NCBI RefSeq assembly: GCF_026914185.1
Contig: NC_070558.1
Span: 6,085,501-6,149,500 of the forward strand
Length of the DNA stretch: 64,000 nt
Source of the DNA: Puccinia triticina
Lineage: Eukaryota; Basidiomycota; Pucciniomycetes; Pucciniales; Pucciniaceae
Direction of reading: 5' to 3'
The notes under the pieces were generated by a model. That model did no database searches and was not told where the DNA came from. It saw only the letters and a list, made by a program, of their open reading frames with translations. Made by a program: the position numbers and the translations under genes. Shown one piece after another: positions 1 to 64,000 of the stretch. Position 1 is the first letter of the stretch, and every line of letters begins with the position of its first letter.

Positions 1-163
1 CCCTGGCTCCTCCGTTTAACCCCCTTTTTGGGTTCATTAGAAGTAACTGTCTTCAGTTACTTTGCACTTTTACCGCGCTTTTGCTGCGCGCGCTATCGCA
101 CCGTGCTCTGTTGCCGGCGTAGCTAGAAGAGCACTCTTGCTCTTGGCATCACCAAGCCTGACA
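1..163 (+). mobile_element. 3' end of an LTR (window-truncated), inserted in a gypsy integrase
   Basis: The last 50 or so bases, ending in ...CCTGACA at 163, match the right end of the solo LTR at 33,506-34,472 (shared GTAGCTAG, CTTGGCATCACC and CTGACA blocks) in the same orientation. On the minus strand the integrase frame runs straight into this sequence and stops being recognisable, so the LTR was inserted into the integrase at 163/164. The left end and its target duplication are outside the window; GAAAG (164-168) would be the right copy if the family makes 5-bp duplications as the solo LTR does. Whether this is a solo LTR or the edge of a full element cannot be seen. Confidence 0.7.
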
Positions 164-1321
164 GAAAGATTCAATATCTAGGTTAATGGGAAGGGCGGCG
201 CGCTGCCCGAACACAAGCTCGTACGGCGAGTAGCCTGTTTTGTGCTCGGTGTAGATGCGATCCGCAAACAAAACCAGCGGCAAGAACTTGCAACAGTTCT
301 TGCCAGACTCTCCCGCTAACTTGACCAGGGCTGCTTTAAGAGGAGCATTCCCTCTCTCAACCATACCTTGCGCTTCCGGGTAATATGGCATTGAGACCCA
401 ATGTTGAAGTGGCAACGAGCCAAGCATTTTGGCCAAAGCTCCACAAAATTCTGACCCACCCTCAGTTGAGTAAGAACGCGCTAGACCAAATCACATCGTC
501 CAGTGCTCCTGCAAGAATGCGGCAACGGCCTCAGAAGTGATATTATTGAGGAACTTGGCTTCCACCCAGCCTGAGAATTCATCACGCGCAACAATGAGAT
601 ACTTCGCACCGCTAGCTTTGACGTGTACAACGTCCATTGAGACCCAACCAAACAGACTGTCTTTGCCTGTTGGGTACTGCACTTCCATATGTTGGCGTAA
701 ATCGCGCTTCTGGCAGGCTTTGCAGCTGCAGCACCAAGACTGAACCAATTTCTTGAGACCAGGCCACCAGAATTGATTGGCAGCGCGGCAATAAGTTTCT
801 GCTGTACCTTGATGCCCGAGATCTTTGTGCAAACGACGGAGGATTTTTTCCTGCTTGCCTGGAATAGTAACCACAATCCGAGGCAGCGGACTCCCTCTCC
901 TCATGAGGCGACTTCCTTGGACAAAGAAGTCTGCTGCTTTCTTCTTCAAAGCCTGGAACATAGTCAATTCCATACCCAGGGGCCGTGCCAAGGTCAGGAG
1001 ATAGTCCTCCAGATGACGCCAAAATCCCTCTTGATAACCATTGTAGCCTGGGGTGGCCCTGCCCGCGAAGGCGGACAAGGGTTGAATGAGAGGCGCTTCT
1101 TTGTTGAAGTCTGACGCGGGTGGATCTGACTCATTGTCACCTTGTGGTCTACAGGAAAGTCTGTCCGGCATCGTGAATGATTTTCCCGGACGGTGAGTGA
1201 TGTCGAAAGAAAATAGGTGGATGAACAAAACCTATTGCGTCATTGGGGCGTTGGGAAGGCTCAGCGCGTTGATCATCTGCACTAGAGACTGAGCATCAAC
1301 AAGAAGCTCAAAATGTTGTCC
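164..1321 (-). pseudogene. Ty3/gypsy RNase H end and integrase (pseudogene, 3' truncated)
   Basis: A single minus frame holds the RNase H tail (ending with HRPGKSF), the integrase zinc-binding domain (LHKDLGH then CKAC) and the catalytic core. The first Asp is in SMDVVH and the Glu region is in YPEAQGMVER. The block where the second catalytic Asp is expected reads STEGGSEF, so Asp may have become Glu. Two in-frame stops interrupt it: TAG at 1232-1234 and TGA at 491-493, the latter at a place where homologues read through. The C terminus is lost because an LTR starts at 163. The protein would insert element cDNA into the genome; this copy cannot. Confidence 0.85.
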
Positions 1322-2651
1322 TCAGAGGACAATCTGAAGCTTTTTGAGGATCCGGGCGACTCCACACAGCTTGAGTTTAGGTTGAGAGTACCGGGACTCA
1401 ACGTCAGAAAACAACAATGATTCATAAAGCGCCGGCCAATCTCGCCCATCAGCATCCGCCTGTGTGAGAACAGCCCTGGAGGCGTGGAAGCTGGAATCCA
1501 CGGCAAGCTTGAGGCGCCCCGCCTTTGGTCCATAATCCACTTTGACCAGAACAATGTCCCGCCCCACCAGGGACTTGAGTCGCTCAAAAGCTTCCGTGCA
1601 ATCCTTGGTCCAGGAAAAATCAGCATCCTTCCGTGTCAGTTGCCGGAGGGGAAGACAGATCTGAGATAACCCTGGAATGAAAATCCTAACGTACACTACC
1701 ACACCCAAAAACCCACGAGCTTTGGTAGCGTCCTTTGGGGTAGGCCATGACAAGATCTTATTCACTTTACTCTGCACCATCCAACGGCCCTCCTTGCAAA
1801 CCACATGCCCGACGATCTCCAACGCGGGCACACACGCTGCCAACTTGGTTGCTGAAACCATCAAACCCGCTTCCTTGATCTGGAACAAAACACGTGGTGT
1901 ATTCCCAGACAAATCACCTAACTCCCGGATGCCAGGACAGAACCTCTCTGTTGTAATCTGAGACTGGGCCTTTGATGCCCCCGTCGTCAATGAACACTCT
2001 GGTGTGGTCTGGAATCTTGTCCTGCAGGACCCACATCATCTGCGCCTGGTAAACGGCAACAGAGTTAGTGGCGCCCTGCGGAAGGCAAGTCAGCTGAAAT
2101 CTTCCTAAAGGGGTGTCAAAGGTGGTTAGTGGCCTGGAAATTGGGTCCAAGGCGCGCTCGTCGTAGCTACCCAGTATGTCCCCTAGCCCATAGCAGGTGC
2201 GACCCAAGAACCATTCAACAAATTAGTCTTCTGTGGCTGGAGGAACTCCAGCATCCTTGACTGTTACTCGGTTCAATGGTTGAAGATCGTGGACAATGCG
2301 GAGCTATCCATTGCTCTTCAGCACACAAAAGACCGGGGACAAATACAATGATGTCAACTGCTTGTAGAAACCGTTCCGCACTCGCTCTCAAAGGATCTTG
2401 GTATACTCGTCTAGTTTGGCAGCAGGAATAGGGATTTGCTTTTTCTGCCAAGGCTTGTGTTCAACAACCGGGATGATGTAGGGGGGGCCACGCTCTGACT
2501 CGTTGAAGGCAATCAACTGGTTATGCTTGGCTAGTACGTTATTGATGACGTTCAGCTTGTCTGGCCAGAGCCAACTGTCCGGCCCAAAATTCACTACCTG
2601 AAGGCGCTCTTTAGTGACGCGCCCCTTGGGGAAAAAAGGACCCGCCAACAA
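1322..2651 (-). pseudogene. Ty3/gypsy reverse transcriptase/RNase H (pseudogene)
   Basis: The N-terminal part (2388-2651) contains the WQKKQIPIPAAKLDEY block that precedes the RT palm. The palm follows in the same frame at 1914-2207, with LPQGATNS and the catalytic FIDDGG (equivalent to YxDD). From about 1990 the frame changes: the thumb/connection (FLGVVVYVRIF...LPLRQLTRKD) and RNase H start are read in another frame down to a TGA at 1322-1324. A second shift lies at about 2215-2388, where homologous sequence is only visible in a third frame. The enzyme would copy element RNA to DNA; this copy is broken at three or more places. Confidence 0.85.
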
Positions 2652-3928
2652 GCAGGGGAGATGTTGGTAAGGGTCTCAGGACAGAGGGAGTCTCTGAAGG
2701 GGAGGATTAAGATCTTGAGGCATTGGCTGATTGATTGGCTTGACTTTCCGGGAGACCGGTTTGTACTTTGCTGCAAACACCACATGTTTGCCAACTTTCT
2801 AGGCGCCCAAGAGCGCAGCTTGAGATTCCGCACCAAGTCCACACTGGAGCAAGCTCCACGTCCGTAGTTTGGGTAAATCCTCAAAAGGGGCCTTATCTGC
2901 ATACAAAAACCCGGACAGCGGAGAGCGGCTCACAATAGTGGCACGAGGTAGAGCTTTGACAACATTTGGAGCATCACGCCTGGAGGTGCATAATTGGAGA
3001 GAACTTACTTTTAGTCTCCAATCCCTCTGCAGAACACCTTCTTCCACCTCATCCACCCAGGCCTCTATTGTCGGCAAACATATTTTCACCTCATTGCGGA
3101 GGATTGTTAGTTTATACTTGTTAGAGAGGCTTGGAATTTTAGCCTTATTGTGGAGGGTCCTCGCGGACAAAACTAGATTAAAATCATTGCAGAGGGTTGC
3201 AGAAGACAAGACTAGTTTATCCTCATGGCAGAGCGTGAAGCCAGTGTCTTGAGGTGAAACGTCTTGACTTTGAGTTTGAGAGTTATGAAGAGAAACTGAC
3301 AAGGGATGAAGGTCCTGATTGGCAGAGCTTTTGTGGTAGAATGCAGTTTTGCTTGAAGGCTGAAAGGAACGCGGAACCAAAGAGATGCTCACGAGTGTGG
3401 CCCAAGGTAATGTTTTTGACAAGACGGTAGAATCTACCCAAGAGGTGCATACAGGGAGGGGGAACTTACTTTTAGTCTCCATTGCCCCGCGGCATACCCC
3501 TGCTGGCTGCTGCAAACGGAACGTCCGCCTTCTGAAGAGTTTGAAGAAAAGAATTGATTGAACTGGGAGATTGGAGAGCTGAAGGAACCTCAGAGATATT
3601 TTTCTGAGTTATCTTGATTTTCTTGGTGTTTTTGGGTTTGATGATCTTCAGATGAGTCGTTTGAGGGAAGTAAAGTAGATGGAACCAAATGAGAAGTGAA
3701 ATAATGGGTCTCTTGATTTGAAGCCAATCCACCGGTCGTACGTTGAGGCCCTAAATTAAGACGGCCGGCTTGCGGATCAGCTTCACTTGTAAAAAATGTG
3801 AGTCTCCCTCAGGGTCCTCTTCAAGGCGTCCACAATGAACCAGGACGCCCTTCCAACCGTGAGCTGGAAATTCTTGCTCCCATCTTCCTTTATTGAATGG
3901 GCAGAGAGTTATCTCGATGTTCCTGCCA
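2652..3928 (-). other. Degenerate gypsy protease-RT linker with repeated splice-donor-like blocks
   Basis: From 3928 to about 3750 the protease-downstream reading continues in a shifted frame (for example WEQEFPAHGWKGVLVHCGRL). Between about 3740 and 2700 open stretches exist (for example 2799-3515) but I recognise no domain. Two minus-strand blocks, at about 3010 and 3468, read GGAGACTAAAA followed by GTAAGT. They resemble the leader exon/intron junction at 6011, so this part may be a tandem or rearranged copy of the leader. No independent gene is supported. Confidence 0.5.
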
Positions 3929-5893
3929 CTAGAATCCGTAAGAATAATCTGCTCCCCAGCGGTTGAATTCCATCAAAAATGGTCGACCCAAGATGAACAG
4001 GCTGTTGGCTTGAGTGATCCAGAAATGGCAGGTCCCAACGATTGAGCGGCCCACACGGACCGGAACGTCTTCCACAATTCCAATCAACTCACAAGCTTGA
4101 TTATTGATACTGTAAACTGCCAAACTGAAGTTCATCCTTGGCAAGAGGTTCAACTTTGTTGACAAAATATCCGAGATCAGATTTAACTGCAAGCCTGAGT
4201 CAAATAACAGCAACAAGACCATTTTGCCTTCCCAAACGCTGCAGTTAAGGTACCCAAGCTGGCACGAGTAAAGGTTTGGGTCAAACTTCCCTTCCGGGTT
4301 GATTCCCTCGGCCAGAGTGCCAGAATTGACTTTCAGATATTCAGTACCAACCTCCACGCAATACCTGGAGACCCATTTCTTCACCCCATCCGAGACCGCT
4401 GGCAATACCAAACAGATCTCTCCAACAGTTATGGTCACGGGTAGATCAAAAATCCTCTTGACAAGCCAATTGACTGCGTTGGGGTGGTTGCGAGAGACCC
4501 TGCGCTCAAAGCAAACCTTTGGCTGTTGTCCTGTAGCTTTAGGGGGCGTGACAGAACAAGGAGGCTGCTCCTTTGGCGGAGAAGGCTTGGGATCTGGCTT
4601 GTTCATGATCCTATCAGAAAGCTCTGGCTCGTCTTCCCCTTGAGGTTGCGCCAGGTCCGTGGCTACGCTAGGCATCTTCCTCAACTGCCTCTTCAACTGT
4701 GTTGACGGAACCAGAGGCGCCTTGAATGGTTGAGAATACTTGTGGTGCTTCCTGCCCGCCGGATCAGACTCATGAGCTCCCGCAAATGATTGGGAGGACA
4801 CCGCTGGCGGATACCAGGGCTGCAAAGATCCGCAGCTTGCCTTATATTTGGTGGTGGCCGCGCTCAACGTTGGATGGGTTGGAGTCGGGGGTCTGGGTTC
4901 TTGCGCAGATGAAGTTGGCTGAAAAGAAGCCACAACGTGGCAGATGGGTGTACTACTGTCAAACGGGATGAGAGCACTGTTGGGAAGGAAAAAGTTGGTT
5001 CCTGGTTGTTCGACGAGGCCCGCCTCCTTATCCTTTGCAAGCTCTCGACAGCGGCCAGCCCAATGATTTTTGCGGTGGCAATAATAGCACACCAGTGGCG
5101 GCCGGTCCGTTGATGCCAAAGCCTTAGAGGGAATAGAATATATTTTCTGATCAATCTTATGTTCAAACGCCTCCAAAATCTGCAAAAGCTTGTCCATATT
5201 GGGGGCAGGTTTCAAAGATGTTGGAGCTTCCTTGGGATGGCGATCCTTGCCCATCTTCTTCATGACAGAGTTAACCTCTTGAAATAAGGGGCCAACAACA
5301 AGCTGTCTGGTCCTCAACTCCTCAAACGTGAGTGCGGTTTGCTCTTTCATCACCGCATCCACGGCGTCCTTGAGGATCTTGAAAGTCGGCAGCTTGAACC
5401 GATGATCTAGAGTAGTCACCATTGTACCATTGCAAATCAGCTTCTTTCTGATCTAGTCCTGGGTGGTGGTCAAAAACCCTTGATAATAAGAGTTTTGAAT
5501 CTTTTCCACCCAATCAATGTGCGCTTTTAAAAGCAGATATGACTGTATTGGCTCCCAAGACTGACAGAACTTCTGGTAATCCGTTGTTGAAGCCACGCCT
5601 CCCTTGGAAACCCAGTCTTCGACCAGAGCCGTCAGATCGCAAGTTGTGAACCTTGCGGTGTCCACCTGGACCATTGCAGCCTTGAGCTTAGGCCAATTGG
5701 GAGGACTGAACCCCTAGAGCGTCTCAAGGATATCCAACAACTTGTCCATTGCGAGAAACAACCAAATCTGCCGGGCCATGTCAAGCTTGGTGGCCTCATC
5801 CAGACTAACCACCATCTCATAGGTTTTGATGAACCTTTTGACCTTAGTCCCGTCGAAGCATAGCCGCTTATTTGGCGATTTGATCTTGACCAT
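3929..5893 (-). pseudogene. Ty3/gypsy Gag and retropepsin-like protease (pseudogene)
   Basis: One minus frame runs from an ATG at 5893 to 3929 (about 655 codons) and is broken only by TAG at 5714-5716 and TAG at 5453-5455. The first third is helical capsid-like Gag. A CCHC zinc knuckle (CYYCHRKNHWAGRC) follows, then a Pro/Ser-rich linker. The aspartic protease comes last, with the active-site block LLLLFDSG and the downstream ILGRPF flap-side motif. Gag packages element RNA, the knuckle binds nucleic acid, and the protease matures the polyprotein. The frame shifts at about 3930, cutting Gag-Pro from Pol. Confidence 0.85.
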
Positions 5894-6045
5894 CGCAGCG
5901 GGTTCTAGAAGAAAGATTTGACAAACGACGGGGTGCGGCTCACAGCATGGCTAGGTTGCTTTCAACAAGGTGTAGAGAAGCCCAAGAGGTGCACTAATGG
6001 AGGTGACTTACTTTGACATCTCCTTTGCCCCACGACTGAACGCAC
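5894..6045 (-). other. Gypsy leader with a candidate 61-nt intron (5951-6011)
   Basis: On the minus strand an exon-like stretch ending GATGTCAAA is followed by a consensus donor GTAAGT (starting at 6011). An acceptor CCTAG ends at 5951, giving a 61-nt intron upstream of the gag ATG at 5893. Two similar donor blocks recur at about 3468 and 3010. Splicing is inferred only from the consensus sites. A poly-A/purine-rich tract begins at about 6045. Confidence 0.4.
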
Positions 6046-6288
6046 CAAAAAAAAAAAAAAAGAAAAAAGAAAGAAAAACTTTAAGTCAATCTTGATCCTG
6101 AAACAAAGGGGGAAGGTTCCCGTAACAATATTGTTGTTGATGGATGGGCAAGAGATGACAAGAGAATGATGTGGAAAAGAATCTGAGCCAGTCCAGCCAA
6201 GATTTTGAGGTTCCAACTGATGGAAATAAAAAAAAGGAAAAGGAAAAAAAAAAAAATCATAACCGCCAAACGCCTCAAAACCACAGTG

Positions 6289-6335
6289 CAAGACTGTAAA
6301 TCTTGAGGTTGCTGGTTTGATCCCAGCTCAAGGGA
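6289..6335 (+). pseudogene. tRNA-Tyr-like 3' half (tRNA pseudogene or SINE remnant)
   Basis: Bases 6289-6305 form a perfect 5-bp anticodon stem (CAAGA/TCTTG) around a 7-nt loop CTGTAAA with anticodon GTA (Tyr). A five-base variable loop follows, then a perfect 5-bp T stem (GCTGG/CCAGC, 6311-6327) around TTTGATC, which differs from the usual TTCGATC by one C-to-T. The 3' acceptor side (TCAAGGG) has no partner upstream, and the D arm is missing. A run of A lies just before. This is a decayed tRNA or a tRNA-derived SINE, not a working tRNA gene. Confidence 0.6.
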
Positions 6336-7093
6336 CCAAATATGGAGCTCCGTCCGGTGTTAGGCCGGCGGCAGCGCTGGGAGTGGGAAAGATGTTGTGT
6401 GACTGCCCTCACCGATGGTCTGGATGAGTCTTCAGGGATTTGAGTGATAGCTTTGTGGTGGAGTGGTTTTGGGAGTTTGCCGGGGGGTTAGATCCTTGGC
6501 GGCGGTTTTGTTTGTTGGAGAATCTGGGGGGGATCACGTGAGATCATTGAAGGTGGGACTTGTCGGTATGCTGGACTTGGGATCTTGTAGACTTGTGATG
6601 GCGGATCAGAATGCCATGGGCCTCCCTTCCTCCAAGTTCTGCAAACTTGGACTCCGGGAGGCACATGTCACATGCATTTCATCATCTCCTTGCGCGCCGT
6701 GCGCGCGCACACAACACAACACAAAGAGACAAGAAAAAAAAAGAAAATAGAAAACAGAAAAACAAAACTCAGCAGAATGGAAATAGAGTAGAAAGAAGAG
6801 AAAAAAACCACAGCCTAAAATGACACAAACCAGAGAGAGGAAGAAGAGAAATAGATTAAAAACAAAAGACAGGGAATAAAACCCACAGCACAAGCTGTGT
6901 TAGGACCAAGAAAGGAAAAGGAGAGGGAATAGAGAGGGAAGTGAGGAATAAGAAAAAGGGGAGGGAGGAATGGTCTGAGAACCTTGAGCCTTGAGGGTCT
7001 TGATCGTGAGTTTTGATGAGAGTTTTGAGACTTGAGAACTGAGTCTTGGATCTTGATGGGAGCGCCAGTGAGATTTGAGAACTGAAAATTACT
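6336..7093. other. Non-coding, purine-rich low-complexity DNA
   Basis: I see no gene here. The stretch has GT-rich sequence (6400-6600), a short CG/CA run (6695-6720) and long A/G-rich tracts (6720-6980). The short open frames are by-products of low complexity. Confidence 0.6.
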
Positions 7094-7806
7094 TTGACTA
7101 CCGGTTTGACCACCACACTGCGCAGGCCTGAAGAGCCTCCTTTGTCGGGCCCACATCCTCAACTAATTGGAGCTCTTCTGTGGGCATCCAAATGCACACC
7201 ACCAGACATAGCCTTTGCAGCAAACAGGCTTTCTCAGTTCCTTCGAGACCCATCAGAATCTCACTGGAGGGCGGCAGTCAGGGTTCTTCACTACCTAATC
7301 TCAACAAAAGCACTTTTTCTCCGACTTGGAGGTTCTCTGACAGCTGCGGGTTTCTTGGACTCGGACTGGGCTGAGAATCACCACGATAGGAAATCCACCT
7401 CTGCATACACCTATTGACTGGGGGACGGCACAATCTCTTGGGAGTCTCACAAACAAGCCACAGTATTTTTATCAAGTACTGAGGCGGAATAAAAAGCAAT
7501 GTCCAACTCCTGTAAAGAAGGCATGTGGCTACAATACGTTCTCACTGAACTCAAGTTGCGGCCAAAGGCTGCCATACCCCTTCATGTTGAAAACGCCGGC
7601 GCAGAAGCCCTAGCCAAAAATCCAGAACACCACGCGCGCACCAAGCACATTGATGCCCGTTATCACTTTTTCCGCGAGTGTGTCAAGCAAGGTAAAATTG
7701 TGGTGTTACATGTCTTGACAAAAGACATGTTGGCGGACATGCTCACCAAGCCCCTTAATCAAGTCCTCCTGGAAGAACACCGCAGCCGGTTTGGAGTAGT
7801 TCAATT
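7094..7806 (+). pseudogene. Ty1/copia RNase H fragment (pseudogene)
   Basis: One plus frame gives the end of a copia reverse transcriptase (IGALLWASKCTPPDIAFA), then RNase H blocks: FLDSDWAE, the STEAE block and TKHIDARYHFFRE, ending with the LADMLTKPL tail typical of copia pol. TGA at 7415-7417 and TAA inside the STEAE...KAM block (about 7493-7495) interrupt it. Everything upstream in pol is missing, so this is the 3' end of a 5'-truncated element whose 3' LTR follows at 7872. Confidence 0.85.
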
Positions 7807-7856
7807 TTCTTCCCTTTTTCTTCTTCTTTCTTTCTTTCTCTTTTCTCTCATGTGGT

Positions 7857-7871
7857 TTTCAGCAAGGGGGG
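7857..7871 (+). other. Polypurine tract of the copia fragment
   Basis: A purine run including AGCAAGGGGGG lies directly before the TGTTGAGA start of the LTR. This is where plus-strand priming occurs in LTR retrotransposons. Confidence 0.6.
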
Positions 7872-8190
7872 TGTTGAGATTTTCAGGTTGTTTTGTGTTG
7901 TTTCTTTCTCTCTCTGCTTCCAACTACATGTACATACATTTCACTGTCTGTGACATCCATGTTTGTAGTCACCTGGAGGAGCAGACGTGGAAGGCCATTC
8001 CTCATCCTTCCACAAACTCTGCTATCACTGTGCTCTGCTGTTCCAGGTGAGTTCTTTTCTCTTTTTCATCTCTCTCTTTCTTCTCTTCTGTTTTCTTTTT
8101 CTTTTCTCTTCTCTCTGATGAAATGAATCTTATCCTTCCACAAACTCCGCTATCACTGTGTTCTGCTGTTCCAGTTGATTCATCTCAACA
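7872..8190 (+). mobile_element. 3' LTR of the copia fragment (319 bp)
   Basis: The LTR starts TGTTGAGAT and ends ATCTCAACA, a 9-bp inverted terminus, and lies right after the polypurine tract and RNase H fragment. Inside it a segment of about 43 bp (8006-8048, ATCCTTCCACAAACT...GCTGTTCCAG) is repeated with few changes at 8133-8175 next to the right end. CCCAC (8191-8195) is the presumed right target duplication; the left copy is not available because the element is truncated. Confidence 0.8.
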
Positions 8191-8883
8191 CCCACACTCT
8201 TGGAAGGGCGAGTATTGTTGATTCAATAGGCAATCTTGAATGCTTGTTGCGTCCGTTTTGTCCCATTCTTTCCCTAGAACTCAGCATTTCCAAATCAAAA
8301 CTCATCATGGGAGTTTGCTTGGCACTTGCGTGCAAGTGCCATTGCAAAATATTGTTTAAGAACCCTGGTAGATATATCCTGGAACATTAACCTCAAAACA
8401 TGCTGAAGTGAGGGATTTATGTTGAGATGATGCTCAATTGAACTTAAGGCATGTTGGAAAGGCGTTGGAGTCACCTTGAAACCAACTTTAACTTGACTCT
8501 ATGTTTTACTGGAACTATTTTATAACACATTTGAAACTGCCTTGCAAAGCAATATCAAATACTTGGCAGAAACAAGGGATTTTCCGCGAGATTGATATAT
8601 TTCAATTTATCATGTGTTTATCATAAATTTCAAAAAGCTTAATATCTGTTAGCACCATGAAAAAACTGAGGGTACTAGGTGGTAGGTGATGTGAAGCCAA
8701 CTCCAGCCTTAACTATAACCATAAACTTATGGACAAGGGGTAGAACCCCCTGATGATGACAAAGGGGCCATTGTCATTCAAGGGGAGTAATGTTGGATTA
8801 CCACTGGAATTTCAGCAAATGTTTCTGAATGTCACCTGACACCTATTCACATCAATTTTGTCATGGTGTAGTGTTTCAAAAAA
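8191..8883. other. Non-coding, no recognisable gene
   Basis: AT-rich sequence without a credible coding frame. No terminal repeat or RNA gene was recognised. Confidence 0.5.
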
Positions 8884-9440
8884 ACATGCAAATGTACATT
8901 TGTGTGACACATTCTTCAGTTGCTGAAGTTTTTGCAACATAGTTCAAGTTTCCCTTATAAGGGACCAGTACAGGGGGACAAACCTTGGATTAACCAGGAC
9001 TTGGGTATGAATTTATAAAATCTCCCTAAAATTATTTTTGTACATATTGCTAAAAATTACATACAATTTGTGAAGGTTTCATCCAAGCCCTTGGTGCTGC
9101 ATGCGCACTCAGCTTGGCATCACTTGGCACAGTGATGAAAAATTCAACACACTAGCACGCATGTGTAAATTTATGTGACATATTCTTCAGCTGCTGAAGT
9201 TTGTCACAATGGAGTTTGATTTCTGGGACAAGTCCAGGGGAGCCTCAGGTTACGTGGGGTTTGTGAATGACTTCAGATAATCTCCTCAAATGGTTTTTGT
9301 ACAGATGGATGAAGATCAGGTAAAATTTGTAAAGGATTCTCCAAAGCCCCTGGTATTTCAGGGGCGCTCTGTGTGGCATGATATGGTTGTGTGAGGAACA
9401 ATGTGTCAAACAAACGTACGTGTGTACGCTAGTGAGACAC
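8884..9440 (+). repeat. Diverged tandem duplication, unit about 280 bp
   Basis: The unit beginning TGTGTGACACATTCTTCAGTTGCTGAAG at about 8903 recurs at about 9174 (TATGTGACATATTCTTCAGCTGCTGAAG). It is followed in both copies by the same ordered blocks: GGGACNAGTCCAGGGG-like, TTTTTGTACA, AATTTGTGAAGG/AATTTGTAAAGG, and CTTGGCAT/GTGTGGCAT. The copies are considerably diverged, so the duplication is old. No coding frame is supported. Confidence 0.55.
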
Positions 9441-9560
9441 AATGTGTCAAACAAGCCTGCACATGTCACACGTTTGTGCAACAGTTGGTCCCTCAGCCAA
9501 TGCAAGCCAAATCAAAACCATAGTACCACATCAACTTCAGACCTCTCAAAGTCTCACTCC

Positions 9561-10279
9561 ACTCCATCATAAGTTTTAGCCATTATGATAGAAAAAAATT
9601 GAGGAAACCTGGCAGATTTTTGGTGCCTGCTTTGAAAATGAATATAAAAATATTTTCTGAGAAACCATCAGGGTATGAGTTTACAAAGAGGTCAAAAATC
9701 ATGATCTTCAAAACATGAGTACAGCAAAGGCAGGAAAGCTTGCTGTTTCCTTTGCCGATATTCCACCAAACACCAACCAAACACCAACCAAAAATCATTG
9801 CCGACCAGACCTGCAATACCCCCCACCTTCCACCTTCTTCCTCCATCCTCCCTCCCACTCACCCCCCCCCCCCCCCCCTCCCCCCCCCAACTTGCCCTCC
9901 CCTCCAGGCCTGACCAATTGCACCCACAAGCCAGCCCCCCAGCCAGCAACCCAGCAGCCACACACAGGATTTTTATTTTCCCGCTACCGCTACCGCTACT
10001 GGTGAGTCATGTCCCTCCCCCCATTTTTTGGCCCCACCAACTGACCATTGGGCTTTCCTTTTGCCCTTGGCCACCATCCAGCTGCCAGTCAACCTGTTGA
10101 TCAGCAGCCCACACCAAAAAAACTTTTCAGCCTCTACCAGTGAGTGATTGCCCCCCCCCTTTTTTCGCCGTATCCAACTAACCAATTGGCCCTTCCATTT
10201 GCCCTCGGCCGCCAATCCACCCGTCAATCAGCACCCAGGCAGACCTTACCAGCCACTTGCGCACCCCCACGTCCTCTAT
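9561..10279. repeat. C/T-rich low complexity with a diverged 120-130-bp tandem pair
   Basis: Homopolymer C tracts lie at 9859-9889. From about 10,003 a unit (GAGTCATG...CCCCCCATTTTTTGGCC...CAACTGACCATTGG) is followed at about 10,141 by a second, diverged copy (GAGTGATTGCCCC...CAACTAACCAATTGG). No gene is supported; open frames here are Pro-rich translations of C runs. Confidence 0.5.
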
Positions 10280-10384
10280 ACTGGAAACATTTTCCAACTC
10301 CACCTGGGGGGGAATTTGGGGGGTTTTTGGGTTTTCATTTTTTTTTTCACCTTTTTTTTCACCTTTTTTTGCTTTTTTTTTTTT

Positions 10385-10415
<31 letters not shown>

Positions 10416-10422
10416 CTCAGCA
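10280..10422 (+). repeat. Left copy of an inverted repeat pair (candidate terminal repeat of a 28-kb element)
   Basis: The order of blocks is ACTGGAAACATTTTCCAACTCC, ACCTGGGGGGGAATTTGGGGGG, TTTTTGGGTTTTCA, T runs with two CACC, a long T run, a G run, then GCTCAGCA. The same order occurs in reverse complement at 38,217-38,344. Both copies lie about 140 bp outside the nearest gene end, the transposase stop at 10,564 and the last gene stop at 38,076. Low-complexity content leaves open that this is just a common interspersed repeat. Confidence 0.5.
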
Positions 10423-10563
10423 ATTTCAGGATTCTTTTCAAATATTTTTTCTTATTTTAAAATATATTTGTATCTTAGTTGTATAATTTTTTTATCTTAA
10501 TATAGTTGTATAATTTTTTTATCATAGTAGTCAAGTAGTACATTTACCAAAAAACATAGCTAT

Positions 10564-13500
10564 TCAACGGTCAAGAGTTACTAAAGCAATGCAATCCTGC
10601 TTAATAGATGGTAATATTTCACCTGCCTTATACTTAATCCATGCACAGTGAGCAAGAACTTCCTGTGTATGCTTGACATACAGCGTCTCGGTTCGAAGCA
10701 TCCTAAGCTCAAGTTGCAATTCAAATTTCGATTTCGGTATCCCGGCAAAAGGGTTGGAGAAGTTGCATGGCATGAGAGGTTGAATCACCAGCCATGTGTC
10801 GGATCTGCTGGTCCCATTTCCCATGGTTCGCCAATGCTGAAATATGTCTTCGATGATTCCGTAGTGAGGCGCACAGCCGGCTTTCAAGGCAATGACACAG
10901 TTGTTGGGATTTTTTCGAAGGGTGGAGAAGCTAACATTGTTGATCGAGCAGCTTGAAAGCTTTTCTATGCGAGGAGTCACCAGGAGGAACTTTGAAGATT
11001 TAGCTTTTCTTTTCTCTGCCCATTTGTCAGATGGGATCCACGGCGCCCCGGTGGAACAAGGGAAAAGCTTGTTGAGTCGCCTGATGAGAGCTTCTAGCGT
11101 GGTTGAGTCGAGAAATGCTTGGCGATATTTAGGGATTGTTTCAGCCTCAACAGTGATTGGATCCCGGATGGCTTGCAACTGAGGGAGGAAAGGCTTGAGC
11201 TGCTCTGGAAACTTTTCCGGTGTAGACAGCAACACCTGCAGATTACCAAGTCGGCAGAATTTATTCAGGAATGTTATTTCAAGCTGGCCTGTGCGCAAAG
11301 CTATGAGTCAGCTGCGGGTCGACGAACCATAATAAAATCAAGATAAAAACAAACCAAGATGGTTGTTATGCCCGGCCTTTAGAATCTTACCCATCAGCCG
11401 CTCCATTGAGAAAGACCACCAACCTTGCGATGGACCAAACTTATCGAGGCAATCAGCAAGATGGATTGCCATGTGGTGATTCGGGGCTAAAGTCTTGTCG
11501 GGGAAGAGGAGAAGACAACTGGCAAGATATTCCAAAGTATGATGACAATACTTCTCAACTCGCTCGGAGGTCATCGATCTCTTGAGCGCAAGGATGACCA
11601 TCGACACCAGATGAGCAAAATTGCGGAACAGGGAGCAAGCAGCTGGTCCTCCAGACGCCCAGTGAACAGGGAGGATTAGTGGCAGCTGGACGGTGAATAG
11701 GTTCTGCCATTCATCGGCTTTGAGGCTGCCAAACGAAGCTATTCCCAAGACGGGTAGCGCTTGCTCAATCCAAGTCAGGATGCAGATTTGCGGCAGAAGC
11801 TTGTTGATGAACGCCAGAGCATCCTTGTCAAATATGATTTTGCCTGCGCTGGGAGTAGTCCAGGGTCCTGCACCCCATCCTTTGGCTTCAATAAAAGGCG
11901 AGAAGGAGTTGTCGTCGCTGGATTCGATAGACCAGAACTTCATTTCATTGAAGGGCACATCGGCGGAGTCGTCACTGGAAGTTGAGCTAGTTGAGCTTGG
12001 ACTTGGCGATGGAGGACAAAGGGCCAAAAGAATCGGATCAGTAACGTCGGCCCATACACCAAGGAACTCGTAATCTGGGGTTTGTTTTGGTTCAGCTTCA
12101 TCAGCAACGTCTGACATGCACCAGAAGCGCTGGCAATGCCAACGCAACAACCCCAAGAGGAGGTTGTGCATTGAGTCGACAACCTGATAATTAAGGATGT
12201 CCCAGTAGGGAAGTTCGAGGAGGACGGAGTACCTCACACCGTGATCATTCAAGATCTCCCGCCGAGTCTTGAGGTCCGGAGCGTTGCGAGATTTGATTGC
12301 CCATTCTTTGTGATCAGCTAGGTTTTGGGGAGGCCAGGTTTCTCGCTTGAGGTTTGTGATCTGATCCTTTGTCAAAAGACAGTAAGAGCACATTAGATTT
12401 GACGTGGGACCAGGAAATCCAAGAGCACAACGGAGAGCTGGCAAATCTGCGAAGAATGGGAGGATGGCGGCGCGGATGCAGCGGCCTCGAGGTTCCAGAT
12501 ACATCTCAGATAGTGCCAGCCCTGTGGCCCAGAGTACCTTGAGTTGTTCTATGATTGGTCGTAGCATCCAATTTATCTGCTCAAGTGATGGCTCATGTGG
12601 TCCAGGGGCAATTCCTACGACGAATACGTTTTCAGGTTGGTATCGCAGATCTAGAGGGAGAGAATAGCAGACCATGATCATGAAAGTGATACTGGCGTGC
12701 TTCCCTGAAGTCTTGTTCCCGTATGGATTGATGCCGTCCATGAAAACGCCAAAGGTGAGGTTGTCAGAGTTCTTTGTGTACTGGGTTCCATCGGGTCCAA
12801 GGAACTGTTTCCACATCTTTGAATGGTGGATGTCAGTTGCTTCATGGGAAGGGTCGAACGGATCTTGTGCTAGAGTCGCAATTTTTTCCAATGCGACTTC
12901 GATAAGCAGCTCCGGCAGCATATGACTTTGACTAGTTTGGGATCAAGGCGGAACTGCTTGACGAGAGTTTGGATATCAAAAGGCAGAGTGTCAAAAGTTG
13001 AGTGGCTTGTACTTTGAATCGCCGAGTCCACCAGAAGCTGTGAGGGTCATCAGTCCCTTTGCCGATTTCATAAGCCAAGACGAGGTTTTTGAGGATGTAT
13101 GACTGAAAACTGAGAGCATGGCAGTTATCAGCGACATGTGCAAGACTGCCAGGTCGGAATGTCTGAGGCTGAATTGGTGGTATGGACCTGTTCAAAGAAA
13201 TTAAGAACATAAGATATCAGATGAGGCTAGCGTTTGGTCTACATCAAAGGAAGAAAGATGTCGGAAGCAGAGAAAGGACAAAATGCACTCGTAGACATCT
13301 GCTCTGGAGAGGGTTAGTTGATTGATGCTGGGTTGATTGATGTCGGATTCAAATACATTATAGCTGGATTAGTTGGGTGTGCCAGGGTTAGCAGGGTTGC
13401 TGTTGTGATCACGGTCATCATTAGAGTCCTTGTCAGAATCTAGAATTGGCAAGAAAGTGGTGAGATTAGTTTTTGGCCAGGTCCATGAGGGCAGGAGGGA

Positions 13501-13689
13501 AAAAAACACACCTTGGGCTCCAAGGAATCGCGCGGCAATTTGATTGTCAACCCTGATATGGTTGACCCTAGTTGTTGCCAAAACTACGGCGCCGGCAGTC
13601 CAGTTTCCATCCTTGTCCCAGAAGCGCTGCTGATTGCATCCGGCGCTGTGGCAACGGTAAATCACAGGGCTCGATCTTGTTTCAGACAT
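10564..13689 (-). pseudogene. Tnp2-like (CACTA/En-Spm type) transposase gene, multi-exon, probably decayed
   Basis: The main exon (11,355-12,921) carries the Transposase family tnp2 pattern: FMDGINPYGNKTSGKH, VVGIAPGPHEPSLEQ, an Arg/Ala/Ala block followed by DLPALRCALGF and CSYC, and a C-terminal GQ-rich helical region. A 66-nt intron (donor GTTTGT at 11,354, acceptor CACAG ending at 11,289) joins it in frame to the last exon, 10,564-11,288. The N terminus (ATG at 13,689) has a short Cys/His motif (YRCHSAGC) and a candidate intron with donor GTGTGT at about 13,512 and a TTCTAG acceptor. Around 12,920-12,960 a CCRSC motif is in a different frame from the main exon, so a segment is lost or shifted. 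It would cut and paste CACTA-type elements. Confidence 0.75.
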
Positions 13690-13783
13690 GGGTCATTGGT
13701 GGGAGGTGTCGAGCAATAAGAGAGGGGCGGATACGTATGAGGACTAGGAGCCGGGTTGCGGAGACAGAGAAGAGTATTTAAGA

Positions 13784-13831
13784 TTTCATATTGGCGGAAG
13801 ATCGGAATATATTGGCGGAAGATCGGAATAT
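13784..13831 (+). repeat. Two adjacent copies of a 21-bp unit
   Basis: ATATTGGCGGAAGATCGGA occurs twice back to back just downstream of the minus-strand duplicated-exon gene. No function is suggested. Confidence 0.7.
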
Positions 13832-13899
13832 TTCACCGATCATATTACATAATTACACATTTACAGTCTACATACAGTTTACGTATGTACATAAATTAC

Positions 13900-14870
13900 C
13901 TGGAATAGCAGTTCTGCCTGGCAGGCAGATCACCCGTGAGCGGGCACGGCGGAGCAGACTTGAGAGTTTGGCCTTTTGGCCCTTGCTATTGGTGTTTGGT
14001 TGACTATCAGTAGCCGCCTCCTTGACCTCCGGCGCAGCTTCAAAAGGCAGAGAGGTCAGGGATTCAAAGCAGACAATCCAAAGACCTTAATTCACGTCAG
14101 GCTTACTATTGGTCTCGATGTCAAAGAGCCGCCTGAGCTCTTCCTCCGTAAATGGATCACGCTCCTTGTCCGTAGCATCCGTACAAGCCTCCGTGTGCGC
14201 TTTGTTTGATCCGGTGACCACTGGTGCAGTGAATAAAGAGGTTGGAGAGTCATTAGAATGCACCAGAACAGGATTGCAGGAGAGTCAGCTTACGATCAGC
14301 GACCGCCTTGTCGGCGATCTTTGAAGGAGTATCAGCAGCCCCCTTGTCCGTAGGATCCTCAAAGGCCGCCGAAGCCTCTTTGTTCACACCAAAGGGCGCC
14401 GGCGCGGTGTTCAAACCGGTGACCGCCGGCGCAGTGCCTAAGAGAAAGGTCGGAGATTGATTAGATTACACCAGAACAGGATCTCAGGAGAGACATCGGC
14501 TTACTATTAGCAACCGCCTCGTCCATAGGATCCTCAGAAGCCGCCAAAGCCTCTTTTTTCACACCCGTGGGCAGCGGCGCGGGGCTCGACCCAGTGACCA
14601 CTGGTGCAGTGCCTAAAGCCGGTGGAGATTAGAATACATACATATAAATAGTATTAAAGTAGGCTTACCATCAGTAGCCTCCTACTCCGTGACAATCATG
14701 AAGAGTCCTGCAAGCTCTTCATCGGTAAAGAGCTTATGCTTGGCGTGCTCAGAATTCGCAATGAAGAGCCCAAGCGCCGTCGACTTGATATCTTTCAACC
14801 CGTCATCGGTGAAGAGCCCATTCAGATTTTGGTGATGGGCGGGATGGACATGGTGAATCTAAGAAAATTA
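13900..14870 (-). pseudogene. Multi-exon gene built from duplicated exons (unknown protein, decayed)
   Basis: At least five minus-strand exons are separated by short introns with near-identical GTAAGC donors: about 14,870-14,669, 14,612-14,505, 14,437-14,295, about 14,228-14,107 and 14,037-13,900. Three exons begin with the same TAPxVTG block. Two of them continue with V-K/N-KEA...EDP. FT(D/E)EEL...LF recurs at the end of the first and fourth exons. Introns are phase 1, so exon duplication preserves the frame. Breaks: an in-frame TAG near 14,683, exon three is one base short (143 nt), and the AG acceptor before the fourth exon is lost (ATTCAC where the others have TAGGCAC). I do not recognise the protein. 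Confidence 0.6.
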
Positions 14871-15118
14871 CCTACCCTGCGTTGCTTGATTTTGCCCGGG
14901 GGGCACATCCACAGTGGTCTTCTCGTTTGGGCACATGGAGGTGGATGGATGGGGTGAAGGATAACTGGGGGAAATGGATGTGGATGATTGGGGTGGGCGG
15001 TTTGGTGAGTTTGATGATAACCCAGATTGCTGGCAACAATGGTGACTGGACTTATAGATATCCAAAGACCTTTGTTCTTTGCTTTGATTAAGTGGTAGAC
15101 TAGCTGTCGGCCGGAGTC

Positions 15119-15939
15119 TTGGTCTTGCATGCCGCGGAAGTGGTGCTATGTGGTGCTATGTGGGGACAAAATGATCATTGGTCATTGGTTAGCAAAGCCC
15201 GGTCTGCTCTGCCTGTTGCCAAGCCATTCACCCGTGAGATGGATGTTGATAGCAGCACCAGCACTAACACTGCAGATTTGGAGGAACCAAACCTGGAACA
15301 GTCCGAAGGTGAACAGCTTGAAGACACTGGAGGTGCGCAGTCCAAAGATGAAGAGTTGGATACATCCAGAGGCGAACAGTCCCAAGATTCCTACAGCCAG
15401 CATTCCGGTGAAAGTGAACAGTCCGAAGAGTCCGACAAAGGTCAGCAGTCCGGTGAAAGTGATCAGTCCCTCGAGATGAGATTTGTGACGCTTTTTTTCG
15501 CTTTCTTGCCGCATGATAGTAGACTGGCCAATGGGGGGAATCCCTTGGAGTCAGGGCTCTTAACGGAACTTTTACCCGTCAAGAGAAGGACGCCGGGAGA
15601 TCAACCAATTGTTGACAACCAGCCAGGACTGTCTGCGAGACGCCGAGTCAAGCCTGGCCAAGTCAAAAATGACCTTTTGCTTTGTGAGTGAAATTTTGAT
15701 CACCGGAAGCAATGATCAGGGAGCGGCCTACTAATTCATTGGTCTAAAAATGTCTAGTGCCACCTTCTCGCCGTAGAAGCCGGTTACTCAGGCGGTTCAT
15801 CCGGCGGTATGACTATCCCGAGAGGAATCCCCGGCGATTGTATCTGTTAGCCGTTTACCACCAACTTGTCGCCGAGCTGGGGATCATTGTAGTTCCGGAG
15901 TATCTTGGAAAATACCGTAAAGCTAATTGGACCAGTTAG
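15119..15939 (+). CDS. Hypothetical acidic Ser/Gln/Glu-rich protein, two exons
   Basis: Exon 1 (15,119-15,683) and exon 2 (15,758-15,939) are joined by a 74-nt intron with donor GTGAGT, a consensus branch site CTACTAAT and acceptor TCTAG. The join restores a single frame of 248 codons, one of the few unbroken genes here. Residues about 60-120 are a run of SGE/SEQ/SKDEE-type repeats. The C-terminal exon is basic (PPSRRRSRLLRRF) and ends YLGKYRKANWTS. ATG 15,239 (MDVDSST) is an alternative start that drops a doubtful leader. I recognise no family; an acidic-then-basic architecture could suit a nuclear protein, but that is a guess. Confidence 0.55.
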
Positions 15940-16234
15940 GCGCTTTCCGGCGACGGCTGAGTGGCGTGTTTAGTTTTGTTTGGTAATGAATGTCTTGCAT
16001 GGAAAGAAAAATCCAGGCTGAGTAACAACACAAGCAACATCGGTGAGAATAGAGATAATGAGGAGCAACATCAGTGAGAATATTGACATGTGAAGATAAT
16101 ATATGGACAGTGACAAACTATTGACAATGAAAGGTAATGAGAGAATAAAACTATTCACAAATGAAGGGAGCTATTTACATTGAAAATTGAAAAGTAGGTG
16201 TTGAGGGGCTAGACAGTTTGGGGCTATTATACTA

Positions 16235-19200
16235 TTATACCATATCATCCAAGTTCTTTGAGGCGGCCTTCAACAATTCTTTTAATGCATTCAACTGGGG
16301 AATTCGCTGGGTCCTGATCCACTCGTCACAGTAGACGTCGTGGGATAGACCCAAGGGAGCTGGGCGGTGGCTGATTGTTGGGTTACGTGGCCGAACTTGT
16401 AGATGGGAGGTTGCCCCGTATTCACAAGAGCCCGATTGCCGCTTTGACTCAATCAGACAATCAATAATATCAACGGCCCTACCTATCCTGGGATGGCGCC
16501 AAGGTAAATGGCTAACCAACACTTGCTTCTCTCTTTCGTCGTCAGAGTCCAGGGAATCAGGGTCCGTTTCGGGATTGCTAGTACAGGCATTGATGACTGG
16601 AATCAGGGGGACTAGTCTTGCCTGATTGGCAAGGAATTTAACTTGGGTTTCACGCACCTGCAAAAATAACGTACAAAGTTAGTAAAGGACAAGAGAGGAG
16701 AGAGACAAGGCAAGAGTGAGTGAGGCAGTGGAGCTACTTACTCGTTTGGTTCTTGCTTGTCGACGTTTGGTTACAGCCCGCTTGTCTAGCCGTTGGGGAT
16801 CCCAAGCTGCCTCGCGATATGTTCTTTGCAATTGTTTGGCATGGTTCATGATTGCCTGGTGGATTTTTTGCTCTGAGCAATTCTCGAGATCAATTTCCCG
16901 GTACTCCTGCGCGTGGACTAGCTTGATGAAAATACTATGCGCCAGGTCCCAGAGGAATAAGTTGTTGACATCACGAGGGCCCTGTGAAAAGTCAGGCCAG
17001 AATGATACTACACCACACCGGCGCATAGAGCGCCACATGATCCTGAGCGCGGTTGCCAATGCTTTCTCATGGCCTGGGCCATTGGGGTATGGAAACCCAG
17101 GGTCGGCGTCATCATGGCCCGAATAGTCGCTGGCGGGGCTACCCACGCTTTGCTCATCATCATCTGGGAAGTCATTTTCCGGATCCCGCCTCCAGTTGGC
17201 TTTCTCGCGGTCAGTTGCCGGGGGAGGGAACTGGTTCAGAGCCATAGTCTTACCAAATAGGGTCTTCACATGGGTGCGTACTCGAGACTGCATGTAAGAA
17301 GTAGTCAGTAATTTGTTCAGTTCAGATAAGGAAAACAGAATCTACTTACCAAGAGAGTGAGGTCTTGAGGCGCTGAATGGCGGGTTGGAGGAATCTGAGC
17401 TTGACTGATGCTTGGCGCAAGGGTCTTGGCCTCAAGACAATCGGCGAGATGACCGGTCACTCAGGTAAACTCAGACAGGAAATCTGCACCTAGGCAAGCA
17501 CAACCAGGTCCGCGGGAAGAGCTGGCGCAGGCACAGGGGCCAGTTCTGGGTTGATTGCGATTGGGCGGGGGTGATGATCTTGGTGGAGGCAACAGGTCTC
17601 AAGGCAGTGAGCTCCTCCAGTTCCCAACCCTATCAATTGATGAAGGGTGTGGATCGGGTACAAACAAGTCTTTGTCATGGATCAAAGGACAGATCACGAG
17701 GCTGTTGCGGCGATGTCTCTCTGCGCTTTGTCTTTGCCAATGAACTTGCGCATTATTAGGGATACAGCCAACACGCGGAGGATCTTGTTGTTTGGTCTTG
17801 GGACGTTTGGGGCTGGGTGAAGGATGATCAGGCTGCTGCCTTTTTGTGCTGCAAGCCACAAGCAAATCGGCATCCGATTTGTACTGAGCCGGATCATGTC
17901 TCACGTTCAGTGAGGTGGAAGGTTCAGGGGCATGCGCAGGTTCCTGCTGTACAAGCTCGTCCTTGCGGTAGGTAGTCTGTCGTTGTCTATGGCTTTGAGA
18001 GATTGAAATTTGACGGCAATTAGGAAGCGAGTCATCAGAATCCTCAGGACGACCCCAAGTTCGTTTCGCAACGGCGGGGGGGAAACCCTGAGGTCGTTTT
18101 GCAACGGCGGGGGGACGACCCTGAGGTCGTTTCGCCACGGCGGAGCTACGTGAGTCATCCGCTGGTTGTTTCCTCTTCCTGGAAGCACCAGGGTTGGGCC
18201 GGTCTGCTACTTCCTGCGGGACGAACTGCGGAACCTGCTCTTCATCGTGAATGGACAGGTGCACAGTGTAGCTGCTGAGTCAATGTGACCGTGATTTACC
18301 TGGTTTAAAGCGACGGGAAGTGGAGGCCTGGGGATGAACAAAGGAAGCAGGATCGTCGGGAGCGGGGCAAGACCTTTTTGCATTGAATGGGTTTGGGGAA
18401 TGATCAGCCTCGCGCCTCTTCTTTGAACCGTCAGGAATAGCCGCCACAAAATTGAAGTCCTCGCCTCTGCCTTGATGGGTTGAGGATGCAAGAGTGCGCC
18501 TGCAACTTTTTTTGGGCTGTCTCCTTTGTTTCTTGGAAGACTGGGTTGTACTTGTCTTCTTGGCTCTCTTCTGTCTGCCTCTCTCATCAGGGAAACTCGA
18601 CTTTCTGGTTGAGCGGGTCGAACGGATCGAACGGGTTGAAGGGGTCGAAGGTGCACCAATTGATGTAGGCAATGACTGAGCGGACGCCAGTGATGGTCAA
18701 TAGTTGGAAGAAGAGGCCGCTGAGAGGGGGGAGATAGGGGGACTAGGCCGTGCTGGCGCATATACAAACCCAGCATCTTTATCATTGCTACTGTCCTCCA
18801 CTCTGGTTCTCATTTGCCTATGGCGGGGGGTGCTGGATGGAGGCGGATCCCCAGCAGGTGATTTGGGGCACTTGGATGACCGTTCTTGGTCCTGCAGACT
18901 GGAACGTAGGACGTTGTAGCTTGTGACCATCCGGGCCATCCAAAAGGTTTTGCTGTGCCTTACACCATAGTGATCTAAATACTCTTCAATCTCTGTGCGA
19001 GTAAGCTCCAAAGGTTCTGCAGAAAATCGTAGTCAGAAATTGCCATCTGAGAGGGAAAAACCCAAACAAAAAACTCACCCAGCCACTGCAAGGGGGGTTC
19101 GGACTTGCGCTTCCAAGATGGTACCGGCGGTCTGGACGCGGGTCGATCTCCATCCTGGTAGGAGGCACGGCGATGTGGCGAGTGTTCTCGTTGCGATTCA

Positions 19201-20442
19201 ACTGGTACAGATTCCTGGGTGATGGGTTCTCCAAGATCTGTTTGGTCGTCTTGGTCTTCTTGGGTCGAGTCGGGTTCCCCTCCAGCATGCGGAGTAATCC
19301 CCGTGCTCCGGATGCTTCCAAGTGGCGGGCCGGCATTTTGGACTCTTTGGATGTTTCACGGTCAGATGGCACTGGATTTGAACCGGTAGGGGAGTCTAGA
19401 ACCCCGGGCTGGGAATCTGGCGGGGGAGTGGCATTGATAGGAGACTGAGCCAAATTGTCCAAAGTAGCGACAGAGGTTTGCCCAGAGGGAAAGTTGGTGG
19501 CCGTGGACTCCAAAGCGGATGAGCTTGTGGCTTGCGTGGGCATCTCCTCCAAGGTGGCAACGGAGGTTTGCCTGGAGGCAGGATCCTCCCAAACGGTATC
19601 GGCGCTTGAATGACTGCCGCTGTCATCCAAAGTGGCAACGGAGGTTTGCCTGGAGGAAAAGTCGGGGGCGGTGGACTCCGAAGCTGATGAGCTTGTGGCT
19701 TGCGTGAACATCTTCACTCGGGCGGACGGCAAGTCACTATCATTGTCAGATTCCTCCTTGATGTCGGGTAGGGAGCTCTGAGCTTTCCCTCTGGTTGATT
19801 GAGACGTTTGAGATGGGGAGCGCGCTTCTCGGGCTGCCCTCAGGCGAGGGGATTGCCGGACGGAGTACCCACCTGAGGAACTGGACGCTCGAGATATGGA
19901 GCGCGTTCGAGATGTGGAGGACCGCGTGGAAGGACTAGTGGTTTGAGACGACGAGGGCCCAGCGGAAGACTTGGGGGTTTGTGATGTTTCCACTTGTTGG
20001 TTGTACAGCAAAAAAAAATTGCCCTTTCTTGTTTGAATCTTGGTGGGCCTGACTCTTCCTACGTGGGTAGGACGGGAATCTTCGCTCGGAATGTTTGAGT
20101 TTGTCGATGGCGGTGGGGGGGACGATTCTTGTGGGGGATCTTGAGAGCATGGTTGGCGTTCTGTGTCACTGGGATTACACTTGCGTTTGTTGGGTCTGTT
20201 GGGCAAGGGATTCTTGGCGGGAACAGAGGTTCTTCGGGCGTGGCCACTTGGATCGAGGCGCCTGGCAAGTGTATTGTACAGCTGTACCAAATGCCTCCGA
20301 CTGGCTTGCGCTGGGTACTCCACCGCGTAAAGAGCCAAAATAATTTTCAATTTGGGAACTTGATGAGTTAGATCATGATGAAAATGCAACAATGGGCAAA
20401 CTACTTACCTTGCCATGTCGGTTCATTGGTTGGGCGCTTCAT
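16235..20442 (-). pseudogene. HeH/LEM (Src1/Man1 N-terminal type) protein gene, multi-exon, with frame breaks
   Basis: Exon 1 (20,409-20,442; MKRPTNEPTWQ) and exon 2 (20,358-19,079) are joined across a 50-nt intron. They give a HeH/LEM-like helix pair near the N terminus (PKLKIILALY...HLVQLYN). A second such motif (EIEEYLDHYGV) opens exon 3 (19,016-18,300). The middle is Ser/Pro-rich with repeated QATSSSA...QTSVATLDD blocks. The conserved C-terminal part lies in exons at about 17,480-17,351, 17,287-16,742 and 16,657-16,235 (FPYPNGPGH, LWDLAHSIF, LLKAASKNL). Breaks: a frame change within exon 2 at about 19,330-19,360 and TGA at 18,697-18,699. HeH/LEM proteins bind chromatin at the inner nuclear membrane; no membrane segment is obvious here. 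I recall the full architecture as multicopy in Puccinia. Confidence 0.65.
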
Positions 20443-21863
20443 GATCACGCAAATGAGGAATTTATTAATCGGTTCAAGGGCAGTATTTGGGGTAAAACAA
20501 GCGAGCAAAGATTGAAGGGATAAGATTCAAGTAGTATACCTATTGGGTGGCGGGGTAAGAAAGCGGGCAAAGATTCAAGTAGTAAATAAATGGGTAAGGG
20601 TTCAGACGGGTTGTTGGCTCTGAGTCCGATGTAAGCGGGGCAAAGAGGGATTGTTGGCTGTGATCGAAATGCGCAAGCAAACGGAAATAACAGCTCCAAG
20701 CTGTATAATTAAGCGCAAACGTAGTAAACCAAAAAGCACCAGGCTATTATCAGCGATTCGAGTCGGGTGAGGATATCAGCGTCAAGCTGTGTGAAGAGGA
20801 CGATAGCGCAGGGGAGATGTGGACAAAGAAACAGGACAAGACAGAAGTATTTACTTGCCTGCAAATCGTCCGAGAAAAGATCCATGGCCGTCTGAGAAAC
20901 CACAAAGTCGGAAAAGTTGAAAGGGAAAGCGGGCCCACGTGGCCAGAATCGTTGGAATCGTCAATTGTCCTCGCCAAGGCCAGTCTACCGTTTTCGTTGT
21001 CTTTCTTCTTTGAGGCCTTTGAAACCATACTTGCGTTCAATCGGATCCTGGAAGGCTGGCGGCTGGTGGTGGCTGGTCGCACAAGACAAAGACAAACAAG
21101 CGGATTTTACAGTGGTCACATATGTAAGGTTCAGATTTTCAAACGGTCACACCTGACTCCACTGAAAGTAAATATGTAAATACATACATAGTTGTGAGTG
21201 GTATGCATGCGTGATCGGCCGCATTTGAGTTATGACGTATGATTGATTATCATCAATAGGACTTTCTATGTTTATCTAAAATGTCAAGGACTTTCTAGCT
21301 TCTTTATCTAAATAAATAGAAAGGAAAGCGGGAAAACTACTTTGGGTCATGTTTACGCTGACCTCCAAGCCAGCCAATCATCAAAGGATTCAAACGGTCT
21401 CCTCGGCGATTCTATCACCAGCGCAAGGCAGGTTATATTTACGTACGCTGACCTCCAAACGTCTCTCTCTCAAGATTCTAGCTCCCACTCATAAGAAAAA
21501 GGAAAGCCAAACTAACTTCAGGTTGTATATACGCTGACCGCCAAACAAGCCAGCAAAACATCAATGGCCCGCCATGGTCTTCTCGGCCTTATCTCTCCAA
21601 AGCTGATTCTAGCTCCAAAGGGCAGGTTATACGTACGCTGACCTCTGACCTCCAAACAATCCAGCCCATCATCAAAGGACCGCAACGGTCTTCTCGTCCG
21701 TCTCCAAGTCCCTGAATGCGAGCTCTTGAAGTCCAGACCTATCCCGCCGTCCAGCCTCCGAGTCCAAGTCTGCATCCAGCTGTCCACCTTCCAAGTCCGC
21801 GTTTTTTCACCACACCACCCCCATTTGCTTTGTCTCCGCCATCCACGCCGCAGCCCAATAACC
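20443..21863. promoter_or_regulatory. Divergent intergenic region with repeated ACGCTGACCTCCAA motif
   Basis: This 1.4-kb region separates the start of the minus-strand HeH/LEM gene from the start of the plus-strand Pro/Ser/FG-rich gene, so it should hold both promoters. ACGCTGACCTCCAA or a one-base variant occurs at about 21,356, 21,444, 21,531 and 21,635, spaced 88-104 bp, each in a larger imperfect repeat with CATCAAAGGA and GGTCTTCTCG. Near the other gene, AAAGATTCAAGTAGTA recurs at about 20,525-20,585. Regulatory use is inferred from position only. Confidence 0.4.
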
Positions 21864-24800
21864 ATGACAAAGCCCAAGCCCAAGAAGCGCCAACCTCCCG
21901 CCCCATCCACAGAATTTGACCCCTACAATCGTAGAAACCGTCAAAGTGACCTTGTAGCATTCATCACAATGGTCAACCCCGATCATGTACTTCCATCGAA
22001 ACTCAAGATTGATCCCATACGCGACATTGCCAACAACTACGTGGCTATGCTTAGTAAGTTATTTATTTTCTCACTCCAGGGTTTTCCACACCTAAACATT
22101 TAGTTCTTTCCTGGCTCCAGAATCTCGTCAAGCAGAGGAGCCCCCTGAATCACCAACCTCATCTCTCACTTCAATGGAAAGCACGCCGTTGTCGGTAAGA
22201 TCGCCTAACCGGCCAGCAAGGTCACCTGGCCGTTCGGCCCCGAGAATCCCTGACACGCCCTCTCCACCCCCAATAAAAGATCCTCCGCCGCAGCCAAAAT
22301 CAGCCCAACCGCCGGCAAGGAAAGCTTGATCCCCCGCCATCCCCAGCTAGACCATCGGCCAGGGCTGCTCCAGTGAGGTCTGCTGCTAGATCACCGGCAA
22401 GAACTCCGTCAAAAACATCCAAGCGCATCAATCTCAGCGTGTCTGTCTCACCGTCTCCTCAGCGCGGCAGATCCCAAAAAGGAAATTCCAAGCCCCAGCT
22501 GGTCTCGCCTTCTCCCCAAGCCTCTACTCGTGGACGATCCCTGGCAACTCGCAGACGATCCCCGGCAACTCGCGGACAATCCCCGGCAAGACCATCAAAG
22601 CGTAAAACCTCCCCCAGGCAATCTTATTCTCAAAATCGATCCCGATCACCCGCTCCCCAACGGGTCCATTCTTGAAGTTGGTTGCCCAACAAAAAAGCAC
22701 GAGTTCAATCAATGATTCCCACAATCAAACGGCAAGTGACGTTTGCAAGATCCCAGCCCACGAGATACAACGATGATGGAACCTCCAAAGAATCCTTGCA
22801 TGACGATTCATCATCATTATCCAAAGAATTATCCCAAGAATCGTCACAATCAAACAACATGTCCGACTTTCAGTCCAGCGTGTCTGAGTCAAACAACAAC
22901 AGGGCCTCCTGGAAGGGCAAAGCAACCGCCAACTGTCAGTCCAGCGTGTCTGAGTTGGACAACAACAGAGCCTCCAGGAAAGGCAAAGCGACCGCTAAAG
23001 GAAAGAGGAAGCCCCCCCAGAAGCGCGCTACGACTAAGGTAACTCACGGCCGGCCCCGCAGTCAAACAAAGTTAAAATCTGCGCTCATTGTTAAAAAAGT
23101 AAGCTACTTATGTTTCTTTGTTTCTTTTCATCTCTAACATAGCGGTACTGACCTTTTTTTTCTCCCTGAAAGCCAAAAAAGAAGACCAACAGGGAACGCA
23201 TTGAAGAAATTGTATCTACCGTCAACGAGCGTTATAAGGATCAACCTCGGTATATCACACGTTCTGGCCAAGTCCCATCACCGTCCTCGTTTTATTACCC
23301 TGCTCCAAATCAGCGCCCCCCTGATGACCTCTGCTACGCCAAAGAGGGACGACAGGACACAAATTCTTATTCCCGGCCAAAGATTTCACCTTTCTTGCAG
23401 CTACTGCCGGACAGTAATAATTGATCAGAGCAAGATCTCCCGCCATCAAATCCATATAACCCGTGTCCCAAGCGCCGGAGGTACGTTCAACTCCAGGCAG
23501 GAAACCAATTCTATACCACCCCGGGTCTTAATCAACCAGGTGATCAAGATCGGTCTCATGAATGGTGTTTTACCCCCGCCCCAGTTCCGTTCTGTTCCTC
23601 TCCTGCGGAAACCCAACGCCGTAATTCGGACTGCTACCAGCCCAATTCCCCGGCAGTGTCAGCTTCCTACTCCTACCAGCCAAATTCCTACTCCTTCTAG
23701 TCCAATTCCCCGGCCCAGCCCAATGTAGCGCCAACCTACGGTTATCAGTCTAATGTAGCACCTTCCTACGGATATCCGACTGACAATCCTGCCAACACAT
23801 TCCAGTCCAATTCAACCCCGGCTTTTAATGGATACAAACCCTTGTCGACACATTTTGATCATACTCCTCAGAGATTTGAAGTGAGTGATACATCACACTT
23901 GAGATTCTCTTCTATTCACACTAACGGCCTTGTTTGACCTCTGCGCCTAGACCGCAGGAGCCACAGGCAGCCAAAAGCAAGGGGAGTCAAGTGGCCCAAA
24001 GCCTTTCGACTACTCACAGTATTGGAATCCCGTTACCCAATCATATCTCACGTCAACTCAACCCAGCAATCAGGCGCCAATATCGGCTCCACCGAAAGAT
24101 TCAAGCTGCACATTCAACTTCTCTTGTCCATCCAGTAACCAGGAAACCGCGCCGGCCCCTACTCAAGAAAAGCGGCTGCCGCCACCACCACCCAGTAGAT
24201 TGGGCCAGTCAGTCTCGGCTCCTCATCCCAGTCTCATCGCAGCGCCGCCGCCATCGAGTCAATTCTCAGCGCCAACACCTCAGTTTGCAGGGCTCTCACC
24301 TGCGCCGCCACCGCTATCCAGTCAATTTGGCCAGTCAGTGACAACAGCTCAACGTAGTCACTTCGCCCAGTCCGCGGCACCACCCGTGCAGCCACCAATA
24401 TCAAGTCAATTCGGCCAGTCAGCGTCAACAACTCAGCCTAAACCTAGTCTCTACGCCCATTCTGCGGCACCACCCCCGCCACCGCCATCCTGTCGATTCG
24501 GCCAGTCAGCGCCAGCAGCTCAGCCCAGTCATTTTGGCCATTTCTCGCAGCCGAGTCAGTTCAGTATGAACTCACAGCTCAGTCTGTCCGGTCAGTCCTC
24601 ACTGTTGACTGCCACTCCCTTCAAGCCAACAATTTCCCAGCCCACCACAAATAACCCATTCATGCCGCCGAGTGCCTCGACTTCCTTCTGGGATCCAAAG
24701 GCGATACCACCACCTCAAGTCAGCCTTGGCATCCAATCCCGCCCTGGTCCCAGCCCAGTCTGCCATAAAGACAAAGGCAACTCTTTTTCCCCAGCCACAG

Positions 24801-25166
24801 CAACCCAACCCCGTCCCTCTTTTTCCTGCGCCTCAGCAGCCTCATTGGGGTGAGGGTAAACAGGCTAAAAGTAAGTCTGCTCAAAGAGCACGATTGCAAG
24901 CCTATCAATGCAACTTTCCTTCTCCACCCACTTCCCCCACATTCATCGCTCCTCAAGATTCCAACGTTGATGATTTATTGGCCGCTGTTTCCCGCCTTAA
25001 TATCATTCGTCCGATTGTTCCAATTCGTCGAAAAAATGAGAAAACCACAGTTCGCTTCGCTGACGATCATTCCTTATTGACTCATGCGCATCAAATACTA
25101 GCCAACTTTCTCGGCAACAATGAAGATTTGCGGACAATTGATCCGCAGCTCCTTTCCAATCCTCCT
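21864..25166 (+). pseudogene. Pro/Ser-rich protein with SQFGQS repeats, 5' part of a transposon-split gene
   Basis: ATG at 21,864 opens a basic N terminus (MTKPKPKKRQ). Exons are 21,864-22,053, 22,121-23,098, 23,173-23,880 and 23,951-25,166, each joined in frame by GTAAGY/GTGAGT donors and AG acceptors. Exon 2 is rich in SPAR/RSP repeats. Exon 4 has four SxxFGQS blocks between Pro-rich spacers, similar in style to FG nucleoporin repeats. The end is an acidic/hydrophobic segment (DDLLAAVSRLNII, ILANFLGNNEDLRTI). Breaks: stop and shift at about 22,328, TGA at 22,673-22,675, TGA at about 23,422, TAG at about 23,699, and a shift at about 24,720. The frame is cut at 25,166 by a CACTA-ended element and resumes at 37,537. 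I do not recognise the family. Confidence 0.6.
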
Positions 25167-25851
25167 CACTACCAAGATGGATGAATTTGCGATGTCGTAT
25201 ATTGATCAATATAGCGTATATTGATCAATTCATGTTGATCAATTTTTTTTTTTATTATTCCTCTTGATACCTTTGTCTGTTTTCCATGTCTCCTTGATAC
25301 TATTCTATAATCTCTCTCCTTCTGCCTGTGTTAGCTTCAAGCCACAGGAATTTTTTTTTTCTTTTGCCTGATAACATTCATAAATTTCTACATACACCAC
25401 TCAATTCTTCCTGAAAAAAAGACGTTGCAAGTTTGAGGATTAATCCAGGGTAGCTGAGGGGTCTCAAATTTTTTTTCTTTTTTTTTTTTATTTCAACAAT
25501 TGATGTTATCAGAAGTCTCCAAATCGACTTTTTTTTCAAAAGAGGAAAAACATTGACCCCTGGACTCTCTCATGATACCATCCTGCACACATTTTTAATT
25601 TGGCTGGTTGAACTTGCTCAAGATATTGCATATCATACTTGAAGTGCTACATGCATAGAAGGCCTTTTTGAAATTAGTTTACCATGGTTTAGCATATTTT
25701 TGTCAGGTTCTTTTTTTTATCTACTTTTGTTATCAACCACAGATTAATGAGGAATATTTCCACATAAAATTTCATCGGACAATTTTTCTGCATATAAAAC
25801 CCAGAAATATTTTAAAATATAATTTATTTGGGGTCGCATCCATTATGCAGC
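25167..25851 (+). repeat. Left inverted arm of the CACTA-type element
   Basis: This non-satellite arm is the reverse complement of 36,889-37,533 with only scattered differences (for example GATGTCGTAT against GATGTTGTAT) plus a short AT-rich insertion near 25,810. It includes T-rich tracts and the palindromic ATTGATCAAT sites. The satellite begins directly after it. Confidence 0.85.
25201..25240 (+). promoter_or_regulatory. Subterminal palindromic ATTGATCAAT motifs (candidate transposase sites)
   Basis: The 10-bp palindrome ATTGATCAAT occurs at 25,201-25,210 and 25,220-25,229, with a one-base variant at about 25,234. Matching sites lie at 37,476-37,485 and 37,490-37,499 in the right arm. CACTA elements usually carry short repeated subterminal sites bound by their TNPA-type protein; that role is inferred here. 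Confidence 0.45.
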
Positions 25852-28012
25852 AGCAACAATGTGATCAGTTCCCAAATATCACTAATTTGGTAGTTTCTGG
25901 CCCTTTCTGCCACTATATCTCAACACAGCGTGGGAGTTCTTCCATGATATTGGTATCAAAATGATCAATAGCCCCCAAGGATTCATTTTGTACCTTAAAT
26001 TACCACATAACCCAAATGTAGCAGCTACAATCTGATCAGTTGCCAAATGTCACTAATTTGGTAGTTTCTTGGTGTTGCTGCCACTATATCTCAACACAGC
26101 CTGGAAGTTGTTCCATGATATTGGTATCATAATGATCAATAGCCACCAAGGATTCATTGTGTACCTTGAATGACCACAAAACCTCCAAATGTAGCAGCCA
26201 GGATGTGACCAGTTGCCATATCTCACTAATTTGGTAGTTTCTTGGTGTTTCTGCCACTATATCTCAGCGCAGCATGGGAGTTCTTCCATGATATTGGTAC
26301 CAAGATGATCAAATGCCCTCAAAGATTGATTGAGTACCTCCAATGACCACAAAACCCCCAATTGTAGCAGGCACAATGTGATCAGTTGCAAAATATCACT
26401 AATTTGGTAGTTTCTTGGTGTTTCTGCCACTATATCTCATCACAGCATGGGAGTTCTTCCATGATATTGGTACCAAAATGATCACATGCCCTCAAACATT
26501 CATTGAGTACCTTGTGTGACCACAAAACCCCCAAATGTAGCAGCCACAATGTGATCAGTTGCCAAATATCACTAATTTGGTGTTTCTGCCACTATATCTC
26601 AGCGCACCATGGGAGTTCTTCCATGATATTGGTAACAAAATGATCACATGCCCCTCAAGATTCATTGTGTACCTTGAATGACCACAATACCCCCAAATGT
26701 AGCAGCCACACTGTGATCAGTTGCAAAATATCACTAATTTGGTAGTTCCTTCGTGTTTCTGCCACTATGTCTCAGTGCAGCATGGGAGTTCTCCCATGAT
26801 ATTGGTACCAAAATGATCACATGCCCTCAGAAATACATTGTGTACCTTTAATGACCACAAAAACCCCAAATGTAGCAACTACAAAGTGATCGGTTCCCAA
26901 ATATCATTAATTTGGTAGTTTCTTGGTGTTGCCGCCACTATATCTCATCACCGCATGGGATTTCTTCCATGATATTGGTACCAAAATGTTCACATGCCCT
27001 CAAACGTTCATTGAGTACCTTTTGTGACCACAAAACCCCCAAATGTAGCAGCCACAATGTGATCAGTTGCCAAATATCACTAATTTGGTGTTTCTGCCAC
27101 TATATCTCAGCGCAGCATGGGAGTTCTTCCATGATATTGGTAACAAAATGATCACATGCCCCTGAAGATTCATTGTGTACCTTTAATGACCAAAATACCC
27201 CCAAATGTAGCAGCCACACTGTGATCAGTTGCAAAATATCACTAATTTGGTAGTTCCTTTGTGTTTCTGCCACTATATCTCAGTGCAGCATGGGAGTTCT
27301 TCCATGATATTGGTACCAAAATGATCACATGCCCTCAGAAATTGATTGTGTACCTTGAATGACCACAAAATCCCCAAATGTAGCAGCTAAAAAGTGATCA
27401 GTTGCCAAATATCACTAATTTGGTTGTTTCTTGGTGTTTCTGCCACCATATCTCAGCGCAGCATGGGAGTTCTTCCATGATATTGGTACCAAAATGATCA
27501 AATGCCCTCAAAAATTCATTGAGTACCTTGTATGACTACAATACCCCCAAATGTAGGACCCACACTGTGATCAGCCGCAAAATATCACTAATTTGGTAGT
27601 TTCTTGGTGTTTCTGCCACTATATCTCAGCACAGCATGGGAGTTCTTCCATGATATTGGTAACAAAATGATCACACGCCCTCAAACATTTATTGAGGCCC
27701 TTGGGTGACCACAAAACCCCCAAATGTAGCAGCCACAATGTGTTCAGTTGCCAAATATCACTAATTTGGTAGTTGCTTGGTGTTTCTGCCAGTATATCTC
27801 AGCCCCGCGTGGGAGTTCTTCCATGATATTGGTACCAAAATTATCACATGCCCCTGAAGATTCATTGTGTACCTTGAATGATCACAAAACCCCCAAATGT
27901 AGCAGCCACAATGTGATCAGTTGACAAATAACACTAATTTGGTAGTTTCTTGATGTTTCTGCCACTATATCTCAGCACAGCGTGGGAGTTCTTCCATTAT
28001 ACTGGTACCAAA

Positions 28013-30960
28013 ATGGCCCAATGCCTTCAAAGATTCATTGAGTACCTTGGATGACCACAAAACCCCCAAATGTAGAGCCACAATGTGATCATTTGCCAAA
28101 TATCACCAATTTGGTAATTTCTTGGTGTTTCTGCCACTGTATCTCAGCGCAGCATAGGAGTTCTTCCATGATATTGGTACCAAAATGATCAAATGCCCTC
28201 AAACATCCATTGAGTATCTTGGATGACCAGTAAACCCCCAAATTGGATGACCACAAAACCCCCAAATGTAGCAGCCACAATCTGATCAGTTGACAAATAT
28301 CATTCATTTGGTAGTTTCTTGGTGTTTCCACCACTATATCTCAGCACAGCGTGGGAGCTTTTCCATGATATTGGTACCAAAATGATTAATCCCCGCTGAA
28401 GATTCATTGTGTACCTTGAATGACCACAAAACCCCCAAATGTAGCAGGGACACTGTGATCAGTTGCCAAATATCACTAATTTGGTAGTTTCTTGGTGTTT
28501 CTGCCACTATATCTCAGCACATCGTAGGAGTTCTTCCATGATATTGGTACCAAAATGATGAATCCCCGCTGAAGATTTATTATGTACCTTGGATGACCAC
28601 AAAACCCCAGTTGTAGCAGCCACAATGTGATCAGTTGCCAAATATCACTAATTTGGTAGTTTCTTGGTGTTTCTGCCACTATATCTCAGCGCAGCATGGG
28701 AGTTCTTCCATGATATTGGTACCAAGATGATTATTCACCCCTGAAGATTCATTGTGAACCTTGAATGACCACAAAACCCCCAAATGTAGCAGCGACAGTG
28801 TGATCAGTTGCCAAATGTCACTAATTTGGTAGTTTCTTGGTGTTTCAGCCACTATATCTCAGTGCAGCATGGGAGTTCTTCCATGATATTGGTACCAAAA
28901 TGATCACATGCCCTCAAACATTCATTGTGTACCTTGAATGACCACAAAACCCCCAAATGTAGCAGCGACACTGTGATCAGTTGCCAAATATCACTAATTT
29001 GGTAGTTTCTTGTTGTTTCCGCCACTATATCTCAGCACAGCGTAGGAGTTCTTCCATGATATTGGTACCAAATTGATTAATCACCCCTGAAGATTTATTA
29101 TGTACCTTGGATGACCACAAAACCCCAGTTGTAGCAGCCACAATGTGATCAGTTGCCAAATATCACTAATTTGGTAGTTTCTTGGTGTTGCTGCCACTAT
29201 ATCTCAGCGCAGCATGGGAGTTCTTCCATGATATTGGTACCAAAATGATTATTCACCCCTGAAGATTCATTGTGAACCTTGAATGACCACAAAACCCCCA
29301 GATGTAGCAGCGACAGTGTGATCAGTTGCCAAATGTCACTAATTTGGTAGTTTCTTGGTGTTTCAGCCACTATATCTCAGTGCAGCATGGGAGTTCTTCC
29401 ATGATATTGGTACCACAATGATCACATGCCCTCAAACATTCATTGAGTATCTTGGATGACCACAAAACCCCCAAATGTAGCAGCCACCATGTGATCAGTT
29501 GCCAAATATCACTAATTTGGTAGTTTCTTGATATTTCTGCCACTATATCTCAGCCCCGCGTGGGAGTTCGTCCATGATATTGGTACCAAAATTATCACAC
29601 AAAACCCCTCAATGTAGCAGCCACAATGTGATCAGTTGCCAAATATCACTAATTTGGTGTTTCTGCCACTAGTATATCTCAGCGCAGCATGGGAGTTCTT
29701 CCATGATATTGGTAAAAAAAAGATCACATGCCCCTGAAGATTAATTGTGTACCTTGAAAGGCCACAATAACCCCAAATGTAGCAGCCACACTGTGATCAG
29801 GTGCAAAATATTACTAATTTGGTAGTTTCTTGGTGTTTCTGCCACTAAATCCCAGCGCAGCGTGGGATTTCTTCCATGATATTGGTACGAAAACTATCAC
29901 ATGCCCCTGAAGATTTATTGTGTACCTTGAATGACCACAAAAACCGCAAATGTAGCAGCTAAAAAGTGATCAGTTGCCAAATATCACTAATTTGGTAGTT
30001 TCTTGGTGTTTCTGCCACGATATCTCCGCCCAGCATGGGAGTTCTTCCATGATACTGGTACCAAAATGATCCAATGCCTTCAAAGATTCATTGGTACCTT
30101 GGATGACCACAAAACCCCCAAATGTAGAGCCACAATGTGATCATTTGCCAAATATCACTAATTTGGTAGTTTCTTGGTGTTTCTGCCACTATATCTCAGC
30201 GCAGCATAGGAGTTCTTCCATGATATTGGTACGAAAATGATCAAATGCCCTCAAACATCCATTGAGTATCTTGGATGACCACAAAACCCCAAAATTGGAT
30301 GACCACAAAACCCCCAAATGTAGCAGCCACAATCTGATCAGTTGACAAATATCACTAATTTGGTAGTTTCTTGGTGTTTCGGCCACTATATCTCAGCACA
30401 GCGTGGGAGTTGTTCCATGATGTTGGTGCCAAAATGATTATTCCCTGCTGAAGATTCATTGTGTACCTTGAATGACCACAAAACCCCCAAATATAGCAGG
30501 GACACTGTGATCAGTTGCCAAATATCACTAATTTGGTAGTTTCTTGGTGTTTCTGCCACTATATCTCAGCACATCGTAGGAGTTCTTCCATGATATTGGT
30601 ACCAAAATGATGAATCCCCGCTGAAGATTCATTGTGTACCTTGGATGACCACAAAACCCCAGTTGTAGCAGCCACAATGTGATCAGTTGCCAAATATCAC
30701 TAATTTGGTAGTTTCTTGGTGTTTCTGCCACTATATCTCAGCGCAGCATGGGAGTTCTTCCATGATATTGGAACCAAAATGATTATTCATCCCTGAAGAT
30801 TCATTGTGTACCTTGATTGACCACAAAACCCCCAAATGTAGCAGCGACAGTGTGATCAGTTGCCAAATGTCACTAATTTGGTAGTTTCTTGGTGTTTCGG
30901 CCACTATATCTCAGTGCAGCATGGGAGTTCTTCCATGATATTGGTACCAAAATGGTCACA
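28013..30960 (+). repeat. Higher-order repeat, period about 2,052 bp (12 monomers)
   Basis: Private variants recur at a constant offset. TGTAGAGCCACAATG is at 28,071 and 30,123. A partial extra unit with a doubled TGGATGACCA block is at about 28,223-28,260 and 30,275-30,310. AGCGACAGTGTGATC is at 28,791 and 30,842. A shorter period of about 510-518 bp (three monomers) is also visible, for example 26,573 against 27,081 and 28,611 against 29,129. This shows stepwise block amplification. Confidence 0.75.
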
Positions 30961-33505
30961 TGCCCTCAAAAATTCATTGAGTATCTTGGATGACCACAAA
31001 ACTTCCAAATGTAGCAGCCAGCATGTGATCAGTTGACAAATATCACTAATTTGGTAGTTTCTTGGTGTTTCTGCCACTATATCTAAGCACAGCGTGAGAG
31101 TTCTTCCATGATATTGGTACCAAAATGATCAATCACCGCTGAAGATACATTGTGTACCTTGAATGACCACAAAACCCCCAAATGTAGCAGCGACACTGTG
31201 ATCAGTTGCCAAATATCACTAATTTGGTAGTTTCTTGGTGTTTCACCCACTATATCTCAGTGCAGCATGGGAGTTCTTCCATGATATTAGTACCAAAATG
31301 ATCACATGCCCTCAAACATTCATTGAGTATCTTGGATGACCACAAAACCCCCAAATGTAGCAGCCACCATGTGATCAGTTGCCAAATATCACTAATTTGG
31401 TAGTTTCTTGATGTTTCTGCCACTATATCTCAGCCCCGCGTGGGAGTTCTTCCATGATATTGGTACCAAAATTATCAAAAGCCCCTGAAGATTCATTGTG
31501 TACCTTGAATGACCACAGAACCCCCAAATGTAGCAGCCACAATGTGATCAGTTGCCAAATATCACTAATTTGGTAGTTTCTTGATGTTTCTGCCACTATA
31601 TCTCAGCACAGCGTTGGATTTCTTCAATAGTATTTGTACCAAAATGATCACATGCCCTCAAACATTCATTGAGTACCTTGGATGACCACAAAACCCCCAA
31701 ATGTAGCAGCCACCATGTGATCAGTTGCCAAATATCACTAATTTGGTAGTTTCTTGGTGTTTCTGCCACTATATCTCAGCGCAGCGTGGGAGTTCTTCCA
31801 TGATATTGGTACCAAAATTATCACATGCCCCTGAAGATGCATTGTGTACCTTGAATGACCACAAAACCCCCAAATGTAGCAGCCACAATGTGATCAGTCG
31901 CCAAATATCACTAATTTGGTAGTTTCTTGATGTTTCTGCCACTATATCTCAGCACAGCGTGGGAGTTCTTCAATGGTATTTGTACCAAAATGATCACATG
32001 CCCTCAAAGTTTCATTGAGTACCTTGGATGACCACAAAACCCCCAAATGTAGCAGCGACAGTGTGGTAAGTTGCCAAATGTCACTAATTTGGTAGTTTCT
32101 TGGTGTTTTGGCCACTATATCTCAGTGCAGCATGGGAGGTCTTCCATGATATTGGTACCAAAATGATTAATCACCGCTGAAGATTCATTGTGCACCTTGA
32201 ATTACCACAAAACCCCCAAATGTAGCAGCAACACTGATCAGTTGCCAAATATCACTAATTTGGTAGTTTCTTGGTGTTTCCGCCACTATATCTCAGCACA
32301 GCGTGAGAGATCTTCCATGATATTGGTACCAAAATGATTGATCACCGCTGAAGATTCATTGTGTACCTTGAATGACCACAAAACCCCCAAATGTAGCAGC
32401 AACACTGTGATCAGTTGCCAAATATCACTAATTTGGTAGTTTCTTGGTGTTTCTGCCACTATATCTCAGCACAGCATAGGAGTTCTTCCATGATATTGGG
32501 AACAAAATGATCAAATGCCCTCAAACATCCATTGAGTATCTTCGATGACCACAAAACCCCCAAATGTAGCAGCCACCATGTGATCAGTTGCCAAATATCA
32601 CTAATTTGGTAGTTTCTTGGTGTTTCTGCCAGTATATCTCAGCCCTGCGTGGGAGTTCTTCCATGATATTGGTACCAAAATTATCACATGCCCCTATAGA
32701 TGCATTGTGTACCTTGAATGACCACAAAACCCCCAAATTTAGCAGCCACAATGTGATCAGTTGACAAATAACACTAATTTGGTAGTTTCTTGATGTTTCT
32801 GCCACTATATCTCAGCACAGCGTGGGAGTTCTTCCATGATATTTGTGCCAAAATGATCACATTCCCTCAAGCGTTCATTGGGTACCTTGGATGACCACAA
32901 AACCCCCAATTAAATGTAACAGCCACAATGTGATCAGTTGCTAAATATCACTAATTTGGTAGTTTCTTGGTGTTTCTGCCACTATATCTCAGGCCGGCAT
33001 GGGAGTTCTTCCATGATATTGTTACCAAAATGATCAAATGGCCCTGAAGATTTATTGTGTACCTTGGATGACCACAAAACCCCCAAATGTAGCAGCCACA
33101 ATGTGATCAGTTGCCAAATATCACTAATTTGGTAATTTCTTGGTGTTTCTGCCACTATCTCTCCGCCCAGCATGGGAGTTCTTCCATGATATAGGTATAT
33201 CAAAATGATCACCTGCCCTCAAATATTCATTGAGTACCTTGGATGACCACAAAACCCCCAAATGTAGCAGCCACAATGTGATCAGTTGACAAATATCACT
33301 AATTTGGTAGTTTCTTGATGTTTCTGCCACTATATCTCAGCACCGCGTGGGAGTTCTTCCATGATATTTTTACCAAAATGATCACATGCCCCTAAGCATT
33401 CATTTTGTACCTTGGATGACCACAAAACCCCCAAATGTAGCAGCCACAATGTGATCAGTTGCCAAATATCACTAATTTGGTAGTTTCTTGGTGTCTGCAA
33501 CTATA

Positions 33506-34472
33506 TGTCAGCCGGCTACGCAGCGCAAGCCAGCGTAACAATTATACAAATGATTATAAATAAAATTTCACGTTTTTTGTGTGACAGATGTCTATGTAAT
33601 CTGTCACATATAATATAAAAATATAATAAATACATAAAAATATATTGTACATATAATTTAATATTGATAGTTATCTTTAAAAATAGATAATATTGGTAAT
33701 ATACTCCGGGTGAAGTATAAAGTACACCCGGGTGAGCAAGTTACACCTGTCAAAGATATTCAAGTGACACGTGTCCAGGGTCCGGTAATTTTAGAGAGAT
33801 TATACTCAAGTACGATCTTATAGATAAAGACTTCCCCATCAGAATTCAAGATGAACAGACCAACATCGATAACTAACCGCGCCCCAATCAAGCACGAGAA
33901 AAGATAGATTGACGGATATCAACGGCCCCATTGCAAGACAAAGGATCATCGAGCGATAGTTACCGCCCCAGTCCGTAGTCTTTGAAGAGACTTCCCCATT
34001 GAAATTGGATACATTTCGGATATATAAAGAGGTCCGTTCTCCCTCTTCTCTTTTCTCCTCAGCTTAAGACAACCGACCGACATTCTACTACCAGCTTCGC
34101 ATTGATATTTTATCAGTTTTGATCGATCTCGTCTTCCAACAGTCTCAGTCTATAGCCTTCCGTAAATTCTCGATCCTCTTTTGCTGCGATAAAAGATTGG
34201 TTCTTTCATATAAGTAAGTAAGAACCCTTTTCTTCTTATCGCCGCTACTTCCTTTTTACCCGTAAGACTGGGAACAGAACAACACCTGCTAGCAAGCCCC
34301 AGCAGTTATCCTTGGAGGGATCAAAACTACCCCTGTTTGCAGGCCCCTCCTTAAAAATATATTTCTTTTATTTTATTTATTCAAACTAAAAACAACCCCA
34401 AACAATCCATTTTATTCACTATCTCCTGGTGTAGCTAGAGGAACCTTGTTCTTGGCATCACCGAGGCTGACA
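33506..34472 (+). mobile_element. Solo LTR (967 bp) inserted in the satellite
   Basis: The sequence begins TGTCAGCC and ends GGCTGACA, an 8-bp inverted terminus. It is flanked on both sides by CTATA (33,501-33,505 and 34,473-34,477), a 5-bp target duplication cut from the satellite's own CACTATATCTCAG. A TATA-like box (TATATAAAGA, 34,021) and a CT-rich start region lie in the middle, as expected for an LTR promoter. Its right end is related to the LTR at 1-163. The internal region was presumably lost by LTR-LTR recombination. Confidence 0.9.
34021..34030 (+). promoter_or_regulatory. TATA-like box of the solo LTR
   Basis: TATATAAAGA is followed within about 30-40 bp by CT-rich sequence (CCCTCTTCTCTTTTCTCC), a plausible U3/R promoter layout. 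Confidence 0.5.
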
Positions 34473-35815
34473 CTATATCTCAGGCCAGCATGGGAGTTCT
34501 TCCATGATATTGGTACCAAACTGATCAAATGGCCCTGAAGATTCATTGTGTACCTTGGATGACCACAAAACCCCCAAATGTAGCAGCCACAATGTGATCA
34601 GTTGACGAATATCACTAATTTGGTAGTTTCTTGATGTTTCTGCCACTATATCTCAGCACAGCGTGGGAGTTCTTCCATGATATTGGTACCAAAATGATTA
34701 ATTCCCGCTGAAGATTCATTGTGTACCTTTAATGACCACAAAACCCCCAAATGTAGCAGCAACACTGTGATCAGTTGCCAAATATCACTAATTTGGTAGT
34801 TTCTTGGTGTTTCCGCCACTATATCTCAGCACAGCGTAGGAGTTCTTCCATAATATTGGTACCAAAATGATTAATCACCGCTGAAGATTCATTTTGTACC
34901 TTGAATGACCACAAAACCCCCAAATGTAGCAGCAACACTGATCAGTTGCCAAATATCACTAAGTTGGTAGTTTCTTGGTGTGGCCACTATATCTCAGTGC
35001 AGCATGGGAGTTCTTCCATGATATTGGTACCAAAATGATCACATGCCCTCAAACATTCATTGAGTATCTTGGATGACCACAAAACCCCCAAATGTAGCAG
35101 CCACAATGTGATCAGTTGCCAAATATCACTAATTTGGTAGTTTCTTGATGTTTCTGCCACTATATCTCAGCCCCGGATGGGAGTTCTTCTATGATATCGG
35201 TACCAAAATTATCACATGACCCTGAAGATTCATTGTGTACCTTGAATGACCACAAAACCCCCAAATGTAGCAGCCACAATGTGATCAGTTGCCAAATATC
35301 AATAATTTGGTAGTTTCTTGGTGTTTCTGCCACTATATCTCAAAGCAGCCTGGGAGTTCTTCCATGATATTTGTACCAAAATAATCACATGCCCCTAAGC
35401 ATTCATTGTGTACCTTGGATGACCACCAAACCCCCAAATGTACCAGCCACACTGTGATCAGTTGCAAAATATCACTAATTTGGTAGTTCCTTCGTGTTTC
35501 TGCCACTATATCTCAGTGCAGCATGGGAGTTCTTCCATGATATTGGTACCAAAATGATCACATGCCCTCAGAAATTCATTGTGTACCTTGAATGACCACA
35601 AAATCCCCAAATGTAGCAGCTACAAAGTGATCAGTTGCCAAATATCACTAATTTGGTAGTTTCTTGGTGTTTCTGCCACTATATCTCAGCTCAGCGTGGG
35701 AGTTCTTCCATGATGTTGGTACCAAAATGATCAAACCCCCCTGAAGATTCATGGTGTACCTTGAATGACCACAATACCCCGAAATGTAGCAGCCACACTG
35801 TGATCAGTTGCCAAA

Positions 35816-35845
35816 TTAGTGATATTTGGCAACCATTCACATTGT
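35816..35845. repeat. Satellite orientation switch at the monomer hairpin
   Basis: Up to about 35,815 the monomers read GATCAGTTGCCAAAT; directly after they read CCAAATTAGTGATATTTGGCAAC, the reverse complement of the monomer hairpin block. From here to 36,888 all copies are inverted. The junction lies in the palindromic CCAAAT...ATTTGG core, as expected if a foldback at that hairpin produced the inversion. Confidence 0.8.
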
Positions 35846-36888
35846 AGCTGCTACATTTGGGGATTTTGTGGTCATTCAAGGTACACAATTCATCTTTGAG
35901 GGCATTTAGTCATTTTGGTACCAATATCATTGAAGAATTCCCACGCTGCGCTGAGATATAGTGGCAGAAACAACAAGAAACTACCAAATTGGTGATATTT
36001 GGCAACTGATCACATTGTGGCTGCTACATATGGGGGTTTTGTGGTCATTCCAGGTACTCAATGAATCTTTGAGGGAATTTGATCATTTTGATACCAATAT
36101 TATGGAAGAAATCCCACGCTGCCCTGAGATATAGTGGCAGAAACAGCAGAAACTACCAAATTAGTGATATTTTGCAACTGATCACATCCTAGCTGCTACA
36201 TTTGAGGGTATTGTGGTCATTCAAGGTCCACAATTAATCTTCAGGGAAATTTGATCATTTTGGTAGCAATATCATGGAAGAACTCCCACGCTGTGCTGAG
36301 ATATAGTGGCAGAAACACCAAGAAACTACCAAATTAGTAATATTTGGCAACTGATCACATTGTGGCTGCTACATTTGGGGGTTTTGTGTTCATTCAAGGT
36401 ACACAATGAATATACAGGGGCATGTGATTATTTTGGTACCAATATCCTGGAAGAACTCCCACGCTGTGCTGAGATATAGTGGCAGAAACACCAAGAAACT
36501 ACCAAATTAGTGATATTTGGTAACTGATCACATTGTGGCTGCTACATTTGGGGGTTTTGTGGTCATCAAAGGTACTCAATGAATGTTTGAGGGCATGTGA
36601 TTATTTTGGTACCAATATCATGGAAGAACTCCCAGGCTGCTTTGAGATATAGTGGCAGAAACACCAAGAAACCACCAAATTAGTGATATTTGGCAACTGA
36701 TCAGGTTGCAGGGCTACATTAGGGAGTTTCATGGTAATTTAAGGTACGCAATGAATCCTTGGGGACTATTGATTATTTTGAAACCAATATCATCGAAGAA
36801 CTGCCAGGTTGTGTTGAGATATAGTGGCAGAAACACCAAGAAACTACCAAATTAGTGATATTTGGCAACTGATCAGATTGCAGCTGCT

Positions 36889-37533
36889 GCATAATGGATG
36901 TGACCCCAAAAACATTATTTCTGGGTTTTATATTCAGAAAAATTGTCCAACAAAATTTTATGTGGAAATATTCCTCATTAATCTGTGGTTGATAACAAAA
37001 GTAGATAAAAAAAAGAACCTGACAAAAATATGCTAACCCATGGTAAACTAATTTCAAAAAGGCCTCCTATGCATGTAGCACTTCAAGTATGATATGCAAT
37101 ATCTTGAGCAAGTTCAACCAACCAAATTAAAAATGTGTGCAGGATGGTATCATGAGAGAGGTCAGGGTCCAATGTTTTTCCTTTTTTGAAAAAAAAGTCA
37201 ATTTGCAGACTTCTGATAACAGATCAATTGTTGAAGTAAAAAAAAAAGAAAAAAAAATTGAGACCCCTCAGCCACCCTGGATTAATCCTAAAACTTGCAA
37301 TGTTATTTTTTCAGGAAGAATTGAATGGTGTATGTAGAAATTTATGAATGTTATCAGGCAAAAAAAAAAATTCCTGTGGCTTGAAGCTAACACAAGGGGA
37401 AGGAGAGAGATTATAGAATGGTATTAAGGAGACATGGAAAACAGACAAAGGTATCAAGAAGAATAATAAAAAAAAATTGATCAATATAAATTGATCAATA
37501 TACAACATCGCAAATTCATCCATCTTGGTAGTG
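36889..37533 (-). repeat. Right inverted arm of the CACTA-type element
   Basis: Reverse complement of the left arm, ending ...CATCTTGGTAGTG at 37,533 and followed by the CCT target duplication. It starts where the last inverted monomer meets the ATAATGGATGTGACCCC block, mirrored at about 25,840 on the left. Confidence 0.85.
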
Positions 37534-38076
37534 CCTCATAGCGTTTCCAACAAAGCCGCCACCACCTCTTCATCATTGGGTCCTGATATTGAGACTGCAT
37601 CAGGACCAGCGCCCGTTTCCGAACATCAATCCATTCCAACAGCCCCAGCGCCTCAATCCGTTCAAACAGCCCCAGCGCCCGCATCTATTCAAGCGCCCAT
37701 ATCCGCACCTCAATCCATTCAAACATCACAAGCACCCCCTGTACTATCTGCGCCGCCGCCACCACCACCACCAAAGCAACTCAGACTTAGCCAAAGCCAA
37801 CACGCACCCACGCAGGCACTTATTCCTAGGCCAGGTTGTACTCAAAGCCAACCTGTATCAGACCAAGTGCTACAGCCACCCTCAAACAGCCCATCACTCA
37901 AGCCACCCGTCCCCAATCATCAGCCACCCTCAAACAGCCGATCACTCACGCCGTCCTCTGCCAACACTCAATCCTCCAACAGCTTCCCTACATTCAAAGT
38001 CAAGCCACCTACCTCTACTGTAGCCAGCCCACCTGCGGCCAATCCTCCTGTTCCCAATACATCTGAATCCATGTAA
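37534..38076 (+). pseudogene. 3' part of the transposon-split Pro/Ser-rich gene
   Basis: No start codon is present. The open frame begins in the transposon arm and is coding-like from CCT (37,534) to a TAA at 38,076. It is Pro/Ser/Gln-rich with APAPQS/APxSIQ repeats and a PPPPPPP run, in keeping with the low-complexity style of the 21.9-25.2-kb gene. Codon phase matches: CCT at 25,164 and CCT at 37,534 are both complete codons, so deleting one CCT plus the element gives a continuous frame of about 180 more codons. Confidence 0.7.
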
Positions 38077-38216
38077 TTAGTTTTTTTCTTCTTTTTGTAA
38101 ATAATTTTGTTGATTCCCATTGCTTAAGATGTAGAAAAGAAAGACAGATTGATTATAATAATGTAGAAAAAAAATACAGATGATAATGATAAAAGTACAA
38201 AAAAGAAAGACATGGA

Positions 38217-38344
38217 TGCTGAGCTGCCCCCCCCCCCCCCACCAAAAAAAATATGAAAAAAGGTGAGAAAAAGGTGAAAAAAAAAATGAAAACCCAAAAA
38301 CCCCCCAAATTCCCCCCCAGGTGGAGTTGGAAAATGTTTGCAGT
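38217..38344 (-). repeat. Right copy of the inverted repeat pair (candidate terminal repeat)
   Basis: Reverse complement of 10,280-10,422 with the same block order: GCTGAGC, C run, A run, two GGTGA blocks, AACCCAAAAACCCCCC, CCCAGGTGGAGTTGG, AAAATGTTTGCAGT. It ends exactly where a perfect palindrome starts (38,345). No matching target duplication could be found beside the two copies. Confidence 0.5.
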
Positions 38345-38376
38345 AGATTTGTGAGTGAGATCTCACTCACAAATCT
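38345..38376. repeat. Perfect 32-bp palindrome
   Basis: AGATTTGTGAGTGAGA is followed immediately by its exact reverse complement with no spacer. It directly abuts the right copy of the inverted repeat, which hints at a junction or footprint. Confidence 0.9.
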
Positions 38377-38496
38377 CCTGCCCCAACCCAGTAAGTCTGA
38401 TTCTCGCTAGGCGTACGGCCGTGTAAAAAACAACCGCTAGGCATACGGCCCTGCATAAACCACCTAAGCCTGACGCACTCCCATTTCCATGTAGAA

Positions 38497-38850
38497 ATGG
38501 TCTTTGTGAAATATCAGCGCAACTTCAAGATCATTGTGATCAAGATGAGCCTGCGAGGCCTCTCCCTGGCCGAAATCAACCAAGCACTGGACGTAAAAGT
38601 GTCACCGGATTCCTTCCTACACTGGAGGACAATGTACCGCCAAACCCGGGATGTTGTCAGAGATTCAGCCCTGTACAGCGACTGTGGCCACCCATTGGCC
38701 TTTACCCGTGAGGAGTCGGAGTTTGTTCTTGCGGCGCTAGAAACCAAGCCAACTCTGTACGTGGATGAGATACAGAACCACATACAAGCAATGACTGGGA
38801 CCAGAAATCCAAGCCGAGTTGAAATTGTGGTGTGGAACTTCTCTAAGGTG
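38497..38850 (+). pseudogene. N-terminal HTH part of a Tc1/mariner/IS630-like transposase
   Basis: The frame starts MVFVKYQRNFKIIVIKMSLRG and has a helix-turn-helix style block (LSLAEINQALDVKVSPDSFLHWRTMY). This is followed by FTREESEFVLAALETKPTLYVDEIQNHI, the order seen between the HTH and the DDE domain of fungal IS630/Tc1-like transposases. A GTGAG at about 38,849 could be a splice donor. No DDE domain follows, so it is a fragment. A TTCCATGTAG acceptor-like sequence lies just upstream of the ATG. Confidence 0.65.
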
Positions 38851-39789
38851 AGAATTGAGCTTGGAAGGGAAATGGATAGCAATACTAGAACTAATGTAAG
38901 CTATGCCAGGGTGCTGATGAGGCTGCCTTCCTGACTAATGCTGAGGGGATGAGAGTAACACTAAGAAAAAGAAAGAAAAGGTGTGGCTGATTTCTACTTG
39001 ATCTCAGGAGCTAGTACTATGAGCTGACTACTGAGGATGAGAGGGTTGGAGCAGTGATGAGAGAGGGGAATGCAATGGCAAAGGTTCAATAGCAATGCAG
39101 GAGCAACAGCAATGATATCAATGAGTAATGGGTGATGAGTAATTTCTACTATAATTTCTATATCTAGAATTCTGCATAAGGTACAAGTGAGGGGGGAAGG
39201 ACAGTTCTTATATGAAGGAAGGATGAGCACAGACAATGAGGAGTCCTGGCAATGGGAATGAAGGTTGTATAAATGGGGAAAGGTTCTGGCTATGGGAATA
39301 AAAGATTTTACAAATGGGGAAATTGATGTGAACATAGTAACAACTTGGAATGATGAGCACTACTGAAAGAGGTAAGCACAGATCCAATGATGTAATGTGT
39401 ACAATAGGCATAGTACATAATGAACAATGTATGTAAAGGATTTAGTATGTAAGAATATATCTGTGAAAAGAATGTAATGTAATGATGCAAGTAAGTTACT
39501 AATGAAATGAGTATGGTAACTAATGGAGACTGTAGGTTTTCTGTAAGTCTTATATCCTCTATAACTATTGAACCATTGAAGATAAAGGGGTACTATGTGT
39601 GAGTGACTATAGGTAAAATGAGGCGCAGAATCTGAATATGCAATAAGAATGAGATATTTTTGAAGGGTTATGGGGGAATGGGCAATGTAATGATGCATAT
39701 ATGTCAAAGAAGATAATAAAATACTACTTATGGTTTGGAATGGAGCACCACATCCTCCCCCAGCTTATTGTCTATCCCAGGCAATGTAC

Positions 39790-40065
39790 CAAAGAAAAGG
39801 GTGATCCAGAAAGAGTTGAAGAATGTTGAGTCCAAGAGTTCAAAGTCCAAAGTCCAGTGTTCTTCCTCCAAAAGGTGAAATCCAAAGTCCTGAGTAGCAG
39901 TCCAAATCCAAAGTTTAGTGTCCAAAGCCAATAGAATCCAAGTATAAGCCAATTCCAGTGTTTCTGAGTCCAAAGTATCCAAGTCCAATCCAAATCCAAT
40001 AGTCCTATGTATCCAGAGTATCCATAGTCCAGCTTCGAATCCAAAGAGTCAAGTATCCAAAAGAA
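39790..40065. repeat. Degenerate TCCAAAGTCCA-type minisatellite
   Basis: Variants of TCCAAAGTCCA/TCCAAATCC recur every 10-20 bp (for example at 39,848, 39,901, 39,971 and 40,037). On the minus strand this gives Leu/Asp/Trp-rich translations that are not genes. Confidence 0.6.
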
Positions 40066-40639
40066 GGTCCAATTATCAATGAGGGGTGAATGTTTCAGAA
40101 TATCTAACTCTGCTGAAAGCAATATCCTTGAGACAGACACATATTAGACTAAATTCCACCCTGAAGAATACAATAATTTTCCTGCCTAACTGAGGCCAAG
40201 GAAGAATGCAATGATGATGATGTTTGATGGGGTTGATAATTGTGATTTCTGAAGTTTGTGGATGATTTGGGGTTGAATAGCTGAATTTCTGAGGGTCTGA
40301 ATATATAATGTAGAGTTCTGTGAAGAGAATTTGAAGTCCAGAGAGGTTGATAGGCTGTCCAAAGAGTGTTATTGTTCCAATTGGGTGGTTTCTGAAAGGG
40401 TCCCAGCAGTAACTAGAAGTTCAGCTATACTTTTCACAGACCTGGATAAATCTAAAGGGATGAAGGAATTATCTGAGAGCCATATGCCAGTATTGCTAGT
40501 TTGCCTAATAGTCCTTTCTGCTTATCATAAGTGACTATATGGCACCTGAAGATGGTGTGACCTTTCTGGAAGCAATATAAACATTTATAATTCTTTGTTT
40601 GAGGAATGTTTGAGGAGTTCTGATTTTCAGGAATGGGGT

Positions 40640-40905
40640 CAAGAGGGAAACTTCCCATGATGGATGGAGTATGATGATGGGGAAATGAATGATTGATGAT
40701 GCAGGAATGAATGGTTGATGATGGTTGAATGAGTGATGGATAATTAGGAGGGATCAATGATTGATGATTGGAGGAATCAATGATTGATGATCAGGAGGAA
40801 TGAATGATTGATGATTGGGAAAAAAAATTATTGATTGATGATGCAGCAATCCATGAACAAGAATTCCATGATGGAGGGGGAAAAATGAATGATTGATGAT
40901 CCTTG
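40640..40905. repeat. GAATGATTGATGATG minisatellite
   Basis: GAATGAATGATTGATGATG-type units recur imperfectly about ten times, for example at 40,684, 40,709, 40,771, 40,801 and 40,884. No coding potential. Confidence 0.7.
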
Positions 40906-42000
40906 ATTTCATTGATTTTGATTCCATGACTCATTTGTTTCCCCATATTCACAATGAGAGGCCTTAATTTTGTCTAGATGGGGAATGGAACATGTTTCCA
41001 TGCGCGCTTGCTGTCAAAAGAGGGGTTCTGTTGTCTGAGCGGGGGCTCTTCAAGCAGTAGGCGCACGTGCAGAACGCCAGAAAATAAAGGTAGGAAATGG
41101 ACAACCTGTATCTTTGGAATGGCTTGATGAAAATTCTTGAAACCAAGTTCATTTGAAAGGGCCAATTCCAGGGATTAAAATGATTTATGCTGTTTATTTT
41201 TAAGACTTGAAGATCAATTGTGTAGGGCGAGTTAAAGATTCAGGCGAGATCCGCGGGCGCGCATAGTAGTAACACCGCGTATATTGACAGGCAAAATATT
41301 TTGCTTATAACTCATCTTTCATTTGATAGAATATTCCAAATCAGGATTCATTTGAAAGCCAAGAGGGAGAAGATAACTTAAGAATTGATTTATATTGGGA
41401 AACAACTCGGCCAATAGGTTGCGGTGAAAGCTGAAAGGAGACTGTAAATGAGACCGCGTAGATGCTAGGGAAGCTTTGAGGGGTTATATCTTCAAAACCG
41501 CTCAACAAAATCGGCTAAAAGCAAGATCAAATGAAAGAACTGATCAAGGAGATGAATTATGATGAGAGTAGTATCAAAATTGAAGCTGGCCAATAGGGTG
41601 TTTTGAGTGATCAAATTTGCATTACGATTTTCCGCGGTTTCCGCCACAGAGGAGTTGAAATCAAATGAATACATAATTAGGAAATAATCCCAAGGTACTG
41701 CCAGAGAGCTCTCCAGATGGAGTCCTGAGGCTGGCCAATTGACTGAAAGTGTTTCAAATGAAATGGTTGAAGTATAAAAAATCAAAGGAGATCCAAGAAA
41801 TGAATTAAACTGGGTTGAACACCAGAGTCAAAATTAAAGATATGAAAGAAAATCTGCGCTAGCTGCTTCCAAGGAGTGAAGGCGTCCATAATGACGTCAT
41901 AATATAAAAGAAATGATATCTAAAAGGCCCTCAGGTCATTGTGCAACAGAAAATTCTGTTATCCCTCACCATCCATAATGATTTCCTCCAGTGTTACATC

Positions 42001-42884
42001 TGTCAAGATTTCCCCACCACAGAAGAAACAGCCAAGGGCTGCCGCAGGGCAAATACTAGATTTGAGGAGAAATGAAGTAAGCCTCAGAAGTTTCAGCCAT
42101 GAAACCAAAGATATGAGACTCATATTTAGCCTCCTCCGTCTTCGTTTCACAGACGAAACCAGCCACAAGACGCCTAGGGAACGGGCCCAAGCCACGCAAA
42201 ACCAGGGAAACGCCAGAAGACCAAGCGGGAGCAGAACAGCGAGCAAGGGCAAATTGTGAGTATATAAGAAGCTTGAAATAGCACCTGAGATAGGAAACCC
42301 AGGCTAACCAGTCTATCCATCTCACAAATAACTCCTCTTAGATCCATAGCAGCAAGAATCTCATTGCGCTTGTTAGCCACCAGATTAAGCCCTAATACAA
42401 TTAGGTAAGTGGTCCAAAGTTCCAAAGAAAGACAAAGACAAGATAGATTGTAGTCTGACAAGCAACACTGTCACAGGCACCGATCAGACAACTTGTCGCA
42501 GAAGGAAATTTAAGTTGTTGAAAGAGACAAGCCATTCTCAACAACAGCAGAGGTACAGGAGAATCTGTGTCTCGTGATAAAACCACAAGAAAAAAAAAAC
42601 AGTAAACTAACTATACTGTTCAGCAGATAACTTTATCCCCATCTGCCCTTTTTTCCTTCGATCCACCTTCTATCTTCACACTCTCCACGCCTTTGTTCAT
42701 ACACAACAGCTCTAGCATCACCAGCTGTGATTTGCTCAACTCAGCCAGACCAAGTGCAGCAGACAATCAACCTGCTCTTAGGTACAATTCTCTTTCATTC
42801 ATTCATTTTCAATTGCCTTTGTTGTACATAAATCAAGTAAGACCCTGATTAGAAATAAATCTCTTAGTTGCTTGAAAATTCACA
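42001..42884 (+). repeat. 5' LTR of the 15.1-kb copia element
   Basis: It begins TGTCAAGATTTCCCC and ends GAAAATTCACA. A TATA-like TATATAAG (42,261-42,268) lies about 260 bp in. It matches the 3' LTR block for block (CAGCCAAG, GAGGAGAAA, GGTACAGGAGAATCTGTG, CATTCATTTTCA), with many point differences, which indicates an old insertion. Confidence 0.9.
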
Positions 42885-42992
42885 GATTTACAGTCTTGAC
42901 GTTGTGAGACTCAAAAGTGTTCCTGAGAACCTTTTGCTGAATGGAGAAGGGGATGATGGAGGTGCAAACTCTGCCCTTCTATACTATCAGGT

Positions 42993-43024
<32 letters not shown>

Positions 43025-43341
43025 TTAATGAAGTGATAGGGTTGGTTGGTTCAAGATGAGCTTGTTGATGACACTGAATAAATCTAAGTATATTAAATCC
43101 ACACTTTTGTGGAAATTTGGTTCATGGGTTCACCCTCCCCTTTTCTCAAAAGGCACTGAAAAAGTGCCCATAACTCAAAGTTGCTTCCAACTTCAAAGTT
43201 CCCCCATTTCTATTTTCAGGCAGAAGTATGTTTGACTTTGCTGCCGTGAAAATTTTATTTTAAGTCCCCGAACATAAATGCACTTGGACTGGTCCCGCAA
43301 TTCATGAAACACAAATGAAAAGGGACCGGATTTAACCCCCT
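42885..43341. other. Copia leader start, no gene seen
   Basis: Directly after the 5' LTR, where a primer-binding site is expected, the sequence reads GATTTACAGTCTTGACG. I could not match it to a tRNA 3' end with confidence. The remainder is unremarkable non-coding DNA. Confidence 0.4.
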
Positions 43342-43690
43342 CGCCTGTTGCAATTGCAAGGGGTTAGAGGGGGGCAAATAGGATGCCACAAGGCAAAAAA
43401 ATGAACAAATTAATTCTCAGCCTGCGCAATTGCAGCAGGGGAGGGTTTAAATGTGACTTTTTTTTCTGAGGATTGTCCGCTCAACCTGTGCAAACGTCGC
43501 AGGGGAGCCCAAAAAAACTTAAACCACTCGGGCCCAATGCAAGTGCAATGGGCGGAGGGGGGTTACTCAGCCTGCGCAACTGCAACAGGGGAGTGAAAAG
43601 AAAGAACCCCTCAAGTCCTTGCAAGTGCACGGGTGGAGGAGAAAAAGGACGGATCCAACCCAACCTCCGCAACTGCAAGAGGGGAATTTG
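43342..43690. repeat. Seven spaced hairpins with a TGCAANTGCA-like core
   Basis: Short imperfect palindromes such as CCTGCGCAATTGCAGCAGGGG recur at about 43,343, 43,421, 43,473, 43,535, 43,568, 43,614 and 43,662. Each has a CC-rich left arm, a core related to GCAANTGC, and a GGGG right arm. Spacing is 33-78 bp. Confidence 0.65.
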
Positions 43691-44097
43691 ATCTGTGAAG
43701 GACACACAACAACCAAGGAAGCGCTCTATTTATATTCGTACCGCCTCCCCCCCTCAACAAGTATTCAATTTGCTTCCCCCCTGAAACTTAGTACGATCAC
43801 CGCTTTCGTCACGGTAACAACACATCAGACAAGTTGAGCCCACCTCAATCTTCCAAGACTCACCAGATTCAACTGATTTTCTACATACCCTCGCCGCTTT
43901 CATCACCGTGGTCCCCAAAAAAAACCCTCCCACCCCATCAAGCGAGTGTTGCGACCCTTTCAACTGACATGTATGTATGACTTCATCTTTTCCGCCTTAT
44001 GTATTTGTTTTTTTCCTGCCCTGCAACCGGCCGCCAACAACTCCTCCGGGTCATGGGTCCCAATGGGAACAATGTCCAGCCCCAGGCGGTCTCCCAA

Positions 44098-44590
44098 CTT
44101 GGCCCGCTTCCGTCCGGATGGGAGATGCAACTGACGTCCACTGCCCGGGTCTACTTTGTGGACCACAACACCACGACCCCCGTCTGCCAAGCTCCCTCGA
44201 CCAGAACGTGCCCCAGTACAAGCGCGACTTCCGCAGGAAACTGATCTACTTCAGATCTCAACCCGCCTTGAGACCCAATTCCGGCTTATGCCATGTCAAG
44301 ATCAGGCGAAGTCACATCTTCGAGGACAGTTATGCTGAGATCATGCGCCAACAAGCAAACGACCTCAAAAAACGTCTCATGATCAAGTTTGATGGCAAGG
44401 ATGGGCTCAACTACGGCGGTGTGTTTTGGTATGTTGAACCGTTCTCTCCTCCTGCCCCCTTGACCAGGATATTCTGACGTTTGTCACTCTCTCCTACGCC
44501 AGAGAGTTTTTCTTCTTGTTGTCACATGAGATGTTCAACCCGTTCTACTGTCTCTTCAAGTACTTGGCCGGTCTTAAGCTGCAGCAGTAG
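44098..44590 (+). pseudogene. Captured RSP5/NEDD4-type HECT ubiquitin ligase fragment
   Basis: A WW domain start ([10 protein letters not shown]...VYFVDHN) is broken where the second Trp should be, apparently by a small deletion that shifts the frame. The next frame gives [19 protein letters not shown], then the HECT N-lobe ([23 protein letters not shown]). An intron of about 70 nt (donor GTATGT at about 44,430, acceptor CGCCAG ending 44,502) leads to [18 protein letters not shown], and a stop follows at 44,590. These are the linker and HECT start of an Rsp5-like E3 ligase that ubiquitinates membrane cargo. The intron shows capture of genomic DNA, not of a spliced transcript. Confidence 0.8.
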
Positions 44591-44668
44591 GTTTCCCCCC
44601 GATGATCAGATACATAAATGCTTGGCGTTGGATGGCTGGATGATGTTGATGCGCTTGGCTGATGGAGG

Positions 44669-45250
44669 CTGACCGAGGCGGACTGCACCCGATTGCTCGA
44701 GCTGTTGCCCGCGCCCAACTGCAAGGCACTCTTCAGACGAGGGACCGCCAGGAGACTGCAGCGCAAGTGGGCCGACGCCCTCCAAGGTGTGTGTCCTGCT
44801 TATCCCTGTCCTCCATCACGAGCCTGTTATCTTACACATGTGTTGCTCATCAGCCCGCCTGCCAATTGGCATCTCTCTTTCCTTTTTCTAGATCTGCAGG
44901 CCGCCCTTGCCTTGGAACCGAACAACGCTAGCATCTGTGCCAAGTTCGAAGCGGTCAAGGCGCACCTCCAGGTTTGGCATTTTTAGCCAATCGGAAGGAC
45001 ATGATTACCCAATCCTCACGCAAAATGTTTGACCAGAAAGAACCAGCGACGGTAGAACCACCAGCGTCGTCATCGAAGGCATTGTCGTTGACTTCTGTCG
45101 CCAGCTTGGATTCCAAAGCCTCCAAGGCCCTCGTCATCCCCAAGTGCGGCGCCAGAGGGCCCGTCCTTGAGCACCCTGCTACAAAAACCCTTGACAACAC
45201 GCTTCACCTCCTCGGACCCTTTCCGTGGTTTCCTCTGGCCCGATAGTCCC
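44669..45250 (+). pseudogene. Captured TPR-protein gene fragment
   Basis: Exon 44,669-44,786 (LELLPAPNCKALFRRGTARR) joins through a 105-nt intron (GTGTGT...TTCTAG) to exon 44,892-44,971 (DLQAALALEPNNASICAKFE). Together they form one and a half TPR motifs of the type in Hsp90 co-chaperone-like proteins. A further stretch (FLANRKDMITQSSRKMF) and a Ser/Lys-rich tail extend to about 45,250 with frame changes. TPR repeats bind partner peptides. The parent gene is not identified. Confidence 0.65.
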
Positions 45251-47783
45251 ATTCAGCTTATCATAGCGGGCATATATTTAAACATCCTTCTGGGTTATAG
45301 CGCATTGGTAGGAATGTTTTGCATAGTCATCGCGCTTCACCAACAGCTTGCTTACATACCAATCACCCCTCCCGCCTCTCACCCACTCCATCTTCTCCAA
45401 CACCAAGATCGTCAACCTCCAAGGGCTCATGATGACCATGGAGGCCATCGGTGTCAGTCTTTCCAAGGAAGGACCCCAAACGGAAGGCCGCCAAGGACAA
45501 GGCCAAGTTCAACACGCTCTCCGCCACCGCCATTGCCAACTCCGCCAACCCGCAAAGCTTATGTAGTGCAAATACCCTTGACCAGGCCTCAACGCCGGCG
45601 ATTGCCGCCAGACTGCTCTCAAGACTCCGCCCCTCCCATCCACGCCTTGCTAGGGCTTTCGGCGTTTGCCCGTCGCCTATCACAGCAGTGATGTAAAATC
45701 ACCAGAGCTAAATCTGTACTGCATGACTTACCGGAGCGCATCAGCTTAGAATTTCATGACTGTGCCGACAACCATTGGTAACGTCCAGAAAACGGTGACA
45801 GTTGACTGCTTCTAGGTTCTTTATCTCGATTTTCAGAGAGATTAATTGACATCATGCTTTGATTTATGTAACTGAATTCTTTCCAGTTTCCAGGGCATTG
45901 GCAACTGTGCGGGAAGCTCTCCTGTAAGCGGCAGAAACTTTTAACCAGGCCTTTGGTCTAGGATTCTTCAGATACTTAACCCTAAAAACTCACTCTGATC
46001 TAGCCTTGTGGGCTCCAACATCCCGCAGCGCTTTATTTTTGTTTTCTTTAATATCTCTTTATCAGCGACTACTTTTCTCAATCACATGAGTTGCATGTGG
46101 CTGGGGTTGGAAAAAATAAGTAAATTGTCTGATTGCCTCCAAAAAGCTGGGCTTTGCTTTCATCGGACTCAGAAACCGGAAAATTTGTCATAAAACTTTT
46201 GACTTGAACATTAGCCAGATCAACTTCTCAAGAGTGAATCAACCTCTATTCCGCGGTGGCTTTGCAAAAGCTGCTTTGTTATCTGTTTGGAGTTGAAAGC
46301 CTGTTTAGGTGAGCTTATCTACGGGCGCAACAAAGGTGAGTTTGGTTAGGCTTCGGAACAATTCTTTCAGATATTCAAGGTTGAAATCTTTCAGGAGAAC
46401 ACCGGGCAATGCCAGTGATTGCCTAACTCCCAGACCAAGATGATTCATATCAGATTTGGGGAGGATCACTCGCATTGAAAATAGCTCTCTCCTGTGGGTT
46501 TAGACCCAAGAGCAAGTGTTGTCAACCTCAAGCACCTTGAGAAACACCTAAATACACCATGAGCTGTAGTACAGCCATTCTCAAAATAGATGTTGCACTG
46601 GACCGTTGCTACTGTTCACAACCCAAAAAGTGTTGGTAGGCACAAGCCAAAATTCAAGCTGTTGCCAACCAGAAACATATTCAAGCAAATGGAGCACAAT
46701 GGTTGATTCAAAGGGGAAGGTTGTTGATAACCCTTCAAGAATGCAACAGGAAAGTCCTTGGATTTGATTTTGTTAGTCTTCCTCATAATTAAATTGGGCT
46801 ATGTAATTGGATTTGAAATTCCTGTGGCGCCTTGCACTGGGCTGGAGAGTGCGCCTTGAGCTAAAGGCATAAGGCAACAACTGAATACACAAGGTTGCGC
46901 AAAGTGGCAGGCTGGTTGTGGTCTTGCGGTTAAACCATGCAGCGCACCAGCGCCTGCAGCGGCGGAGCCGCATTGTACTCTAGTTGTTGTTATTGTTAAT
47001 GTAGTGGTTGTTATGTATGTAGGTTGTTAAGTATATATAAGGCTGTAACTGTAAAGGTTGGGGTGACTGTGATTGGTGAGTGATGAACTGAGGAGCTGAC
47101 AACTGGGGAGGAGAGAGCTCCTTATATAGACAGAAGTGGAGCCCCAGAGGGCTTGTGGGTTAGGGTTTCAGCTAGTCTAGACAACCGGGTGAGGGATTTT
47201 AGCTGGTGAGAGCAGATACAAATGATGCCATAATGTGTCAGGGGTAAAAAAATGATGTCATAAGAATGCAGTAGCGCCGCATGAAGGCTGCGTAAAGTGA
47301 CAGTAGACTGCATGATTTGACAGGTGGATGCAGGGGGTGCATAAATGAAGTCTGAGGCTGCAGAGTCAGTGTGTGATGACATCATAATATGGAAATAGAA
47401 GAGTACTTGATAATATGTAATGACTGTAGTCTGATGGGGAGATGTATGCTTGTATCCTGTGATGTGTATAAGCATAATGCTGTGATCCTTGAGTTGAGGC
47501 TTGTGACAGGCTGGTGACTGGGTATGTTGAACGTGTGATGGGTGTCCAGTGTCCAAAGAAGTGTAGGTTCCAATCCAGAGGGGCTCCAGTGACACTTCCA
47601 GCGGTGACTAGGGGTAAAATTGGCCGTAGAATCCATTTCTGAGGTCTGTTTGATGGTATCTTGAGGCGTGTTGTGAGTAAATATATGTAAGAGAAAAAAC
47701 TTTTGATTTTTTCACTTTTCCGTCTACCACAACGTTCATCGCTAAGCCTCTTCAACCAACAGCAATCTAGGAGCAGGAGAGAC
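45251..47783. other. Copia leader continuation, mostly non-coding
   Basis: 45,440-45,696 contains a Lys/Ala-rich stretch (EDPKRKAAKDKAKFNT-like, read across frames) that may be another captured exon, not identified. 45,700-47,000 holds no credible coding frame. At about 47,031 GTATATATAAGG is TATA-like and lies 750 bp before gag, so an alternative promoter or an old LTR remnant is possible. Confidence 0.4.
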
Positions 47784-48290
47784 ATGTCTACCGCCACAAC
47801 AGCCAAGAAGGAGGAAAAGGATGTCATTTTCATCCCCTTGTTCAACGGCCACAATTACCAAAATTGGTCCAAAACTATGCGGGTATATCTGGAATTCAAG
47901 AAACTTTGGAGCGTGTGTGAAAATCCTCTCCCCAATCCAGTATCCAGCAAGGACCAAGAAAAAGTCAACAAAGTCTGGCTAGTGCTCAACTCAAAGATCA
48001 GCCAAGACATACTCAACACTCTCTACAGTCTGCGGAAGGGATCCGCATAGAATATGGAATTGGCTCAAGGAAAACTACGCTGCCGCATCCATATACAGCA
48101 TATACCAAGTCTGGTCAGGATATCTCAGTGTTAAACTGGACAACAACCTCCTAAAATACGTAATCAAGGTTGAGAGTGCATTGTTGAAAGCCCGTGCAAT
48201 TGGTATTGACGTCATGCAAGCCATAGTCAGCTGCTCAATAATTAAACAAGTTACAGAGAAGAAACCTAATTTGATGTAGAGACTCCTTGG
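47784..48290 (+). pseudogene. Ty1/copia Gag (pseudogene)
   Basis: ATG at 47,784 (MSTATTAKKEE) opens a copia Gag with IPLFNGHNYQNWSKTMRVYL and the conserved LW-x-C block. The frame ends at a stop at 48,050. One base over, the sequence continues as IWNWLKENYAAASIYSIYQVW...LKARAIGIDVMQAI, so a frameshift at about 48,045 divides it. Gag forms the element's particle shell. Confidence 0.8.
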
Positions 48291-50560
48291 AGAAACCACA
48301 ACTCTTTTGAATCTGTTCACCCTGCTTGACAAACTTCAACAGATATCCAACCACAAACAAGTCAAGAGAGCCAAGCTTGCACTAGCCGGAGCCCCGCCAC
48401 CAGGACCCAGTCATGCACTCAACACAACGGCACAAGGGAAGAGACCTCTAGTCAGATGCACACAGGGAAGACACAACCCAGATGCCGTACACAAAGAAAA
48501 TCAGTGTTGGACCCTTCACCCAGAGCTTCAACCAACAAAGAAAAGTAGAGCCGCTACAAATGCCACAACAACCTCATCCGCCCAGCCAACCAGCACGCCA
48601 CCTGAGTCAGAGCAATACGCCTACAACACCAGCATCAACCTCAACAGTAGGCACAACGTCATCCTCAACTCAGGAGCTAGCCAGCATATGTTCAACTTGC
48701 TGGACTTCTTTGTCAACACAGAACCGGCTCTAGTCTATATAGTAACCGGTGCAGGAATCAAAAGCTCAAGTCTAATGGCCACCAAGAGGGGCACAGCCAG
48801 ATTGGTGCTAAACAACAACACCATTATCACGCTCAGCAAGTTGCTCTTTGTCCCAAACCTATCCACCAACCTCATTTATTTTTCTCAACTCATCAAGGAC
48901 AAGGCGGACATCATCGCTGGCAACAGAACCATGATGATCACCCTTAATGGTGAGGGAAGTTCCTCCCGGCGAGCTCATGCAGGTGCTGCCCAAATACAAT
49001 CTGCAATAGGCAAATCTTTCCCAAAAGAACTGAAGGAAGTGTGTGACACCTGCCATAAAGGAAAAATGACCAAGCTGCCGTTCAAAAGCCAATATTTCAG
49101 CCCAACTCAGCAGACACTTGAAGTAGTTCATGGCGATATCGTAGGACCCATCAGCCCAGCCTCCAACAGAGGTGCACGGTACTTCCTCACCCTAGTTGAC
49201 CAGCACACAAGGTTCATCAACATAAAACTGCAAAAAAAACTGTGTCAACTGTGAGCAGTTGACATGTGGTAACTCTGAGGAAGCTTGTGGTGTTACACCA
49301 GCCTTACCCAAGGTTTTATTCAACCAAAGCTTCAATGCACAGTCACTGTGCACCTTGCACAATGACTGTGCCAACAAAGGCACTTGTGCATTCAGGTGGA
49401 GTTACAATGGTAGCTTGGCTTGAGTATCCTGCATGTCAACTGCAAGCAGTTGACCAAGTTTTTTTTTGCAGTGTAAGCCTACTCAACAAGAAGTCTGACG
49501 CTACCAAGGCAATCATCAACTTCAAGACCTTCTTTGAGAAACAGATAGACTGTGAAATCAAAAAACTAGTCACTGACGGCGGTGGCAATTTCTGCAACAA
49601 CGCACTTGGCAAAATCCTGCAAACCAAGGGAATTCAGCACAACGTGTTGCCCCCATACACGCCGCAGCACAACAGAATTGCCAAAAGGGCCAACCCAACT
49701 GTCATAGAAATGACCAGGTGCATCATGGCACCCAAGTGGTGGGGTGAAGCGGTTGTCATGGCGGCGGCAACAGCCAACTGCCTTCCTTCCTTGTCAAGAA
49801 GCCGAGCATCTCCAATGCAGTTATTTCTCAAGACGAAGCCAAATCTCCACCAATTGAAGCCGTTTGGATGTCGCGCTTGGGCGCTCAAGCCAAAAGCAAA
49901 CAGAGCCAACAAATTTGATACAATCTCATGGGAAGGAACAATTCTGGGATACACCAACAATATGTCATCCTACAGGATCCTCAGACACTTGGACTGTAAA
50001 ATTATATGCTCACAACAGGTCCAATTTGTCAAGAATCACTTTCCGGCCTGCCTGGCAATCAACAAGAGTCATGGGGTACAACCAATTGGTAGCAATGACT
50101 ACCTTGCAATGTTTGGCTCAGAACCCATCCTCCCATTTGAAGACGCAACAGGGAATGAAGAGCAGCAAGAGGAAGATGAAGTCATCACGGAAGATCATCC
50201 AATCAGTCCCGAGACTGGAAAGGAAAACAAACTCACCGGCAAGCCTTCTTCATTGCAGCAACTGTTGACCCAAAATCTCACCACATGGCAATGAAAAGCC
50301 CAGATAGCCAACACTGGAAAGAAGCGGAGCTGAAGGAAATAAACAACATGAAGAAACATGAATTCTGGATTGAACGCCCACGGCAACCAACTGACGAACC
50401 CATCTCCTCAACATGGGCCTACTGCAGAAAACTTGGATTGGACAATCAAATCATTGAATACAAGGCGCGCATTTGTGCACAAGGATTACGACAAACTTTT
50501 GGAGTGAACTTTGAAATGAAATACGCCCCGACCGGCAAAGCAGGTTCATTGCGCCTCCTC
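48291..50560 (+). pseudogene. Ty1/copia zinc knuckle, protease, integrase and RT start (pseudogene)
   Basis: In order: a Cys/His knuckle (RCTQGRHNPDAVHK...CW), the protease site VILNSGASQHM where the catalytic Asp is Asn, the integrase zinc finger (CDTCHKGKM), and the integrase core with HGDIVGP, TDGGGNF and PQHNRIAKRANPT. In the last block the usual catalytic Glu position is Lys. A C-terminal integrase region and the first RT block (KARICAQGLRQTFGVNF, KYAPTGKAGSLRLL) follow. RT stops at about 50,560 where foreign DNA begins. A 249-bp MITE interrupts the integrase at 49,225. Loss of both catalytic acids means a dead copy. Confidence 0.85.
49225..49473. mobile_element. 249-bp MITE with TA target duplication (Tc1/mariner-like)
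   Basis: The ends are near-inverse: ACTGCAAAAAAAACT...GTCAACTG on the left and CAGTTGAC...AGTTTTTTTTTGCAGT on the right, about 40 bp each. Both subterminal regions contain a GTCAACTG..AGCAGTTGAC palindrome. TA lies on both sides (49,223-49,224 and 49,474-49,475). Removing the element and one TA rejoins the integrase frame in phase (FINI then SLLNKKSD). Confidence 0.8.
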
Positions 50561-50739
50561 CCACTGCAAGAAAAACTCTAGAAATTGCTTGCAGTTGAGA
50601 TGCAAGAGCTCAAGGCAAGCTGTGCCTCATGTAAGAATCAAGCACTGGTTGATTACATGCAAATTGCATAATTTATGCAAGAGTGAGTCTAAGCTCCAAA
50701 AAACTGAGTACAGGCTCCAAAATACTGAGTTGATACCTG
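50561..50739. other. Junction between copia RT and the inserted DNA
   Basis: Copia RT similarity ends here. The first foreign bases, CCACTGCAAGAAAAACTC, resemble the terminus of the 249-bp MITE (CACTGCAAAAAAAAACTT), so a related element may start here. Its other end was not found. Confidence 0.35.
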
Positions 50740-51195
50740 TGCAAATTCCCCTTTCATGTGCACATGTCCCTTTTTATGAATTCACCCCTTTCATAATGTT
50801 ACCCCTTTATGTGCACATACCCCCTTCATGTGCGTGTATACCTTTCATGTGCATGTATCCCTTTCACAATGGGTACATACCCCTTTGGTCATGTGTTCAT
50901 GAAAATTTCATGTTTACATTTCCCTTTTGAGTATTTTACATCCCTTTCAATACCCCTTTCATCATTCAGGTTTACATACCCCTTTGATGTTTACATATCC
51001 CTTTCATGTGCAAATACCCCTTACTGCACATACTTCTTTAATACATACAAACCCCTTTCATGCATACATACCCCTTTCATAATGTGTAAATATCCCTTTT
51101 ATGTGTTAATCCACCTTCTCACATTCCCCTTCCATGCTTACATATTCATTTGTTATGTACATATCCCTTTCATGTGTACACACCCTTTTTATGTT
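50740..51195. repeat. ACATACCCCTTTCATGTGC minisatellite, about 20-bp period
   Basis: Imperfect units of CCCCTTTCAT(G/A)TGCACATA occur about 20 times over 450 bp. A spurious Pro/Cys/Tyr-rich frame crosses them. No gene. Confidence 0.8.
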
Positions 51196-51956
51196 ATTCT
51201 GGCTGGATTCAATGGCACATGGAGTGTTTGCTAAAATAAAATAACAGGGTGCTCAGGGGGATGCTCATTTTCAAGGTTGACAATTTGCCTCATCCTACTG
51301 CATGATCACTACAGAATGTTCAGCATTCGGATGCTGAACAAGGTATACACTCATGGTGCACCAGCACAGAATTTGGATGCTTGAGGCATGAGGGCACAAA
51401 CTCATTGGGTCAGAAGCGCTTGGCTGGTGGATTAACAAACTTCGCAGCAGAGGGAGCCAATGAAGCCTCAGCCTTACCGGGACAGTCACACTTTTCTGGC
51501 AAAAATTCCACCACCGGAGCTGGGGCAGAAGCAGATATACCAACTTTTGCAGCCAATGAGTCCTCTGTTGTCTCCATTGGGTAAATCTCAGACTCCAGAG
51601 CTGGGGAGGGAGGAATGAATACCCCAGTTAAGTTTGGTAGTCTAGATTTATTCACATCGCCACCGGATTTGGCCATTGGCAGTTGATCTGATATTTTGAA
51701 GAGTATTAGGGTCAGTCAAAGAATTTTCAAGTAAAATTAAGGCCTTCAAAGGCTAACCTTGTAATTCGTGATCTTCAACTGCTTGTGAAATTGATATGGA
51801 TGGTACTAGCCCAACAGGAATTTTGCTAGAGTCTTCATTTGCCTCTACCACTTCTGAGCAGCTCTGAGGCAGAGGGACCTTGCCGTTATAAGATAACTTT
51901 AACAGCGTATTCATCCGCCTAAACGGGACCTGAGTAGCAAATCGCGGGTTGCCCTT
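51196..51956 (-). other. Downstream region of the Mutator-like gene, no recognised domain
   Basis: A minus-strand frame at 51,410-51,676 (MAKSGGDVNKSRLPNLTG) has Pro/Ser/Glu-rich composition and could be a small or last exon. I recognise no domain. The rest of the interval shows no gene. Confidence 0.35.
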
Positions 51957-53021
51957 TCATATCTGAGAAGTACTCTTGTTGACAAAGGCAACTTCCTCAG
52001 GAGTCCAGAAGCGCATATAAATGAGCCAGCTCGTGCTCTCCTGAGCTCTGCTGATGCTCCCGGGAACTGTGTCAACAATCAAAGCACGTCCCACGTTCAT
52101 TTGGTCGTCATGCCTCCACACCCCCAGCAACCCATTAACGTGCGGTAAACTGTGACCCCAATAATGTGAATTGCCAAAAAAGCCACGGGAGATCAAAGTG
52201 TAATCCTCGCCAAATACTGTGAGCTTAAAGGGCCAGTTCATTTTGCCCACAAAACTGTTCTGATTGTCTTTGTTGGGCAAGGTAGCTGTTTTGACGTGAA
52301 AATGTAGATGCGCCGGCGGCCCGGCTTTGGGAAAGCTGATTACTGATAATTCATCCAAGGTCTGAGTTACAGATGGGTCTTGTTCTTGATCTTGAACCTT
52401 CTTCGATTTACAAGTACGTTTTGTCTTTGGTTGCACAGCACAAGATTTACTTTGTAGACCACTTGTCCCGTTGAGTCCAGATGTTGACCAAAGTTTAACG
52501 AGCTCCGCGGGATTGGTACAACTGATTGCATTATTATCAAACATCGCACTGTGTATCCTAAGGACAGTCAAAGATTGGTTTTCTCTAGGATGATGCACTT
52601 GACTGTTGTGGCGAGGAAAGGTGAATTCGCAAGATTCATCGACCAAAAAGAGACTGCGCAAGACTTTGCACTTGTTCTTTTTAGGATCCAGAATGCATTC
52701 AATGAATAGATCACATGACGCAAACGCCCCGGGTACAAATGAATCAGGACAAAGTTTCTGAATCACATCAAATAGCCCTTTGGACCCAGTAGTAAGGAAT
52801 CCCCGCGGTGAATTTATCCCTTTCATTTCGTGAGTGGACCGTGACAAGAAGTGCTGGACAACACAGTTGAATAAATCCGTTGATTTTCCCCGCAATTCTT
52901 TGAGCCAAAGAGGGCTAAAGGTTGCGTATAGAGACTCCAGTTCAGCTGCCAACCAACAGCAATTGGAAAACTCTTCCACTTTTGAGGCAGAATAAGATGT
53001 GTACGTGGTATAAGGGTTTCA
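51957..53021 (-). pseudogene. USP-like ubiquitin hydrolase domain fused to the Mutator-like transposase
   Basis: After an N-terminal NPYTTYTSY segment comes SNCCWLAAELESLYATF, a good match to the USP/UCH Cys box (N..CW..A.L..L). About 280 residues later SHYWGHSL...LLGVWRHDDQMN resembles the USP His box (HY...V..W..DD). Between them are YG/CP-rich stretches and conserved hydrophobics. It reads in the same frame as the end of the transposase (53,046-53,315), separated only by TGA at 53,046-53,048 and TGA at 53,019-53,021. If the reading is right it would remove ubiquitin from proteins. Similarity is by eye to two motifs only. Confidence 0.5.
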
Positions 53022-55365
53022 ATCAATGTTGACTGAGTTCAGCAGTCACGCCGTCTTTGCCCGTTTGGAATTGGGCTTGGCTTCAGCTAGCAGTAAGGCA
53101 GTGGTGTCTGGTGGCCAACCATTGTTCTTAGCTGCATTCTCTTCAGTAGCTGCCCTTTGTTGCTTTGTAGGTTTGACCCAGCCAATGGATTGAGATATGT
53201 CAACCTGGTTCTTTGGCTGGGACCTGTACTTGATTGGAATCCCTCGCATAACCATCCTGTAATCACGCTCCAGGGCCTTGAAAAAGGCATACAGCTGAGC
53301 CATGCCCTTCATCATACACTTCTTACCTGGGCTGAGGTTATAAGGGAAAAAAAAACAATCAAAATAGTATCTTGGAAGATGAGATGTTAGTGTGTGCTCA
53401 CCTAAACATGTAATAGACCCGATTTAAGCTTTCCTGAGCGTTTGTTGAGCTTGGGAGGCCATCATCCCCATCTGGAAAATCTTCCAGCATGGCTTGACAG
53501 CTTGGGAAAAGCATGGCCTCTACATCCGCCATGGTCCACCAATCTAGCCACCGTTTGGTTTTGGGGAACAAACGCCACAACTTGTCAATTTTATCTTTGT
53601 GGCTGGGGCCGCCGGGGTTGGTTGGGTCCAATAGTCCAATGCACAATGATTGGAAGCAAGACTTAGAGCAGAGAAATTTATTTGAGTTAGTAATTGTATT
53701 TTCATCATAAATTTCCGGAGAATGAATTGAAATGATGCACACCTCTTCATCGGCTCTGACCACTGCACGGTTGCGCTTGATGCATGTGATGGATTGTCAG
53801 GTTCATGACAACCTTTCAGCTTCTTCATGGCGGAGAGCTTGTCAGTTTTCCCAAGCACAGCCATGTATACAAAACCTCTCTGCTGTGCCTTAGAGAAGTC
53901 AACTATGCTTGTGGCCAACTTTTTGCGCTCTTCTGGAGTGATGGAGTGGATGAGAAACTGTTGAAAGAGGACCGTGAAGTGGATCATGTAGTATTCTTTG
54001 GAGAGGCCCCAGACCCAACTTAACTGGACCGCAATCCATTGGCATATCTTGTTGCAGAACATTGGGGTCGTTAGTAGGTACCCGTTTTCGAAGAATCAAT
54101 AGGTCACATCGGATATCAAGCCGCCAGAATAGAGTTGATGTTTGTCTTTGCACCGGTCCAACAGCCTCTCCAACATCCAGGGCGTTTGGAAAGTGAAATG
54201 CTGACGTCCGCGCCGGAACAAACACAATATGACTTCTAGGCCCTTCCTGTTGTTAAATAAGTAAAACATAGGTAAATAAAGATAAATAGGACACAGTCAG
54301 TAAATGAAGGAGATTTTCATGGAAAAAATGGAGTAGAATGACAAAACTGATCCCATTGATCCATGTCAAGTATAAATTTAGCCCCTCCCCCGCCCTTCTT
54401 CCCTGTTGACTCTTTGATCTCATTTAGGATTTGCCGCCTGTAGTAACAAGCCCAATCGGCATTGCCTAAAGACTCGTGAATTTCAGTGATACTTTCCAAA
54501 GTTTGACCTAGCCCGGTGGTTCCAACCTATAACTCAAGACGTTCCGCTGGTCATTAGAGGAACTGGCTTGCTTGGGAATTTAGATTAAAACAAAACACAC
54601 CTTGAGTTGAAGAGCAGTTGCGCTGGGATTCTTCTTGATCTTGGCAACAAAATCTGCGCGGGCCAGGGGATCGGGCTTCTTTGAATCCGGCCATGGGTGG
54701 TTGTGTAATCCTTTGTGTCAGAGGAGGCCCCAGCCGGGCTGATTAATGTCTAAGCAACATTTTGTTCCCTCACAGGCCTGCCAGTATACCTTCCCTCCCA
54801 CATTGACCAGCAGATCCGGGGCAAACAGGGCTCCTATGATAAATGTAGAGAAGGAAGAGGCTTTGTTAAAGTCGGGTATTTTTCTTTGGTTGGTTGGTGG
54901 GTTTTGGGTTACTTATGTGCTCAGTAGCTCTTGAATTTTTCTGGGGCCAGTGGGGGGTGGGCCAGCGTACTTGCATTCTTCCCGGTCGCAAAGCATAACT
55001 CCAAGGCACTTCACATGTACTACTTTCCACAAGTTGTTGTTCCAATTGTTGACGTTGACGGTCTGGGAGTAGCCAACCTTGGGGAAGTTTTCAAACATTG
55101 CGTTCTGCGGAACCACAAATGTCGTAGATTGGTTGGGGTAGAGGGGGTGGTAATCTTGCCTGTTGAGCAAGGTGCCGTGATCAATGAAAGTGCTAAAGCC
55201 ACTTTCCATTGCAACAGGCAACTGCCATTTGGGGGGGACTTGGGTCTTAAGTTTGGTGGCGGTGGGACAATATATGGTGACGGGATGGTGGCGGGTAGTT
55301 GTTTGGAGTGGAGTTTGCGGGCCATGGGGTATGTTGATAGTGAGCGAGTGAGGGTGTGGATGCAA
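53022..55365 (-). pseudogene. GCM-like zinc domain and Mutator-like transposase (pseudogene)
   Basis: The N-terminal part (55,365-54,913) has FSTFIDHGT...VPQNAMFENFPKVGY...NNLWKVVHVKCLGV with C..C spacing (CDREECKYAGPP), the GCM/FLYWCH-like DNA-binding layout. It continues with HNHPWPDSKKPDP and IKKNPSATALQL (54,600-54,690) and EIHESLGNADWACYY (54,317-54,499). The MULE-type core is ILRKRVPTNDP...QQDMPMDCGP, KEYYMIHFTVLFQQF, FSKAQQRGF, KGCHE and LFPKTKRWLDWWTMADVEAMLFPS. It ends NAQESLNRVYYMF then YRMVMRGI. Segments lie in three frames, partly from introns and partly from decay. I recall this family from Puccinia. It moves DNA; the element's terminal repeats were not located. Confidence 0.65.
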
Positions 55366-55705
55366 TTAAAAGGAATGATGTTAGCTGATACTGGTAATTA
55401 TTTTGGTCGTGCTGGGGACCGGTTGAAAGGAATGTGTGTGAGAGGTGGGGAAAGATTGTGGAGGGGGGGAGTTCTTACTTACCTCAATTTCTATCCAGAG
55501 CCGTTGAGCAAATCGAACAAAAGGAGGGAATGGATGTGCTGTGTTGGGAGATTGAGGTTGCCGCATCTGTACCAATTGTGAGTGTACCAAAGTATGGCCG
55601 GAACCTAAAAAGCTCAATGAGGGTATACAGAGTTTGGATGATCCAAGAAGGGAAGAGTGGTATGTGCTGAACTCTAGACTTGCCAATGGGTGTAAGAGTT
55701 TGTAT
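55366..55705. other. Upstream flank of the Mutator-like gene, no gene seen
   Basis: G/T-rich on the plus strand. Open frames are antisense to or upstream of the transposase N terminus and have no recognisable domain. Confidence 0.4.
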
Positions 55706-55965
55706 GTAATTTTAATTTACACTGCGGGGAGTTACAAATTTGCATGCTCCAAACGGAGCATGTTAACTCGCAGGGTGTGAAACTGGGGGTGCAGGCCCGC
55801 AGGACTAATTTTGCAAGCCATGCCTTACATGTCGAATGTTTACGTGTGGTGGTTTGGCCTCCGCCAAACGCAAATTTAATCTGCAGAAGCCCAAAGTGTA
55901 AATTTACATGGGTGCTTTTTACATTGCATGAAGCGTGTAAAACATACAATGTAAAATTACTCCAC
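55706..55965. repeat. Foldback/MITE-like segment, GTAATTTTA...TAAAATTAC
   Basis: The ends are a 9-bp inverted repeat. Inside, at about 55,720-55,785, a hairpin pairs TTACACTGCGGGGAGTTAC with a diverged complement around the exact palindrome CATGCTCC/GGAGCATG. It abuts the point where copia RNase H resumes. A small inserted element is the likeliest reading, but no target duplication is evident. Confidence 0.45.
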
Positions 55966-56228
55966 CCTGTTGACAACCAAGGCGCAATTGACCTTGCAAG
56001 AAGCAAAATTTTGCAGAACGGTTTCAGAACCAAACACATATTGGATATACGACTTCATTTTGTGCGAGAACTCATAGTGTCAAAACTAATCAAACTCAAG
56101 TACATCAGAACCAACACAAACAATGCAGATTTCCTAACAAAACCAACTGGACGCTGCACCATTTGCCCATTGGAGTCACATTGCCAGCAAGTTCTGCTTC
56201 TCACCAAACGGCTCAAAGCAACCCAGCC
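55966..56228 (+). pseudogene. Ty1/copia RNase H C-terminal end
   Basis: The frame gives VDNQGAIDLARS, then FRTKHILDIRLHFVREL and NADFLTKPT, the terminal RNase H blocks of copia pol. The 3' LTR (TGTCTAGATTTCC) begins at 56,229 inside the last codons. The RT palm and first half of RNase H are missing from the element. Confidence 0.85.
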
Positions 56229-57120
56229 TGTCTAGATTTCCCCACCACGGAAGAAACAGCCAAGCGCTGCCGCAGGGGAAATACTAGATTTGAGGAGAAA
56301 CAAAGTAAGCCTCAGAAGTTTCAGCCATGAAACCAAAGATATGAGACTCACATTTAGCCTCCTCCATCTTCATTTCACAGACAAAACCAGCCACAAGACG
56401 CCAAGGGAACGCGCCCAAGCCACACAAAACCAGGGAAACGTCAGAAGACCAAGCAGCGGGAGCAGAACAACAAGCAAGGGCGACTTGTGAGTATATAAGG
56501 AGCTTGAAATAGCACCTGAGATAGGAAACCCAGGCTAACCAGTCTATCCATCTCACAAATAACTCCTCTTAGATCCATAGCAGCAAGAATCTCATTGCAC
56601 TTGTTAGCCACCAGAATAAGCCCTAATATGATTAGGTAAGTGGTCCAAAGTTCCAAAGAAAGAAAAAGATGAGATATATTATAGTCTGACAAGCAACGAT
56701 TTCACAGGCACCAATCAGACAGCCCGTTGCAGAAGGAACTTCAAGTTATTGAAAGAGACAAGCTATTCACAACAACAACAGAGGTACAGGAGAATCTGTG
56801 TCTCGTGATAAAACCACAAGAAAGAAAAACAGTAAACTAACTATACTGTTCAGCAGATAACTTTATCCCAATCTGCCCTTTTTTCCTTTGATCTACCTTC
56901 CATCTTCACACTCTCCACGCCTTTGTTCATACACAACAGCTCTAGCATCACCAGCTGTGATTTGCTGAACTCAGCCAGACCAAGTGCAGCAGACAATCGA
57001 CCTGCTCTTAGGTACAATTCTCTTTCATTCATTCATTCATTCTCAGTTTTGCCTTTGTTGTACATAAATCAATTAAGACCCTAATTAGAAATAAATCTCT
57101 TAGTTGCTTGAAAATTTACA
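56229..57120 (+). repeat. 3' LTR of the 15.1-kb copia element
   Basis: It begins TGTCTAGATTTCCCC and ends GAAAATTTACA, followed by the target duplication ACATC. A TATA-like TATATAAG is at 56,492-56,499, matching the 5' LTR. It has an extra CATTC unit near 57,040 compared with the 5' copy. Confidence 0.9.
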
Positions 57121-57857
57121 ACATCCACGCCTTTGTTGCCGCAAGAAAACCCTAGTACATTGCTAATTCATTCATCCAATACTTCTGTAACGTCCTCACA
57201 ACTCGACGAAGAGGCTGCTATTTGACCTAGCTATGAACTACCCTTCTCTATTTGTCTTGCGCATTCAGCCGTAGATAACGTCCACACCTATGCTTCCGGT
57301 ATGTGGGACAGCTTTAAGCTTGAGGAAGTCAACGCTCTTTGTCACTACATTCAGCAAGGCCTCCTTGCTTTGGCCCGTGAGGATCTCAACGACCCAGCCG
57401 CCGCGCAAAACGCCCATCTTTGTTTGTATAGCCGGTTCCATGACGCTTTTTCACATGTATGTCGAATGAGTACTGTATGTAAAGGGGGTAAGTATAAGGT
57501 AAAAAATGATGATACTCATTTGTTTTTGTTTTTGTTTTTAGATGGATACCCATTCCATAATTGACGCAATGATAGTGGAATGCGTTGGAATTATTGAGGG
57601 CCAATGCCCTGGCCGGTCTTGCTGGCTTCTTACTGTGTTTACTTGAGCCTTTATTTTGCTCAAGAGAAACCATCACTGTTACACATATTTATTCAGATAC
57701 CTTACCTGTCTGTGGAATCCCTTCTAGTAAACCTGCCCCTCGCAAATTCAGCCGCAGTACCCTGGTCCTGCTTTTGAGCAACACCCTCTTCATCAATACA
57801 CATCCCGAACTGGCCAGCATCTCTCCTTTCATCCAGACCCTGATTAATGGTCTGTGA
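57121..57857 (+). pseudogene. Exon fragments of an unidentified gene
   Basis: After the target duplication a frame from about 57,256 gives NVHTYASGMWDSFKLEEVNALCHYIQQGLLALAREDLND...YSRFHDAFSH. An 85-nt intron (GTATGT at about 57,457, TTTTTAG ending about 57,541) joins it to MDTHSIIDAMIVECVG. A last stretch, APRKFSRSTLVLLLSN...SPFIQTLINGL, ends with a stop at 57,857 in a different frame. The pieces look like genuine coding sequence but I recognise no family, and the frame is interrupted. The copia element appears to have landed just upstream of or within it. Confidence 0.45.
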
Positions 57858-58263
57858 AGTGGATCAGAAGCAAAGGGATGAAAGCTTGAAACTGTAGGCT
57901 TCTTTGAATTGTGGCCCATTTAAAGGACTGAGGCTAAATTAATGTATATCAAAGACCAGAGACTGGAGAACAAACATGTAAGAATCAAAACAATAAGAAA
58001 TACTGAGAAGATAAGACAAACCCTGGATTCAAGTAAAGATAGTGAAAGCAGCAACTGGGAGATAATGGTCTAGATGTGGTTTGAAGAAGCAAAGGTATTG
58101 AGATGAGGAAAACAAACTGTGAGAAGAAGGGCAGTACAACTCTAGTCAAGAAGAAGTAAATAATCAAGGATCTTGAAGCACAACTAATGAACAGATAAAA
58201 GATGTCAGCGGATGATTGGAAGATGGGAAAAGAGAGATGTGAAGGATGGAAATGCCGGTTGCA

Positions 58264-58527
58264 TTTCTCACCAAGTTGTGTCGATATTGAAGCGGTGAGC
58301 GAGTTGAGGCGGAGCAAAAGTTGAAGCGGTGAGGTGAGCAAGTCGATGAGCGAGTTGAAAGGTGAGCAAGTCAATGAGCAAGTTGAAAGGTGAGCGAGTC
58401 GATGAGTGGGTTGAAGCGGTGAAGTAAGGGACGACAAAGCGGTGGATCACAGGAGCAATGGCGCACAAGAGATGCCACGCACAAGCGCACAAGTTGCATA
58501 GCATGTGATTGCGCTTGAGTTTCAACA
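58264..58527 (-). repeat. 3' LTR (part) of a minus-strand copia element, with 28-bp minisatellite
   Basis: On the minus strand the LTR begins TGTTGAAACTC (58,527) directly after a polypurine tract (AAGTTGAGGGGGG, 58,528-58,541). Between 58,290 and 58,410 it contains four imperfect copies of a 28-bp unit, GAGCAAGTCGATGAGCGAGTTGAAAGGT. The other LTR at 61,617-61,802 matches it. Its far end is somewhere between 57,860 and 58,264; I could not fix it. Confidence 0.75.
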
Positions 58528-59147
58528 CCCCCCTCAACTTGGGGAGTAATGGACCAAAAAACACTTTGCTCGTAGCTGGTTCAGAGAGTCTAGGTTGCTA
58601 GCTTTTGTGAATGTATCAGCAATCATGTCTTTGGATGGAATTAGTGTAACCAAGATTTCATTCTTGTCTTTCAGATCACGCAGCCACTTCATCTTGATGT
58701 CAAGATGTTTGGTTTTAGAATTTGATCCAAAGTTTTTTATCTTTTCCGCCAGTCCGCGATTATCAATAGGAAATAGAGAGTTGGATTCAGTTGTTCATTG
58801 CATAATTCTTCAACCAAAAGTTTTATCCATTGGTTTTATTGAACACTGTTGGCTAGTGCATTCATTTCTGCCTCTGTCAAAGAATGTGTGATGTTGCGCT
58901 GTCGCTTACTGTTCCAGGCTACAGGGCAACTCTTCCAGAAGCAGATAGACCCACTTTGAGACAGGCAAGTGTCCAAATCATCTGCCCAAGTTGCATTGGT
59001 GTAATGTTGAAGAGATTCAGCTATATTTGGATCTGGTTGGAGTTTGAGATGCCGGTTTTTTGTACCAGAGACATACTTCCAGCAGTGTGTAACTTCTTTC
59101 CAGTGAGCCATGCCAGGTTCATTGTTGTAGCTAGAAAGTATTGACAC
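58528..59147 (-). pseudogene. Copia RNase H, minus strand (pseudogene)
   Basis: 58,836-59,147 reads GMAHWKEVTHCWKYVSGTKNRHLKLQP, then a YTNATWADD block and SLTEAEMNAL, the copia RNase H order. The sequence between 58,836 and the polypurine tract is degraded. It is in a different frame from the upstream RT, so pol is frameshifted between them. Confidence 0.8.
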
Positions 59148-60100
59148 CGCCGGGGCAAGATCTGGCCGAGTCCAACAGGAAAGGTAATTCAGAATACCAG
59201 TGAATGTTTGATAATTGATGTTCAGTTTTGCAAATTCATCTTTTTCAGATTGAGTGGCTGGTGTATTCCGACTGACAAGGGAGTGTTGACCGGTTTACAA
59301 TCCGACATGCCAATTAGATTTAGGCCTTTTTTGATCAATTTTTCTCGAGATAGAGTAATGGCGTCTTCTGAGATTTCAACGTCCATTCCTAGTAGCGTGT
59401 CAGTTTCATGAGCGGTGGAGTTCGGAAACCAATGTAAGAAAAGATCTTCAAGGATATCTACATTTCCGACAACAATAAGATCATCTACGTGGAAGAAATT
59501 GATTGAATTCTTGTCTGAGTGAATGAACAAACAAGGATCAGAAGTAGACTGTTGGTAATTGATGTTATTGAACCACGACGTCAAAGTTTTGTACCAATTT
59601 GCTGGTGCTTGTTTTAAACCATAGAGCAGCTTTTTCAGACGGAGAAACGGAGCTTTTCTTGAAGACCCTTCTGGTGTTTTTATGTAAAGTTCTTCTTTCA
59701 ATGGAGCATACAGAAAGGCGCTCTTGACATCAAATTGTCTAACTGGTAATTTCTTGTCAATTGCGTATAATAGAACTATGAGTAGAGTGGTGAACTTTCC
59801 AGTGGGCGCAAAGGTGTCGCCGTAGTCTTTGCCTTCTCTCTGAAGAAATCCTTGAATACACAGTCTCGCTTTCTTCCTTTCTGCAGCAGACAGAGTAGCA
59901 GGTTTAGTTTTGAAGATCCACAGCGTATGCAGAAAGCAATCAGGAGTGTCAAACATGTCTTCCCAGACTTCATGATGTTCGATGTTTGACAACTCTTCAT
60001 CTGCCGCTTTTGACCATTGATCCTTTTCAGCAGATTTCATGGCCTTCTTGAAGGAAGTAGGATTAGAGGCGAGATAGGAGTATTTAGCTGGTTTAACTTG
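59148..60100 (-). pseudogene. Copia reverse transcriptase, minus strand
   Basis: The open frame 59,222-60,040 (272 codons) covers the RT: DQWSKAADEELSNIEHH, KARLCIQGFLQREGKDYGDTF, FDVKSAFLYAPLKEELY, LKKLLYGLKQAP, and the catalytic FFHVDDL (equal to YVDD). It is the best preserved retroelement domain in the window. It would reverse-transcribe element RNA, but neighbouring domains are broken. Confidence 0.9.
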
Positions 60101-61214
60101 AGAAGTCCGCTCTCAAAGAGTTCTGCTGACAACTTGTTCAGGAATTAGGCTTGATGCAATTTCATCCTCACTTTCATCAGAGATTAAGTGCGTTAGAATT
60201 CTCCTTTTTGCTAGAGTCCTCATTTTTATCAGATGGGTCTGATCCTTTGGATTCATCATACATAGCAATATCCCAGTTGGAATTTTTGGCCAATGGTGGT
60301 GAATGATCAAGAAATTGAACATTTTTAGTATCTATGATTTTTCCGTTGTCAGACAGTATTTGATATGAACGTAGTTCATCCGTGTAGCCAATAAGTCTTC
60401 CCAGCTTTCCTTTAGGTTTGAGTTTGGAGAAGGATTGTTCTGGTAAGATCAGGTATGAGACACGGTTACCAATTGGATAGAAAAAGCTCAGAGGTAGAGT
60501 GCAATTTTTGAACAATTCAAAGGGACAAGGCTTAGATCGGTGAGTTGGAATTTGATTCAAGGTCAGTGCGCTGACTATGGCAATTTTGTTCCAGTATTTT
60601 TGATCCAGCCCTGAGTCTTGGAGAATGGTGCGCATAGATTCTAGAATTGTCCTGTTGAACCTCTTGGCTAACCCATTTTGTTGAGGAGTATACAAGTCTG
60701 ATATTCATTGTTTAATTAAGTGAGCCGTGCAGTACTTGCTTAGAGCGGAGTTGAGGAATTCAGACCCCCTGTCGGAATGAAGTGTAGTTGGATAATAGCC
60801 CAGTCTTTTTGCTTCTACATTGAGTGGATACGAGATTGTTTCTGCAGTGTCACTTTTGAGTTTGATGGGGATGACAGCGCAAAATCTTGTGCAGCTGTCG
60901 ACAATCATTAGAATGTATCAATGACCTTGATGAGAAGTCGGCCAGATTGGACCTATGAGATCAAGGTGAATCTCCTCAAAGGGTCTAGAGGCAGGCTTGT
61001 GATTTGATCTGAACAAAGCTCTGGTGATTTTTCCAACAGCACAAGATTTGCAGTTGCTGACAATCTTCAACGGAATGCCTAGCTTCTGTCGCAGCCGATG
61101 GTAGCTCACATGTCGTAGCAATTTGTGTATGAACTTGGAAGAGGACAGAAGACTTGTGTGCTCAATGTTATTGAACTCAAGTGAAGGAAGGTTTCCTATG
61201 TAGTTGCCTTTCAT
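60101..61214 (-). pseudogene. Copia GAG-pre-integrase and integrase, minus strand
   Basis: The zinc finger (HKLLRHVSYHRL...CKSCAVGK) and first Asp (HLDLIGP) lie at 60,918-61,214. The second Asp (LHSDRGSEF) lies at 60,705-60,908. The third block, PQQNGLAKRFNRT, has Lys where the catalytic Glu is expected. The C-terminal part extends to 60,177. All are in one frame broken by TGA at 60,918-60,920 and TGA at 60,705-60,707, both at positions where homologues have Arg. It is not functional. Confidence 0.85.
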
Positions 61215-61616
61215 TGAAATTTCATTGTGTTTATTTATTTGAAAGGAATTCTTGTGAAATTGAATAGTAAAGTCTTGAAGCAGGAGACATCAAACAGAGA
61301 GTAGATTCACAACTTGTTGGGGATGTAGAGAACATTATTCAACAAGACCTCTCCAAATTTGTTTTTTAGTCAGATCAAGCCAATGCCCTTAATCTTGAGT
61401 TGATCAGACAAGGAACTTGTTCAAAGCGCATCCTAGCTCTTTGTGTTCTAGAGTATGGAAGAGTCGTTTGTTTGATGTCATGTGAGCGGAGGATCCCAAG
61501 TCAACAATAAAGACATGCTGAGATTTGGAGAGAGATGTGTGAAAACTATTAACAGAAGTCTCCATCTTCTGAGCTGCTGCCTTCTTCTCATAGTGTTCAG
61601 CTTGTTTTTTAGGGTG
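61215..61616 (-). pseudogene. Copia Gag end and protease remnant
   Basis: The minus frame 61,404-61,616 reads HPKKQAEHYEKKAAAQ, then the protease site FIVDLGSSAHM, where the usual D-S-G is D-L-G. 61,215-61,403 is degraded linker. The frame upstream runs into LTR sequence at 61,617 without any Gag, so Gag and the leader were deleted. Confidence 0.7.
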
Positions 61617-61802
61617 GTGAGCAAGTTGATGAGCGAGTTGAAAGGTGAGCGAGTCAATAAGCGAGTTGAAGGGTGAGCGAGTCAATGAGCGGGTTGAAGC
61701 GGTGAAGTAAGGGATGACAAAGCGGTAGATCACAGGAGCAATGGCGCACAAGAGATGCTGCGCACAAGTTGCATAGCGCGTGATTGCGCTCGAGTTTCAA
61801 CA
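61617..61802 (-). repeat. Truncated 5' LTR of the minus-strand copia element
   Basis: It matches the LTR at 58,264-58,527, including the 28-bp minisatellite and the end GAGTTTCAACA (61,802). It stops abruptly at 61,617, where protease-region sequence begins. The junction is an internal deletion joining mid-LTR to pol. Confidence 0.75.
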
Positions 61803-62719
61803 CCATTCAAATCATCAAACTTCTCTTACAGCTTTTTTTTTCTCCAGTTAGAGGCGTGTGGGGTCCAAGCGGAATCACACAAGCTCAGGACTTTGTGGGA
61901 GCCTGAGCTGCGCCCTAACCGCCACACTCCCCAGAAATGATGTGTGAAGCAAAACCAAACACTCCTCAGAAATCATGTGTGAAATCATACTGAGGTGTTA
62001 GTTGATTTAAGTGGGCCATTGTTCTGAATCATACTTTTGTCTTTGACCCACGCTCTATAGAACTTGCGTCTTGCGTATTGTTGATAATACCCCGATATAT
62101 GGTGGAATAACTGAGCTTAGATGCGGCAATGATTCCAGAAATAGGGGGGGTCCAATCGACATTTAACAAACCCGCAAGCTGTGGCATCAGGCGCTGTCCG
62201 TTGAAAGCGCCTATGCCCAAGAAAGCTGGGGTGGCCTTTCTGAGCAAGGAAGGCCTGGCTCCAAGAAATGACCTCCCCTTGTGTCAATTGGAAGCGCTTG
62301 CCACCTGCATGGTATCCTGAGAGGGGACCTTCTGGAAGAGCCTACCTCCAATGGGTGCTGTTTGAGTGCGGCAACCAGGCAAAGGACACCAAGCAGTGCT
62401 GTAAGCCGGTCCCCTGATCCTCTTTGAGTATGTAAGCTGTGAGCCCCCTACAAAGTGTCTTGAAGATGATCTTCAAGAGCCTTGAGGGAAGTCGACAAAA
62501 AAAAAACATAAACTCTAGGTCTTGGATATGTCCAGATTGATTATCTAGGCTGAGGGGAGTCAACAAGAAAAACATAAGTCTTGGATATGTTGTGATTGAT
62601 TTCACAGGTTTCCCAGAAGCCCGGTTGCTTGCCAGAGGTTTCCAAAATAAAAGACCCCTCAACTTCCCAAGCTCTCCTCATCTGCCTGCACCACCCATCA
62701 ATAAACATTGAAAGTTGCC
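61803..62719. other. Non-coding, with a small tandem duplication
   Basis: No supported gene. A unit of about 75 bp (TTGAGGGAAGTCGACAA...GTCTTGGATATGT...GATTGATT) at about 62,481-62,545 is repeated with changes at about 62,550-62,606. Confidence 0.5.
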
Positions 62720-62914
62720 ATGACTTCTAAGGACCAAAAGCTCATCAACCCACCAAATCCATTGGAGGCCTGGAACTTACTAGCCCCTAAAGGCAACCTT
62801 TCATACTTCAAAGGTGTCACCAGACCAGACCACAAAATTTTGCAGTCAATTTCCTCCAGCAAATCCAGAAGTTTTGTCAAAACAACATCCCTCAGAATCC
62901 TCAAGAGCAATTGA
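62720..62914 (+). CDS. Possible small hypothetical ORF (64 aa)
   Basis: ATG at 62,720 opens a frame beginning MTSKDQKLINPPNPLEAW and ending at TGA. The upstream GCC of GCCATGA is compatible with a eukaryotic start. There is no recognisable domain or repeat; it may be the start of a decayed retroelement Gag, or chance. Weakly supported. Confidence 0.2.
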   Translation: MTSKDQKLINPPNPLEAWNLLAPKGNLSYFKGVTRPDHKILQSISSSKSRSFVKTTSLRILKSN

Positions 62915-64000
62915 ACTGTTGTCAAATGTACATTTTAATCTGCTATGCATTTGCCTTTGTGAGTAGTGCCCACCTTGGCCAACAAAAACTATCTTCAACA
63001 GAAACTAATCTTATATCCTTCTATTATTTTGAAGACCATTAACCGTGGTTTTGACCCAGCCAACTTTGGGTTTGGCAGAAATGAGGAGCAAGGGAGGGAA
63101 CACCACACCCAATTTGGTCAACACCATTTCTTCTTCCTATTTTTTTTACTTACGCTTGTATTTTCTAGCCCAAGGAGTTCAGCCATCCAGCTGGTCTGGC
63201 GGTCCAGAGGATTCAAAGGTTCCAGAGTCCAGCAATCCGGAATGAGGAGCAAGGGGGGGAACACCGCAGCCAAGTTTGTCAACCCTATTTCATCTTAGAT
63301 ATTTTATTGTAAGTAACATAGCTGAATGTTACTTATGCTTGTATTTTATAGCCCAAGGAGTTGAGCTGTCCTGAGGAGAGCCTTCTGGCAGAGTTGAGCA
63401 GGCCAAATAATTTTGGCCAACCAATAGTTTTTAATGTTTGCCTGCAATCACACCATCTCCTGCTATGATGTTTTACTTTGTTATCTGCAGCCCAGCTGCA
63501 ATGGATGCTTTGCATGATGCCCAGACAGTGTTCTCATGTTTGGCTCTGTCTTTTCCCCCTTGATAAAGCTTGGTTGACCAGCACAGCCTGATTCCCAGGC
63601 AGGGTGAAATCGCAGGATCATTGAAAATCTCAGTATCATATTGGAACTGATGGCCAGAGTTGGTTGCTGACCGCCCCGGATTTGAAGGTGATCAAAATCC
63701 ACCCCAATGGGGCCTGGATGGTCCGCAACAAACTGCGCTACAGTGTGAAAATGTGATTGGGGTGGTGTTATCCAAGCAACGCCCACATGTATTTTGCGGC
63801 TGCATGTCCAGAGTCCAGTTCCCACTGCGGCCATAACACCGCCACAAGAGCCCACAAGAGCGGGCAACCTTGGCCTTGACAGGCATGGATCATCGTCCCT
63901 CAAAGCCGGCCCTGCACTTTCCAGCTGTTGGTTGCAAGATAAGAGCAACACTTAGATAGACTGTGACATTGAAGCCCCTTTGGTCACCATTGATTGCCGT
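62915..64000. other. Non-coding, with a local duplication
   Basis: A block with AATGAGGAGCAAGGG...GGGAACACC, a GTCAAC tail and TTACGCTTGTATTTTCTAGCCCAAGGAGTT (about 63,080-63,180) recurs with changes at about 63,241-63,362. No gene, RNA or terminal repeat was recognised from there to the end of the window. Confidence 0.5.

What the first reader, a model, noticed from the sequence alone, without database searches (positions are those of the whole stretch)
25164..37536. A 12.4-kb CACTA-ended transposon made of satellite DNA splits a host gene in frame
The element has CACTACC/GGTAGTG ends, long inverted arms and a CCT/CCT 3-bp duplication. Its interior is almost entirely a 172-bp tandem satellite with no coding sequence. 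The flanking reading frame (codon CCT at 25,164 and codon CCT at 37,534) rejoins exactly if one CCT and the element are removed. A mobile element that carries a satellite array would give satellites a way to spread.
Basis: partly seen in the sequence, partly recalled or inferred. Interest (0 to 1): 0.92.

Follow-up and report, generated by a model that had tools for sequence, protein, structure and literature searches.

The report
Satellite-filled CACTA foldback transposon, nested insertion
In a wheat leaf rust genome, a repetitive DNA (a satellite) travels as the payload of a mobile element whose ends occur hundreds of times; the copy examined here lies inside another mobile element rather than, as first thought, in an ordinary gene.

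Summary
Window 25167-37533 (12,367 bp) has CACTACC...GGTAGTG ends, 1.75-kb inverted arms, a CCT/CCT duplication and an 83% satellite interior. It belongs to a family: 225+231 matching ends in the genome (control 0). Seventeen of 21 copies checked have exact 3-bp duplications; one lies in a tandem repeat whose other units show the empty site. In 19 of 20 mapped copies the satellite switches strand once; 10 of 20 share a letter-identical centre; 18 of 18 classified copies carry one L and one R arm. They descend from one foldback founder that moved as a unit while array sizes changed. A second end type (67+63 ends) carries the same satellite in opposite polarity in the one copy read. No autonomous partner was established, though Tnp2 (PF02992) transposases abound.

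Correction: the broken gene is not shown to be a host gene. It lies within a larger Tnp2-type transposon (inverted arms 10279-10422/38217-38345), and its annotated haplotype-B homologue ends before the insertion point.

Precedents exist (CACTA with a 171-bp satellite in quinoa; foldback Tetris in Drosophila), so this is a new variant of a known kind.

The parts
25164..25166 (.). Left 3-bp target-site duplication CCT
25167..25838 (+). Left (L-type) arm; begins CACTACCAAGATGGATGAATTTGCGATGT
25839..35817 (+). Satellite array, 172-173-bp unit, + orientation (interrupted 33513-34465)
33513..34465 (.). Non-satellite stretch inside the array, origin unknown; no match in the loaded loci and no terminal repeats found
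35805..35860 (.). Centre junction where the satellite changes strand; letter-identical in 10 of 20 mapped elements
35873..36900 (-). Satellite array, - orientation
36901..37533 (-). Right (R-type) arm; ends ...CTTGGTAGTG
37534..37536 (.). Right 3-bp target-site duplication CCT
21969..25166 (+). 5' part of the interrupted P/Q-rich gene; annotated haplotype-B homologue PtB15_1B661 aligns to 21969-24850 only
37534..38076 (+). Open frame on the far side, taken as the 3' part of the same gene; no credible paralogous match found for it
10279..10422 (+). Left inverted arm of the larger Tnp2-type transposon that holds the gene
11338..12921 (-). Transposase_21 (PF02992, Tnp2) open frame of the larger transposon
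38217..38345 (-). Right inverted arm of the larger Tnp2-type transposon; its outer 63 bases recur behind all four gene relatives

Best explanation
A non-autonomous CACTA/EnSpm-type (3-bp TSD) foldback transposon whose payload is a satellite array. A founder with two arms (L and R, now about 6% apart), a fixed centre and satellite units reading inward from both ends was copied to roughly 225 places, presumably by a Tnp2-type transposase supplied in trans (inferred). During and after the spread the arrays gained, lost and exchanged units (shown by comparison), while ends, arms and, in most mapped copies, the centre stayed. The window copy inserted into the right-hand gene of a larger Tnp2-type transposon, so it is a transposon inside a transposon.
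For: Ends: 225+231, control 0. Adjacent listed ends closer than 35 kb point inward 47 times, outward 6, same way 4 (192 listed ends); lengths of the 47 inward pairs 2,591-34,873, median 8,537. Exact 3-bp TSD in 17 of 21 (14 of 18 in L009-L026, plus WIN, L027/28 and C9). L025 sits in a 39-bp tandem repeat: left flank ends ATA, right begins ATA, and 7 other units in the flanks run through that point without insert or duplication. Strand switch once in 19 of 20. Centre 56/56 identical in 10 of 20, at most 3 changes in 14 of 20; 43 places genome-wide match a 31-base pattern of it with at most 2 changes. One L and one R arm in 18 of 18 classified (L017 and L019 were dropped before that count). The nearest unit lies in another element for 388 of 516, median distance 3.6% against 6.5% for the best in the same element, close to like-arm divergence of 3.4-4.1%. 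Tnp2: 150 of 179 candidates scored, all 150 over the cut-off. One nested Tnp2 element shows CACCA...TGGTG ends with ATA/ATA, the same kind of hallmark.
Against: No autonomous element with these ends was established: 1 of 47 pairs encloses a scored Tnp2, and that Tnp2 has its own ends. Twelve scored Tnp2 lie within 40 kb on the inner side of a listed A end, three within 10 kb, about what chance gives (my estimate about 2), so a partner is neither shown nor excluded. Four of 21 copies lack an exact TSD (L010, L014, L017, L020). L017 has 19% satellite and short terminal repeats; L023 has the centre flipped relative to the arms; in L015 and L022 the centre was not found at the switch. Same-element nearest units (128) exceed the 30 expected, so local duplication also occurs. 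Movement was not observed.
Confidence: 0.86

Rival explanations
1. Each locus received a small CACTA element with a few tandem units, and long arrays then grew locally and independently (satellite amplified in place at each site).
For: Array length varies widely; 128 of 516 units have their nearest relative in the same element against about 30 expected; a few near-identical units (under 3% apart) recur in the window array, e.g. 3 pairs at lag 3 and 3 at lag 11; only 30 of 423 neighbour steps keep order between elements.
Against: 388 of 516 units are closest to a unit in another element; mean within-element divergence (12.9%) is almost that between elements (13.6%); the 30 collinear steps exceed shuffles (mean 0.93, max 3 of 200).
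Confidence: 0.1
2. An independent genomic satellite was scattered by ectopic recombination, and the CACTA ends are passengers.
For: The same satellite is joined to two different arm types in opposite polarity, so arms and array are separable. Array order between copies is mostly scrambled. 2 of 12 arrays seen have no listed end nearby.
Against: Exact 3-bp TSDs abut the ends in 17 of 21 copies; L/R arms and centre keep their order in most; 10 of the 12 satellite arrays seen in the first 100 exact word places lie within about 1.1 kb of a listed A or B end or arm (my reading of the lists).
Confidence: 0.05
3. The satellite arrays are real, but the exact array lengths and strand switches are assembly errors.
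For: Tandem arrays are hard to assemble; no reads were available here.
Against: The same 56-base centre recurs letter for letter in 10 separate loci, and the total satellite word count (6,469) fits the number of ends times the sampled mean (471 words in 20 elements).
Confidence: 0.04
4. The interrupted gene is a true host gene, and the surrounding inverted arms are coincidence or a separate event.
For: Two proteins of the family occur in Puccinia graminis (P0005, P0006). The C18 relative has no Tnp2 match beside it. The palindrome outside the window's right arm is not found behind the relatives.
Against: A 144-column inverted repeat encloses Tnp2 and gene together. The four best Tnp2 matches lie 11-23 kb from four of the five gene copies. 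The outer 63 bases of the right arm recur 0.3-0.9 kb behind the open frame in 4 of 4 relatives (scores 22-44; 0 of 500 shuffles each; best of 30 other loci 16).
Confidence: 0.15

Closest known systems
CACTA-like (Jozin) element with captured 171-bp satDNA array, Chenopodium quinoa (PMC8978399, passages read)
   Same: CACTA superfamily ends; a long array of a roughly 172-bp satellite (5,550 bp, 32.5 units) inside the element; authors propose spread by the element
   Different: There the element keeps its coding sequence and has one array near the 3' end. Here the window copy has no coding sequence and is mostly satellite in two opposed arrays, with hundreds of ends in a fungus.
Tetris foldback transposon, Drosophila virilis (PMC4079207; abstract, part 1 of Results and part 1 of Discussion read)
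   Same: Non-autonomous; long inverted arms; about 220-bp tandem units within the arms; array number varies; autonomous partner not found
   Different: 8-10-bp TSD, tentatively assigned by its authors to Mutator; three complete copies; large arrays thought to disrupt the element. Here 3-bp TSD and long arrays within elements that keep both ends.
EnSpm/CACTA families of Puccinia (PMC12730594, passages read)
   Same: 5'-CAC..GTG-3' termini and 3-bp TSD; related families reported from P. triticina
   Different: Those are described by their transposases; 'satellite' occurs 0 times in the main text
Jozin-derived satDNA family of Chenopodium (PMC7320549, abstract and outline only)
   Same: Link between CACTA elements and a satellite
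   Different: There satellite units arise from a piece of the tnp2 gene; here no origin of the unit was found
Galileo, Drosophila (named in the PMC4079207 discussion)
   Same: Foldback-like with internal tandem repeats in the arms
   Different: P superfamily; its repeats are said there to contain additional transposase binding sites. Here only a weak 8-base likeness between unit and end was seen (control probability about 3.5%)

Membership tests
CACTA/EnSpm (CMC) DNA transposon | Terminal inverted repeats beginning CACTA | tested here: met
   both ends CACTACC.../...GGTAGTG; 456 ends, control 0
CACTA/EnSpm (CMC) DNA transposon | 3-bp target-site duplication | tested here: met
   17 of 21 A-type copies and 1 of 1 B-type copy exact; internal empty sites in L025
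CACTA/EnSpm (CMC) DNA transposon | Encodes a Tnp2-type (PF02992) transposase | tested here: not met
   No frame of 120 aa or more in the window element; ten longer frames from six other elements gave no transposase family; 1 of 47 pairs encloses a scored Tnp2 and that one has its own ends. So at most a non-autonomous member.
CACTA/EnSpm (CMC) DNA transposon | An autonomous partner sharing the ends | tested here: inconclusive
   not established; the end lists and the scored Tnp2 list are incomplete, and some Tnp2 lie 6-7 kb inside a single listed end (e.g. C12:1968072, C11:2414262)
CACTA/EnSpm (CMC) DNA transposon | Subterminal repeats bound by transposase | tested here: inconclusive
   8-mer TTGGTAGT shared by unit and end, present in 430 of 516 units; control probability 0.035; conservation rank 39 of 165
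Foldback transposon | Long inverted arms with internal tandem repeats | tested here: met
   one strand switch in 19 of 20
Satellite DNA | Head-to-tail units of constant length | tested here: met
Satellite DNA | Arrays that exist independently of the element | tested here: inconclusive
   10 of 12 arrays seen lie beside a listed end or arm; 2 (C2:2196949, C2:3322077) have none in the incomplete lists
MITE | Short element (hundreds of bases) | tested here: not met
   shortest pair 2.6 kb, median 8.5 kb

The most novel reading that the evidence does not exclude
Nearly all copies of this satellite in the genome are payload of two related CACTA-type end families (A and B), which carry the same satellite in opposite polarity. 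The satellite would then be a modular cargo loaded onto transposon ends at least twice (or flipped once), and in this fungus dispersed satellite DNA would be a product of transposition rather than of local amplification.
Probability: 0.4. Interest if true: 0.7.

Novelty: new variant of a known kind. Interest (0 to 1): 0.52.

Why it matters
How satellites reach many chromosomes is an old question. Here ends, centre and arms mark descent while array size varies, so capture, spread and later array change can be told apart copy by copy. Two end families with opposed polarity give a natural test of cargo exchange. Long inverted satellite arrays dispersed over chromosomes may also be sources of double-stranded RNA and of rearrangements (inference).

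Tried and rejected
Arm open frame of 131 aa seen in several copies: rejected as coding. Among 39 aligned arm copies, 25 have indels and differences by codon position are 7.9, 10.4 and 6.3%; no Pfam match.

C9:1317625-1348522 as autonomous partner: rejected. Its Tnp2 lies in a separate nested element of about 22 kb with CACCA ends and ATA/ATA.

Units as amplified transposase-binding sites: only weak support.

Exclusion pattern for further end types: 73 ends, of which 21 read CACTACCAACATGG. Against a partial Tnp2 table one Tnp2 lay within 40 kb on the inner side of one of the 73 ends (5.9 kb, C12); not followed up.

Related empty sites among loaded flanks of L009-L026 other than L025: none with both flanks. 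The 0.95-kb gap in the window array: no match in the loaded loci, no terminal repeats. The upstream gene fragment gave no database protein at E 1e-3. The palindrome outside the window's right arm is not shared by the gene relatives.

Papers: searches listed no title or abstract on satellite-filled CACTA elements in rust fungi. The library is open-licence only and most hits were seen as listings. Passages of four further papers were looked at: PMC12210899 (rust mobilomes; 'satellite' 0 times, CACTA once), PMC12129025, PMC10977897 and PMC9659126 (review).
Full report
What is there. The element at 25167-37533 is 12,367 bp with CACTACCAAG...CTTGGTAGTG ends and CCT on either side. The first 1.75 kb aligns with the reverse complement of the last 1.72 kb at 87.5%. 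Profile search maps satellite units on the + strand from window 25839 to 35817, with a 0.95-kb interruption, and on the - strand from 35873 to 36900; together they are 83% of the element. The unit is 173 bp by TRF and 172 columns in the alignment of 516 full-length units. There is no stop-to-stop frame of 120 aa or more in it.

Where it comes from. The window lies on contig 1 of an 18-contig, 122.8-Mb genome. A protein identical to one encoded on contig 3 is recorded as PtA15_3A317 of Puccinia triticina, on a contig of 8,806,656 bases, the length of contig 3 here. So this is P. triticina, apparently haplotype A of isolate 15 (the reading of the tag is mine). Two other P. triticina isolates have 18 chromosomes per haplotype (PMC10627818, passages).

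The family. A 29-base end pattern with up to 3 mismatches has 225 forward and 231 reverse matches, reversed-pattern control 0 and 0. I could list 178 exact ends and 14 near ones. Neighbouring listed ends under 35 kb apart face inward 47 times, outward 6 and the same way 4; the 47 pairs run from 2,591 to 34,873 bp, median 8,537, 40 of them at most 15 kb. The longest may be chance pairs or hold nested elements. I fetched 18 whole pairs plus one in two tiles and the ends of one more.

Target sites. Exact 3-bp duplications: 14 of 18 in L009-L026 and the window copy, L027/28 and the C9 pair, together 17 of 21. L010, L014, L017 and L020 lack one. L025 is inserted in a 39-bp tandem repeat. Its left flank ends in ATA, the right begins with ATA, and seven other units in the flanks (one of them differing at a few bases) run through that point without the insert or the duplication. 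That is an internal empty site and fixes the element's borders.

Architecture. In 19 of 20 mapped elements the satellite reads + from the left and - from the right with one switch; L017 is the exception. Satellite share is at least 0.5 in 17 of 20. L014 holds a foreign stretch with repeated frames at both sides and an 874-aa frame without a Pfam match; L017 and L019 are reduced. The place of the switch differs between copies, yet the 56 bases across it are letter-identical in 10 of 20 and within 3 changes in 14 of 20. The same centre occurs at 43 places in the genome within 2 changes of a 31-base pattern. For arm types I left out L017 and L019 beforehand. In the other 18, each arm was assigned to the nearer window arm: all 18 have one L and one R arm, and in 15 of 18 the type agrees with the direction of the centre. 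L023 is flipped inside; in L015 and L022 the best centre match is not at the switch, so they say nothing. Unlike arms differ by 6.3% on average between elements, like arms by 4.1% (L) and 3.4% (R). A single founder with this layout is the simplest reading.

How the array changed. Units differ by 12.9% within and 13.6% between elements; the nearest unit is in another element for 388 of 516, though same-element nearest units (128) exceed the 30 expected. The median distance to the best unit elsewhere is 3.6%, close to like-arm divergence; within the same element it is 6.5%. Order is kept for only 30 of 423 neighbour steps, still above shuffles (mean 0.93, max 3). So most unit types seem to have been in the founder and travelled with it; local duplication, loss and exchange then reshuffled them strongly. 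The molecular route (unequal exchange, or gap repair after excision) is inference.

A second end type. The first satellite array listed on contig 1 (2736-2746 kb) runs outward instead of inward. It is an 11,504-bp element with ATA/ATA, arms 93.6% alike, ends CACTACAAACATGGATGAATTTGGG; only the outer 70-90 bases resemble type A clearly (74-85%), and the satellite is in the opposite polarity. Type B has 67+63 ends, control 0, and among 100 listed ends 28 neighbouring pairs under 35 kb face inward, none outward and 3 the same way. Only one B element was read, so its polarity may not be general.

How much satellite is cargo. A 26-base satellite word has 6,469 matches within 2 mismatches, control 0. 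The 20 mapped elements hold 471, or 23.5 each. About 228 A elements at that mean would give about 5,400, leaving about 1,100 for about 65 B elements. This is consistent with most satellite being cargo but does not prove it, since the sample favours intact elements. Of 12 arrays among the first 100 exact places (C1 and part of C2), 10 lie within about 1.1 kb of a listed A or B end or arm and 2 do not (my reading of the lists).

The gene that was hit. Its 5' half has four further relatives (C3 three times, C18), 41-61% identical, in open frames of 464-705 aa that carry no insert at the homologous point. The 3' half found no credible match in them. The window region 10279-38345 is bounded by inverted arms: 144 columns, the first 60 with one difference, the rest partly low-complexity. 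It holds a Transposase_21 open frame at 11338-12921. The four best matches of that transposase (itself, 81, 69 and 69%) lie 11-23 kb from four of the five gene copies. DNA likeness to window 13000-24600 falls at the same three C3 places in 19 of 20 rows, partly in inverted order (the list omits the window itself, so it is incomplete). The outer 63 bases of the window's right arm recur behind the frame in 4 of 4 relatives with alignment scores of 44, 22, 29 and 24, reached by 0 of 500 shuffles each; the best of 30 other loci scored 16. The protein PtA15_3A497, which by eye is the L031 gene, has a close copy recorded as PtB15_1B673 (90% over 1,072 columns), by its tag on another chromosome of the other haplotype, which suits a mobile gene. 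So the gene is best read as part of a large Tnp2 transposon. The haplotype-B homologue of the window gene, PtB15_1B661, is 96.8% identical over 217 aa and ends where the window frame ends at about 24,850, before the insertion. The 'in frame' split is therefore a phase agreement, not shown to split a working protein.

Mechanism. Hallmarks fit a CACTA/EnSpm transposase: CACTA ends and 3-bp duplications. EnSpm families with CAC..GTG ends and 3-bp duplications are reported from Puccinia, with related families in P. triticina (PMC12730594, passages). The genome gave 150 scored Tnp2 matches (of 179 candidates), all above Pfam's cut-off, and one nested Tnp2 element in a satellite array has CACCA...TGGTG and ATA/ATA. 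The partner that moves type A was not established: 1 of 47 pairs encloses a scored Tnp2, and that one is nested; 12 scored Tnp2 lie within 40 kb inside of a listed A end, e.g. C12:1968072 and C11:2414262 at 6-7 kb, about as many at short range as chance would give by my estimate.

Novelty. A CACTA element with a 171-bp satellite array is published for quinoa (PMC8978399) and a foldback element with tandem units in its arms for Drosophila (PMC4079207). The combination here (mostly satellite, opposed arrays, a founder centre kept letter for letter in half the sample, two end types with opposite polarity, hundreds of ends, in a fungus) I did not find in the searches.

Noticed in passing
window 10279-38345: A larger Tnp2-type transposon with 144-column inverted arms encloses the whole finding; a 32-bp perfect palindrome lies just outside its right arm.
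   Followed up: partly
G000 C9:1319252-1341165 (L064, L066, L075, L077, L078): An element of about 22 kb with CACCAGGGAAG ends, ATA/ATA duplication and a 768-aa Tnp2 frame sits inside a satellite array of another copy.
   Followed up: yes
C1:2735558-2747061 (L079-L082): Second end type (B) with the same satellite in opposite polarity; 67+63 ends in the genome.
   Followed up: partly
one search places, e.g. C9:3028108-3031303: 21 of 73 ends read CACTACCAACATGGATGAATTTG(T/A), a possible third end type; one pair is 3.2 kb apart.
   Followed up: no
C12:1968072, C11:2414262, C12:556412: Tnp2 matches 6-7 kb inside a single listed CACTACCAAGATGG end; possible but untested partners.
   Followed up: no
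L014: A satellite element interrupted by a foreign insert with similar frames at both sides and an 874-aa open frame between them, no Pfam match.
   Followed up: partly
L023: Interior flipped relative to the arms: exact centre, but in the opposite direction to the L/R arms.
   Followed up: partly
window 48307-50294 and 59222-60695: Fragments that look like retrotransposon polyproteins (Pol_BBD match in 48307-49254; the other by recall of the sequence type).
   Followed up: no
PtA15_3A497 and PtB15_1B673: Closely similar P/Q-rich genes (90% over 1,072 columns) recorded on different chromosomes of the two haplotypes, suggesting movement or exchange of the larger transposon.
   Followed up: partly
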